DNA of 64,000 nucleotides from Tribonema minus. Taxonomy: Eukaryota > Sar > Xanthophyceae > Tribonematales > Tribonemataceae. A model generated the notes under the pieces. It saw only the letters and a program-made list of their open reading frames with translations, did not search any database and was not told the origin of the DNA. The DNA is taken from NCBI GenBank assembly GCA_017506865.1, contig JAFCMP010000006.1:489790-553789 (forward strand), written 5' to 3'. Within the stretch, counting starts at the first letter, position 1. Every line of letters begins with the position of its first letter. The translations under genes and the position numbers were made by a program. Of the stretch, positions 1 to 64,000 are shown piece by piece.

Positions 1-1
1 T

Positions 2-1846
2 CAACAACTGGAACGTGTAACAAGCAGCTACGCTGCTGACTCGTCGGATGCGACTTTGGCACCCACAGCGCAGCCTACTATGAAGCCCGACGCTCAGCTG
101 CAGCTGCAGCATGCAGCAGATCAGAGCTACTTCCATCAGGCTCTGATGACACTTACTATGCAGCGCGATGCAGCTACGGCAGAGGCTCAGCAGCTACGGA
201 GGGCCAACGCTGGCCTATCGGCGGCGCCAACGGCCGCAATGGCGGCCGCCCCAGGTACTATGCAAGCAGCGGCTACCCAGCAGAGGCCATCGACGACTGC
301 TGCGCCAACTGCCTTGCCTGCTGCCACCCTCGCGGACAGCGGCAGCAGCGACTTTGGCGCCGCAGCCCGCGGCGCCGGCAGCAGCGGCGGCGCCGGCAGC
401 AGCGGCGGCGCTGCAGGCAGCGGCGGCGCCGGAGGCGGCGGCGGCGGCGATGGCGGCGGCGGCGGCGGCGGAGGCGGCAGCGGCCCCTCTAGATCGCCCC
501 GGGGCAGTGTACCGGTTGGCGCAGCCTCTGGCGGCGGCAGCGGCGGCGGCAGTGGAGGCGGCGGTGGTGCAGGTGGCGCTGGTGGTGGCGGCAGTGGAGG
601 CAGCCGCGACGACAACTTTGATCGTGATGGCTGGGCTCTGCGCCGTGTACCGGCAGACTTGGACAAGCTGTTCCATGGCCTCACGCCTGTAAACCGCGGC
701 GACGAGTATGTCGTGTGGCAGATTGGCAGTCAACTGCTGGTGCACCTGCGCCACGCCTGCTCACTCGCGTGCCAGAAGGCCAAGCTGCCGCAGGTGCTCA
801 ACAGGGAGGACGACTTTGGTTGCGAATGGCTGGCCCCCTTCACCATGGGCCTGTGCGTCGCCTTACGGGGCTCGCACCCTGCAGCAGCAACGGTGCGCGA
901 GCAGGCAGAACAATGGATCGCGGAGGGCGCACGGGGGGTGGCGGCTGGCACGAGAGACCTGCAGCTCTACAAGTGGCTCATGGAACAACTGGGGGAGCAC
1001 TTCCAGCAAGGTCAGCCTTCTCGCATTGCGGCGGACCTGTTACGCGTGGCGGTGCGCAAAGACACGCCATTCCGTGATGCGCTCAACTACATGCAGTCCA
1101 AGTGCAACCTGTCCGCAATGATCGACCCGACAAACGACAACCTACGCGTCCAAGCTCTTACGGGCTTGGTGAACAGGCAATACCCAACGATTGCCGCGCA
1201 GGACAACATTCGGGACATCATCAACCGCCACACACGCTACAGCATGCACCAGGCGCTTGAGGCGCTCAAGGCGCACCGCTCCGTGCAGCATCTCGCCAGC
1301 GGCGCACCCGCCGGCTACTCTATATACCCGGAGACACTCAGCACGGGCTCAGGCGGAGGCGCCAGCGGTCTAAGTGGCGGCAGTGGTGGTGGTGGCACCA
1401 ATGATTACGCGCTGGGCGACAGGAGGCGCAGGCAGCAGCGTGAATAAGTAACACTGAACTCTATGGCTCTGTTGGCAGTGGTGGAGGAGAAATTCACCAG
1501 CTCGGAGCGGGCGCGGGGTAACGCGCTGGGGTGCTACAACTGCGGCGGTGATCACCTGTTCAGCGCATGCTCGGAGGCATTCAACCACGCAGGTTGGGCA
1601 GCGGCAGCAGTACAACGCCCACAGGTGCAGAAATTTGCGCCTACGAACCAGACGACGTGGCAGGCACTCCGGTCGCGCGTACGTGCTTTCAACAGCGGCG
1701 ATGCCTCCTCGCTTCAGGGCCCGCGCAGCAGAGATTCTGCAGATGGTGGAAGCGGAAGTGGCGCTGGCGGTGGCAGGAGCTACAACCGCTACGGGGGCGG
1801 CTACGGCTGCTGCGGCCGTGGCAACAGTGGCAACAGGGGCACCTAG
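2..1846 (+). pseudogene. Gag-like protein with zinc knuckle, interrupted by one nonsense codon
   Basis: The reading frame is open from the window edge. Its N-terminal coiled-coil part is seen only in the minus-strand copy. A Gly-, Ala- and Ser-rich low-complexity stretch lies at about 340-600. A globular Gag/capsid-like region follows at about 610-1320. A zinc knuckle CYNCGGDHLFSAC is near 1532-1570, with spacing CX2CX3HX4C, one residue shorter than the usual CX2CX4HX4C. The frame is broken at 1445-1447, where TAA replaces the TCA of the minus-strand copies. Downstream the same frame resumes and ends in TAG at 1844-1846. The C-terminus after the knuckle is Gly/Arg/Tyr-rich, typical of nucleic-acid-binding nucleocapsid tails. 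The Gag assignment rests on the knuckle, the position upstream of a retropepsin and the coiled coil; I recognise no specific family in the capsid part. Confidence 0.75.
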
Positions 1847-4800
1847 GGGTGCGACCCCCAGCCCACTCCTGCCTGGGGGGGAGCACTTGGAGCCTCTAGT
1901 GTCACTGGGGGGGGGGAGTGACGCCCTCCCCCCGACGACAGTCAGAGACGCTGCGGCAGCAGCGGCGCCTGCGGGCGTCGCGCAAGCTGCAGTGCGCGCG
2001 ACGTCTGCGGGGGCGACGGCGAGCGCCGCCCAAGCAGCTGACGCGCAGCTGAGCGCTGCGGTGGCAGCGGCGCCCTCGGGCGCCGCGCCAGTCGCAGCGC
2101 GTACTTCTGGTGTGGCGGCGCCGCGGCGCGCCGCGCACGCACCAGAGGCACTACGGAGTGCTGTGGCAGCAGCGGCGCCTACTGACGTCGCGCAAGCTGC
2201 AGCACGCGCGGCTTCTGCGGGGGTGCTGGTGAGCGCCGCCCAAACGGCCGACGCGCAACGAAGCGCTGCGATGGCAGCGGCGCCCTCGGGCACCGCGCCG
2301 GTCGCGGCGCGTGCTGCTGGTTTGGCGGTGCCTGCGCGCGCCGCGCACGCACCAACAGCACCACGGAGGGCTGCGGCAGCAGCGGTGTCTATGGACGTCG
2401 CGCAAGCTGCGGCGCGCGCAGCTTCTTCAGTGGCGCCGTCGAGCGCCGCCCAAGAGGATGACGCGCAGCGGGGCGTTGCGATGGCAGCAGCGCCCTCGGG
2501 CGCCGCGCCAGTCGCGGCGCGTGCTTCTGGTGTGGCGGCGCCGCGACGCGCCGCGCTCGCACCAGCAGCACCACGGAACGCTGCGGCAGCAGCGGCACCT
2601 TTGGGCGCTGCGCTGTCTGCAGTGCATGCAGCTTCTGCAGCAGCGGCGAGCGCCGCCCACGCAGCAGCTGCGCAGCAGAGCGTTACGACGGCGCAGCTTC
2701 CGTTGAGCGCTGCTGCTGAGGAGGCGCCCACGAACGCTGCTCAAGTCGCAACGGCGTGTTGGAGACCGGCGGCGTTGGCGGCGCCTGATGGTGCTGCACA
2801 GTCGCCGGCGACAACAACTACGTCTGTACAGCGGTGGCCTATTTTGGGGCGACGTAAGTCCAGCGGCGCGCGGCTACGGCGCGCGCGCGCGGAGCGCCTG
2901 CAGCAGGAGCAGCGCGCTCGACAGCCGGTAGCACCCCTCAGCCCTATTCAGGAGCGTGGTACTCCAGCACGGAGACCCGTGCATGCTGCGGCGGGTCATG
3001 GAGTTGGCGCGCACGCGTCATCGCAAGGGGGGGTGAGGATACCACCAGCACCAGCAGTGAGTAGGTGCAGCACGGCTACAACTCAGTCACTTAAAGTTAC
3101 TGCAACTTCTGTGCCGGCACATTTGGCGACTGCAGCAGCTGCTGCGACGCGACACACGACAACTCCATCTTCTACACCAACTTCAACTCTGACATCAACT
3201 GCGACTCCCACACATTCCTCAAGACCGCCTTCAGCACCACTCAGCGGCGGCGACGCTGCTGCGGCGGCGCACGCCGCCGACGACGCCGCCTTTGCAGCGG
3301 AGCAGCAGCGCAGGCTGATAGCTCTGCAGCGGCTTCATGCTTTCAAGGTGGATGGCACGGCTCAACCTGAGCCGCAGCGGCGGATGCGCAGCTGGGCGCC
3401 GGCGGCAGAGACCCTTGGCGCCATCGACGAGGTGCTGGACGGCGAGGCGGGCCTGACAGCGGTGGAGACAGCCATGGCAGAGGAGGCGCGCACTGTTGAG
3501 CGCTGCTTCGAGATACTGGCGATGTGGGCGCCGGAGGACGGAGCTGATGACGGGGCGGTCTTGGCATACTACGCTGAGGTGGCAGCGATGGAGGCCGCAG
3601 TACTACCTGTACCACAGCAGGCAAGCATGCCCAACGTAAGGGGCAAACTCTATACTGACGTGCACTCTAGGTTCAAGGCCCGTTTACGCTCTGCGCGCGC
3701 ACTACGTTGCAAGTTTTCTAGGGACATTCTCTGGGACACTGGGGCCTCAATTACTGCCATCAGGGAGCAAGCATTCCGCAAATTAGTTGCATCAGGAGCC
3801 ATAGAGCAACGGGATGTTCACCAACTCAGCAAACCTAGGGCAGTAGCCGGTGTTGACACATCCAAGAAGCCACAGCTCGTCACCCACGCTGTAGCGCTTC
3901 ACTTTGAGGCTGATGGCCCAGACGGGGTAGCTTTCACTCAGCTGGCGCTCATTGTACCACATCTGCCACACGACATCATCATTGGGCGTGACCACATCAG
4001 CAGACATAAGTGGCATGCAAGTCATAGTGGCAGTGGGCCCACATACGTGTATGGCGAGCCATCAGCAGAGTCCACCCCCAGCTTCAGTCCCAAAGTCCCA
4101 GTGTACACCTACGGAGAGGAACGCGATTGGGTGGCAGTAGTGCGCGTCGCAACAGAGCTAGATGGCCTTGAACATGGTGTGCAGACAGTTTGGGTTCAAG
4201 TGATGGAGTCTAATGGGATCACACCTGTCGTCTCCTGCCCGGGAGAACTGGACACAGCACATCTGACCATTGCGGAGGAATTCCTGAATCACATGTACAC
4301 ACGCGAGCTGACGGTTGGGCTGCATGCCAAGCCGGTCAAGCTCGAGCAGCGGGGGGGGGCCCTCTCGCTGCCACATGGCACCGTGCTGGGCAAGGCGCGG
4401 CCGCTACGTGAGGTACCTGACAGCGTGCTGGAACGGGACCCGAACGCGCGCGCCACGGCGGTAGAGGTTTACTGCGGCGCTGGCGGCCTGGCGGAGGGGC
4501 TCCAGCCCTACTTGAACGTCAAGCTAGCCGTTGACTCTGAGGAGCGCGCTCTTCGGATATACAAGGAGAATCACCCTCATACGGACGTCCGCCGCCGGGA
4601 TATGGCGGACCCATCTACGCGCGCAGAGCTCATTGCAGATATGTGGCGGCTGCGCGCCGAGGTCTTATTAGGGGGCCCCCCCTGCCAGAAATTCTCAACA
4701 GCAGGGGAGGGGAGACGGCTTTGGGCATGGAGCACCTCTACTACATGCTGGAGGTAGCAATGGGCGCAGAGACCTGCCGACTACTGCAGATTGAAAATGT

Positions 4801-5667
4801 TCCGGGCCTTGGGGCGGCACCGGAGCTGGCGGAGTTTCTGCGCTGCGCAGCACACGGCGGCTTCACGGTGCAGCAGGAGCTAGTGATCACTGGTGCAGAC
4901 AGCCGCATTGCTCAGACGCGCACGCATGTGTTTTGGCTGCTGGGGCGACCTGGCACTGGCGAGCACGACAGCGCGCGCATGCAGGCGTCTATGCACCAGG
5001 CAGTGCAGTTGCTGACATATGCCAAGCAGCACGCTGAGTACGACACCGTGCGCAACGTCACCAGCGACGTGCTTGACTCCAACGGTCAGCGGCGCGACTT
5101 CTTTGCAACAGTTGGCCGCAACACTAAGGCCAAACAGGTGCACTCTATGGACGGCCCGGCGCCGACCATTCGCGGCTGCACGTACCGCCGAAACCTGCAG
5201 CCTAACATCGACGTGCGACCACAGGATGCTACGCAGGACCCGGCTGAGCACGCGCGCGCGGAGTACCTACCCTGGCATGCGCTGCGCGCCATCACAGCTT
5301 TCCCACCTCGTACAAGTGGGATGCTCCAGAGCCGCCTGACGTCACTGCCTACTCACAGATGCTGGCAAACGCGGTGTGCCCGCAAATGGCGGACCTACTG
5401 GGGGGGATCCTGCTGCAGAGCGGATTGCTGCATGATGTTGTGGACCAGGCGGCGGCATCGTCGCTGCCAGATCCAGTACAAACCCTCATCAATTCTGGCA
5501 CCCACCACGCTTTCGGCAAGTATGGAGTGGCTCTTGCACAGGAGGCGCGCAGACGTGTGGCGCGCGGAGCGCGGGCGCCCCTCAAGCACAGGCTGCTGCA
5601 GCTGCGGCGGCGCCGGCGAGCGCTGCGACGGCGGCGCCGGCGAGCGCTGCTGCAGCAGCGCCGGTGA
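1847..5667 (+). pseudogene. Pol-like polyprotein: Ala-rich repeats, retropepsin, C5-cytosine DNA methyltransferase (frameshifted)
   Basis: After Gag the frame shifts by +1 relative to Gag because a G-run near 1907 has ten Gs. An Ala-rich repeat domain (1926-2720) and a linker rich in Ala, Thr, Ser and Glu (2720-3650) lead to an aspartic protease: active site WDTGAS at 3732-3749 and the conserved IIGRD at about 3979-3993. About 150 residues later comes a C5-methyltransferase. It shows motif I (VEVYCGAGGLAEGL, about 4461-4502), motif IV with catalytic Cys in GGPPCQKFSTAG (4671-4706), motif VI IENVPGL (4789-4809), motif VIII QTRTHVF (about 4912-4932) and motif X LANAVCPQMADLLGG (about 5361-5405). 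Two one-base frame breaks, one between motifs IV and VI near 4705-4725 and one between motif VIII and X near 5298-5325, split it over three frames. It therefore cannot make active enzyme from this copy without frame correction. A charged helical tail follows motif X. Confidence 0.85.
1926..2720 (+). repeat. Tandem Ala-rich coding repeats, period about 207-210 bp
   Basis: Segments beginning with a GAAPVAAR-type motif recur near 2085, 2290 and 2502, spacing about 207-210 bp (about 69-70 codons). Units diverge by point changes but keep the reading frame. The bias to GCN codons keeps several other frames open, which creates spurious long reading frames on both strands. The minus-strand copies carry a 6-bp in-frame insertion in one unit (near 8980-8990), so length varies between copies. 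Confidence 0.8.
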
Positions 5668-6470
5668 GCGCTGCTGCAGCGGCGCCGGCGAGCGCTGCTG
5701 CGGCGGCAGCATATACAGGCATTGCGCGCAGTGCGCCGCGGGCTGCTGCCGCGGCGCCGCAGGGTGCCGCGCAGTCAGCGGCCGCGCCGCGGAGCTCTGC
5801 GACAAAAGAGACGTCTTCTGGCCCCGTACACGGCGACACTGCTGCTGCTGCGCAGGCAGCGGCTGCACGCCGGGACGCTGCGGCGGCATCGGTGCCGGCT
5901 GGCACCGTGCGCGCTGCGGCCCAAGCTGCCTCAGGGGCGGCTCATAAGGATGTTGCGCAGGCAACAGTTGCGCGACGGAGCGCTGCGACGGCAGCGGCGC
6001 CCGAGGGCGCCGCGCCAGTCGCGGCGCGTGCTGCTGGTGTAGCGGCTGCGTCGGCGCGCGCCTCGCGCGCACCAGTGACACCAGGGCGTGCTGCAGCAGC
6101 AGCAGCGCCTGTGGGCGCCGCGCCAGCTGCAGCGCGCGCAGCCTCTTCGGTGGCGCCGACGAGCGCCGCCCAAGCGGCGGACGCGCAGCGGAGCGCTGCG
6201 GTGGCAGCGGCGCCTACGGGCGCCGCGCCTGTCGCGGCATACGCTGATTCTGCCGCGGCGCCGACCAGCGCCGCGCATGGAGTGGCAACACAACAGAGCA
6301 CTGCGGCAGCAGCGGCGCATGCTGGCGCTGAACCGGAACCAACTGATGAAACAACTAGTCTCCGTACTACACTTCAGCAAGTGCAGGGAACAATGCAGAG
6401 AAGACACCCACACACAACACAGCTGACCGAACTGTGCTATGTGTATTCTGGGGCTGCTGCTCTTGTCTGA
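5664..6470 (+). CDS. Second Ala-rich repeat domain closing the methyltransferase element
   Basis: An open frame of 268 codons starts in short 30-bp repeats (5600-5710). It continues through two Ala-rich units of the same family as 1926-2720 (near 6008 and 6217), then a non-repetitive Gln/Thr-rich tail, ending in TGA at 6468-6470. It is one frame away from the end of the methyltransferase reading frame, so it may be the C-terminal part of the same polyprotein after another break. It could also be the 5' piece of a separate protein joined by recombination. No catalytic motif is seen. Confidence 0.5.
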   Translation: MSAAAAAPASAAAAAAYTGIARSAPRAAAAAPQGAAQSAAAPRSSATKETSSGPVHGDTAAAAQAAAARRDAAAASVPAGTVRAAAQAASGAAHKDVAQATVARRSAATAAAPEGAAPVAARAAGVAAASARASRAPVTPGRAAAAAAPVGAAPAAARAASSVAPTSAAQAADAQRSAAVAAAPTGAAPVAAYADSAAAPTSAAHGVATQQSTAAAAAHAGAEPEPTDETTSLRTTLQQVQGTMQRRHPHTTQLTELCYVYSGAAALV

Positions 6471-6733
6471 GCCAAACAAACAACAACGAACAACTCGTAA
6501 CTGCCAACCGTAACAGTTACAGGTGACACCCCAACATCCAGTGTCACCACAGTCACCCCCCCTAGATTGGAAAGGGTACTGCAAGGGGGACCCACTACAC
6601 ATATGCAACATGACTCGCAAGCCAATGCTACACATTGCAATGACTCCTGTGCAAACGCAGTCAATATGCAAAGGCATGCCGCACAAGACGCCTCTCACAC
6701 GCCGGGGTCTCTACCAAGCACATGACCGTGTGA
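6471..6733. other. Convergent 3' region between the two element copies, with two adjacent hairpins
   Basis: No gene is seen here. Two perfect inverted repeats sit side by side. GTAACTG at 6497-6503 pairs with CAGTTAC at 6514-6520. GGTGACAC at 6522-6529 pairs with GTGTCACC at 6541-6548. A C-run (accccccctag) follows near 6556. The position between two convergent reading frames suggests transcript ends or element termini. The same structure recurs at 54793-54844 in the duplicate. Confidence 0.6.
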
Positions 6734-9217
6734 CTACACATGCAATGATTCCAGCTGGGCTTGTGTGCCAACTAGGAACCAAGAACCATTCGATGCATCT
6801 GGGCGCGTGTTGTACAAGCTAGGGTCCAGTACTAGGGTCTGATACACCCCTTCAACAATCCAGAACACCCTATGAGCTATCTGTGTATGCCTTGTCTTCC
6901 CCTTTGAGACTACGCCCGTGAGCTCGCCCTCACACCAAGTAAGGTGCTCTTCGCCGCTTGGCTCCGTGAACTTGAAAACAGCCATAAGCTGCAGTCCGCT
7001 GATAGCTGCACTCTGCAACACCAATGTCGCAGGTGGCTGGAGTAACGCCTCCGCCAGAGGCGCAAGCTCATACGAGCCCGCACCACATTGGGCCAGAACG
7101 CCGCCAACGCCCCGCGCCTTGACGGCGCGTCGCAGCTGACGCTTGACCACCTGAGTGTTTGAGCCCGCCACTGTAATGTCGCGACAGGCAATGGCCTTGT
7201 TTAATGTAGACCAGTACTCCTCGAGTACTTGGGGGCACTCATCTAGCTGCTCGGAGTCCTCCCACGAGTCAACTATCCCCCCACTGGTTGCACCCTCCCA
7301 GCGAATTAGGTACTGTAGGCGGTGCCCCCGCCCGCGCGCTGCCGCCGCTACACGATGTTGAAGTATTGCCTCTACACCGTGCCGCTGGAAGTTGTGAGCA
7401 GCAACGTCGTCAGTATAGAGTTTGCCCCTTACGTTGGGCATGCTTGCCTGCTGTGGTACAGGTAGTACTGCGGCCTCCATCGCTGCCACCTCAGCGTAGT
7501 ATGCCAAGACCGCCCCGTCATCAGCTCCGTCCTCCGGCGCCCACATCGCCAGTATCTCGAAGCAGCGCTCAACAGTGCGCGCCTCCTCTGCCATGGCTAT
7601 CTCCACCGCTGTCAGGCCCGCCTCGCCGTCCAGCACCTCATCGATGGCGCCAAGGGTCTCTGCCGCCGGCGCCCAGCTGCGCATCCGCCGCTGCGGCTCA
7701 GGTTGAGCCGTGCCATCCACCTTGAAAGCATGAAGCCGCTGCAGAGCTATCAGCCTGCGCTGCTGCTCCGCTGCAAAGGCGGCGTCGTCGGCGGCGTGCG
7801 CCGCCGCAGCAGCGTCGCCGCCGCTGAGTGGTGCTGAAGGCGGTCTTGAGGAATGTGTGGGAGTCGCAGTTGATGTCAGAGTTGAAGTTGGTGTAGAAGA
7901 TGGAGTTGTCGTGTGTCGCGTCGCAGCAGCTGCTGCAGTCGCCAAATATGGCGCCGTTGCCGGCGCAGAAGTTGCAGTTGTAGCCGTGCTGCAGCTACTC
8001 ACTGCTGGTGCTGGTGGTATCCTCACCCCCCCTTGCGATGACGCGTGCGCGCCAACTCCATGACCCGCCGCAGCATGCACGGGTCTCCGTGCTGGAGTAC
8101 CACGCTCCTGAATAGGGCTGAGGGGTGCTACCGGCTGTCGAGCGCGCTGCTCCTGCTGCAGGCGCTCCGCGCGCGCGCGCCGTAGCCGCGCGCCGCTGGA
8201 CTTACGTCGCCCCAAAATAGGCCACCGCTGTACAGTCGTAGTTGTTGTCGCCGGCGACTGTGCAGCACCATCAGGCGCCGCCAACGCCGCCGGTCTCCAA
8301 CACGCCGTTGCGACTTGAGCAGCGTTCGTGGGCGCCTCCTCAGCAGCAGCGCTCAACGGAAGCTGCGCCGTCGTAACGCTCTGCTGCGCAGCTGCTGCGT
8401 GGGCGGCGCTCGCCGCTGCTGCAGAAGCTGCATGCACTGCAGACAGCGCAGCGCCCAAAGGTGCCGCTGCTGCCGCAGCGTTCCGTGGTGCTGCTGGTGC
8501 GAGCGCGGCGCGTCGCGGCGCCGCCACACCAGAAGCACGCGCCGCGACTGGCGCGGCGCCCGAGGGCGCTGCTGCCATCGCAACGCCCCGCTGCGCGTCA
8601 TCCTCTTGGGCGGCGCTCGACGGCGCCACTGAAGAAGCTGCGCGCGCCGCAGCTTGCGCGACGTCCATAGACACCGCTGCTGCCGCAGCCCTCCGTGGTG
8701 CTGTTGGTGCGTGCGCGGCGCGCGCAGGCACCGCCAAACCAGCAGCACGCGCCGCGACCGGCGCGGTGCCCGAGGGCGCCGCTGCCATCGCAGCGCTTCG
8801 TTGCGCGTCGGCCGTTTGGGCGGCGCTCACCAGCACCCCCGCAGAAGCCGCGCGTGCTGCAGCTTGCGCGACGTCAGTAGGCGCCGCTGCTGCCACAGCA
8901 CTCCGTAGTGCCTCTGGTGCGTGCGCGGCGCGCCGCGGCGCCGCCACACCAGAAGTACGCGCTGCGACTGGCGCGGCGCCCGCCGGCGAGGGCGCCGCTG
9001 CCACCGCAGCGCTCCGCTGCGCGTCAGCTGCTTGGGCGGCGCTCGCTGTCGCCCCCGCAGACGTCGCGCGCACTGCAGCTTGCGCGACGCCCGCAGGCGC
9101 CGCTGCTGCCGCAGCGTCTCTGACTGTCGTCGGGGGGAGGGCGTCACTCCCCCCCCCAGTGACACTAGAGGCTCCAAGTGCTCCCCCCCAGGCAGGAGTG
9201 GGCTGGGGGTCGCACCC
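6734..9217 (-). CDS. Ala-rich repeats, linker, chromodomain and Tudor-like C-terminal domain
   Basis: The frame is open from the UAG that ends Gag (9218-9220) to the TGA-proximal end at 6734; the first ATG inside is at 9073. Three Ala-rich units and the acidic linker match the plus copy. From about 7408 a chromodomain begins: VEAILQHRV, then LQYLIRWEG, then DSWEDSEQL and LEEYW. This is the usual beta-strand, aromatic-cage and C-terminal helix layout. About 60 residues later a second module has the pattern of a Tudor/agenet-like fold (FKFTEPSGEEHLTWCEGEL, later a conserved-looking W near the end). Chromodomains bind methylated histone tails and in chromoviruses steer integration. With no integrase attached, the role here would be as a Gag fusion or none. 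The frame is uninterrupted, unlike its methyltransferase sister. Confidence 0.75.
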   Translation of the reverse strand, partial: GCDPQPTPAWGGALGASSVTGGGSDALPPTTVRDAAAAAAPAGVAQAAVRATSAGATASAAQAADAQRSAAVAAAPSPAGAAPVAARTSGVAAPRRAAHAPEALRSAVAAAAPTDVAQAAARAASAGVLVSAAQTADAQRSAAMAAAPSGTAPVAARAAGLAVPARAAHAPTAPRRAAAAAVSMDVAQAAARAASSVAPSSAAQEDDAQRGVAMAAAPSGAAPVAARASGVAAPRRAALAPAAPRNAAAAAAPLGAALSAVHAASAAAASAAHAAAAQQSVTTAQLPLSAAAEEAPTNAAQVATACWRPAALAAPDGAAQSPATTTTTVQRWPILGRRKSSGARLRRARAERLQQEQRARQPVAPLSPIQERGTPARRPVHAAAGHGVGAHASSQGGVRIPPAPAVSSCSTATTATSAPATAPYLATAAAAATRHTTTPSSTPTSTLTSTATPTHSSRPPSAPLSGGDAAAAAHAADDAAFAAEQQRRLIALQRLHAFKVDGTAQPEPQRRMRSWAPAAETLGAIDEVLDGEAGLTAVEIAMAEEARTVERCFEILAMWAPEDGADDGAVLAYYAEVAAMEAAVLPVPQQASMPNVRGKLYTDDVAAHNFQRHGVEAILQHRVAAAARGRGHRLQYLIRWEGATSGGIVDSWEDSEQLDECPQVLEEYWSTLNKAIACRDITVAGSNTQVVKRQLRRAVKARGVGGVLAQCGAGSYELAPLAEALLQPPATLVLQSAAISGLQLMAVFKFTEPSGEEHLTWCEGELTGVVSKGKTRHTQIAHRVFWIVEGVYQTLVLDPSLYNTRPDASNGSWFLVGTQAQLESLHV

Positions 9218-11067
9218 CTAGGTGCCCCTGTTGCCACTGTTGCCACGGCCGCAGCAGCCGTAGCCGCCCCCGTAGCGGTTGTAGCTCCTGCCACCGCCAG
9301 CGCCACTTCCGCTTCCACCATCTGCAGAATCTCTGCTGCGCGGGCCCTGAAGCGAGGAGGCATCGCCGCTGTTGAAAGCACGTACGCGCGACCGGAGTGC
9401 CTGCCACGTCGTCTGGTTCGTAGGCGCAAATTTCTGCACCTGTGGGCGTTGTACTGCTGCCGCTGCCCAACCTGCGTGGTTGAATGCCTCCGAGCATGCG
9501 CTGAACAGGTGATCACCGCCGCAGTTGTAGCACCCCAGCGCGTTACCCCGCGCCCGCTCCGAGCTGGTGAATTTCTCCTCCACCACTGCCAACAGAGCCA
9601 TAGAGTTCAGTGTCACTGATTCACGCTGCTGCCTGCGCCTCCTGTCGCCCAGCGCGTAATCATTGGTGCCACCACCACCACTGCCGCCACTTAGACCGCT
9701 GGCGCCTCCGCCTGAGCCCGTGCTGAGTGTCTCCGGGTATATAGAGTAGCCGGCGGGTGCGCCGCTGGCGAGATGCTGCACGGAGCGGTGCGCCTTGAGC
9801 GCCTCAAGCGCCTGGTGCATGCTGTAGCGTGTGTGGCGGTTGATGATGTCCCGAATGTTGTCCTGCGCGGCAGTCATTGGGTATTGCCTGTTCACCAAGC
9901 CCGTAAGAGCTTGGACGCGTAGGTTGTCGTTTGTCGGGTCGATCATTGCGGACAGGTTGCACTTGGACTGCATGTAGTTGAGCGCATCATGGAATGGCGT
10001 GTCTTTGCGCACCGCCACGCGTAACAGGTCCGCCGCAATGCGAGAAGGCTGACCTTGCTGGAAGTGCTCCCCCAGTTGTTCCATGAGCCACTCGTAGAGC
10101 TGCAGGTCTCTCGTGCCAGCCGCCACCCCCCGTGCGCCCTCCGCGATCCATTGTTCTGCCTGCTCGCGCACCGTTGCTGCTGCAGGGTGCGAGCCCCGTA
10201 AGGCGACGCACAGGCCCATGGTGAAGGGGGCCAGCCATTCGCAACCAAAGTCGTCCTCCCTGTTGAGCACCTGCGGCAGCTTGGCCTTCTGGCGCGCGAG
10301 TGAGCAGGCGTGGCGCAGGTGCACCAGCAGTTGACTGCCAATCTGCCACACGACATACTCGTCGCCGCGGTTTACAGGCGTGAGGCCATGGAACAGCTTG
10401 TCCAAGTCTGCCGGTACACGGCACAGAGCCCAGCCATCACGATCAAAGTTGTCGTCGCGGCTGCCTCCACTGCCGCCACCACCAGCGCCACCTGCACCAC
10501 CGCCGCCTCCACTGCCGCCGCCGCTGCCGCCGCCAGAGGCTGCGCCAACCGGGTACACTGCCCCGGGGCGATCTAGAGGGGCCGCTGCCGCCTCCGCCGC
10601 CGCCGCCGCCGCCATCGCCGCCACCGCCGCCTCCGGCGCCGCCGCTGCCTGCAGCGCCGCCGCTGCTGCCGGCGCCGCCGCTGCTGCCGGCGCCGCAAGC
10701 GCGGCGCCAAAGTCGCTGCTGCCGCTGTCCGCGAGGGTGGCAGCAGGCAAGGCAGTTGGCGCAGCAGTCGTCGATGGCCTCTGCTGGGTAGCCGCTGCTT
10801 GCATAGTACCTGGGGCGGCCGCCATTGCGGCCGTTGGCGCCGCCGATAGGCCAGCCTTGGCCCTCCGTAGCTGCTGAGCCTCTGCCGTAGCTGCATCGCG
10901 CTGCATAGTAAGTGTCATCAGAGCCTGATGGAAGCAGCTCTGATCTGCTGCATGCTGCAGCTGCAGCTGAGCGTCGGGCTTCATAGTAGGTTGCGCTGTG
11001 GGTGCCAAAGTCGCATCCGACGAGTCAGCAGCGTAGCTGCTTGTTACACGTTTCCAGTTGTTGACGC
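7408..11067 (-). repeat. Right arm of the 3.66-kb inverted repeat
   Basis: This is the reverse complement of 1-3660. The spacer of about 3.7 kb holds the diverging 3' parts of the two element copies. Confidence 0.85.
9218..11055 (-). CDS. Gag-like protein with zinc knuckle, uninterrupted in this copy
   Basis: This is the same Gag and zinc knuckle as at 2-1846, but with serine TCA where the plus copy has a stop, so the frame runs unbroken to UAG at 9218-9220. The open frame technically extends to an ATG at 11170. Upstream of about 11053 that extension is out of frame with the coiled-coil N-terminus, because of one extra A (ctggaaacg here, ctggaacg in the plus copy). The ancestral Gag therefore probably started at 11960, and the single-base insertion now separates N-terminus and body. 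The zinc knuckle lies near 9500-9535 on this strand. Confidence 0.72.
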
Positions 11068-11960
11068 AGTGGCCGGGCGTCAGCGCCGCCAGCAGGAATG
11101 GTCGGCGCCGCCGATCCGCTCGGCGACACGTGCTTTCCAGGCCCAGCCAATGGTGCAGCGTATGGCGCAATAGGCGGTCGTGCCACGCTGCTGCTGCGGA
11201 TCGTACTAAGCGGCACTGCCGGGCCGCTGGTGCTGAAGTCTGCTACTGACACGCTGTCCTCGGGAGCCACACTGGGTGCTGCGCTGCCAAAGTTGTTACC
11301 CACAGAGTGGAAGGATGTCTCATACGCCGTTGTGGTACGACGCTGCGCATCAAGCATCGCACCTTTAGTGCCCACCTCAAGTAGCTGGCGCCGCATGTCC
11401 CCCACGCCCTCTGCAGCGTTGTTGTGCCGCCGCAGCAGATCCTCTTGCCGCGCGATCACCTCGGAGTCCTCCATGCGCTTTTGCCCCTGCGCAACCTCCG
11501 CTGCCACTCCTGACAGGCGCTCACCCATGTGGATCAGCCGCAACTCCGCAGTCGCAATCCTCTCACCGACCTCCGCGATGCTCCCCGCGATGGCCGCCAT
11601 GTCTCCTTGTATGACAGGAATCACATCCTGTACCAGCGCGTCCATGTCGCGCTGTGATGCTGCACCGCCTGCGATGGTGGGGCCACTCCCCATCTGCGCC
11701 AGTGCACTAGCGTGCTCCGCCAGCTGCATCTGGTGCCTGCGCAGCGATGTGTCGATACCGGGCAAGTTGTGCGTAATTACCATGCACAGATCCTGCCCCA
11801 TGAGAGAGGTGGTGTTGGCCACCCCTGCGAGCCCCCCTTTGAGGCTGGTTACCTCGGACTGCAGGAACTGCAACTCCATGTTGAGCTGCAAGTCCAAGTC
11901 CTCCTCGGCAGTCATATGCCCCACCGTCGCAGCTTCCTTTCGCTGCTCCTCCTGCTCCAT
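11025..11960 (-). CDS. N-terminal coiled-coil part of Gag
   Basis: This frame of 311 codons starts MEQEEQRKEAATVGHM. Long helical stretches rich in Glu, Gln, Leu and Arg (roughly residues 10-190) have heptad-like spacing, and a Ser/Ala/Pro-rich linker follows. It ends prematurely at TGA 11025-11027, just after the extra A near 11053. In the plus copy, which lacks that A, the same frame continues into the Gag body at the window edge. I read it as the Gag N-terminal oligomerisation region. I recognise no named family. The ATG is about 25 bp from the edge of repeat R1. Confidence 0.7.
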   Translation of the reverse strand: MEQEEQRKEAATVGHMTAEEDLDLQLNMELQFLQSEVTSLKGGLAGVANTTSLMGQDLCMVITHNLPGIDTSLRRHQMQLAEHASALAQMGSGPTIAGGAASQRDMDALVQDVIPVIQGDMAAIAGSIAEVGERIATAELRLIHMGERLSGVAAEVAQGQKRMEDSEVIARQEDLLRRHNNAAEGVGDMRRQLLEVGTKGAMLDAQRRTTTAYETSFHSVGNNFGSAAPSVAPEDSVSVADFSTSGPAVPLSTIRSSSVARPPIAPYAAPLAGPGKHVSPSGSAAPTIPAGGADARPLRQQLETCNKQLRC

Positions 11961-12000
11961 TTCACGCTCCCTAGGGGGGGGCGGGAGTACCCTTCACATT

Positions 12001-12440
12001 GAGGACATTGCTTGAGGTTTGGAGTAACATGGAGCGAGCGCTTGGGATAGCATTCCCAGACAAGATAATGCAGAGACGGCTTGCAAGAGCAGGCATGACG
12101 TTGGCTCAGCACTCCAAATACGCCTCTGGTCTACGCCGTGGTTCGGTTACCCCAACACAGACACATAGGAGTCCTCTCGTAGTTGAAGCCAGCACATCTT
12201 CGTCTGTAAGGAGCACTGCTGTAGTGTACACCATAGCTCTGGTACGCTATCCCCTTGGCCACGCGCGCTGCAACAATTTTGGAGCGTGCGCGCGCCACAT
12301 TGTGATGCTGCATTGAGCCGTTGTGTGACCTGTTGTAATTGTGCAAGTGCTGCACAGTGAACCGTGCGGTCATCAAAGACGTAGGCGGCGCCGTGGGCTG
12401 TGAGCTGCAAGCAGCGCACACAGGGACTAAAAGCCATGCT
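12001..12440 (-). repeat. Dispersed repeat R1, copy 1
   Basis: On the minus strand this sequence aligns with 32470-32800 and 35220-35545 on the plus strand. Shared blocks include gcgcgcgtgg, gtgtacactac, cagtgctcc and the end aatgtgaagggta followed by a C-run. Short reading frames in it do not stay open in all copies. In the other two copies the C-run leads into a different coding-like segment; here it leads into the retroelement, so the element probably inserted at the C-run. Confidence 0.65.
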
Positions 12441-13016
12441 CCATCCCTTGCCTCTTAGAGCGACACGATTATTTAATTATAAGCATTAGCAATGAAAAGG
12501 GGTGGGCTATGGATGGAACTGCATGCGATTTGGTACACATGGCGAAAACGACACAGCGCATGTGCATGGCAGCATGACCAAGGCGCTGGATGCCACACAA
12601 GCAACACAAACGCGCGATGGGCATCACTCGAAGTTTTCATAGGCCACTGACATGGTAGTCATGACAAATGACAACTGGACCTGGACTGTCTGAGTGTTGT
12701 GCTGTGCAATCGCATTTGCAGTTGAGATTGTGCGAAACGTTGGCTGCAGTAGGCGTGCCACAGTATGTCAACTTCCCCCCTGTTGCGTTGGAAATAGTGG
12801 CAGTGGACACAAACTCAGCAAGAGTGAGGCATGAAGTGAAACTCTTATGCAGTCAGTCAAGTGCCGAGTGAGTGCAAACGCAAGCCGCAATGCGCATCAG
12901 ATCAACGAGTGTGCACATAGTGTGTCAACCGCATGCTGTGGCGACTTTAGTATTGACAAACCATCACAGCAAAAGGAATGCAGGGATAGCAAGCACACAT
13001 ATAGTATGAACAGCTT

Positions 13017-13090
13017 CACACCGGCAGGAATTGAACCCGCATCTCCAGGGCATGTACTGTGCTGGTGTGCTTCCATTGCACCACGGTGTG
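13017..13090 (-). tRNA. tRNA-like sequence with aberrant anticodon arm, copy 1
   Basis: It has an acceptor stem CACACCG/CGGTGTG of seven perfect pairs, a D arm GTGC-AATGGAA-GCAC, and a T arm GCGGG-TTCAATT-CCTGC. A box TGGTGCAATGG and B box GGTTCAATTCC both fit the RNA polymerase III consensus. The anticodon arm is wrong for a normal tRNA: CCAG and CTGG enclose 13 bases instead of a five-pair stem with a seven-base loop. Outside that arm it resembles tRNA-Gly. It could be a tRNA pseudogene, a tRNA with a tiny intron, or a tRNA-derived element. Confidence 0.55.
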
Positions 13091-13099
13091 TATGATGAT

Positions 13100-13950
13100 G
13101 CAACACAACTACATGCTGGTCTCTCTTGGTGGACCTGAACCGGCAAGGCTCAGCTCCAAGCCCCCGCACCACGACAAGGTGGAGACCGCATTTGCGGGGG
13201 AACTACCTACACAAGCGATGCAGCACGCCAAGCAACAACAAGCCTGCGGAACATCGAATCCCAGCACAATCTGCACGATTTGCGTCAGTCTCCCAGGTTG
13301 CAACGTGGGCAGACTGGTCTGAGATGCGATGTACGCAGCCTTACTGGTGCTGGACGCACTGCGACCAGGCAGTACGACCAGACGAGAGCATGCTGCTAAA
13401 CACAGGCACGGCCTAGGAGGAGAGAGGGCAGCAGCCCCTTCTCTTCCAGAGGAGGGCACCCAGCGACGACTGGGTGCGTGCCCTCCCGCGGATCTTAGAC
13501 CCTCTCATTGCTGCTTAGAGTGTCGGCCGTGGCTAGACCGGCGGTCGCCATGGGTTGATATGTCAGCACGAACTGTGCCCTGTCAGCCCTGCTGCGCTGC
13601 CGCAACAGCAGAGCCTTCCAGGCAGCCAACAAGTGGTTGACTTCTGAAAGCCTGGGTATCATGTGTTCTAACAACAGCTCTTGTCTGGCCTTTACCTGTT
13701 GTTTCGTGGTGCCGCCAGGTCGTGTGCCCAGGCCAAAGCGCTGCGCACTTTCAAGTGGAGGCGATGACCTTGTGGTACCTCCAGACACGCGCCCGCCACA
13801 GCCCAAGCGCGCCTACGCCACCAGGGACGGCCTAGGCATAGCAGTAAGTGACTGCGATTGCCTCAAAGGAAAGCAGCAATGCCTTCCTTGCAATCAGGCT
13901 GCCATCTCGTGCGAGCCGCCAGCAGTGTGACCTCGGCACACACAGACTGC
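13100..13950. repeat. Conserved core of the paralogous block, copy 1
   Basis: This stretch is repeated at 25940-26740, 31560-31860 (partial, inverted) and 33640-34370 (inverted). The minus strand carries a coding-like piece at about 13495-13806, beginning CGGRVSGGT, with a conserved NHLLAAWKALLLRQRSRA. A related piece with a similar order of motifs appears on the plus strand at 33642-33926. Frames are broken differently in each copy, so I treat it as a decayed gene of unknown function and not as a current coding sequence. Confidence 0.6.
13451..13486. other. Hairpin in the paralogous block, copy 1
   Basis: GGAGGGCACCCAG pairs with CTGGGTG and CCCTCC across a loop of about six bases with a short bulge. 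Equivalent hairpins lie at 26274-26305 and 33998-34029. Confidence 0.6.
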
Positions 13951-13974
13951 AATCAGCCTCAGTGCAGCATGATC

Positions 13975-14130
13975 ATGAAGCATGAAGCATGCAGCATGAA
14001 GCATGCAGCATGAGGCTCCTGGTGCTCGTAGGCGCGTGGTCTTGTGTGCCAGCCATTCGATTCGGCAGTTTCACACAAGTTGAAGTGAAGTTGGTGAAGT
14101 GAAGTTGGTGAAGTGAAGTTGGTTCAATGT
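13975..14130. repeat. Short tandem repeats
   Basis: Units of gcatgaagcat/gcagcatga run at 13975-14012, and three units of about 14 bp (gaagtgaagttggt) run at 14090-14130. In the duplicate (near 62375) the second tract has lost one G, one of the few differences between the two long copies. Confidence 0.8.
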
Positions 14131-14691
14131 TTTTCATTACTGAACTTGAAACTGTAGAGAGCGATGGTAGGCTCCGCTCGGCACGTTGCTCCTGTGTGTT
14201 ACGCCACTTCAATCAGTGAGCTTCAGCTGCTGTCCCTGGTGGTGGCTCGAGCGTGATCACCTGCATCCACGCGCCAGCACTCTAGGAGGAAAGCCCTATT
14301 TTAGTTGTGGCTGTCCACAGATTCTGGTTGTTGTGGGAAACGCAAACAAACTTTTTTCTTTGGAAGTGCACTAAACAAAGTTAGATGTTGGTGAGAAAAA
14401 CCTCAGGGCTTTCACCAATCGCCACTGACTTTCAGGGGGCTCTGTTCTTCAGTGGAGTTTTCCCGATTTGACATTACTGCGATACTTCTGTATCTTGGTC
14501 AGAGCCAGTACACATGGTCAGTATGCTGTGTCATTCGGCAGGAAAACGAAGCCCACAAGTCGTCCGCAAGCATTCTTTCATTGTCGATTGTCCCCAAACT
14601 CTTTAGGACAGAGCAATAGCAAACGATTATCATTTGCTGCAATAATGCTGCAGTAGACATAGACGCTTCTGGTACCTGCCGTCGGGGAGCA

Positions 14692-15037
14692 GGGGCTGAA
14701 GCTGCTGGAGGCTGTGGCGACGGAGTATGCCAGCAGGATGTCAGTGCCCGGAGGAGCGCGCCCTCAAGCTCTTAAGGGCATCACCCTGGCGCGCTTACGC
14801 TCGGCTCTGTCGGCAGCGCTCCACATGGCGTACTCTGGCCGTGTCATGACACACATGGCAGAATTGGCAGAATCCAGGGGGGGGGGGCACATGGAGGAGG
14901 ACGTAGGGAGGATCCCGAGATGCCATTTGGCGGCGGCGGCGTTTGAGTGGTTGTCGTTACGACACTTTCAGACTGTCATACGACATGTAGATTCCGTACA
15001 GCTAGATGCCAATCATCTGGGCTTTTTCGCGCCTTGA
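14692..15037 (+). CDS. Possible exon, unknown protein
   Basis: A reading frame follows a plausible acceptor (gggagcag) at 14691 and runs to TGA at 15037. Its first part is helical and amphipathic (LKLLEAVATEYASRM). A run of eleven Gs near 14877 lies inside. In the duplicate the run has twelve Gs and the frame breaks, so either the coding part ends before the G-run or one copy is damaged. I recognise no domain. Confidence 0.3.
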
Positions 15038-16829
15038 GCGAGAAATAATAAAAGTACCTGCCGTCACAGGTGTTTGTGTTTGCATGTACAAGATCTCGAG
15101 CCAGGAGTTTGTGTTTGCATGTGGAAGAACGACATGCATGCAAACACAACGACCGGGGACATGTGCCTTGCTCACCAAGTAGTTCCTCCGCCCACCATCT
15201 GATTGGGGGGCCAAATGGGGCACGTTGTGGGAGGATATTAGTCACTTCAACATCACCTCGACGAGCGGTTACGCCTCCTGAAACGTTTTGAGCGAAGAGT
15301 AGTTTGTCGCTGTGGCGCGGGCGCGGTTGTGGGGGCGGCCGGCGGCAGAGCGGAGCCTTGGCGTAGGCAAGACGGTCTTGAGGGCAAGTTGCTGCAAGGT
15401 TGTGTGCATCGTGCTCTGCGTGCTTTCTAAACATGCCTGAGGATAAGGCATGGCTTTTTCTTTCAAGCAAGCCTCATAGGAGAGCTCGGCATTTACACAA
15501 CGCCTTCGACAGCTAGAGTCTGAATTTATTCGTTGCTGTCGATTTTAACGCTGACAGCCGCCATGCTGCCAAATCACTTGTGCAGGTGGGCAAGCGCAGC
15601 CATGGCGCCGCGATCGCTGTCGTTCAATGTGTGTCACCTGATTATCAGGACTTTAAAACGCGATCCACCTCTTCAACTGGAGGGCGGCAGGGAATTTCAG
15701 TGGAAATGTTGGCTACCGCCATGCTCCGCAAGGCCAAACTTTCAGGTGGCTGGAGCAGTGTCACTCTTGGCACTGAACTGCTGCACGCTGGGCAATCGGT
15801 GCTCAAGCCTAACACAGGCTTGCACGATGCCCTCGACGAGTACCACCTGCACAAGCTTGTCGCAAAGCTGGCTGTCCTCGCGGACGCAGAGCTGAAGAAG
15901 AGCATGGAAGCGACGCCGATGCCAGCAGCGCACAGACAAGTAAGCCACAAAGGTTGAATAGGATGCAGCCTGCTAGGCTTGCTTCCCCTTAAATCTCTTT
16001 GTTGAACGATGCGCTGCAGACGGCTCTGCAAGCATCAGGAATCAGGAAGTGAATGAGAAGCAGCATTCACGACAGGGCGACCACTCTTCAGACCTATCAG
16101 TTACGGTTACGTGTGCTGAGTGCTCAGGCCAGCGATTCCTCAGTTCATTGTGGCCTGCTCTCCGACACGAGAGCTGTGCGCATCCTGCAGGCGAGCGCTG
16201 CGGGCATCGGCATGCTCTCAAAGCATCATATCGCTGAGCATATGCGCGGAAAAGAGTGTATGTGTTGCGGTCTTCAAACTCAGTGGCCAGGCACATACCA
16301 CCTCAAAATGTGTCGCTTGAAGCGCCTGTCGACTGCCAGTTGCGGCGCGCCGCGCTGATCGTTGCAGCTTGCAGGCAATCACCATCGCGGCACCGCATGC
16401 AACTCGCTAATCACCTGCCCACACTGTTGTTGCAAGGCGCAGACTGAACGCGCGTATGTGTGACAACTCAATGCTTCGTAGGTAGAGCAACACAGCCGAT
16501 GCCCTGACGCACGCAACACGTTCATCCGCATGCGTTGTTGCAGGCCAAGGGTACTGCTGCCAGCGCTCAACCCGTGCTGCCGCGGCGCGCTGCCATGAAG
16601 GGACCTGCCCACAAAGGGACTGTGAGGAGCGCGGACGCAGCCGGCCTCACACCTCCTGACACGCCCAAACGACAGCGTGTCAACCAGGGCTCTGAAGGCG
16701 TCCCCCCCCCAGCTGCAGCTGAGCCCGGGATCGTCAGAGACGCCATGCTGGTGAGCGCTGCCGCAATGTAGTCATGTGCATGGGCGCTGCTGCTTTTTGC
16801 GCATCAGTCTGGTGACGCGTTGCCTTCAG

Positions 16830-17270
16830 GGTGAGGGTTAGGGTTATGGTTAGGCTTAGGGTTTTGGTTCGGCTTAGGGTGAGCATAAGGGTGAGCGTTA
16901 GGGTTAGGGTTAGACTTAGGGTTAGGATTAGAGCTAGGGTTAGGGTTAGGGTTTTGATTAGGGCCAGCGTCCTCATGTGTGTCTCTCGGAGGCTCATCCG
17001 CCACAGGACTTCAGAGCGTGCGGTTCGCTATTGCACTCATACCCGTTCACAGCGGCAGCATATGTCGATCACGACACTGCCATGGCAATACATAGGTTGG
17101 CACTGCCATGGCAATACCTAGGGTTAGGATTAGAGTTACGGTTGGAATCAGAGTTTGGATTAGGGTTAGGATTACGGCTAGAACTAGGGTAAGGGTGAGC
17201 ACGAGGGTTAGGGCTATAGTAAGGATTAGGTTAGGGTTAGGGTTAGGGTGTAAATAAGGGTTAGGTTTAG
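16830..17270. repeat. Degenerate TTAGGG-type tract in an intron, block 1
   Basis: Runs of gggttagggttaggg with many variants (ttaggc, ttagac, ttacgg) lie at 16830-16965 and again at 17110-17270. They are separated by a segment that itself recurs at 17300-17420 (ctcatccgccacagg..., gcgtgcgg). They lie in the intron between exons 16544-16750 and 17857-18021. Confidence 0.75.
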
Positions 17271-20200
17271 AGTTAGTGTCAGCTTCCTTTTACGCGTATC
17301 TCGGAGGCTCATCCGCCACAGGCCTTCAGGGCGTGCGGCCCGGTATTGCACTCATATTTGTTTACTGCGCCAGCATGCGCCGCTCAGGACACTGTCATTG
17401 CAGTACATAGGACGTACTGTAAGCTGTTTTGGGTGACAGCGTCGCATGTACATTATGCTCAAATGTATGCCAGCCTCATCAGTCAGGCTAGCCGTAAATG
17501 GGGGCAGTGATGCACATGATAATGCAATGCGTGCGCTTGAGCTTAAGTCAATCGGAGCGTTGCCGTCAAGCGCAGTGATGCATGCATGAACCTGCCGGAC
17601 ACGCATCTGTATCCACAGATACGCAGGGCATAGAGTTGCAGTCGTGTTGAGGCTAGCACTGAGCAACTGACATCCTGGCTTGAGCCTGTCATTTTGCGAT
17701 GCTTTCACTATATGTCTGTAAGCCTGCAGCAGCTGAAAGGTAAGTTGTCTGCTCGTATGGTATTTGTGTATGTCCAGTGGGCATCATAGAGCATTCGTGT
17801 GCACATAACAGATACCACATATTCTGTGTCTGTGTCCATCTCATGCACACAAACAGCCGGAGGAGCAGGCACGCGACAGTGTACCCCCCCCAAAGCAGGC
17901 AGCGCCGCCGCAGCAGCAGGAAGGGGGGGGCGGCGCGCAAGCCGCCGGTGCACGCGCGCGCCGCGCAATCGACATCGGCCTTCTTGACCAGCTGAACGCG
18001 ATGGGGCGTTGCCCGAAGGAGGTATGTCATGTGCTTCCTTGCTTTGGTTGTGAATGTGTGCGGACGAGGGGTGCAGGCACGCGCTGGGCCTCAGTTCAGG
18101 CCCACAGTTATCCAACAGCTGTGACGTATCAAGCTGAGCAGATTGGCCTGGCGCACAGCCTGTCATGGCACATGGCAGTGCTCACTAGCCTGCGTAACAA
18201 CACGCAGGCTGCGTGCTTGTCTTGCTCAACGCTGCACACCCGCATGGCTGATGACAATGAAACCTGCTCCCTATGACCACAGGCGCTTCTAACGCAGCAT
18301 GTCCTGTTTGACAAATGCCTCGGCGCACACGCTGCGGGGATGCGTCAGGCGGCTGTAGCACAGTAGTCCTCGCGTTGTACCAATACCTGAGTTCTCTGTT
18401 GTCGGTGTCGTGCTCTGACCCGCTTGCAGCTGCGTGCGTCCGCTGGCAAAGACACCGAGGCCCGACAGGCGCTAGTGTCCATCTTTGACGTTGCCGCTCG
18501 CGTTGCCACCACCGCCGTGGCCGATGCTCGCGGCTGCGAGCGCAAGGGCAGCAACGCGCACAACATGCAGGCTCTGACGCAGATTTCCGCCAATTAGGTA
18601 GGTGGTCCGACGCACGAGCTGTAAAGCCTGCACCGCATGCGCGGTTTTGAGTGCCACCGATAGCAAGGGACAGCAACTGATTGGGGTCGTGTTTGCGGCT
18701 CCAGGTGTCCAGCAGCACCGCCGTGACGTTCCGTCTTGCTGGTGAACTGCGCATGCGCCGAGTGCAGCGTCCCCCCTCACTTGCTTGTACACGCGTTGCT
18801 GCTGCGGCGCCGCCAGGTCCAGGAGGTGGAAGAGACCATGCGCGAAGCCAAGCTGGGCGCCGCTGCCTTCCTTCGCCGCCGCCGCGCTGTGCTCTCCAGA
18901 CTGAGCCCGTGCGCTGGGTCACTGAAGGCGCTTCGCGGCTCACTCCATGGCACCAAGTCGAGCGAGAGCGCCAGGAGTGCGGTAAGCCGCGGCGGTCGTG
19001 CGGCGGGCAACACGTGCAGTGCACCTCACGCTGCGTGTGGTGCATACATATATGCGAGCGTTGCTCCGCACGTGCTGGGTGGCACTTTGCTGGCGCCTCG
19101 TGTCGCTGACGCCTTGTGGTCACGGGCAGAGAGTGTCTGCTTCAACGTACATTCAAAAGAAGGGGCTGAAGCCCCCTGTACGCTCGCCTTGTACTCCGCA
19201 AATGTCATGGCGGCACCAACCCTATCGCAATCCCTAACCCTACCATATTCAGATAATGAGGAGCCACTTTGGCGCCTGGTACCACAGATTGCACAGCGAC
19301 CACCACTGAAAGATGCCTTATCTCTTGCGCGCTCGCTCATCAGCTGCGTCCCTTCCACGCGCAAATGCAGGTGCATACCGCCGTGGTAAGCGCGCACACG
19401 GCGCTGCAGGTAGCTCACCGGTGCGCGCAGCACCAGCTTGACGCCAACATGCTGCGTGACGACGCCGCCGGTGACGACATGGAGGCCGCTGCCGTAGAGG
19501 CAGTGAGGATGTGAGTTCGCGAAGCGCTGAGGCACTGTGCGTGAACTCTGTGTGTACTCTGTATGGACTCTGTATGGACTCTGTGTGAACTCCTTCGCGA
19601 CGTGCGCAGCGCGTGGTGCTTTGTCATGCACGCGTCGCCTCGCATGCCTCACGCGATCCTCAATCACGTGATGCTGAGACGCGCTGCTGCACTGGCGCGC
19701 TCGAAATTCTCTGCTTGCGCCAGGGTAGCGGAGGCGGAGGCGATGGCGGCGCGCAAAGTCGCCGCGGCCGCCGAGGCGGAGCGCCGCGCCCAAGAGTGGA
19801 ATGGTGTAGCGCGCGCTGGCCGTGAATGCGCCGCGCTTCCGCGTGTTGATGACGGCGGCGGCGTGTGAGGCGGGCATTCGCGACGACACCAGGGTCAAGG
19901 CTGCCCGAGAAGCGACCAAGACGGCCGCCGGCAGGGCCACCGCGTCTGTAAAAGCTGGTGAGAGTGCTGGGGGTGCATGCGCGCCGGGGGAGGGGGGGGG
20001 GGGAGGGTATATGGTGTATGACAGCTCGTCTTACATCAATAAAAAATCACGCAGGTGTTGAAGAGTGCCACATTGATGTGCATGCTGGTCACACAAGCAG
20101 ATGTGTCAGCGCTGAGACAGGTAGAATTTCAAATAGGAAACGCAGCCATGCTGCTTCTAAAGGCCGATGTTGCGCGTGTTGTACAGGCGCCAATGCCAAC

Positions 20201-20589
20201 GCGGATACCTCGGACGCTCGCCAGTTGGTGGAGGCGCTTGAGGCCACACTCACGGCGCTGGACGCCTCCCTCACCTCTGCCCGGGTGTCATGATCTGCTC
20301 AATGATCCGTACTGCGACTACCTGGTGGTGCGCACAACATGATGTTGCAGTACTCACGGCACACCTCTCTACCCGCCTTGTGCCGACACCTGCAAGGCTA
20401 ACCCTAAGCCTAAGCCCTCGAAGCATGATTTGCCTTGCCGGCGCATTGCGCTCAAATGCCTCGCTCTGCTGGTGCCAGTCATTCGCCAGCCACGCAGCAT
20501 GCATGATACAGGGCTGCTGCCTGAGGCTGACTCAACCCTTTGGCCATGCACTAACGCCAGTGTCCATGCTCTTGCACGACGTTCAACAG

Positions 20590-20760
20590 CGCGCCGCCGC
20601 CATCGCTGCTGATAGGGAGCGCACAGCCGCCGATGCCGCCGACAAGAAGCGCGCCGCCGCCGAGGCTGCTGATAGGGAGCGCGCCGCCGCCGAGGCCGCC
20701 AACAGGGAGCGTGTGGCTGCAGAGGCTCAAGCCGCGGCGGAGGCCGCTGACAGGCAGCGT
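20590..20760 (+). repeat. 33-bp tandem coding repeat
   Basis: Four to five units of about 33 bp encode A(A/D)RERAAAEAA-type helices, giving a charged alpha-helix or coiled coil inside one exon of the block-1 gene. Confidence 0.75.
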
Positions 20761-22384
20761 GCCGCGGCGCAGCAGGCGGCTGCTGAGGCACGAGCCGTTG
20801 CGGAGGCCGCCGGTCGTGAGTGCGCTCTGCCGCGCCAGCAGGGTGCCAGCGGCACTGCCGCCGCCGCAGGGCCCTCCGCATCAGCGCTCCGTGGCCCCAT
20901 TCCGGACCATGCCAACGAGCCTGCGGTGAGGTTTTCTCCGTCATGACTGAAGGTATGCGGCCACGCAGAGCGGAGTCGGCACGTTTTGCGACAGGAATCT
21001 CTGCCTTCTTCTGCGGGTGGTGTCATGAGCCATGGGGTTAAGAGCGCGGCTACTTGGAGCACAATGTAGCAGTTACTGTACTGCGTTGTTTGCGCACAAG
21101 CCGTACATTCACCGTTCTGTGGCTCCATTGTACATGCTGCAGCGGCCATGGTTCTCATGTCGTCATTCACCGCCCGTCGTGACCACGACACGAGTGCATG
21201 ATGCCCTTCGCACAGACACTGTGGAGTGTCATCACTTGAAGCGGTACATCAAGATGGTGACGCTCCTGATGCCTGTGCTTGCCTCGTGACACGCCACTGC
21301 AGGCTGCCGCGGCGCCGGCGCAGCCGCAGCAGCGCGCCGCCGACTCTGATGGCCGCGACGCCGGTGCCAGCGCGCCCGAAGTGGTGATGGCGGCTGCGGC
21401 AAACGCAAATGCGTCGGACAACGTCGCGAATGCGCCGGACAATGTCGTGCAGGCGGCTGCGCAGCCCCCCGCACAGGCGCAGGGACCGCTGCGGCAGGGG
21501 CACCACCGCGCAGCAGCGCCACTTCAGGCAAGTGCTTTTGGTGCGATGCTGAGCGAGGCATTGTCTGCGTAACGCATTTCTCGAGCTATCACACTGATGC
21601 ATGCTGACCATTGTCAGCCGCCAACTGTGAGCTGCAGTCATAGAGCACATGCGTAGGCGTCGTCCACTACAAGCAGCGCACTCGGGAATTAGCAGCCGCC
21701 CTTGACAGGGTTGTGCATTCAGGCAGGCGATCAGTGCATGCATAAGAATATGGGCAACTATGCTCACACCCTGCCTTTTGGAGCAATGCGTCCATGTGCA
21801 TCAGCGATGAAAAGAGATGGGCTATAGCCTATACTTCTAGATGGAACTACCTGTGATTTGGTTTACGTGGCAGAAACGTCATGGCGTATGTGCGCCACGG
21901 CATGACACTGGGGTGCTGAGCAATTGACCAGGTCAGCAAGTCGGTGCACGCCAGCAGATACAAAACGCGCTGCTGGGCACAACTTGAAGTTTGCATATCC
22001 ACAGGGCGGCACTGAGCACTGACAGCTGGAGTGACTGAGAGTTGTTGTACTCGCATTTCCTGCACCTTTTGCACTACGTCACCGCGCTGCCTCTGATGTC
22101 ATCTGTCACTGCCGCCGCGCCGCCCCCGCTGCTCACTGCGCTGCAACAGCAGGCAGGCGATGGCGCACAGGCCAATGACGCAGGCGGCCTCAATGACCTC
22201 AACCCTAACGGCAATGACGCTGCGCCCAACCTCGACAGGCCTGCGTGCATGCCGGCTCAGGTGAGTTGTGCACCAAGTGGTAGGCTAGGTGCACGTGTGC
22301 AGATACTAGCAGGCTCTTGCCATTCCTAGGGATGTACATGAAAGCATACGGGTGTTCAGACATTAGTGCCCTGCGCATCTCAGG

Positions 22385-22455
22385 TCGGTAGGTTGGGGCT
22401 GGGCTTAGGGTAAGGGTTAGGGTTAGGGTTAGGCGTAGGGTTAAGCTTAGGTTCT
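22385..22455. repeat. Short TTAGGG-type tract
   Basis: gggttagggttagggttagg flanked by variants, in the intron before the last exon of the block-1 gene. Confidence 0.7.
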
Positions 22456-23307
22456 CCAGGGTTCATGATATGTATTCAATCGAAGTTCCCGGTATGTCGT
22501 GTCCGTGTGCCCTTAAGTATACGTAGAATAGTGCACCCTGGATCACGTGTGCCTAGACTGTGTGTCCTTGCTTTGTGCCAATGCTCTTGTTCCTCCAGTC
22601 GTGAGATGATGTAACGCGCAACTTGCGTGCACAGCAAATTCATGCAGTGCAGGTGGCGATGCATCATCATAAGCGCTCTGCATGCTGTTTCAGCAGCAGC
22701 ATGTAGTGCAATCGTTTGAAGAAAAAACAGTCGCCAAATGCAGACGAGATGCTACACTCAATACTGTCTTCAAGGTCATATGGGCACTTGACATTGGAGT
22801 CATGGACACTGTTGTCCACGCCCAAGCAAGTGTGTGTGAGCCCGCGATGCTTTGAGGAAAGGTTCAAGTTGGTGTCATATTCCGCCTTGGAATAGTACAT
22901 ACATCAACAGTGGTCGTGACTGCAGCTCATTTTCTCAATCTGTTCCTGTGCTCATGACTTGTTGAAAACGAATGATGTTCTTAACTGTCCTTTGCTGCTC
23001 TGACTTGCGTATGCACCGCCCAGAAGACAACAAGCTGAACTCTCCTCGCTTGAGATCTGCATCCACAACTTCAAGTTGTGTGCCCCAGCTTTTTTTTTTT
23101 TTTAAAAGTTTGCATCAAAACAACAGACCCGGCGGCTCCTTGAAAGGGAGGCTGCCGGTAGTTGAAGTCGTTCCTGAAGATCATACTTTGACACGCCAAC
23201 GCCAACTGCACCTCTCCCTTGACTTGCAGACCGCTGCAATGCGTACCGCGCTGCTGCCCCCACACCTGCAAGCGGCGTTCGGCGAAGGCTACACGTGGAA
23301 GCTTTGA

Positions 23308-25505
23308 GTCGCCGCCACAGCCAGCGCTAGCCAGCAGCATCGCTGTCGCGGCTGGGCCTCCGCGGACAAAGGTTGCTGCCGCTGTTGACAGGAGCACAGC
23401 GACGTGCGAGGCACTGGTGCTGCGCGCAGCGCCTGCATCCGCCGCTGCTGCCCGGGCTGCCGCTGCCGCTGCTAAGTCAGTAGCTGCTGCTGCTGCTGCT
23501 GCGGCGACTCTGAGGTTTGGAACAGGGAAAACTCTTAAAAGGGATAGGGTGGGCTGCGCACTTTCGGGCCAGCGGCGTGCAAATACTCTGTTGCCAGCTG
23601 GCGGCATGTGCGTATTGGAGGAGGGGTGTGTGTGTGTGTGCTGTTTTTATGTGTGTACAGGGTAGAGGCTGTAGAGATGGCTTCAAGGTCCATCGCCCCA
23701 CATGTTGGGCGGGGCGGGGGGGCATGGCGCTGTGCCTGCAGGTGCTAATGCACGAGCTGAGGGAGAGGCACCACGTGAGATATTGCTGTAACAAGAACCA
23801 GGGGGACCAACGTACCCTCGTCCGCAGCCATGCGCAGAGCTCCCACTCTGTCGCCAGCACTGCTGGCAGCATGCGCATGTAGTGGGGGTACTGGCGGGTT
23901 CACTCTGCGTCACGACGGTCGAGAATGAGCATTGGGGAATGTCGATGTTCGCGTTGTCAAGGACGCCGCACTGCAAGTGCAAGCGTTGATGTAAGGTTCT
24001 GTGGTACTTCGAGGTATCTGGCATGTGCCCCCCCCCCCCCCCTCGATACCAGGGGCGGCGCATACATGCTTATGCATAGCATGCCACAAGACCACGACCG
24101 CGGGATTGAGGAAACAACAACTTTGAGAGGATGATTGACGAATGCCTACATAGCACGCGTGGAGCTTGTGTAGGATCGCTGATGATTCGCAGTGAGGGTT
24201 GCTCGTCAATGCACGCTCATGATGGTAATGTATTTTTGTGTTGTTTGTATGCACGTGCTGTTGATGCACTTGCATGCAGCTCAGTGGCTGTATGACACCA
24301 CAGGCGCCCATGTGGCTACTCGCGAAACTTACTGCTTCTCGCGGAAGGCATGAGATAGCCATATCATTGATGTCAAGCTTGCCACCATCTTGTATATGCA
24401 TGTTCTTCGTGGTGTCTCAATTCTCATTGCAGTACTTCAAGGCACGTGCATTGCATGCATTGGGAGACGAGCGAGTGCGGTGCTTGCAAGGCGCTGTTGA
24501 TTGCGCTTGTGTTTCACAGCATTGAGCCCCACGAAGCACGTGTCGGCAGCGTGGCACGACATACAGACCAGAACCTGCAGTAAAACATGCTGTGCACTTT
24601 CAACTAATTTCCATTCTGCATCACACAAGCACAGGCACTTGCGGCATGGTGGTTTGCAGGTGCCATGCAGTGTTCGTATAGGCTTGCGAGCTATGTGTGT
24701 ATGTACACTGATGGGTCATCAGCAGCTGCTGAGCCCATGTTGTTGTGTTGACTCATATCTGGCTTTGCGCACCACAAAGAAGCTGCGTAAGGTACACAGA
24801 TGCTTTTGCAAAGTGAAATTGAAATGAGACAAACGTACGTAGCGAGTGCCCACAAGTGGCAGCACGCAGGCTGTTGCTTTGCAGATACACATGGCAGATT
24901 CAGGGAGGCCCAGCCCCGCGCTGGAGCATTGAAGTTGACAGCACACACTACAAACCTGATGACAACTGCATGGCTCTAAAATTTCATTGTCAGAAGTGTC
25001 TTTGCCCAGCAATGGTGTGGAAGCCAGGGGGTCAGGCCCTGCATATGACCAGCGTAATCTATGAACTGCATATCATAAATGCTGCATCTGTTTCAAATAA
25101 CAAGCCAAGCCCCCATCCCGATTTTGCACAACACACCCTTGCTTGTTGATGCAGACATGCACGTCACAGGAGGTCATGCATGCCATGAAGGGGAGGCGGT
25201 AAGAGGGGGTAAAGTACCACGCAGTCTACGTTATCACGGCAAAGATATGAGCAGCAGCATAAGCGCTTGCTCCGGAGTGCGATGCAATGCCCAGAACTCT
25301 AGCGTGCTACAAAAGACAGGGACGCCCATTCACAAAGGAGAATTGAGGCTGATGTATGAAGCATGCGTGTGGCGACACACCCATGCTGCTGTCGACGCCG
25401 CTATCCACAGACGGCGGCCGCTCTGCAGCCAGTGCCGCAGATTTGCCATTACACTGTGACACTTGCACAAGTTTGCGTAGGTTAAGCAGAGGTACCCGTT
25501 GAAGG
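23308..25505. other. Region without a recognisable gene
   Basis: GCT/GCC-rich sequence to about 23510 could encode Ala runs on either strand. A (gt)n tract lies near 23625-23640 and a C-run of about sixteen at 24027-24042. The rest is moderately AT-richer with only short frames. I see no exon with convincing borders and no similarity to the other blocks. Confidence 0.5.
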
Positions 25506-25823
25506 CCTTCATTGATGCTACCTGTGAGCGTGTGCTGCTGTGGGCAGCCAGACGACGTGTCACAGTATATCAACTTCCCCCCTACTGCGTTGCGAAAAGT
25601 GGCAGCAGATACAAATGCGGCAACAGCGCCGGTTGGGGCCGGAAAATGCAGCTGCGCATGCAGTCAAGTGCCGAGTGAGCACAACTGTGTGCCACGATAT
25701 GCATCAGGTCAACGAGTTTGAACACAGTGTGGCAACCGCGTGCCGTGACAACATTAGTATTTATCAAGCATCACAGCAAAAGGCATGTAGGCCTAGCAAA
25801 CTCATGCATAGTATGTACAGCTT

Positions 25824-25897
25824 CACACCGGCAGGAATTGAACCCACATCTCCAGGGCATGTACTGCGCTGGTGTGCTTCCATTGCACCACGGTGTG
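25824..25897 (-). tRNA. tRNA-like sequence, copy 2
   Basis: It has the same acceptor stem, A box and B box as copy 1. One T-stem base differs (GTGGG for GCGGG on the minus strand). The anticodon arm is again enlarged (CCAG, 13 bases, CTGG). Confidence 0.55.
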
Positions 25898-26273
25898 TAT
25901 GATGGTGATGCATGAGATGATGCAAGCCAACTACGCGCTGATCTCTCTTTGTGGACCTGAACCGGCAAGGCTCAGCTCCAAGCCCCCGCACCACGACAAG
26001 GTGGAGACCGCATTCGCGGGGGAACTACCTACACAAGCGATGCAGCACGCCAAGCAACAACAAGCCTGCGGAACAATGAATCCCAGCACAATCTGCATGA
26101 CTTGCGTCAGCCTCCCTGCTTGCAAGGCGAGCAGATTGGTATAGGATTCAATGTACGCAGCCTTACTGGTGCTTGCCGCGCTGCGACCAGGCGGTACGAC
26201 CAGACAAGAGCATGCTGCTGAACACAGGCACGGCCGAGGAAGAAACAGGGCGGCAGTCCCCCTCTCTTCCAAA

Positions 26274-26305
26274 GGAGTGTACCCATCGGCAGTTAAGTAC
26301 ACTCC
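26274..26305. other. Hairpin in the paralogous block, copy 2, with compensatory changes
   Basis: GGAGTGTAC at 26274-26282 pairs perfectly with GTACACTCC at 26297-26305. Two positions differ from copy 1 on both sides of the stem so that pairing is kept (G-C to T-A, and C-G to T-A). Confidence 0.65.
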
Positions 26306-27525
26306 CGCGGATCATCAGACCCTCTCATCGCTGCTTAGAGTGCCGGCCGTGCCTAGACAGGAGGTCGCCCGTAGGTCAGCACAAACAGGACCACGACAGC
26401 CCTGCTGCGCTGCCGCGACAGCAGGGCGGCCCAGGCAGCCAACAAGCGGTTGACTTGTGCACCTGGGTTTCCTGTGTTCTAACAGCAGCTCTTGTCTGGC
26501 CTTTACCTGTTGTTTCGTGGTGCCGCCAGGTCGTGTGCCCAGGCCAGAAACCGCTCCTGCGCACTTCCAAGTGGAAGGTACGATGACGGTGTGGTACCTC
26601 CAGACACGCGCCCGCCACAGACCAGGCGCGCCTACGCCACCAGTAACGGCCTCAGCACAGCAGTAAGTGACTGCCATGGGCCCATGAAGCGCCTTCACCG
26701 CCGCAGTGTGTCCTAGTGAGCAGCGCCCCTTGGCACACACAGACTGCCATCAGCCTCATCGCAGCATGATCATGTAGCATGAAGCATGCAGCATGAGGCT
26801 CCTGGTGTCGTAGGCGCGGTGGTCTTGCACCGTTTTTTTCACCCGAGTTCAAACTTCAACACTAACCTCAACTCAATCTGAAATCACATCTATTCACTCT
26901 CTCTTTGCTGACACTTGATCAGAAAGAGCCCTCGAGAGGAGCTCTGAATGTGACAGTGCTGCCGCGGGCCTGTCGCAGACTGGCATAAGAGGCTCAAGCG
27001 CTCAAGCTCACCGATGTGCGCATCGGATCGGGCGGAAAGATAAGAATTTGGCGAATGCTCTACCATGAGACACTCATGGCGCCCCGGCAGGTACGAAGGC
27101 AATGTGTACAAGCTGCAGAGCAACCGCACACCTAGCCATATATCAGTGTCACCCAGCGCGGTTAGCACAACACTTGTCAGAATGCACACAGTGTGCCACA
27201 CACACAGGATCCCTCCATGGCAGCATTGATCCATGACCACTGCACACACGTCAAGCATGCTACATGTCGCCCCTCCCTCGGCGCATCAAATGGCGTGTGC
27301 GTTGCCAGCGCCGGTCAGCTTGTGGCATATCTTTTTTGAGAATGCCGAGTGAATGCTTGTCAATGCCTCTACAGACTTTCACGACAACACCAACGTCTGG
27401 ATGTGACAGCTTTTGTTGCTGCTGTGCCTCCCCTGGCGATTTACACCTCTGTGGGCATGCGTGGCTGCTTAGCCGATCATGATCAGATCAGTGGCGCACG
27501 CATATTACGATCCTTACGTGTGCAG

Positions 27526-29690
27526 CTGGAGGCCAGAGCTGTGGCGCCGCGATCGCTATCGATCGATGTCTGTAAATTCATCAGCATGACCTTGTCTGGC
27601 GAGCTTCGGCTGGGGAAAGGCCAGCAGCATTCGGTCGAAACCTTGGCCAAGGAGATGGTCACGCAGGCGAAATGGGCAGGTGGCTGGAGTAGGGCCACAC
27701 TTGGCATGGAACTGCTGCAGGCAGGCCAATCGGTGCTGAAGCCCAACACAGGCTTGCACGACGTCCTAGACGAGCACCACCTCCGGAAGCTCGTCACCAA
27801 GCTGGCTGCGCTCGCGGACGCGGGGCTGAGGAAGGGCACGCCAGTGCCGCAGATGCCAGCGGCGCAGAGACAGGTGAGCCACACAGGTTTGGTAGGATGT
27901 GAAGCAGCTCTTGCAGCCTGGTAGGCTTGTTCCCCCTGCCTGTGCCTGTCCCTTCTGAGGAATTCCCATGTCGAATGATGCACTGCAGACTGTGCCTGTG
28001 TCCTAGAGCTGAACGACTGTTGCACCGCAAATGGACTCTGGCCGAATATACTGCTAGCATCAGATAGCGGAAAGTGCATGAGAGTCGCCATCTACGAATA
28101 TGGCTACCGCCCTTGTGTAATCCGATGAGTTACGGTCATGCATGCTTAGTGCTCAGACCCGCGAACCCTCAGTTCATGGTGGCCTGCTCTCGGCACATAT
28201 CACTTCACAATGCGTCACAGGGAGCTTGAAGCGCCTGTCGACTGCCAGTTGGGGCGAGGTGCGCTGATCGTTGCGACTTGCATCAAAGACACCGCGGCTC
28301 GGCCTCATCTCTTTCATCATCTGCCCACACTCTTGTTGCAAGACGCAGACTGACCGCGCCGAGTACAACTTAATGCCTCATGGTAGAGCGACGCAGCTGA
28401 TGTCATGACGCCCGCAACACGTCCACCTGCATGCGCTGTTCCAGACCAGACATGCTGCTGCCAGCGTTCGTCGCGCGCTGCCGCGGCGCACTGCCACGGG
28501 GCCATCTGCCCCGAAAGGAATCGTCAGGACCGCGGACGCAGCCGGCCTTTCACCTCCCGACATGCCCAAACGACAGCATGTCAACGAGGGCCCTGAAGGC
28601 GTGCCCCCTCCAGCCGCGGCCGAGCGCCTGATTGTCAGAGACACAATGCAGGTGAGCGCTGCCGCGACGCGGTCATGTGCATGGGCACTGCTGCTTTTTG
28701 CACCAGTCTGGCAACGCGTTTGCCTTTGGGCTAGGGTTTATGTCAGGGCTGGTGTTGGGAGTTCGGGTCAGCATTATGGGTAGGTATAGGGGTTGACAAT
28801 AGGGTTAGACTAGGGTCAGGTTTAGGGTAGGTATAGGGGCTGACAATAGGGTTAGACTAGGATTAGGTTTAGGGTTGAAATCATGGAATCATTGTTAAAC
28901 TGAAAATTAGGTTAGAGTTAGGATCAGGATTGCAATTTGGGTAACATTCAGGGTTAAGGTTGGGATCTGAACAAGGGTCAGGTTTAGGGTCAAAGTCAGG
29001 GTCAGCTTGCTTGTGCGCGGATCTCGAAGGCTCATTTGCCACAGGACTTCAGAGCGTGCGGTTCGCTGTTGCACTTATACCCGTTCACAGCACCAGTGTA
29101 TGCCGCTTATGACACTTCAACGGCAACACATAGGACGGACTGTAAGCTGCGCGGCGCAACAGCGTCGCATGTATAATGTGCTCACTGACAAATTTGTGCC
29201 AACCTTATCATTCATTCGAGTCGTAACCGTGTGCAGTGACGTACACATATTTGAGTTAAAATGCAATGCGTGCACTTGAGCTTAAGTCGGTTGGGGCGTT
29301 GCCATCAAGCGCAGTGACGCACACATGCAGTGGCAGCGCTCACCAGTGCGTTACACATGATGTGTGCCTGTCTTGGCTAAGCAATGCACATGCGCATCGG
29401 TAATGATAACGACACATGCGACCAGGCCTGCTCTCCATGACCGCTCTCCATGACCGCAGGCGCCTTTGAAGCAGCACACTCATTCACAAATGTCTCGGCG
29501 TGGACGATGCAGAATTGCATCAGGCGGCTGTGACACAATAGTCCTTGCATTGAACCGATCCTAATCCTTGTCTTCTCTGTTGTTGTTGTGCTTCAAACCA
29601 CCTGCAGCTGCGTGCGTTCGCTGGCAAAGATCCTGACGCCGGACGGGCGCCGCTCATCTTTGCCGCCGTCGCACGCAATGCCACCGGCAT
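27526..29690 (+). CDS. Block-2 paralogue of the Ala-rich gene family (partial)
   Basis: Exon 27526-27873 (348 bp, phase 0, acceptor gtgtgcag, donor gtgagc) is intact and encodes APRSLSIDVC, then GGWSRATLG and SVLKPNTGLHDVLDE. These motifs are shared with 15586-15939 and with the inverted copy at 29962-30309. Exon 28445-28651 (207 bp, donor gtgagc) matches 16544-16750 and ends on the same kind of VRDTMQ codon string. The following intron holds TTAGGG-like tracts and the gcgtgcgg segment seen in block 1. A piece of the fourth exon starts at 29608 (LRAFAGKD) and stops being alignable near 29690, where the inverted block begins. No match to exon 17857-18021 is visible. Function unknown. Confidence 0.5.
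28725..28995. repeat. Degenerate TTAGGG-type tract in an intron, block 2
   Basis: Many variants of ttagggt, gtcaggttt and a repeated ggtataggggttgacaatagggttagact (two near-identical units) lie at the intron position equivalent to the tract in block 1. Confidence 0.65.
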
Positions 29691-29707
29691 GTGGCGGCAG
29701 CGCTCAC

Positions 29708-30309
29708 CTGCATTGCGTCTCTGACGTTTGAGGGCGCGGCTGCAGCTGGCGGGGGCACGACCTCAGAATCCTCGTCGACACGCTGTCGCTTTGGCAGCTC
29801 GGGAGGTGAGAGGCACGCTACGCTTGCTGTCCTGACACAATTCCTCTCGGGGCAGATGCCCCCGTGGCAGTGCGCCGCGGCAGCGCGCGAGCGCTGGCGG
29901 CGGCATCATTGGCCTGCACAAAGCCTACCAGGCTTCATGGTACCAGACCTATGTGGCTTGCCTGAGTCTGCCGCAGCGCCGCTGGCATCGGTGTCGCTGG
30001 CTTGCCCTTCTTCAGCACCGCGTCAGCCAGCCTTGCGACGAGCCTCCTGAGGTAGTGCTCGTCGAGGACGTCGTGCAAGCCCGTGTTGGACTTCAGCACC
30101 GATACCCCTGCCTGCAGCAGGTCCTTGCCGAGTGTGGCCCTAGTCCAGCCACCTGGCCATTTCGCGCGCGCGACCATCTCCTTGGCCAACGTGTCCACCG
30201 AGTGCTGCTGGCCTTCCCCCAGCCGAAGCTCGCCGCACAAGGTCATGCTGATTAGGGTACAGACATCGATGGATAGCGGTTTCGGCGCCATGGCTGCGCG
30301 TTTTCCCAC
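29708..30309 (-). pseudogene. Block-3 inverted paralogue: exons 1 and 2 with a 48-bp intron
   Basis: On the minus strand, exon 30309-29962 is 348 bp, the same length as the block-2 exon, and encodes APKPLSIDVC, GGWTRATLG and NTGLHDVLDE in one frame. It ends at a GC donor (gcaagc). The intron to 29914 is only 48 bp, against about 600 bp in blocks 1 and 2. Exon 29913-29708 is 206 bp, one base short of its 207-bp paralogues, so it runs into TAG. The gene fragment is therefore broken in exon 2. Block 2 and block 3 meet head-on near 29690-29708. Confidence 0.55.
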
Positions 30310-31500
30310 CTGCACTCACAAGTGATTTGGCAGCAAGGCCAGTCAGCGCTAAAATCGGCAGCAAGTATCAATCTTGAACGCTAGATCAAGGGCGTTGGCG
30401 ATGCGTGTGATGTGTCTGAGTGATTGAGCATACTACTAACAAGCCAGGCTTGCTTGAGCCATAGCCATACCTCATGCGTGTTTCAGAATCACACAAGAGA
30501 GCAGCTCTTGGCTCTTTACCCAGGACGATGTACGTGACGATCGCTTTACCTACGCCAAGCCCCCGCTTCTGCCGCCCCCACAACCGCCGCGGTGAACGTG
30601 AACTGTCGCTACAACAAAAATGCCAAGGTGCCTACCTACCCTTACTTGTGGTCGTAACCGCAAACGATCGAGGGTCAGCTCTTGAAGTACGTACGTAGAC
30701 TTTTCAAATCAAAAGGGGAGCCAGGCCTGCAGGTGAGCCCCGTTTGGCCGGTTAAAGGTGGGCGAAATACCTACTTGATGCGCAAGGCCAATGTCCCAGG
30801 TCTCATGTCCCGTGAAGATCTACATGCAAACACAGTCGCCAGTGATGGAAGGCACCCAGACCGAAGCGTGTCCACGGCAGCATCATTGCAGCGGATGACA
30901 GTGTTTGCTTTTGCTCTCTCAGAGTCTGGTGACAGTCGATATACAGAACATTGAACACCTTTGGGCAACCTTCTCCTGGCAAATGACACACCCCAGTGCA
31001 GCATACTGTTGATGTGTACTTTCACTGGCTCTGCCCGAGATGGAAGTATTGAAGTTATACCAATTAGAACACTAGTGTTGAAGTTATCCCAATCAGAACA
31101 CTATGCTTGAGGAGGGAGCCTGGGTATCTTCAGGTGGGAGCCAACCCTGACATTTCCCGCCAAGTCCAACTTTGGTGTGCCCTTCCGAAAGTTTGCTTGC
31201 GTTTCCCAGAGAGCGACACAACAGCAAGAATCTGTGGCGAGCCTCAATTACAGTACAGTAGGGCTTTCCTCCTAGGGAGCTGACACATGGATGCAGGTGA
31301 TCACGCTCAAGCCGCAACAAGGGAGCAGCTCAAGCGCACTCATCGCAGCAGCGTACCGCACAGGAGCAACGTGCAGAGCGCAGCCAACCATCGCTCAGCA
31401 GCAGCTTCATTGCGCAGCAGCTGCAGCAGGTAAGGGTAGTTTTGAATCCTGGTTCTCACAAAAGGCCAACTTCAACTCAAAGTACTCCACGGCAACCTAC
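30310..31500. other. Inverted paralogue of about 14.2-15.5 kb, no gene recognised
   Basis: Near 31260-31320 the minus strand encodes RLERDHLHP and LGGKPY as at 14250-14310. The rest has diverged beyond what I can align by eye. I see no intact reading frame that I trust. Confidence 0.4.
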
Positions 31501-31559
31501 CTTAGGTCGTACCTTGTGAAACAGTTCTGAAACTGCGGTTCTGCCGGAATATTGCCCTC

Positions 31560-32800
31560 TCTCGTCCTAGGCCGTGCCTGTGCTCAGCAGCATGCTCTTG
31601 TCTGGTCGTACTCCCTGGTCGCATCACGTCAAGCACCAGTGAGGCTGTGTACACTGAATCCCAGGTCAATGTGCCCGTGTTGCAAGCAGGGAGGCTCATG
31701 CAGGCCGTGCATGTTGTGCTGGGATTCAATGTCCGCAGGTGTTTTGTTACTGCTTGGCGTGCTTGCCGCATCGCTCGTGTAGGTAATTTTCCCCGCGAAT
31801 GCGGTCTCCACCTTGTCGTGGTGCGGGGGCTTGGAGCTGAGCCTTGCCAGTTCAGGTCCACCAAGAGAGACCAGCGTGTAGTTGGCTTGCATTACCATCA
31901 TGCATCATCATCATACACACCGTGGTGCAATGGAAGCACACCAGCGCACTATGCCCTGGAGATGCGGGTTCAATTCCTGCCGGTGTGAAGCTGTGCGCAC
32001 TGTACGTACGCTTGCTAGGCCTACATTCCATTGCTATGATGCCTTATCATATCGTCGCTGGAGCATGCGTTTGCCACACTACGTTTGCACTCGCGTCGAT
32101 CTAATGCGTATCATGGCACATGTTCCTACTCACTTGGCATGCACTTGATTGACTGCATAGGGAGTGATTTTTATGCCTTAACCGGCACTCTTGCTGAATT
32201 TGTTTCCGCTTCCGCTGTTCACAACGCAGCAGGGACAAAGTTGACATACTGGGGCGCACCTACTGCAGCCAACCTTCTGCACAATATCGACTGGCGCCTA
32301 CTGTAACCAACCTTCTGCACAATATTTTAAACTCTGCACAACATCAACTGGCGCCTTCTGCAGCCAGCCTTCAACACAATATCAACTGCAAACACCACAG
32401 ATCACCACAACACTCAGTTGGTTTAGTTGTCATTTGCCATTTGTGAGTGGCGTGTAAATATGAGAAACTTCAAGTTATGCCCATTGCGCGTTTGTGTTGC
32501 TTGTGCGGCAGAGTCATGTTGTACACAACGTGTACGTGCAGTTCTGCTACAGCAGTGCTCCTCACAAATGAAGCCGCGCTGACACCAACTACACGAGGAA
32601 ACCCACGCATCTGTCTATGAGCAACTGAACAACGGCGTAGACGACAGGTGTATTTGGATTTCTGAGTCAACGTGATGCCTGCTCTTGCAAGCCGCCTCTG
32701 CATCCTCTTGTGTGGGAATTCTATCCCAAGCGATCCGTGTTCCTTTAAACCTTGACTGATGCACTTTAATGTGAAGGGTATCCCCGCCCCCCCCCTTTTG
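31560..32800 (+). repeat. Paralogous block 3: core fragment, tRNA-like sequence and R1
   Basis: Inverted relative to block 1. The core is shortened and the hairpin is not recognisable. Landmarks are gaatgcggtctccaccttgtcgtgg, the tRNA-like sequence at 31916-31987 and R1 at 32470-32800, ending in a C-run. Between 32220 and 32400 three short units of about 60 bp (cttctgca...caatatc/caactggcgcc) repeat. Confidence 0.65.
31916..31987 (+). tRNA. tRNA-like sequence, copy 3
   Basis: The acceptor stem, D arm, A box, B box and T arm are as in the other copies. The anticodon arm is two bases shorter (gcgcactatgc). If GCA pairs with TGC the loop is only CTA. Confidence 0.55.
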
Positions 32801-32901
32801 CACAGGACACACAGTTTACAACGAAGCCGCACCAGAGGCGGCAGAAGGTTTCTGCGCGGCTGCATGTTGACCGACCTACAGGTCAATGCTGCAATGCCGC
32901 C

Positions 32902-33117
32902 GTGAGAGCCGCACGCAGCATGGCACTGCTCAGCGCCGACTTGCGCAAGGCGCGTCTTATGGGGGCTGAATACAAGCGCTGCCGCCTCCAGGCAATCCTG
33001 GTGGCCACGGAGCGCGTTGAGGTCGCGCTGGAGGCAGCGGCGGCGGACGTGGCGGACGCATTGTTAATGGCGCCGGCACAGCAGCGGTGCCTGTCTTGCC
33101 ATCCGAGCCGAACTTAG
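32902..33117 (+). CDS. Small helical open reading frame next to R1, block 3
   Basis: An open frame of 71 codons (first residue GTG-coded, so probably part of a larger exon) reads VRAARSMALLSADLRKAR and later LEAAAADVADALL, ending CLSCHPSRT. The same peptide is traceable at about 35716-35930, but with internal stops and frame changes. Conservation in sense suggests a real exon in this copy. The helices are Ala/Arg-rich, with a CXXC near the end. No family recognised. Confidence 0.35.
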   Translation: MRAARSMALLSADLRKARLMGAEYKRCRLQAILVATERVEVALEAAAADVADALLMAPAQQRCLSCHPSRT

Positions 33118-33247
33118 GCTACAGCGCAGGACGATGAGGCATCGGTAGCCTGAGCGGGGGAACAGGGAGGTCGGCGCTTGCGATAGTGCGGTCTACGGCG
33201 TAGCACGCTGCCTGTGCAGGAGTGCAGCCTGCTGGGCGCTGCCACAG

Positions 33248-33472
33248 TTGAAATTTGCGCGTTTGGCAGCGCTTCACACACCGATAAAACAGCAGCTAAA
33301 CCTGCCCTTCCTGACACTGTCTGACCCTGCCGCGGCTCCTCATGTGGCGCGACGGCGGCAGGCAGCTCTACGTCATGTGGTGCTGCGCAAGGCGCTGTGT
33401 AAGGCGCAGATGGCGCGCGCCGACGTCACGTCGCAGGCCTCAGACGCGCTGCAGCGCGATGTCGGCGTCTAG
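33248..33472 (+). CDS. Possible exon, Ala/Arg-rich helix
   Basis: An open frame contains HVARRRQAALRHVVLRKAL and ADVTSQASDALQ, ending in TAG at 33470-33472. Composition matches the helical exons of the block-1 gene. The borders are unsure. Confidence 0.25.
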   Translation: MKFARLAALHTPIKQQLNLPFLTLSDPAAAPHVARRRQAALRHVVLRKALCKAQMARADVTSQASDALQRDVGV

Positions 33473-33639
33473 AGTGGCAATTGCATGGCACCAGCATGCT
33501 TTGAATGCTATGCTCGGCGCCCAGCTACGGAGGCGGCGGCGGCGGCAGCGGCGGGGGCGCTTGCGGCAGCGGTGGCAGCAGCGGCAGCTGCAGCAGCGGT
33601 AGTCACGACGCGGCGCGGCAACGCGCTTCATAACTTTTG

Positions 33640-34400
33640 CCATGCTCTGGCCGCCCCTGGTGGCGCAGGCGTGCTTGGTCTGTGGCGGGCGCGTGTCTGG
33701 AGGTACCAGAACGTCGTCGCACCTTCCACCTGAAGGTGCGCAGGAGCGGTTTCTGGCCTGGGCAAACGCCCTGCGGCACCACGAAACAACAGGTAAACGC
33801 CAGCCAAGAGCTGCTGTCAAAAAAATACAGGGTATCCAGGTGCATGAAGTCAACCACTTGTTGGCTGCCTGGGACGCCCTGCTGTCGCGGCAGCGCAGCA
33901 GGGCTAAAAAGGAATTGCTGTGCTGACCACTAGGCGGCGGCCTCTTTAGCCACGGCCGGCGCTCTAAGCAGCGATGAGAGGGTCTATGTGATCCGCGGGA
34001 GGGTACCCAGCCATCGGTGGGTGCCCTCCTCTGGAGGAGAGGGGCACTGCCGCCCTCTCGCTTCCGGGGCCGTGCCTGTGTTCAGCAGCATGCTCTTGTC
34101 TGGTCGTACTGCCTGGTCGCGGTGCGTCAAGTACCAGTAAGGCTGCGTACATCGAATACCAGCCAAATCTGCCCGCCTTGCAGCCAGGCAGGCTGACGCA
34201 AATCGTGCAGATTGTGCTGGGATTTGATGTTCCGCAGGCTTGTTGTTGCTTGGCGTGCTGCATCGCTTGTGTAGGTAGTTCCCCCGCGAATGCGGTCTCC
34301 ACCTTGTCGTGGTGCGGGGGCTTGGAGCTGAGCCTTGCCGGTTCAGGTCCACCAAGAGAGACCTTGTATTTTTTTAGAATGTGTACAACACAAGTGTGCA
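33640..34400 (+). repeat. Paralogous block 4: core with coding-like piece and hairpin
   Basis: This is the inverted copy of 13100-13850. The plus strand reads ACLVCGGRVSGGT and NHLLAAWDALLSRQRSRA at 33642-33926, the best-preserved version of that frame in the window. The hairpin follows at 33998-34029 and the core ends at the tRNA-like sequence. Confidence 0.65.
33998..34029. other. Hairpin in the paralogous block, copy 4
   Basis: GGAGGGTACCCA at 33998-34009 pairs with TGGGTGCCCTCC at 34018-34029. The single non-Watson-Crick pair is a U-G wobble if the plus strand is transcribed, which is also the tRNA-like strand. Confidence 0.6.
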
Positions 34401-34454
34401 TGTAAGCGCTGTGACAACATCCACATCCGCGCGTAGTTTGCTTGCATCATCATA

Positions 34455-34528
34455 CACACCGTGGTGCAATGGAAGCACACCAGCGCAGTATATGCCCTGG
34501 AGATGCGGGTTCAATTCCTGCCGGTGTG
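34455..34528 (+). tRNA. tRNA-like sequence, copy 4
   Basis: 74 bases with the same stems and boxes as copy 1. The enlarged anticodon arm can fold as CCAG-C-GCA/TGC-C-CTGG with loop GTATA. Confidence 0.55.
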
Positions 34529-35219
34529 AAGCTGTTCATACTATTACATGTGCTTGCTAGGCCTATATTCATTTTGCTTTGATTCATGCGGTTATCGCCA
34601 CAGCAGTATCCGGTTGCCACACTGTGTTCACACTTGCCGATCTAATGCGCATCGTGGCACACGTTGTTATCACTGGACACTTAACTGATTGCGCAAGGAG
34701 TTGCTTTCTCAGGCCGCGACCAGCACTTCTGCTGAACCTGCTTCCGCTGCCACTTTTCAAACACAGGAGGAAGAAGTTAAAACACGGTGGCGCGCTTACT
34801 GCAGCCAACCTTTCCCGCAATATCAAGTGCAAATATCACCGACCATCACAACACTCAGTCAGTCCAGTTGTCGTTTATCACTGTGGCCTGAATTGGCAAT
34901 ACAATTTTATGTTGTGCCCATCACACGTTTGTGTTGCTTGTGCGACATCCATCGCCGTGTCGAAACAGGTCCGTCATTAAGCACCCCAGTGGCATGCCGC
35001 CGTGCACATATGCCAGGTATGTCGTTTCTGCCGTGTAAACCAAACCACGTGCAGTTCCATCTACAGCGCACCCCTTTTCATTGCTAATGCTTGTGATCGT
35101 GTTACGCCAACAGGCAAAGGGTGAGCATAGCTTATTGTTCCCCGTGTGCACTGCTTGCAGCTCAAAGTGCACGGCGCCGCGCACGTCGTTGATGACTGCA
35201 GGGGTCACTGTGCGGTAGT

Positions 35220-35960
35220 TGCACTACTACAATAGGTCACAATGGCTCAATGCGGCGTTGCAACATGGCGCTTGCGCTCCAAAGTTGTCGCAGCGCGCGT
35301 GGTCAAGGGGATGACGTACCAGAGCCATTGTGTACACTACGTGCAAATCTGCTACAGCAGTGCTCCCAATGGATGAACCCCCGCTGACTCCAACAACGAG
35401 AGGAACCCCACAAATTTCTAGTTGATGTCTACGTATGTAACTGAAGAACGGCGCAGACCAGAGGCGCATTTGGCTTGCTGAGTTCCTCCAAAACTCAAGT
35501 GATGCACTTCAACATGAAGGGTACCCTCCCCCCCCCCCCCCTTTGCACTGTAAATTCCAAATAGAATTTTTAAATTCTCTAAAAAAAGGAAAAAGTGCGC
35601 AGGATACACAGTTTGCAACGAAGTCGCGCCGGAGGCAGCGGCGGAATTCTGTGCGGCCCTATGTTGACTGACCTACAAGCCAATGCCGCCGCCGGCGCGA
35701 CGGCAGGGCCGCCGTGAGAGCCGCACGCGGCATGGCACTGCTCAGCGCTGACTAGCGCAAGGCGCGCCTGAAGGGGGGCTGAACACAAATGCTGCCGCCT
35801 CCAGGCGCTCCTGATGACCAAGGAGGCCGCTGAAGTTGCGTGAACACAGCGGCGGCAGACGTGGTAGACGCACTGTTGCCCGCTCCAGGACAGCAGCAGT
35901 GCCTGTCTTGCCATCCGAGCCGGATGTAGGCTGCAGTGCCGGACGATTGGGTGTCGCTGG
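35220..35960 (+). repeat. R1 copy 3 and decayed copy of the adjacent helical frame
   Basis: R1 matches 32470-32800 and ends in a C-run at about 35529-35542. An AT-rich insertion follows (35550-35595), then a decayed version of the 32820-33130 segment with in-frame stops in VRAARGMALLSAD. It ends with the same CLSCHPSR peptide near 35905-35930. Confidence 0.6.
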
Positions 35961-36305
35961 GGGGGGACTGCTGAGCCATGTGGAAAGCGGTGGCAGCTGC
36001 TTTTACTGAGCAGGGCTGGGATGATTTCAACATAGCCCAGAGTGGGTGATGCTGTGTTCCCGAAGTAGCAGCACATCTGTGAATATGACACTTGGGGTCC
36101 CACCTTTTCCCATCCCAACAAAGTTCAACTGCAACTGCACTTGATTAATTAGTCTGGTTCTCGCAGAAAGTGGCTTGTCACCTCTCAGTTTTAGGTGGGT
36201 TGAAGCAACCACCACAGTAGGGCTGTGAGTACGACGCACTTAGGTGAAAGAAGTCAGGCGAATAGCGGCCATTCAGCCTCGGAAACAGGATCGCCCGACT
36301 GCAGC
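35961..36305. other. Intergenic, upstream of the CobW-type gene
   Basis: No gene is seen. It likely holds the promoter and 5' leader of the gene starting at 36306. No TATA-like box stands out. Confidence 0.4.
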
Positions 36306-39180
36306 ATGTGTCAGTTCTGCGAGAGAGCCAAGTCGCAGCTGGATGATCCCTACGGAGCATCTCAGAGCGCTCCGCTGTCAGCCGCGGCCAGGATGGAGGC
36401 AGAGCGCTGTTCTGCTCTGAGGAGCAGGCGGACGCCTGTCACAGTCATATGCGGATTCCTCGGGTGAGCATTCGCGTGCAAGATTCGTGTCCTTGCTCGG
36501 AGCTGCTGAGAGTCTGGTCGACACTACATTCAAGTGTAGAGTTCAAGATCTTCGCTTTTTCATTGAGTGAATCGGTGGCATTTTGTGCAGATATTGGTTG
36601 ACACCGCATTGCCTGCACAGAAGCAATGCTGACCAACCCACAGCAGCGGCAGCTTAGGGGAGTCAGTAGCAACATCAATCAGCAGCAGTAAGAGCCACTT
36701 GGAAGTGCAATGCATGTCTCTTGCAGTTTATTTGAACTAACATAAGCAGCATGTGTTCCGCTGTTATTCTCTTCAGCAAATGAAGCTAGAGCTTGCTCGA
36801 GCGCACTCCATTTGTGTGCCTGCGCCGCCGCTGCACGGAACCCCCCTCCCTACCAGCGCGCCCACCCATGTCGCAGCCCCCTACGCACAGCTCACCCCCG
36901 CCATCCACCCCCCCCACACACACCCCCAGGAGCGGCAAGACCACGCTGCTTAACCACGTGCTGCGCGCGCCGCACGGCCTCCGCCTCGCCGTGCTGGAGA
37001 ACGAGGTCGGCGCCGTCGCGGTGGACGACGAGCTGCTGAGCGATGCGCGCGAGGCAGCGCTCGGCCCGGAGGTTGTCCTCATGCCTAACGGCTGCCTATG
37101 CTGCCGAACGCGCGGCGACCTGCGCGACGCGCTGCGGCGGCTGGTCGAGCGGCAGCAGCGCGCAGCCGGCGACGGCGGCGGCGGTGGCGGCGCGGGGGGG
37201 GGCGGCGAGGGGGCGCCGCCGCCGCTGCTGGACGGCATCATCATGGAGCTGAGCGGCGCGTCTGAGGTGCGATTGCAGCGTCGCCCAGTTGTGTATGGTA
37301 AAAACGTTCACGCCCTTGCCGTGGTATTCATGCACGGTACGGCAGCGTGCGGCCGTGCGTCATCGGATGAATGCGGTTCTGCTGCGCGGGCGGCACCAAT
37401 CGCAGGGCACTCGCCGCCCACTGATGCTGCACTCGCGTGCGAACCCTGCACACACATAGAAGTTGTTCATACTGTTGCATGCGAGGGCACATGCAGCAGC
37501 AGTGCTCGGTCTCCACTTCGCCGCTGCGCTCCCACGCCGCGCAGGTGGCGCCCGTGCTGCAGACGTTCTTCGCGGATGACTTTGTCCAGGGTGCGCTGCA
37601 GCTCGACTCGGTCGTGTGTGTGTGCGATGCGCCGCGCCTCGCGCAGCAGCTGCTGCCGCCGCAGCAGCAGCGCGGCGATGAGCTCAGCGCGGAGGTGGGC
37701 GCTGCCGCCGCCGCCGCGCACGCCATCACCGCGGAGCAGCTGGCGCTGGCGGACACCGTGCTGCTCAACAAGGTGAGCTGGCTGGACTGGAGCGTCGCTG
37801 ATGAAGTTTGCGTCAGAAGTGAGGGCACACAGGGACGGTTGTTGCAAGCATGTGAAGCGTTGGTTACGAGCGTGCGGCAGAGGAAATGCGCACGACAACA
37901 GTACGATCAGCGCTCATCTGTGCTCGAAAGCTGAAGCTACGGGGAAGTTTTCAAGAATCACATGCTCTCGTCAAATCCGACATCGACTCAAACCCATGCA
38001 CACTAATGCGCAGACACACGTGCACACGCTGGAGATTCTGCTTCAGAGGCGGGAGTGCAGAAGACATGATGTCTGCATGCAGTGGTATTGCCCTTCCCCT
38101 GAACACAACGCAACAACTTTTGCTTTTTCGCCAAACAAGCACCCTCCTACAAAAAATCTGACACTTTTAAAGTACAAAGAATGCAGCCCCCTTGAAGCAG
38201 TGAACGGCACCATATGGGGTGTACGTCTCCACGTGAGTCCTTTAGGCGCAGCCCGGCTGTACCTACACTTACGCCAATGCACATCGCGCCCACTCGCCGC
38301 ATCGCAGGCGGACCTAGTAGACCCGGACACGCTGGCGGCGCTGCGCGCGTCGCTGAGCGCCTCCATGGCCGCGGCGGCGGTGACGGAGTGCGTGCGCGGC
38401 GCCGTCGACGTGCGGCGCCTGCTCAACACGGGCGCATTCTCGCTGTCGCGCGCCGTCGCCGCGGACGACGCCTTCCTGGCCGGCGGCAGTTACGGCAACA
38501 GTAACGGCGGCGGCGGCGGCAGCGGCGGCCACGACGGCAGCGGCGCCGCTGGTGACGGTGACGGCAGCAGCGGCGGCGGCGGCAGCGGCGGCAGCAGCGG
38601 TCACGATCACCGCGCGCACGGCCATGGCCACCGGCCGCACGCACACGCCGCCGTGGGGCTGCGCACGGCGGGCGCAGAGCACAGCCGCGGCGCCGTCGAC
38701 ACGGCGCGCGTCGTGGACTGGGCGCACGGCGTCGCGGCGGCGCACGGCGCGGCGCGCGTCTGGCGCATCAAGGGCGTGCTGTGGGGGGACGGCGCTGGGG
38801 GGCGCGGGGCGCTAGCGCGGCGCGTCGTGCTGCAGGGCGTCGGCGGCCACGTCGAAGTGGAGGAGGGAGACTGGCCGCCGGGGCGCCCGCGCCGCAGCCG
38901 GATCGTCCTGATTGGTCCGCTGTCGGACGAGCTGGAGGCAGAGCTGCGGGAGGCGCTGGCGCGCGTGTTCGAGCCCGTCGCGGCCGCGCCGCCGCTGCCG
39001 TTCCGGCGCGGCGGGTGGTCGCCCGCGCCGCTGCCGCCGCCGGCGGCAAGCGCCGCTGCTGCTGCTGCGCAACGGCCTGCTGCCGTCGCGGCGCACCAGG
39101 GAACGGGTGTTGTGTCGGGCTTCGGCGGCGCAAAGGCGGCGGCGCGGCACGGCCGTATTGGCAGTGATGATGTATTCTGA
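36306..39180 (+). CDS. CobW/COG0523 G3E GTPase, ZNG1-like zinc chaperone
   Basis: Four exons join in phase: 36306-36463, 36930-37266, 37545-37772 and 38308-39180, giving 531 residues. Exon 1 has CQFC and then VTVICGFLG. The first intron splits the P-loop, and joining restores GFLGSGKTTLLNHVL (Walker A). Exon 2 carries ENEVGAVAVDDELL and the metal-binding NGCLCC (family GCxCC). LLDGIIMELSG takes the place of the family's TTG-type sequence. Exons 3 and 4 join as LLNKADLVDP, the guanine-specificity NKxD. A Gly-rich stretch then SGHDHRAHGHGHRPHAHA forms a His-rich metal-binding insert. A CobW C-terminal domain follows (RIKGVLW, RRVVLQGVGGHVEV, SRIVLIG). Known members hydrolyse GTP to hand zinc or another metal to client enzymes such as methionine aminopeptidase. 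The metal here is inferred. ATG 36306 is the first in frame; no targeting peptide is obvious. The Ala-rich C-terminal 60 residues are an extension. Confidence 0.88.
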
Positions 39181-40232
39181 TGTGAGGACGGCTTGTGGTG
39201 CGCAGTGCGGGTGCACGCACGCGTGCGCGCGTGTGTGTGTTTGTGTGCATGTCCCTTGTTCAAAGTGCCATGATCACATCCAGCGTTGTCGTAGAAGAAA
39301 GACGTTGCGATGGCACAACAGGCAATTGAGCAAATGAAGTTATCAAGCGGTTGATGAGGTTTTCCTTGTGTCCATTGAGACCCTTGTGCTCTGATCAGGC
39401 CAGCTGTGTACCACAGAGCACGTCCTTGCGTTCGCGTTGATTACATATTTGTACAGCACACAGCACTCTTTTGTGCATTTGTGACACTTTTTCAAGCGCC
39501 TGTCGTGTGCTTGTGACAGTGCTGGATCTTGGTCTTGGTATGCCTGCTACGTCCTGACGCCACTAGCACTTCCCCTCACAACAGGCAATGTTGTGCTGCT
39601 TTGCTGGCAGTGCCGGCGTCGAGGTCTTTTTTTATGGTCTGCGTATGAACGGTGCTGCCTGAAGCTGCCAGCACGTCAGCGTCAGAGCTGATCAGCACCG
39701 GTTGCAGTGGTCGACAAGCATGCCATGATGGTCCACGATCGATGGCGTTGAAGGGCACTGCTTCCGCTGCCGGTACATTGCGACGCTCAGTGTACTGTGA
39801 CATACATTGTCAGCATGCGCACGATCGCTCGATGTCTGGCCCTGTCAGGCTCCGCCGACACGTAGGGCGCAACATGCGGCAGCGCCGATGCTGCTGCGCG
39901 CCAGCGGCTCCAGCGCAGTTCTCAGCAGCAGCGCTCAGCACGCGTCGCCCCTGGTGCGCAGTGCTCACAGCGCGCGGCGCCTGAACGCACAGCAGTTCCG
40001 GCGCGTTGCCTTGGCAGTGCTCAGAGCGTGTGGCGCCCGCCCGTCGCGCAGCGCGCACGGCCTCGTAGACGACGCCTGATGCAGTGCTCAGCGCATGCGG
40101 CGCCGGAAGTTCACAGTGCTCGCTGCGTGTGCGGCGCGTGAAGCGCGGCATTCGGAGCGCGCAGCGGCGGACGCGCAGCAACCTTGATGCGCAGTGCTCA
40201 GGGCTCGTGTGGTGCCGCTTGAGCAGCGCTGC
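39181..40232. other. Intergenic between convergent genes, with a degenerate minisatellite
   Basis: From about 39880 to 40260 the motif gcagtgctcag(a/c)gcg(c/t)gtggcgcc recurs six to eight times at irregular 30-65-bp spacing, running into the last exon of the minus-strand gene. 39181-39880 shows nothing I can name. Both neighbouring genes end here, so their 3' ends and poly-A signals should lie in it. Confidence 0.55.
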
Positions 40233-43200
40233 TCAGAGCGCGTGGCGCCGGATGCACAGGGACCTGACGTGGGCGTCCGCCTCGCAGGCGCGCACGCGCT
40301 TGCCGCAGCCGCGCGGGCAGTCCAGGAGACGCATAGGGCACTCCCTGTGGGGGGGGGGGAAGGGGGGAGCGCAGATGCAAACGAGGCGAGGGTCACATTG
40401 CGGCGTGCCTGCATGGCTCAGCAGGTGCTCAGTATCATGTGCCAGCGCCGATTGGGCAGGGGCTGCAGCTGTTCAAGCACTGTCGACGGGTTGCAGCTTC
40501 TGAACGTCTGCGGCCAACGCTCTGGCGTGAACGCTGCACCGTGCACAATGACGCGTCACAATGGCTACAAGCCGGCGGGCCAGAGCGCAGGGGGGCATGC
40601 TGTGCATCTGAGACGCGCATACGGCAGTGGCCGTGCGTGCAGGCGGGCCGCGAGGCTCAGCGGAGCGGCGATGCTTGAGTGGTCCCAGGCGGCGCAGCAC
40701 ACTTCACCGCGTGCAACACACCAGCAAATGGCTGCTACTCCTGCAAGCATGCCTGCGAATCCACGAGCGCGCTTCTCCACGAGCATTGCCTGCCAACGAC
40801 GCAGCACCAGCAGGCAATTGACTGTGACGGCACCGTCCTAAAGAGCGCGGGCGAGGGTGTGTTTGAGAGCACGTGTGCGTGCGCACAGCCTCTCCCACGT
40901 CCCCTATCAGTTGGCCTCCACGTGACGCCATCGCGCGGCGCGATCAGCCATTCAACGTAGGTTCGCGATGGGAGCGCCGATGCCGTTCACCCCAAAGCGC
41001 GCGCAGCGCAGACGTTTGCACGAGCGCATCGAGAAGGCGCGTCGACCCCGTTTTGCCGTCGGCAGCGCCGCGACGCACCTCGTGCTGTGCCTGCGCAGGT
41101 GGCGCGCCTCCATCTCGGCGCCGCAGCCCTGCAGGCACGCCACGCGCCGGCACGCGCACGCCTCTGCGCCGTGCCTCTCCAGGTCCTGCGCGCGCAATTT
41201 GGGAAAGCCGTTGACGTTGGCAGCTGCTGCGCTCACGCGAGAAGGTGCGGCCGCTGCCGCTGAAGCAACTTGAGGGGCACGTGAGACTGCATTTGAATGG
41301 CGTAATGCACTCTGCTACTAGTAGGCAGGTCGAGGAGGCCGAGCGTCGTCCACGGCGCGCGTGGGGCACGAGCGTTGTGGATGACATCAGCGCTCAGCTG
41401 CTACGCTCGCAGATGATGTGGCCGCTGCTGCTGCTGCAATAAGTGCGGGACTCGGTCGCCGTTCTTTATCAATCATTGGAACGATCAACAGTTAGCTGGT
41501 GCACTGCGATGTCGACATGCACTACACAGGTGTGCGTGATGAAGCGTTGCAATGGGCGTCCGCAGCAACGCGGCAGCGGGCGTCAGCGCCGCAGCACAGT
41601 GTTCCTCTGTGCCAAATATGAAGAGGCTGTCGCAACACTCCCTACTCCATCTGGAATAACTGTACCACACGCTGCAGTGCGCCAGTTTGTCATGGGCGGG
41701 GCATGACAGTGAAGGACGGGACTTGAGGCCGCAAGCGTGGATGCCGTACCTTGAAGGCCACCTCCATGCTGCACGCAGTGAAGCGACAGCGCACTAGCCG
41801 CTCGCGGCACTCATCGTCCCGGTGTGCCGCGCGCCGCGACAGCGGCACCGCGTCACCGCACAGGGCGCATGGCGCCGTGCGCTCGCTGCAGCCGTGCTGC
41901 TGGTGTGCCTGCAGCAGCGGCAGCGGCAGCGGTATCGGCAGCGGCAGCGGTGCGGCGGCGCGTCGCAGTGGTCGTGATGGGACTTGCGGTGGGTGGTGAA
42001 GCTTGCTCACCGGGTCAGTGGCACAAGCAGGCAGACACGGCGGCGTTGCCATGAGCGCGCAGGCGGTCGCACTCGCAGCTGCTATTCTGCATGCTAGCGA
42101 CGTGTGTTGCTCGGCAGCACAAGGCGTTAGATTTGATGATGATGCGGCTTGAGGCCGTGCTGCTGTCGTGCAGTGCACTGTGCGCATCCTGCTGCCACTT
42201 TGAATGCTGTCTGCCGCCATGCACAGCAATCCGCCGCCGCTGTGCATGAAAACCTTGCATCACAACCATCGTAATTGGGACGCTGCCATCATCATGCGCA
42301 GGCGCACACGCAGCGCCGCGGTGGCGGCAGTGCCCAACGCTGCATCATGCTCAGCTGCCGCTCGCAAAACCCCTGCTCTAGCGTGAGCGCCGCAGCGTCT
42401 CGACACCAGTGTAAGCATCGCGCGCACCTGCATTGCCGCGGCGGCAACGCGCTCCCCGCACGCGGAGCACTGCCGCAGGGCGCACTGCGCGCATGCGCCG
42501 CCGTCGGCGGCGGCGTCCTCCGCGCGCGCGGAGCGGCCGCAGGCGCGCACGCACGGCACCCACCGCCGCGGACAGCGCTCGCGCATGTGGAGCTCTAGCT
42601 GGCCACGCGGCGGCTGCTCGAAGCAGCGATTCGGGCAGGGGCAGGGGGTCCCTGGACAGTCTTTTGTGATGGGGAAGGGGGGGGGGGGGGGGGGGGGGAC
42701 AGACCAGGTGTGAGCATGCGATGAACAACAGGTTGAAGTAGGTGTTGCAATCAACAACATGCCATGCTCGTGACGCAGCAGAAAATGTGTGCACAAGGGG
42801 ACTCTAGCTGAGCCAGCGTATGTCACACTGCAGATGTGGTCGCTCATGGTGCTGTGTCGCACGCGGCGAATTGGGGCTGATCAAGCGCGCAGTGGTGTTA
42901 GGGTTAGGTTTAGGACATGTTACCTGCAGCAGACTCGGACGATGGCCTTTTGACAGCCGGGCAGTCAGTGCTGACAGCCCGCGCGCACCACTCGGCGACA
43001 TGCCGCATGTCGTCACGTATGATCGACAAGAAGGCCAGCATCGACCGTTTGGCGCTTCTATGCCAACACGCGTGCAACTGCGGCAGCACACTTGCGGCAG
43101 TCGCCGCGCGCCCCAAACGCTGCACGCCCACACAGCCAACCAGGCCTGCCGCACACATGATGCTATCGTGCATCTGCGTATTCCCCCCCCCCCCCCCGTC

Positions 43201-46200
43201 CCCACCCCCCGGACCAAATGGCCATGCGCCTTTTGCAGCCCTCGCGCACAAGCGCCAGCGACCACAACACCATGACACACGCACAGCGCCTCACAACCCT
43301 CACCGTTGGCCTCGTGCGCCGGCATGTGCTTGGCGCGGACGCGCGCAGGGCATGCCGCGCATGGCACCAGCCTCTCTCTGCAGTGCTCAGCCATGTGCTC
43401 CGCGTGGAGCTCCAGGCTCATGAACTGGAGCGGCGGCGCGGCGGCGCAGGCGGCAGCGGCGGACGGTAAGGAGAGCGTGCGTCTGTGTGAGGTGGCGGCG
43501 CGTTGCATTTCGCTGCTTGGTATTGCCGATGCGTTTGTCTGACAAGACGCAGAGGGGGATGCGCAACATCCATATCATCCGCAGCGCGTGAGCACCCGGG
43601 ACGTTGATGGTGATAGGAACTTCAAGATGCACTTGACGATGCTGTCAGGGAGGGCGGCCTCTGGACACCGCGGCTCAGTGGTGTTCTTTGGCTTTCGCAG
43701 CAGGGTCTGGGAGCAGCGCGTGTCATGTGAGAGCGTCAACAGCAGAGGAGCGCGCACTGCTTGCTGCGGGCACCTGCCGCGAGACCCATCGAGGGCGTCT
43801 GCGTGCACCGCTCAGCAAGTTGCCACTGCCCGAAGCGCATGCGACGCTCCGCTTGTGCTGCGCCTCGAACCTGGCAAGGGCCGCGGCAACAATGCGGCAT
43901 ACGCCTCACGATGCATCAGATTTGACTTACCGCGGCTCAGAGGTTCGCGAGATATGAATGGGTGTTTGAACAGTGGGGCCGGAGACCCGTGACTCCAATA
44001 GTAGTGCTGGAGCAATCACATGCACACACACGCACCTGCCCGCAGCCGAGGTCGCACTTGACCTTGCGCAGCCGGCAATGGTGCTGCACGTGCGCGGCCA
44101 CGTCGCGCGCCGCGAGCGCCGCCGCGCCGCAGCGCAGCGGGCACTCCTGCGGGCGCCTGGGGCACGCGTCGCGGCAGTGCCTGCGTGCGGCACGCGGAGA
44201 GACGCGGTCGTGTAAGTCACACGTCATCACGCTGCTGCCATGACATATGTCGAGGCGCCAAATGCGACGGCGCGTGTCCGGTGCTGGCGCTCCGCAGCAG
44301 GCGCGACTGCGGCAGGAGTGCGCGCTCGCAATGGCGGGCGCGGCAAGACAGTAGCGCCCCCGTGCGGCATGCATTGCGCCGAGGCGCACTCAGCGTTGAA
44401 GCTAAGCCGTTGTGATGCATGCAACGCACACGCTGCAGCGGTCCTGCACGTTGAGCGCTGGGGACAATTGGCGGGCTGCCTCGGCAGCGGCGGGTGCGCA
44501 ATGGCTGCGCACGTTGTACAACTTTGCTCACACGCGATAAGCAACATGTTCAATCACGATACAGGTGCAGTAGTGAGCACACAAGATCCTCGCAGGATAT
44601 GGTGCCCCGCCTCGCCGCCATTTGCTCCAACACCGGCCTCTTCACACGCACTTCGCTGCACAGCGCCAGTCCCTGGGCAGCTGCCAGCAAGCAGTGTGCA
44701 GCAGACGCGTGCGTGCACACACACACGCGCTCGCTCACCGCTCGTAGAACATGGCGGCGACGCGCGCGCCGCAGCCGCCGCACGCGACCGCGCGCGCGCG
44801 GCACTCGCGCGCGCGGTGCGCCTCCAGCGCGCCCCCCGCGACCTCCTCCTCGCACGCCGCGCAGCGCGCGCGCCGCGCCGCGCAGGCGTTTGCCGCGTGC
44901 GCGTCCGCGTCCGCTGCACGCAGCTCCGCGCCGCAGCCCAGCGCGCAGCGCACCGGCCGCTGCGCGCAGCGCTCCGCGTGGCCGTCGCCCTCAGCGCTCA
45001 GCGCGCCGCAGCCGTGCGCGCAGGGGCGGCGCGGCGGCGCCTCGCCGTACGCCGCGACCGCCTCCCCCGGCACTCTGATCATGGGGGGGCGAGTTGCGCC
45101 GGGCATCTCCCCAGCAGCGGCGACGGCAGCGGAAGCGTCGCCGCTTCCGCCGCCGGCGGCGGCAGCAGTCCGCTGCGAGGTGTACGGGTTGCTTCCTGAG
45201 GCGCTGTCGTCGCCGCCGCGAAGCGGCACCAGCGCGAGCGCGGACGCAGACGCCGTCGTCAGCGACGCGGCGGCGGAGGAGGGCGCCTCGGATACCAGCG
45301 CCGCCAGGTCCGCGCCGGGCTCCGCGGCGGCGGCGGCGGCGGCGGTCGCGGCGGCGGCGCTGAGCAGCGCGACGACGTCGTGGAAGCCGCGCGCGCGCGC
45401 GAGGTCGAGCGGCGTCGCGCCGCTGGCGTCGCGCGCCGCCGCGTCTGCGCCGCGCTCCAGAAGCAGTCGCACGACGGCGGCGCGGCCGGCGGCGGCGGCG
45501 GCGGCTAGCGGCGCGCGCGCCGCGGCGCCGGCGGGCCTGTCGATGAGCGCGCCGCGCTGCAGCAGCACGCACGCGATGTCCGCCCTGCGGGGGTGGGCGG
45601 GTCGGCGCATGGGAGGCGGAGAGAATGGGGGACTTGGGGTTAAGGTTAGAGACATTTGCATTGTGAGGCGTCGGTCGCTGTGCACAGGGAGCGGTCGAGT
45701 TGAGCCTGGTGTGGTGCAACATGGCCAGTCGCTGCTGCCGCTGCTGCTGCAGCGGCGCGCTGCGCTGCAGAGAGAGCGTGCCAGTCGCCCTGTAGCCGGT
45801 TGGGTATGGAGCTCAAGGAGGCTCTCATCAGGTGCAAGAATGTAGTGCGCTGCTGTTGTGCATGCGCACCGGCAGCGATACCCGTTGCTGCAGGCTGCAC
45901 CTGCCCGCTCAAAACCGCAGTGTGCTTAGAGGGGGGGGGGGAGGGGGGAATGGAGACATCACTGCCAACGAAAAAATGGCGAATGGCGCGATTGCGAAGG
46001 CATGTATGGCATACTTGTATATGTGTGACGCACAGCACGCGTGGGTATCGACGGCGAGTTCTGGCCTTAGGGCGGCAATGTTTGCAATGCGACAACTTTT
46101 AAACTAAGAGTCTACGATTGAAGTTTCCATATGCATGCTCACGAGTACAGTGTCCGCTGGCACTTCCAAGCGCGGCGCACAATCAGCAAACGATGGACTT

Positions 46201-49200
46201 CTAGCTGCACGCGCAGGGCTGCTTTGAAAACCGCCCTCATGTGCACACGCAAAGGGCACTCGTAACGCCCCCCCCCCCCCCGCACCGGCCCCCTCGTTGA
46301 ATCGGCGGGGCACGCTTCAGCTACTGAGCACTGCGCACTCGCCTGCCGCGCGCGCACGCCCACGTGAGCGCCGTGTGCCCCCTGACGGCCCCCTCGTGGT
46401 CCAGCGCGGGGCGGTGCGTGCCACGGCTCAGCATGTCCCTGAGCGCTGCCACACCGGCGTCCCCCTCCATCTCCGCCACCCTCATGAGCAGGGTCTCGCC
46501 GTCTGCGCACAAGGTCAAAGTTCGGGTTTGGTGAGGGGTATGTGTTGGGAAAAGGGGTAGAGTAAGGTTTAGGGTGCGTGCCATGGCTCAGCATGCATCT
46601 CCGCCACCCTCATGAGCAGCGTCTCGCTGTCTGTGCACAGAATGAGGGTCAGGGTAGGTCAGGGCTAGCATGGGCATAAGGACTAGGGTGAAGTGATAGG
46701 GCACAGGTTTGGGTAAGGGTTGAACGAGGGGTAGGGGTTGGGGTAGGGGTAGGGCCGGGGTTACGGTAAGAGTTGGGGGCCGACATGCAGCAGCAGAAAG
46801 TAGGGGCTGGTGAGACAGGGCTTTGAGCGATGCGCGGCGATGAGGCCGCCGGCTTCGTGCGCATACGGTGCGCGATGTGCTGTCAGGCGCGACGAATATT
46901 CTCGGAGGAGCAGCAGCGGCCGATGCACGCCAGCCACGGTCTGTGAGTGGCCTCTGCAGAGCAGCTGCGTTGCCGCGTGCTGCGGCGTGCTGCACCTCAA
47001 GCTTGCTTGCTCAAGTGAGTACAGCCTGGCAGAACTACATGGGCGCGTCATCTCGAGACGTGCATACGTGATGTCAGTAGCTGCATGCGCCGCCCAGATG
47101 GTGCGCTTTCGAGGCTGTTGGGGGTACACCCTAGCAGCTTGAAGCCTGCCGCTGCTGCAGGCGACAAGAGCCAACTGTGCTCCCACTGTGAAGGGGTAGG
47201 CTTATGGTTGGGGATAGGTTACAAATTGACGCAAAATGGTGGCACCAGACTTCGCTGGCCACAGCGGCACACGGGTCTGGACCTGGGGTCTCGTGATCGG
47301 GGTCCGCGCCCCTGCTGCAGAGCTCCATGGCGTGGCAGTAGTTGCCCTCCGCGATGGCGGCGTCCATGGCGTGCCTGAGCACTGCTGCGAGGGCGGCGCT
47401 GCGCCGTGCCGCCGCGCGCCGCGCGCGCTCGCGCCGCCCCATCTCTTCCAGGACCTGTGTGCAGGACGCATGGAGCAGCACATCGCATGAAAGTCGAGCT
47501 TTATACTATGCTGGGGGGAAGACAGCAGATCGGCACACAAGGCTCATGTGTGAAACACAGCAATGGTGTAGCTACGTGCCTACGCCTGCTGGACGGTGCC
47601 AGTTAAGAAGCGATGCACGTGCTGCCTCCCCCCCCTGAACGCTTCGCAAATTAGTAATTACACGTTCCGAGAGGCCTGTCCCCCTGATGCCCCCCCCCCC
47701 CCCCGTGCTGCGGTAGCCGAGCGGCGTGGACTGGGCCACAGGGCTTGCGCGCTGATGTGTGCGAGCGGACGGCCCATAGCTGTCTGTGATGTACATGTGT
47801 GACGCGCGCACGAGCGAGCAGGTGCCGCCGTTGATCGACGAGGCGAGTCGCGACTCGTGGAGTAGCGCGCGGCGATCGGCGTGCGCTCTGTCGGAACGCC
47901 GAGCGCCGAGTGCTGAGCACTGCTGCCTTTCTGCTCACTGACGTGTGCAGCCTGGGGGGGTGAGGACGGCTGAGGCTTGCCGTGTTGGGCGGCATCAGAC
48001 GTGGAGCACCACACTGCAATGTGCCATGCTCACGTTGACGCTGAAATCTTCACCATGAGTGAGCTAGCAATCAGCGATCTCTCGAAAAGGCATACTGCAT
48101 TCCTGCACAGCAGACGACTCTTGGCGTGCACCTCTAGCTCCTGCTGCATTGTCACACATGAATATGACATTGAATGCATGTGTCATGCAGACACTGAAAT
48201 GCTTGTGCTGTGCCTTATGAGTGAGTGCAGCAGAGGTACACTCAGCCAGGGACGGCACGAGGCATGCAGATCAGGGATGACAGCATGCACTCAGCGCTGT
48301 CTTCAAAGACACATGCTCCGAATACATCTCCTGCTGCCAAAATGTTTCCCCAGATGGTAACACTGTCAGCGGCTTCAGCCTCTCCCCCCCATGTCAGCGC
48401 AACGACGATACATCATTGCTATGTTTCTACGCCAGCTCTTGTGCCACTCTGCATGCCGTTCCGTTTTGTAGTGAATTAGGTTTTGGAGTGTGCTTTGGGT
48501 GTACTACACAGTGCATCGCAGTTTGCCCCGCACCTGCAGCTCGCGTTGCAGCTTGTTGGCCAACGCCTTGCACTCCACCCACTCATTGCGGCTGTCCCCC
48601 TCGTGGAACCAGCCGGCGCCGGGATGGAACCTGCACGACCGTTATGATCGCAATGAGCACGGCCACCCCTTCGCCTCTTCAATGCTAGTCATATGGCTGG
48701 TACGTTTGTATGCAAAGCTCTGCATCGTCCTGCCGCCGTGCCAGCAAGCGCCGCTGAGATCGCCGTGGTGCGCAGCTGCGATGCAGCTGTGCCAATGTGT
48801 CATTCTATGAGCTGCTATGGTACTCAGGATGCGACGACGTGCCGTTGTCCCTGCGCACCCATCCTGAGCTGCTGCCGCCACGGCCCTGTCTACATAGACA
48901 CACGTCAACCTCACAACAGACGAAGACGCACACATGCCCATATGCTCAACAGACATACTTGCATGCATGGGGGCGCAGTGACTTGTGATGGCAGTCTACA
49001 CAATGGCAGCTGCAGCAGGCAGGCATGCGCCCCCCTCACCCCTTGCACCCCCTCTCCGCGGCGCCGAGCGCTGCCACCTCGATGAGGTCCATGCCGGGGC
49101 CGTCGCCGACAGGAGCGGTGCTGTGCGTGCTGCTGCCGCTCTTGGTGCTCATGCCTGAGATGCACGGTAGAAGAATAGGGTGCAGTGCGGTGTGTGTGCG

Positions 49201-50645
49201 GGAGGAGTTGAGCAGCGCTGTGTAAGGGCGGCTCGCAGCAGCGCGGGCTTGCCACTGTAACTGCAGAGTAGTGGTATGGCTTTGCACAGCCATGCGCGAT
49301 CTAGTTAGTGTCATGGCTGTGTGCGTACGCTTCGACGTACGTGTACATTGAGCCTGGGAGGGAGTGGGCCTGCCATTGTACTTGATGGCATGCATTGCAG
49401 ATCGCTGGCAGTAGACGCAGCGCATGGCGGGCTCGACCGGCGCGGTGAGCGTCAATGCAGGGGCGGTTGAGCTGCCCCGGCTCTGCGTAGGACTGCTGGC
49501 CAGGTACGCATACATACTTGAAGCCGTTTGCGAATCGCCACCTGTGCCTCATGTGTTGTGTGCGGATTCCACTTCATTGAAACATGCAACAGCGCGCGTT
49601 CCCTCACCTGTGTGCAGCACCTGCGCCACGGCCGCAGGGGGGATCGCAGCGGGGGGCGGAGGCAGGGGCCTGAGCCATACCTTGGCAGCGTTGGCAAAGC
49701 CGTGGCCCCTCTGGACTATCTTGTGGACCACCGCTGCAGACAGCGGAACGCGCACAGAACTTGGCCGTGAGTCATCATGGATTGCGCAGCAGCTCCTGAG
49801 GCCTTGCATGAAACAGGATGCGGCATGGCGCCATCGCGCACTGCCGTCGTCATCGAAAACCTCAGTCGCGCTCACGGTCTGCGCATCCGCTGAGGCCTGC
49901 TGCTCACGCAGCGCCGCCGTCTCACGGCGGCGCGCCCACGTCTGCAGGGGCTTTCGGACTGAGCACGAGCAGCACCTGCGCTGCGCGCGCGCTGCTGCGG
50001 TGGCCATACACTTCGTGTAGCGCTGACACGGTATGCCGGCACTGAGTGTTTGTGGACCATTTCACGGCGGGCAGGGCGGTGGCAGCGGCGCACGTGCTGC
50101 GGACTGACGCTGCGGAGCCCCTCAGAGTCTTTCGCCTCAAGGTGTCAGTGCCAGCCATCGCTGGCATTGGCCAATCGCATCATGGACCCCACGCACTTGC
50201 CTAAATCGTAAAATTCATGGTGAAGCCAGTACAACATCTGCCGTCACACCTAGCCCGGGCCCTCGCGCAGCAGCCTCTGTGGCCCCGACGACGACGTCGC
50301 CTGAGCTGCGGATCGACACAGCTGTGCCCCCTTCAGAGTTTTCATGCGAATTACAGCGCGGTTTCCCACCCACACCAGGCGCGCTGCGCACCAACTACAC
50401 CTTGTTCACTCGCAGTGCTGCGGCACATGCAAGCGCAAATGCGCTCCGACTCCAAGTACTACGTACAAACCTGGCTTGCCGTTGTACAGCGCCTCGGCGA
50501 GCGGCAGGCGCTGCGCGCCGCGCAGGCGCCGCCGCTGCTGCGAGAGGCGGCGCAGCGCCAGCGACCACGCTGTTGCGCGGCGCGCGCCGGGGTCAGGCGC
50601 TGCGCTGCGCCGCGCGCGGCAGTGGCGGTACGCGCATTGCACGGT
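40233..50645 (-). CDS. Ankyrin-repeat and TRAF-type zinc-finger protein, 5' end missing
   Basis: Twelve exons on the minus strand join without a phase conflict: 50645-50471, 49154-49040, 48630-48534, 47454-47283, 46502-46343, 45584-44739, 44180-44036, 43424-43304, 42660-42428, 41908-41750, 41185-41079, 40344-40233 (TGA 40233-40235), 813 residues. The N-terminal exons are Arg/Ala-rich, with a WFHEGDSRNEWVECKALANKLQ segment. Ankyrin repeats span 47454-45250; one is split by an intron and restored on joining (GHTALTWACARGRADIACVLLQRGA). A Ser/Ala linker follows. Then come at least seven Cys/His units typical of TRAF-type zinc fingers, such as CAHGCGALSAEGDGHAERC and CPRGCGKRVRACEADAH. Ankyrin plus TRAF-finger proteins serve as protein-interaction scaffolds, some linked to ubiquitin signalling. 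No RING or MATH domain is visible, so function is open. The intron at 46342 has a GC donor (gcgagt). No start codon is found before the duplication border at 50810. Confidence 0.8.
42670..42700. repeat. Long poly-G tract
   Basis: About two dozen Gs lie directly upstream (on the gene strand, a C-run) of the acceptor of exon 42660-42428. It would serve as the pyrimidine tract of that acceptor. Similar but shorter runs precede other exons (43187-43199 and 40351-40365). Confidence 0.8.
46520..46765. repeat. Partial exon duplication and G-rich telomere-like tract in an intron
   Basis: The 40 bp at the start of exon 46502-46343 (ctccgccaccctcatgagca and on) recur at 46600-46640 with small changes. 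Around it lie gggtttggtgaggggt and many gggtaggggtaggg variants. It lies in the intron between 47283 and 46502. Confidence 0.65.
49549..50007 (-). CDS. Coding-like reading frame within the first visible intron of the ankyrin gene
   Basis: An open frame of 152 codons contains RRETAALREQQASADAQTVS and VPLSAAVVHKIVQRGHGF. A donor-like cag/gtgagg lies at about 49615 and an acceptor-like ctgcag near 49948. Exons 50645-50471 and 49154-49040 already join in phase without it, so it would be an alternative exon, a nested gene or chance. Confidence 0.3.
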   Translation of the reverse strand: MATAAARAQRRCCSCSVRKPLQTWARRRETAALREQQASADAQTVSATEVFDDDGSARWRHAASCFMQGLRSCCAIHDDSRPSSVRVPLSAAVVHKIVQRGHGFANAAKVWLRPLPPPPAAIPPAAVAQVLHTGEGTRAVACFNEVESAHNT

Positions 50646-50809
50646 CTGTGGGGGAAGGGGGGCGGGGGAGTCAATGTGAGTGGGGGGGGGGGGGGTCAAG
50701 GGTTCACAGGCGCAGGGAGTGATCACAATGGGTGCGCCGCATGACGCGTGATTACTGATGAGTGGTCGGGGCAGGGAGTTGAGGTCGGAGGGGGGGCCAC
50801 GACAGCAGT
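50646..50809. other. Remnant between the ankyrin gene and the duplication border
   Basis: G-rich sequence (runs at about 50681-50695 and 50790-50797), with no exon seen. Upstream exons of the ankyrin gene would be expected from here on, but the duplicated retroelement sequence starts at 50810. Confidence 0.5.
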
Positions 50810-50812
50810 GCG

Positions 50813-53800
50813 GCGCGTGCTTCTGGTGTGGCGGCGCCGCGACGCGCCGCGCTCGCACCAGCAGCACCACGGAACGCTGCGGCAGCAGCGGCACCTTTGG
50901 GCGCTGCGCTGTCTGCAGTGCATGCAGCTTCTGCAGCAGCGGCGAGCGCCGCCCACGCAGCAGCTGCGCAGCAGAGCGTTACGACGGCGCAGCTTCCGTT
51001 GAGCGCTGCTGCTGAGGAGGCGCCCACGAACGCTGCTCAAGTCGCAACGGCGTGTTGGAGACCGGCGGCGTTGGCGGCGCCTGATGGTGCTGCACAGTCG
51101 CCGGCGACAACAACTACGACTGTACAGCGGTGGCCTATTTTGGGGCGACGTAAGTCCAGCGGCGCGCGGCTACGGCGCGCGCGCGCGGAGCGCCTGCAGC
51201 AGGAGCAGCGCGCTCGACAGCCGGTAGCACCCCTCAGCCCTATTCAGGAGCGTGGTACTCCAGCACGGAGACCCGTGCATGCTGCGGCGGGTCATGGAGT
51301 TGGCGCGCACGCGTCATCGCAAGGGGGGGTGAGGATACCACCAGCACCAGCAGTGAGTAGGTGCAGCACGGCTACAACTCAGTCACTTAAAGTTACTGCA
51401 ACTTCTGTGCCGGCACATTTGGCGACTGCAGCAGCTGCTGCGACGCGACACACGACAACTCCATCTTCTACACCAACTTCAACTCTGACATCAACTGCGA
51501 CTCCCACACATTCCTCAAGACCGCCTTCAGCACCACTCAGCGGCGGCGACGCTGCTGCGGCGGCGCACGCCGCCGACGACGCCGCCTTTGCAGCGGAGCA
51601 GCAGCGCAGGCTGATAGCTCTGCAGCGGCTTCATGCTTTCAAGGTGGATGGCACGGCTCAACCTGAGCCGCAGCGGCGGATGCGCAGCTGGGCGCCGGCG
51701 GCAGAGACCCTTGGCGCCATCGACGAGGTGCTGGACGGCGAGGCGGGCCTGACAGCGGTGGAGACAGCCATGGCAGAGGAGGCGCGCACTGTTGAGCGCT
51801 GCTTCGAGATACTGGCGATGTGGGCGCCGGAGGACGGAGCTGATGACGGGGCGGTCTTGGCATACTACGCTGAGGTGGCAGCGATGGAGGCCGCAGTACT
51901 ACCTGTACCACAGCAGGCAAGCATGCCCAACGTAAGGGGCAAACTCTATACTGACGTGCACTCTAGGTTCAAGGCCCGTTTACGCTCTGCGCGCGCACTA
52001 CGTTGCAAGTTTTCTAGGGACATTCTCTGGGACACTGGGGCCTCAATTACTGCCATCAGGGAGCAAGCATTCCGCAAATTAGTTGCATCAGGAGCCATAG
52101 AGCAACGGGATGTTCACCAACTCAGCAAACCTAGGGCAGTAGCCGGTGTTGACACATCCAAGAAGCCACAGCTCGTCACCCACGCTGTAGCGCTTCACTT
52201 TGAGGCTGATGGCCCAGACGGGGTAGCTTTCACTCAGCTGGCGCTCATTGTACCACATCTGCCACACGACATCATCATTGGGCGTGACCACATCAGCAGA
52301 CATAAGTGGCATGCAAGTCATAGTGGCAGTGGGCCCACATACGTGTATGGCGAGCCATCAGCAGAGTCCACCCCCAGCTTCAGTCCCAAAGTCCCAGTGT
52401 ACACCTACGGAGAGGAACGCGATTGGGTGGCAGTAGTGCGCGTCGCAACAGAGCTAGATGGCCTTGAACATGGTGTGCAGACAGTTTGGGTTCAAGTGAT
52501 GGAGTCTAATGGGATCACACCTGTCGTCTCCTGCCCGGGAGAACTGGACACAGCACATCTGACCATTGCGGAGGAATTCCTGAATCACATGTACACACGC
52601 GAGCTGACGGTTGGGCTGCATGCCAAGCCGGTCAAGCTCGAGCAGCGGGGGGGGGCCCTCTCGCTGCCACATGGCACCGTGCTGGGCAAGGCGCGGCCGC
52701 TACGTGAGGTACCTGACAGCGTGCTGGAACGGGACCCGAACGCGCGCGCCACGGCGGTAGAGGTTTACTGCGGCGCTGGCGGCCTGGCGGAGGGGCTCCA
52801 GCCCTACTTGAACGTCAAGCTAGCCGTTGACTCTGAGGAGCGCGCTCTTCGGATATACAAGGAGAATCACCCTCATACGGACGTCCGCCGCCGGGATATG
52901 GCGGACCCATCTACGCGCGCAGAGCTCATTGCAGATATGTGGCGGCTGCGCGCCGAGGTCTTATTAGGGGGCCCCCCCTGCCAGAAATTCTCAACAGCAG
53001 GGGAGGGGAGACGGCTTTGGGCATGGAGCACCTCTACTACATGCTGGAGGTAGCAATGGGCGCAGAGACCTGCCGACTACTGCAGATTGAAAATGTTCCG
53101 GGCCTTGGGGCGGCACCGGAGCTGGCGGAGTTTCTGCGCTGCGCAGCACACGGCGGCTTCACGGTGCAGCAGGAGCTAGTGATCACTGGTGCAGACAGCC
53201 GCATTGCTCAGACGCGCACGCATGTGTTTTGGCTGCTGGGGCGACCTGGCACTGGCGAGCACGACAGCGCGCGCATGCAGGCGTCTATGCACCAGGCAGT
53301 GCAGTTGCTGACATATGCCAAGCAGCACGCTGAGTACGACACCGTGCGCAACGTCACCAGCGACGTGCTTGACTCCAACGGTCAGCGGCGCGACTTCTTT
53401 GCAACAGTTGGCCGCAACACTAAGGCCAAACAGGTGCACTCTATGGACGGCCCGGCGCCGACCATTCGCGGCTGCACGTACCGCCGAAACCTGCAGCCTA
53501 ACATCGACGTGCGACCACAGGATGCTACGCAGGACCCGGCTGAGCACGCGCGCGCGGAGTACCTACCCTGGCATGCGCTGCGCGCCATCACAGCTTTCCC
53601 ACCTCGTACAAGTGGGATGCTCCAGAGCCGCCTGACGTCACTGCCTACTCACAGATGCTGGCAAACGCGGTGTGCCCGCAAATGGCGGACCTACTGGGGG
53701 GGATCCTGCTGCAGAGCGGATTGCTGCATGATGTTGTGGACCAGGCGGCGGCATCGTCGCTGCCAGATCCAGTACAAACCCTCATCAATTCTGGCACCCA

Positions 53801-53963
53801 CCACGCTTTCGGCAAGTATGGAGTGGCTCTTGCACAGGAGGCGCGCAGACGTGTGGCGCGCGGAGCGCGGGCGCCCCTCAAGCACAGGCTGCTGCAGCTG
53901 CGGCGGCGCCGGCGAGCGCTGCGACGGCGGCGCCGGCGAGCGCTGCTGCAGCAGCGCCGGTGA
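50813..53963 (+). pseudogene. Second copy of the retropepsin-methyltransferase reading frame, 5'-truncated
   Basis: It starts within the last Ala-rich unit and lacks Gag. The retropepsin active site is at about 52031 and the methyltransferase motifs I to X run from about 52757 to 53701. Both frame breaks of the first copy are present at the same places (near 53001-53021 and 53594-53621), so they predate the duplication or come with a common source. Confidence 0.85.
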
Positions 53964-54766
53964 GCGCTGCTGCAGCGGCGCCGGCGAGCGCTGCTGCGGC
54001 GGCAGCATATACAGGCATTGCGCGCAGTGCGCCGCGGGCTGCTGCCGCGGCGCCGCAGGGTGCCGCGCAGTCAGCGGCCGCGCCGCGGAGCTCTGCGACA
54101 AAAGAGACGTCTTCTGGCCCCGTACACGGCGACACTGCTGCTGCTGCGCAGGCAGCGGCTGCACGCCGGGACGCTGCGGCGGCATCGGTGCCGGCTGGCA
54201 CCGTGCGCGCTGCGGCCCAAGCTGCCTCAGGGGCGGCTCATAAGGATGTTGCGCAGGCAACAGTTGCGCGACGGAGCGCTGCGACGGCAGCGGCGCCCGA
54301 GGGCGCCGCGCCAGTCGCGGCGCGTGCTGCTGGTGTAGCGGCTGCGTCGGCGCGCGCCTCGCGCGCACCAGTGACACCAGGGCGTGCTGCAGCAGCAGCA
54401 GCGCCTGTGGGCGCCGCGCCAGCTGCAGCGCGCGCAGCCTCTTCGGTGGCGCCGACGAGCGCCGCCCAAGCGGCGGACGCGCAGCGGAGCGCTGCGGTGG
54501 CAGCGGCGCCTACGGGCGCCGCGCCTGTCGCGGCATACGCTGATTCTGCCGCGGCGCCGACCAGCGCCGCGCATGGAGTGGCAACACAACAGAGCACTGC
54601 GGCAGCAGCGGCGCATGCTGGCGCTGAACCGGAACCAACTGATGAAACAACTAGTCTCCGTACTACACTTCAGCAAGTGCAGGGAACAATGCAGAGAAGA
54701 CACCCACACACAACACAGCTGACCGAACTGTGCTATGTGTATTCTGGGGCTGCTGCTCTTGTCTGA
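53960..54766 (+). CDS. Second copy of the terminal Ala-rich domain
   Basis: I see no difference from 5664-6470. It ends in TGA at 54764-54766, followed by the twin hairpins at 54793-54844. Confidence 0.5.
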   Translation: MSAAAAAPASAAAAAAYTGIARSAPRAAAAAPQGAAQSAAAPRSSATKETSSGPVHGDTAAAAQAAAARRDAAAASVPAGTVRAAAQAASGAAHKDVAQATVARRSAATAAAPEGAAPVAARAAGVAAASARASRAPVTPGRAAAAAAPVGAAPAAARAASSVAPTSAAQAADAQRSAAVAAAPTGAAPVAAYADSAAAPTSAAHGVATQQSTAAAAAHAGAEPEPTDETTSLRTTLQQVQGTMQRRHPHTTQLTELCYVYSGAAALV

Positions 54767-55029
54767 GCCAAACAAACAACAACGAACAACTCGTAACTGC
54801 CAACCGTAACAGTTACAGGTGACACCCCAACATCCAGTGTCACCACAGTCACCCCCCCTAGATTGGAAAGGGTACTGCAAGGGGGACCCACTACACATAT
54901 GCAACATGACTCGCAAGCCAATGCTACACATTGCAATGACTCCTGTGCAAACGCAGTCAATATGCAAAGGCATGCCGCACAAGACGCCTCTCACACGCCG
55001 GGGTCTCTACCAAGCACATGACCGTGTGA

Positions 55030-57513
55030 CTACACATGCAATGATTCCAGCTGGGCTTGTGTGCCAACTAGGAACCAAGAACCATTCGATGCATCTGGGC
55101 GCGTGTTGTACAAGCTAGGGTCCAGTACTAGGGTCTGATACACCCCTTCAACAATCCAGAACACCCTATGAGCTATCTGTGTATGCCTTGTCTTCCCCTT
55201 TGAGACTACGCCCGTGAGCTCGCCCTCACACCAAGTAAGGTGCTCTTCGCCGCTTGGCTCCGTGAACTTGAAAACAGCCATAAGCTGCAGTCCGCTGATA
55301 GCTGCACTCTGCAACACCAATGTCGCAGGTGGCTGGAGTAACGCCTCCGCCAGAGGCGCAAGCTCATACGAGCCCGCACCACATTGGGCCAGAACGCCGC
55401 CAACGCCCCGCGCCTTGACGGCGCGTCGCAGCTGACGCTTGACCACCTGAGTGTTTGAGCCCGCCACTGTAATGTCGCGACAGGCAATGGCCTTGTTTAA
55501 TGTAGACCAGTACTCCTCGAGTACTTGGGGGCACTCATCTAGCTGCTCGGAGTCCTCCCACGAGTCAACTATCCCCCCACTGGTTGCACCCTCCCAGCGA
55601 ATTAGGTACTGTAGGCGGTGCCCCCGCCCGCGCGCTGCCGCCGCTACACGATGTTGAAGTATTGCCTCTACACCGTGCCGCTGGAAGTTGTGAGCAGCAA
55701 CGTCGTCAGTATAGAGTTTGCCCCTTACGTTGGGCATGCTTGCCTGCTGTGGTACAGGTAGTACTGCGGCCTCCATCGCTGCCACCTCAGCGTAGTATGC
55801 CAAGACCGCCCCGTCATCAGCTCCGTCCTCCGGCGCCCACATCGCCAGTATCTCGAAGCAGCGCTCAACAGTGCGCGCCTCCTCTGCCATGGCTATCTCC
55901 ACCGCTGTCAGGCCCGCCTCGCCGTCCAGCACCTCATCGATGGCGCCAAGGGTCTCTGCCGCCGGCGCCCAGCTGCGCATCCGCCGCTGCGGCTCAGGTT
56001 GAGCCGTGCCATCCACCTTGAAAGCATGAAGCCGCTGCAGAGCTATCAGCCTGCGCTGCTGCTCCGCTGCAAAGGCGGCGTCGTCGGCGGCGTGCGCCGC
56101 CGCAGCAGCGTCGCCGCCGCTGAGTGGTGCTGAAGGCGGTCTTGAGGAATGTGTGGGAGTCGCAGTTGATGTCAGAGTTGAAGTTGGTGTAGAAGATGGA
56201 GTTGTCGTGTGTCGCGTCGCAGCAGCTGCTGCAGTCGCCAAATATGGCGCCGTTGCCGGCGCAGAAGTTGCAGTTGTAGCCGTGCTGCAGCTACTCACTG
56301 CTGGTGCTGGTGGTATCCTCACCCCCCCTTGCGATGACGCGTGCGCGCCAACTCCATGACCCGCCGCAGCATGCACGGGTCTCCGTGCTGGAGTACCACG
56401 CTCCTGAATAGGGCTGAGGGGTGCTACCGGCTGTCGAGCGCGCTGCTCCTGCTGCAGGCGCTCCGCGCGCGCGCGCCGTAGCCGCGCGCCGCTGGACTTA
56501 CGTCGCCCCAAAATAGGCCACCGCTGTACAGTCGTAGTTGTTGTCGCCGGCGACTGTGCAGCACCATCAGGCGCCGCCAACGCCGCCGGTCTCCAACACG
56601 CCGTTGCGACTTGAGCAGCGTTCGTGGGCGCCTCCTCAGCAGCAGCGCTCAACGGAAGCTGCGCCGTCGTAACGCTCTGCTGCGCAGCTGCTGCGTGGGC
56701 GGCGCTCGCCGCTGCTGCAGAAGCTGCATGCACTGCAGACAGCGCAGCGCCCAAAGGTGCCGCTGCTGCCGCAGCGTTCCGTGGTGCTGCTGGTGCGAGC
56801 GCGGCGCGTCGCGGCGCCGCCACACCAGAAGCACGCGCCGCGACTGGCGCGGCGCCCGAGGGCGCTGCTGCCATCGCAACGCCCCGCTGCGCGTCATCCT
56901 CTTGGGCGGCGCTCGACGGCGCCACTGAAGAAGCTGCGCGCGCCGCAGCTTGCGCGACGTCCATAGACACCGCTGCTGCCGCAGCCCTCCGTGGTGCTGT
57001 TGGTGCGTGCGCGGCGCGCGCAGGCACCGCCAAACCAGCAGCACGCGCCGCGACCGGCGCGGTGCCCGAGGGCGCCGCTGCCATCGCAGCGCTTCGTTGC
57101 GCGTCGGCCGTTTGGGCGGCGCTCACCAGCACCCCCGCAGAAGCCGCGCGTGCTGCAGCTTGCGCGACGTCAGTAGGCGCCGCTGCTGCCACAGCACTCC
57201 GTAGTGCCTCTGGTGCGTGCGCGGCGCGCCGCGGCGCCGCCACACCAGAAGTACGCGCTGCGACTGGCGCGGCGCCCGCCGGCGAGGGCGCCGCTGCCAC
57301 CGCAGCGCTCCGCTGCGCGTCAGCTGCTTGGGCGGCGCTCGCTGTCGCCCCCGCAGACGTCGCGCGCACTGCAGCTTGCGCGACGCCCGCAGGCGCCGCT
57401 GCTGCCGCAGCGTCTCTGACTGTCGTCGGGGGGAGGGCGTCACTCCCCCCCCCAGTGACACTAGAGGCTCCAAGTGCTCCCCCCCAGGCAGGAGTGGGCT
57501 GGGGGTCGCACCC
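55030..57513 (-). CDS. Second copy of the Ala-rich, chromodomain and Tudor-like protein
   Basis: Same frame and length as 6734-9217, ATG at 57369, UAG upstream at 57514-57516. Chromodomain at about 55704-55500. Confidence 0.75.
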   Translation of the reverse strand, partial: GCDPQPTPAWGGALGASSVTGGGSDALPPTTVRDAAAAAAPAGVAQAAVRATSAGATASAAQAADAQRSAAVAAAPSPAGAAPVAARTSGVAAPRRAAHAPEALRSAVAAAAPTDVAQAAARAASAGVLVSAAQTADAQRSAAMAAAPSGTAPVAARAAGLAVPARAAHAPTAPRRAAAAAVSMDVAQAAARAASSVAPSSAAQEDDAQRGVAMAAAPSGAAPVAARASGVAAPRRAALAPAAPRNAAAAAAPLGAALSAVHAASAAAASAAHAAAAQQSVTTAQLPLSAAAEEAPTNAAQVATACWRPAALAAPDGAAQSPATTTTTVQRWPILGRRKSSGARLRRARAERLQQEQRARQPVAPLSPIQERGTPARRPVHAAAGHGVGAHASSQGGVRIPPAPAVSSCSTATTATSAPATAPYLATAAAAATRHTTTPSSTPTSTLTSTATPTHSSRPPSAPLSGGDAAAAAHAADDAAFAAEQQRRLIALQRLHAFKVDGTAQPEPQRRMRSWAPAAETLGAIDEVLDGEAGLTAVEIAMAEEARTVERCFEILAMWAPEDGADDGAVLAYYAEVAAMEAAVLPVPQQASMPNVRGKLYTDDVAAHNFQRHGVEAILQHRVAAAARGRGHRLQYLIRWEGATSGGIVDSWEDSEQLDECPQVLEEYWSTLNKAIACRDITVAGSNTQVVKRQLRRAVKARGVGGVLAQCGAGSYELAPLAEALLQPPATLVLQSAAISGLQLMAVFKFTEPSGEEHLTWCEGELTGVVSKGKTRHTQIAHRVFWIVEGVYQTLVLDPSLYNTRPDASNGSWFLVGTQAQLESLHV

Positions 57514-59351
57514 CTAGGTGCCCCTGTTGCCACTGTTGCCACGGCCGCAGCAGCCGTAGCCGCCCCCGTAGCGGTTGTAGCTCCTGCCACTGCCAGCGCC
57601 ACTTCCGCTTCCACCATCTGCAGAATCTCTGCTGCGCGGGCCCTGAAGCGAGGAGGCATCGCCGCTGTTGAAAGCACGTACGCGCGACCGGAGTGCCTGC
57701 CACGTCGTCTGGTTCGTAGGCGCAAATTTCTGCACCTGTGGGCGTTGTACTGCTGCCGCTGCCCAACCTGCGTGGTTGAATGCCTCCGAGCATGCGCTGA
57801 ACAGGTGATCACCGCCGCAGTTGTAGCACCCCAGCGCGTTACCCCGCGCCCGCTCCGAGCTGGTGAATTTCTCCTCCACCACTGCCAACAGAGCCATAGA
57901 GTTCAGTGTCACTGATTCACGCTGCTGCCTGCGCCTCCTGTCGCCCAGCGCGTAATCATTGGTGCCACCACCACCACTGCCGCCACTTAGACCGCTGGCG
58001 CCTCCGCCTGAGCCCGTGCTGAGTGTCTCCGGGTATATAGAGTAGCCGGCGGGTGCGCCGCTGGCGAGATGCTGCACGGAGCGGTGCGCCTTGAGCGCCT
58101 CAAGCGCCTGGTGCATGCTGTAGCGTGTGTGGCGGTTGATGATGTCCCGAATGTTGTCCTGCGCGGCAGTCATTGGGTATTGCCTGTTCACCAAGCCCGT
58201 AAGAGCTTGGACGCGTAGGTTGTCGTTTGTCGGGTCGATCATTGCGGACAGGTTGCACTTGGACTGCATGTAGTTGAGCGCATCATGGAATGGCGTGTCT
58301 TTGCGCACCGCCACGCGTAACAGGTCCGCCGCAATGCGAGAAGGCTGACCTTGCTGGAAGTGCTCCCCCAGTTGTTCCATGAGCCACTCGTAGAGCTGCA
58401 GGTCTCTCGTGCCAGCCGCCACCCCCCGTGCGCCCTCCGCGATCCATTGTTCTGCCTGCTCGCGCACCGTTGCTGCTGCAGGGTGCGAGCCCCGTAAGGC
58501 GACGCACAGGCCCATGGTGAAGGGGGCCAGCCATTCGCAACCAAAGTCGTCCTCCCTGTTGAGCACCTGCGGCAGCTTGGCCTTCTGGCGCGCGAGTGAG
58601 CAGGCGTGGCGCAGGTGCACCAGCAGTTGACTGCCAATCTGCCACACGACATACTCGTCGCCGCGGTTTACAGGCGTGAGGCCATGGAACAGCTTGTCCA
58701 AGTCTGCCGGTACACGGCACAGAGCCCAGCCATCACGATCAAAGTTGTCGTCGCGGCTGCCTCCACTGCCGCCACCACCAGCGCCACCTGCACCACCGCC
58801 GCCTCCACTGCCGCCGCCGCTGCCGCCGCCAGAGGCTGCGCCAACCGGGTACACTGCCCCGGGGCGATCTAGAGGGGCCGCTGCCGCCTCCGCCGCCGCC
58901 GCCGCCGCCATCGCCGCCACCGCCGCCTCCGGCGCCGCCGCTGCCTGCAGCGCCGCCGCTGCTGCCGGCGCCGCCGCTGCTGCCGGCGCCGCAAGCGCGG
59001 CGCCAAAGTCGCTGCTGCCGCTGTCCGCGAGGGTGGCAGCAGGCAAGGCAGTTGGCGCAGCAGTCGTCGATGGCCTCTGCTGGGTAGCCGCTGCTTGCAT
59101 AGTACCTGGGGCGGCCGCCATTGCGGCCGTTGGCGCCGCCGATAGGCCAGCCTTGGCCCTCCGTAGCTGCTGAGCCTCTGCCGTAGCTGCATCGCGCTGC
59201 ATAGTAAGTGTCATCAGAGCCTGATGGAAGCAGCTCTGATCTGCTGCATGCTGCAGCTGCAGCTGAGCGTCGGGCTTCATAGTAGGTTGCGCTGTGGGTG
59301 CCAAAGTCGCATCCGACGAGTCAGCAGCGTAGCTGCTTGTTACACGTTTCC
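57514..59351 (-). CDS. Second copy of Gag with zinc knuckle
   Basis: It is uninterrupted like 9218-11055. One base change near 57587 turns a Gly codon to Ser in the Gly-rich tail. It has the same extra A near 59349 separating it from the coiled-coil N-terminus. Confidence 0.72.
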
Positions 59352-60256
59352 AGTTGTTGACGCAGTGGCCGGGCGTCAGCGCCGCCAGCAGGAATGGTCG
59401 GCGCCGCCGATCCGCTCGGCGACACGTGCTTTCCAGGCCCAGCCAATGGTGCAGCGTATGGCGCAATAGGCGGTCGTGCCACGCTGCTGCTGCGGATCGT
59501 ACTAAGCGGCACTGCCGGGCCGCTGGTGCTGAAGTCTGCTACTGACACGCTGTCCTCGGGAGCCACACTGGGTGCTGCGCTGCCAAAGTTGTTACCCACA
59601 GAGTGGAAGGATGTCTCATACGCCGTTGTGGTACGACGCTGCGCATCAAGCATCGCACCTTTAGTGCCCACCTCAAGTAGCTGGCGCCGCATGTCCCCCA
59701 CGCCCTCTGCAGCGTTGTTGTGCCGCCGCAGCAGATCCTCTTGCCGCGCGATCACCTCGGAGTCCTCCATGCGCTTTTGCCCCTGCGCAACCTCCGCTGC
59801 CACTCCTGACAGGCGCTCACCCATGTGGATCAGCCGCAACTCCGCAGTCGCAATCCTCTCACCGACCTCCGCGATGCTCCCCGCGATGGCCGCCATGTCT
59901 CCTTGTATGACAGGAATCACATCCTGTACCAGCGCGTCCATGTCGCGCTGTGATGCTGCACCGCCTGCGATGGTGGGGCCACTCCCCATCTGCGCCAGTG
60001 CACTAGCGTGCTCCGCCAGCTGCATCTGGTGCCTGCGCAGCGATGTGTCGATACCGGGCAAGTTGTGCGTAATTACCATGCACAGATCCTGCCCCATGAG
60101 AGAGGTGGTGTTGGCCACCCCTGCGAGCCCCCCTTTGAGGCTGGTTACCTCGGACTGCAGGAACTGCAACTCCATGTTGAGCTGCAAGTCCAAGTCCTCC
60201 TCGGCAGTCATATGCCCCACCGTCGCAGCTTCCTTTCGCTGCTCCTCCTGCTCCAT
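59321..60256 (-). CDS. Second copy of the Gag N-terminal coiled-coil frame
   Basis: Same as 11025-11960, ending early at TGA because of the shared one-base insertion. Confidence 0.7.
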   Translation of the reverse strand: MEQEEQRKEAATVGHMTAEEDLDLQLNMELQFLQSEVTSLKGGLAGVANTTSLMGQDLCMVITHNLPGIDTSLRRHQMQLAEHASALAQMGSGPTIAGGAASQRDMDALVQDVIPVIQGDMAAIAGSIAEVGERIATAELRLIHMGERLSGVAAEVAQGQKRMEDSEVIARQEDLLRRHNNAAEGVGDMRRQLLEVGTKGAMLDAQRRTTTAYETSFHSVGNNFGSAAPSVAPEDSVSVADFSTSGPAVPLSTIRSSSVARPPIAPYAAPLAGPGKHVSPSGSAAPTIPAGGADARPLRQQLETCNKQLRC

Positions 60257-60296
60257 TTCACGCTCCCTAGGGGGGGGCGGGAGTACCCTTCACATT

Positions 60297-60736
60297 GAGG
60301 ACATTGCTTGAGGTTTGGAGTAACATGGAGCGAGCGCTTGGGATAGCATTCCCAGACAAGATAATGCAGAGACGGCTTGCAAGAGCAGGCATGACGTTGG
60401 CTCAGCACTCCAAATACGCCTCTGGTCTACGCCGTGGTTCGGTTACCCCAACACAGACACATAGGAGTCCTCTCGTAGTTGAAGCCAGCACATCTTCGTC
60501 TGTAAGGAGCACTGCTGTAGTGTACACCATAGCTCTGGTACGCTATCCCCTTGGCCACGCGCGCTGCAACAATTTTGGAGCGTGCGCGTGCCACATTGTG
60601 ATGCTGCATTGAGCCGTTGTGTGACCTGTTGTAATTGTGCAAGTGCTGCACAGTGAACCGTGCGGTCATCAAAGACGTAGGCGGCGCCGTGGGCTGTGAG
60701 CTGCAAGCAGCGCACACAGGGACTAAAAGCCATGCT
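60297..60736 (-). repeat. Dispersed repeat R1, copy 4 (in the duplicate)
   Basis: Equivalent to 12001-12440, with one change near 60589 (gcgtgccac for gcgcgccac). Confidence 0.65.
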
Positions 60737-61312
60737 CCATCCCTTGCCTCTTAGAGCGACACGATTATTTAATTATAAGCATTAGCAATGAAAAGGGGTG
60801 GGCTATGGATGGAACTGCATGCGATTTGGTACACATGGCGAAAACGACACAGCGCATGTGCATGGCAGCATGACCAAGGCGCTGGATGCCACACAAGCAA
60901 CACAAACGCGCGATGGGCATCACTCGAAGTTTTCATAGGCCACTGACATGGTAGTCATGACAAATGACAACTGGACCTGGACTGTCTGAGTGTTGTGCTG
61001 TGCAATCGCATTTGCAGTTGAGATTGTGCGAAACGTTGGCTGCAGTAGGCGTGCCACAGTATGTCAACTTCCCCCCTGTTGCGTTGGAAATAGTGGCAGT
61101 GGACACAAACTCAGCAAGAGTGAGGCATGAAGTGAAACTCTTATGCAGTCAGTCAAGTGCCGAGTGAGTGCAAACGCAAGCCGCAATGCGCATCAGATCA
61201 ACGAGTGTGCACATAGTGTGTCAACCGCATGCTGTGGCGACTTTAGTATTGACAAACCATCACAGCAAAAGGAATGCAGGGATAGCAAGCACACATATAG
61301 TATGAACAGCTT

Positions 61313-61386
61313 CACACCGGCAGGAATTGAACCCGCATCTCCAGGGCATGTACTGTGCTGGTGTGCTTCCATTGCACCACGGTGTG
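61313..61386 (-). tRNA. tRNA-like sequence, copy 5 (in the duplicate)
   Basis: Identical to copy 1 at 13017-13090. Confidence 0.55.
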
Positions 61387-61395
61387 TATGATGAT

Positions 61396-62246
61396 GCAAC
61401 ACAACTACATGCTGGTCTCTCTTGGTGGACCTGAACCGGCAAGGCTCAGCTCCAAGCCCCCGCACCACGACAAGGTGGAGACCGCATTTGCGGGGGAACT
61501 ACCTACACAAGCGATGCAGCACGCCAAGCAACAACAAGCCTGCGGAACATCGAATCCCAGCACAATCTGCACGATTTGCGTCAGTCTCCCAGGTTGCAAC
61601 GTGGGCAGACTGGTCTGAGATGCGATGTACGCAGCCTTACTGGTGCTGGACGCACTGCGACCAGGCAGTACGACCAGACGAGAGCATGCTGCTAAACACA
61701 GGCACGGCCTAGGAGGAGAGAGGGCAGCAGCCCCTTCTCTTCCAGAGGAGGGCACCCAGCGACGACTGGGTGCGTGCCCTCCCGCGGATCTTAGACCCTC
61801 TCATTGCTGCTTAGAGTGTCGGCCGTGGCTAGACCGGCGGTCGCCATGGGTTGATATGTCAGCACGAACTGTGCCCTGTCAGCCCTGCTGCGCTGCCGCA
61901 ACAGCAGAGCCTTCCAGGCAGCCAACAAGTGGTTGACTTCTGAAAGCCTGGGTATCATGTGTTCTAACAACAGCTCTTGTCTGGCCTTTACCTGTTGTTT
62001 CGTGGTGCCGCCAGGTCGTGTGCCCAGGCCAAAGCGCTGCGCACTTTCAAGTGGAGGCGATGACCTTGTGGTACCTCCAGACACGCGCCCGCCACAGCCC
62101 AAGCGCGCCTACGCCACCAGGGACGGCCTAGGCATAGCAGTAAGTGACTGCGATTGCCTCAAAGGAAAGCAGCAATGCCTTCCTTGCAATCAGGCTGCCA
62201 TCTCGTGCGAGCCGCCAGCAGTGTGACCTCGGCACACACAGACTGC
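61396..62246. repeat. Conserved core of the paralogous block, copy in the duplicate
   Basis: Equivalent to 13100-13950, hairpin at 61747-61782. Confidence 0.65.
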
Positions 62247-63879
62247 AATCAGCCTCAGTGCAGCATGATCATGAAGCATGAAGCATGCAGCATGAAGCAT
62301 GCAGCATGAGGCTCCTGGTGCTCGTAGGCGCGTGGTCTTGTGTGCCAGCCATTCGATTCGGCAGTTTCACACAAGTTGAAGTGAAGTTGTGAAGTGAAGT
62401 TGGTGAAGTGAAGTTGGTTCAATGTTTTTCATTACTGAACTTGAAACTGTAGAGAGCGATGGTAGGCTCCGCTCGGCACGTTGCTCCTGTGTGTTACGCC
62501 ACTTCAATCAGTGAGCTTCAGCTGCTGTCCCTGGTGGTGGCTCGAGCGTGATCACCTGCATCCACGCGCCAGCACTCTAGGAGGAAAGCCCTATTTTAGT
62601 TGTGGCTGTCCACAGATTCTGGTTGTTGTGGGAAACGCAAACAAACTTTTTTCTTTGGAAGTGCACTAAACAAAGTTAGATGTTGGTGAGAAAAACCTCA
62701 GGGCTTTCACCAATCGCCACTGACTTTCAGGGGGCTCTGTTCTTCAGTGGAGTTTTCCCGATTTGACATTACTGCGATACTTCTGTATCTTGGTCAGAGC
62801 CAGTACACATGGTCAGTATGCTGTGTCATTCGGCAGGAAAACGAAGCCCACAAGTCGTCCGCAAGCATTCTTTCATTGTCGATTGTCCCCAAACTCTTTA
62901 GGACAGAGCAATAGCAAACGATTATCATTTGCTGCAATAATGCTGCAGTAGACATAGACGCTTCTGGTACCTGCCGTCGGGGAGCAGGGGCTGAAGCTGC
63001 TGGAGGCTGTGGCGACGGAGTATGCCAGCAGGATGTCAGTGCCCGGAGGAGCGCGCCCTCAAGCTCTTAAGGGCATCACCCTGGCGCGCTTACGCTCGGC
63101 TCTGTCGGCAGCGCTCCACATGGCGTACTCTGGCCGTGTCATGACACACATGGCAGAATTGGCAGAATCCAGGGGGGGGGGGGCACATGGAGGAGGACGT
63201 AGGGAGGATCCCGAGATGCCATTTGGCGGCGGCGGCGTTTGAGTGGTTGTCGTTACGACACTTTCAGACTGTCATACGACATGTAGATTCCGTACAGCTA
63301 GATGCCAATCATCTGGGCTTTTTCGCGCCTTGAGCGAGAAATAATAAAAGTACCTGCCGTCACAGGTGTTTGTGTTTGCATGTACAAGATCTCGAGCCAG
63401 GAGTTTGTGTTTGCATGTGGAAGAACGACATGCATGCAAACACAACGACCGGGGACATGTGCCTTGCTCACCAAGTAGTTCCTCCGCCCACCATCTGATT
63501 GGGGGGCCAAATGGGGCACGTTGTGGGAGGATATTAGTCACTTCAACATCACCTCGACGAGCGGTTACGCCTCCTGAAACGTTTTGAGCGAAGAGTAGTT
63601 GTCGCTGTGGCGCGGGCGCGGTTGTGGGGGCGGCGGCGGCAGAGCGGAGCCTTGGCGTAGGCAAGACGGTCTTGAGGGCAAGTTGCTGCAAGGTTGTGTG
63701 CATCGTGCTCTGCGTGCTTTCTAAACATGCCTGAGGATAAGGCATGGCTTTTTCTTTCAAGCAAGCCTCATAGGAGAGCTCGGCATTTACACAACGCCTT
63801 CGACAGCTAGAGTCTGAATTTATTCGTTGCTGTCGATTTTAACGCTGACAGCCGCCATGCTGCCAAATCACTTGTGCAG

Positions 63880-64000
63880 GTGGGCAAGCGCAGCCATGGC
63901 GCCGCGATCGCTGTCGTTCAATGTGTGTCACCTGATTATCAGGACTTTAAAACGCGATCCACCTCTTCAACTGGAGGGCGGCAGGGAATTTCAGTGGAAA
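63880..64000 (+). pseudogene. First exon of the Ala-rich gene family, cut by the window edge
   Basis: Equivalent to the start of 15586-15939 (acceptor cttgtgcag, then MAPRSLSFNVC-type coding). The exon-1 frame problem near the end of this piece is the same as in the first copy. Confidence 0.5.

What the first reader, a model, noticed from the sequence alone, without database searches (positions are those of the whole stretch)
3660..5410. A DNA cytosine methyltransferase inside a Gag-retropepsin polyprotein
Seen: one reading direction carries zinc-knuckle Gag, a DTGAS retropepsin and, 150 residues on, a C5-methyltransferase with motifs I, IV (PCQ), VI (ENV), VIII and X. Known: a few algal and dinoflagellate retrotransposons have captured such enzymes, thought to methylate their own copies. 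Inferred: this is another, possibly new, lineage. Placing the methyltransferase directly after the protease, with no reverse transcriptase between, is an unusual layout.
Basis: partly seen in the sequence, partly recalled or inferred. Interest (0 to 1): 0.88.

Follow-up and report, generated by a model that had tools for sequence, protein, structure and literature searches.

The report
Jumping gene carrying DNA methylation enzyme
The stretch is a broken copy of a virus-like jumping gene of an alga that carries its own DNA-marking enzyme between its protease and its copying enzyme; such elements are known from a few algae, but this enzyme type and this layout look new.

Summary
Window 3660-5442 carries a DTGAS protease and then a C5-cytosine methyltransferase (MT), inside a copy of an LTR retrotransposon. 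The copy is dead: early stop in Gag, frame changes, the MT spread over three frames, everything after 6334 missing. It is no assembly join: the region recurs in 41 rows at 97-100% identity. An undamaged relative on contig C340 shows the whole: 211-bp LTRs, Gag, in-frame UAG, then a 2,936-residue Pol in the order protease-MT-RT-RNase H-integrase-chromodomain, a Ty3/Gypsy type. So RT was not replaced; it follows the MT and is lost here. The same photosynthetic host holds more Gypsy families with MTs: some ordered like the window's, some with the MT before the protease, and two (G, H) with divergent MTs. Retrotransposon-borne DNMTs are published (PMC5890265: Symbiodinium, Klebsormidium). What differs: this MT is not Dnmt3-like by sequence search, seems to form a lineage apart from DNMT1, DNMT2 and the bacterial-type enzymes compared, and sits in two places. 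dN/dS near 0.2 between families argues that it works. Likeliest role: methylating the element's own cDNA. That is inferred; I found no clear CpG-decay footprint. New variant of a known kind.

The parts
1..6334 (+). Element 1: decayed copy of Gypsy family A, cut at 6334; its 5' part lies before the window and was not read
   Evidence: 97.5% identical to the C340 element over window 1-6163, 98.8% over 6164-6334
2..1846 (+). Gag (partial), with an early in-frame TAA at 1445-1447
   Evidence: ORF list; the Gag frame of L021 is open through this place
1532..1570 (+). Zinc-knuckle-like CX2CX3HX4C of Gag
   Evidence: regular expression on the C340 Gag; same peptide in the window frame; no Pfam match
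1844..1846 (+). UAG between Gag and Pol
   Evidence: 42 of 43 genomic matches to the exact flanking pattern have TAG, one has TCG
1950..2697 (+). Ala-rich repeats before the protease
   Evidence: repeats about 82% alike
3660..4031 (+). Retropepsin-like protease, DTGAS at 3735-3749
   Evidence: motifs and a weak hhalign match to proteases of families B, C, D
4443..5442 (+). C5-cytosine methyltransferase, broken into three frames
   Evidence: PF00145, motifs, rows
5962..6318 (+). Ala-rich repeats after the MT, related to those before the protease
   Evidence: 79-80% identity to the repeats before the protease of C340, same orientation
6335..11982 (-). Element 2: inverted copy of the same family; similarity to C340 ends at 11982 without the 5' LTR; 6.3-kb internal deletion at 7408 joins the Gag side to the chromodomain
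6344..6555 (-). LTR of element 2
   Evidence: 99% identical to C340 LTRs
7208..7375 (-). Chromodomain at the C-terminal end of Pol (element 2)
   Evidence: PF00385 E 2.4e-7
50806..64000 (+). Second copy of 2509-15706, same broken MT included
   Evidence: 99.94% identity; second place

Best explanation
The window holds a dead fragment of a Ty3/Gypsy LTR retrotransposon family whose Pol carries a C5-cytosine methyltransferase between protease and reverse transcriptase. In intact copies Pol is probably made by reading through a UAG after Gag, and the MT travels with RT and integrase in the particle (both inferred). The likeliest role is methylation of cytosines in the element's own newly made cDNA before or at integration, so that the new copy enters the genome already marked and avoids recognition or decay as foreign DNA (inferred). 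Shown: the gene order, the copy number, an almost complete MT domain in the intact relative, the conserved UAG, and between-family constraint on the MT. Not shown: catalysis, target base, substrate.
For: Order and domains: PF00145 at Pol residues 867-1179, RVT_1, RNase H, integrase and chromodomain after it in one open frame (scanned as two pieces). LTRs at both ends, 99% identical. Six A-family frames of 2,936 residues. MT intact in 11 of 15 A-family places whose letters I held; two of the four broken ones are the window copies. dN/dS of MT 0.24 (A against A2), 0.20 (C against D), 0.19 (two B copies), 0.32 (two C copies, four differences). Motifs I, IV, VI, VIII and X kept in A, A2 and E although A and E MTs are only 37% identical. 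UAG in 42 of 43 junctions. Published precedent: a DIRS-borne DNMT methylated CG de novo in yeast (PMC5890265, sections seen); in the same test the Klebsormidium Gypsy enzyme and the LINE enzyme gave no methylation, which the authors call inconclusive.
Against: No clear footprint of CG methylation: CpG observed/expected is 0.93 in A Pol, 0.82-0.87 in B, C and D, 0.94 in window 15707-50805 and 1.20 in the host cobW gene; transitions at CpG exceed others only about 1.4-fold in 11 pairwise comparisons that share inherited differences (73 of 10,483 CpG bases against 105 of 21,266 others; my sums). Among young A copies dN/dS is 0.27-0.65 between the two groups, and 0.65-2.94 or undefined within a group. 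Families D, G and H have altered motifs (SSC and TRC for PPC, ENA for ENV). The nearest solved sequences include the tRNA enzyme DNMT2. RNA structure after the UAG is not better than shuffles (z -1.23).
Confidence: 0.55

Rival explanations
1. The MT methylates RNA: the element's genomic RNA or its tRNA primer.
For: Best sequence match of the clade I profile among solved structures is DNMT2, the tRNA C38 enzyme (46 bits), just above DNMT1 (44 bits); DNMT2 also leads for clade II. The authors of PMC5890265 raise RNA methylation for the LINE-borne enzymes.
Against: For clade I the margin over DNMT1 is 2 bits; in the N-half tree DNMT2 does not group with the retro MTs (branch 92/90, not starred).
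Confidence: 0.15
2. The MT acts in trans on host or competing DNA, for instance against DNA viruses or to reshape host chromatin.
For: Hypothesis in print (PMC6338049, passages seen). 122 and 128 MT rows in one genome, fragments counted apart, and virus-like stretches elsewhere in the same genome (L025-L027).
Against: No sequence result here links the MT to such targets.
Confidence: 0.12
3. The MT is kept as a DNA- or RNA-binding module and need not be catalytic.
For: Motif IV altered in D and G, motif VI in H.
Against: A, A2, E, B, C and F keep PC in motif IV and ENV in motif VI. The catalytic Cys is present in 8 of 8 families whose motif IV I read (those six, D and G); H's was not fetched. 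Low dN/dS in between-family comparisons.
Confidence: 0.15
4. Host DNMT gene beside a retroelement, or an assembly join at 3660-4440.
For: Similarity between the two elements in the window stops at 3660, and the 13.2-kb duplication could be an assembly effect.
Against: The stop at 3660 is a 6.3-kb deletion in element 2. The region recurs in 41 rows, and the MT is inside single open Pol frames.
Confidence: 0.02

Closest known systems
KnitGypsy-Dnmt3 of Klebsormidium nitens (PMC5890265)
   Same: Gypsy-type Pol with a C5-MT in the Pol frame, intronless, multi-copy, purifying selection on the MT
   Different: Its MT is Dnmt3-type, while none of the 49 solved sequences matched by ours up to E 10 is named DNMT3. 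Its repeats are arranged as in DIRS elements, while family A on C340 has plain 211-bp LTRs.
SymbioDIRS-Dnmt3 and SymbioLINE-Dnmt of Symbiodinium (PMC5890265)
   Same: Retrotransposon-borne C5-MTs in large copy number; the LINE-borne ones are also an orphan MT lineage; two SymbioDIRS structures differ in domain order
   Different: DIRS and LINE elements, not LTR Gypsy with integrase and chromodomain. Relation of the MTs could not be tested: no sequences at hand.
Chromodomain-bearing Gypsy elements (chromoviruses; brown-algal kin in PMC12477816)
   Same: Chromodomain after the integrase
   Different: No C5-MT is described for them in the passages that I saw.
DIRS elements with Dam-type adenine methylases (named in PMC5890265)
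   Same: Retroelement with a methylase
   Different: Adenine enzyme, which that paper calls structurally unrelated to cytosine DNMTs; different element class

Membership tests
Ty3/Gypsy LTR retrotransposon | Pol order RT-RNase H-integrase in one frame | tested here: met
   L022 2-4528, on the intact relative; the integrase core scores 31.3 bits, just under its cut-off of 32.6
Ty3/Gypsy LTR retrotransposon | Direct LTRs TG...CA | tested here: met
   211 bp, TGTGGTG...TTTCATCA, 99% alike, on C340
Ty3/Gypsy LTR retrotransposon | Target-site duplication and tRNA primer site | tested here: inconclusive
   No matching 5-bp flanks at C340 by eye; a stretch with TGG follows the 5' LTR but no tRNA was identified
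Retrotransposon-borne C5-MT (PMC5890265 kind) | MT inside the Pol frame of a multi-copy element | tested here: met
Retrotransposon-borne C5-MT (PMC5890265 kind) | Purifying selection on the MT (that paper: Ka/Ks under 0.2 for the Klebsormidium copies) | tested here: met
   dN/dS 0.19-0.24 between families or diverged copies, 0.27-0.65 and above among young copies
Retrotransposon-borne C5-MT (PMC5890265 kind) | Methylates DNA | not testable with these tools
   needs an assay; in that paper shown for the DIRS enzymes only
KnitGypsy-Dnmt3 / SymbioDIRS-Dnmt3 | MT of the Dnmt3 family | tested here: not met
   No entry named DNMT3 among 49 PDB sequences up to E 10 for clade I or 26 up to E 1 for clade II, though DNMT1, DNMT2 and bacterial enzymes appear; by sequence only, no Dnmt3 row in the trees
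SymbioLINE-Dnmt orphan lineage | Shared MT ancestry | not tested
   no sequences available
Chromovirus | C-terminal chromodomain | tested here: met
   PF00385
Chromovirus | RT groups with chromoviruses | not tested
   no reference RTs at hand

The most novel reading that the evidence does not exclude
The MT is a core enzyme of a whole Gypsy assemblage: captured once, from an orphan MT lineage that is not Dnmt3 and does not group with DNMT1 or DNMT2, deep in the ancestry of families whose RTs now differ by about 70%, and kept since, while protease and MT changed places in one branch. Both families that I picked by RT alone (G and H, 2 of 2) also carry an MT, and with G in the tree all 13 rows (clades I and II, G, and metagenome proteins P0070 and P0072) stay on one side against 19 bacterial-type rows (97/99).
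Probability: 0.35. Interest if true: 0.78.

Novelty: new variant of a known kind. Interest (0 to 1): 0.62.

Why it matters
Why a parasite would carry the enzyme that hosts use to silence it is an open question. One genome with several Gypsy families, many long open frames, two MT placements and divergent MT variants allows that question to be tested by comparison and by assay. It would also widen retrotransposon-borne C5-MTs beyond Dnmt3 and the published hosts.

Tried and rejected
Tried and rejected. (1) A Gag-protease-MT element without RT as a family of its own: rejected, the window copy is truncated at 6334 and the intact relative has RT. (2) MT-less sister families G and H as proof of two captures: I held this view, whose lists are capped; small pieces showed an MT in both, so it is withdrawn. 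(3) One or two captures: unresolved. Clades I and II fall on one side of a branch (100/99) with P0070 and P0072 in the 81-row tree, but P0073, one of the 11 rows that I had labelled clade II, falls among the bacterial-type rows. In the N-half tree clades I plus II alone are not rejected as one clade (AU p 0.268). With G added, the 13 rows hold together (97/99) but their inner order is open, and clade I plus G is not rejected (p 0.128). Rows left out: P0002, P0060, P0069 and P0071; searches used 20 and 19 of the P0003-P0073 rows called bac. The label bac is mine; their organisms were not checked. (4) Host DNMT1 by its RFD domain: no hit, but the control rang nowhere; BAH gave four rows that could not be read. 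(5) Relatives in viral contigs: none for P0001 and P0072; two loci with bacterial-looking MTs for the clade II alignment. (6) Full Pol query in the protein collection: none of 3,763 candidates at E 0.001. (7) RNA fold after the UAG: no better than shuffles. (8) Structure prediction was not run: the tool's list of admitted sequences does not name loci taken from whole genomes. (9) Alignment A3 had wrong coordinates for two rows and was not used; the check was redone. (10) L004, a PF00145 row, showed no MT motif in my scans and was left out.

Full report
What is in the window. The + strand from base 1 to 6334 is a fragment of an LTR retrotransposon (element 1; what lies before the window was not read). 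It carries Gag (early TAA at 1445-1447), a UAG at 1844-1846, a retropepsin-like domain at 3660-4031 with DTGAS at 3735-3749, and a C5-cytosine methyltransferase (MT) at 4443-5442. The MT motifs lie in three reading frames: I and IV in one, VI and VIII in a second, X in a third; a genome search with an intact MT returns the window copy as three rows, one with a TGA inside. The frame of Pol also differs from that of Gag after the UAG. The copy cannot make the protein. From 6335 to 11982 lies an inverted copy of the same family (element 2); its 6.3-kb deletion joins the Gag side directly to the chromodomain at 7408, which is why similarity between the two elements stops at 3660. Bases 2509-15706 are repeated at 50806-64000 with 99.94% identity.

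The intact relative. A search with 3640-5520 gave 41 rows at 97-100% identity, the window's two places included (40 of 79 candidates scored, one copy split in two rows, so a lower bound). I used contig C340 (L021, L022, L041). There the LTRs are 211 bp, TG...CA, 99% alike. Gag (2433-5717) is followed by UAG and, in the same frame, by a Pol frame of 2,936 residues. Pfam finds PF00145 (E 1.1e-18, profile 3-316 of 324), RVT_1, RNase H, integrase zinc-binding and core, and a chromodomain, in that order (the integrase core is just under its curated cut-off). The protease precedes the MT; it is not seen by Pfam and aligns to the proteases of families B, C and D with E 0.0065 but a probability of only 5.8%. 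Six A-family frames of 2,936 residues are listed. The pattern around the UAG has TAG in 42 of 43 exact matches and TCG in one, which fits readthrough; the predicted RNA fold behind it is not better than shuffles (z -1.23).

The wider set in the same genome. The genome has 158 Mb in 554 contigs; 92 rows of the light-harvesting family point to a photosynthetic host, otherwise unnamed. Clade I has the window's order: family A, A2 (RT mostly 83%, MT 63-65% identical to A) and E (RT mostly 61-66%, MT 35-37%), with the MT start about 2.1-2.8 kb before the RT match in the places where I compared the two lists; the protease itself was read only in A. The clade I MT search gave 122 rows (118 of 396 candidates scored; fragments of one copy count apart). 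Clade II (B, C, D) has the MT before the protease (protease by Pfam in B, by motif and alignment in C and D); its Pols are 43-62% alike among themselves and about 29% like A in the RT region. The clade II MT search gave 128 rows (126 of 382 candidates scored). A metagenome protein, P0066, has a clade II MT followed, by eye, by the start of a protease region like that of C and D. Two more families, G and H, were picked by RT alone (37-38% like A). A 1.2-kb piece of G holds an MT with a Pfam match (E 4.4e-9) and motif IV changed to TRC. A 0.5-kb piece of H holds ENAP and downstream motifs shared with G, but no Pfam match. Two of two is a small sample, and A-D were found by their MTs in the first place.

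What the MT is. The clade I profile matches, among solved structures, DNMT2 (46 bits), DNMT1 (44), the cytosine-specific methyltransferase 3g7u (41) and HaeIII (38); none of the 49 matches up to E 10 is named DNMT3. Clade II gives DNMT2 and HhaI first, and no DNMT3 among 26 matches up to E 1. NCBIfam sees the general dcm superfamily, below its cut-off, in all seven MTs tested. In a tree of 81 rows, clades I and II with P0070 and P0072 lie on one side of a branch (100/99); on the other are 62 rows of bacterial type, two phage-contig MTs, two virus-like MTs of the host genome, and P0073, which the clade II search had found. In a 35-row N-half tree with DNMT1 and DNMT2 the ten retro and P0070/P0072 rows hold together at 92/90, below the star. 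With G added, 13 rows hold together against 19 bacterial-type rows (97/99), their inner order open. So the MT seems to be of an orphan lineage as far as tested; DNMT3, DNMT5, DNMT6 and CMT were not in the trees. The nearest proteins elsewhere are the metagenome fragments P0001 (68% identical over 68% of the query; nearest to A2 in the tree) and P0002 (42%).

Does it work? Of 15 A-family places with letters, 11 have an intact MT frame. dN/dS is 0.24 (A-A2, dS 1.2), 0.20 (C-D, dS 1.7, near saturation), 0.19 (two B copies) and 0.32 (two C copies, only four differences); for A against E dS is saturated. Among young A copies it is 0.27-0.65 between two groups, and 0.65-2.94 or undefined within them, on very few changes. 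CpG content gives no clear sign of methylation decay: 0.93 in A Pol, 0.82-0.87 in B, C and D, 0.94 in window 15707-50805, 1.20 in the host cobW gene. The sequence therefore supports a maintained enzyme but not a particular target.

Comparison with print. De Mendoza and others (PMC5890265; abstract, passages and three parts of the text) describe Dnmt3-type MTs in DIRS elements and orphan MTs in LINEs of Symbiodinium, and a Dnmt3-type MT in a Gypsy Pol of Klebsormidium; in yeast the DIRS enzymes methylated CG de novo, the other two did not. An opinion paper (PMC6338049, passages) says that methylase-encoding Ty3/Gypsy and DIRS elements occur in green algae among others, without detail in what I saw. 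A survey (PMC9998398, passages) found no DNMT3 in the green algae of its transcriptome set. My searches of the held library (listings; passages of six further papers) showed no paper on a non-Dnmt3 MT between protease and RT of a Gypsy element; many journals are not held, so this is no proof of novelty.

Verdict. A real, recurrent Gypsy-borne C5-MT; the window copy is a dead fragment. New variant of a known kind: a different MT lineage, a different place, several families in one host.

Noticed in passing
window 2509-15706 and 50806-64000: 13.2-kb duplication at 99.94% identity, 48 kb apart, with element sequence and flanks; true segmental duplication or assembly effect not decided.
   Followed up: no
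window 6335-6343: Element 2's LTR is followed by nine bases like those after the 5' LTR of C340, and then joins element 1 head-on, as might come from self-integration or recombination.
   Followed up: partly
window 1950-2697 and 5962-6318: Related Ala-rich direct repeats bracket the protease-MT module, a possible route for moving the module.
   Followed up: partly
L001-L003, L025-L027 (contigs C223, C181): Free-standing C5-MTs in virus-like stretches (ResIII helicase, DNMK kinase, DUF4379 zinc fingers): possible endogenous giant-virus DNA.
   Followed up: partly
L028, L036, L038 protease regions: Clade II proteases have DCG or DNG where A has DTG at the active site.
   Followed up: no
window 36790-39180: Host CobW-type GTPase gene pieces (PF02492, PF07683).
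   Followed up: partly
window 44735-45925 (-): Ankyrin and TRAF-type zinc-finger gene piece.
   Followed up: no
C340 (L021/L022): Two family A copies in tandem orientation about 0.8 kb apart; no matching 5-bp target duplication seen for the first.
   Followed up: partly
P0070, P0072: Metagenome MTs near the base of clade II with a similar extra C-terminal region by eye, perhaps free-standing kin of the donor.
   Followed up: partly
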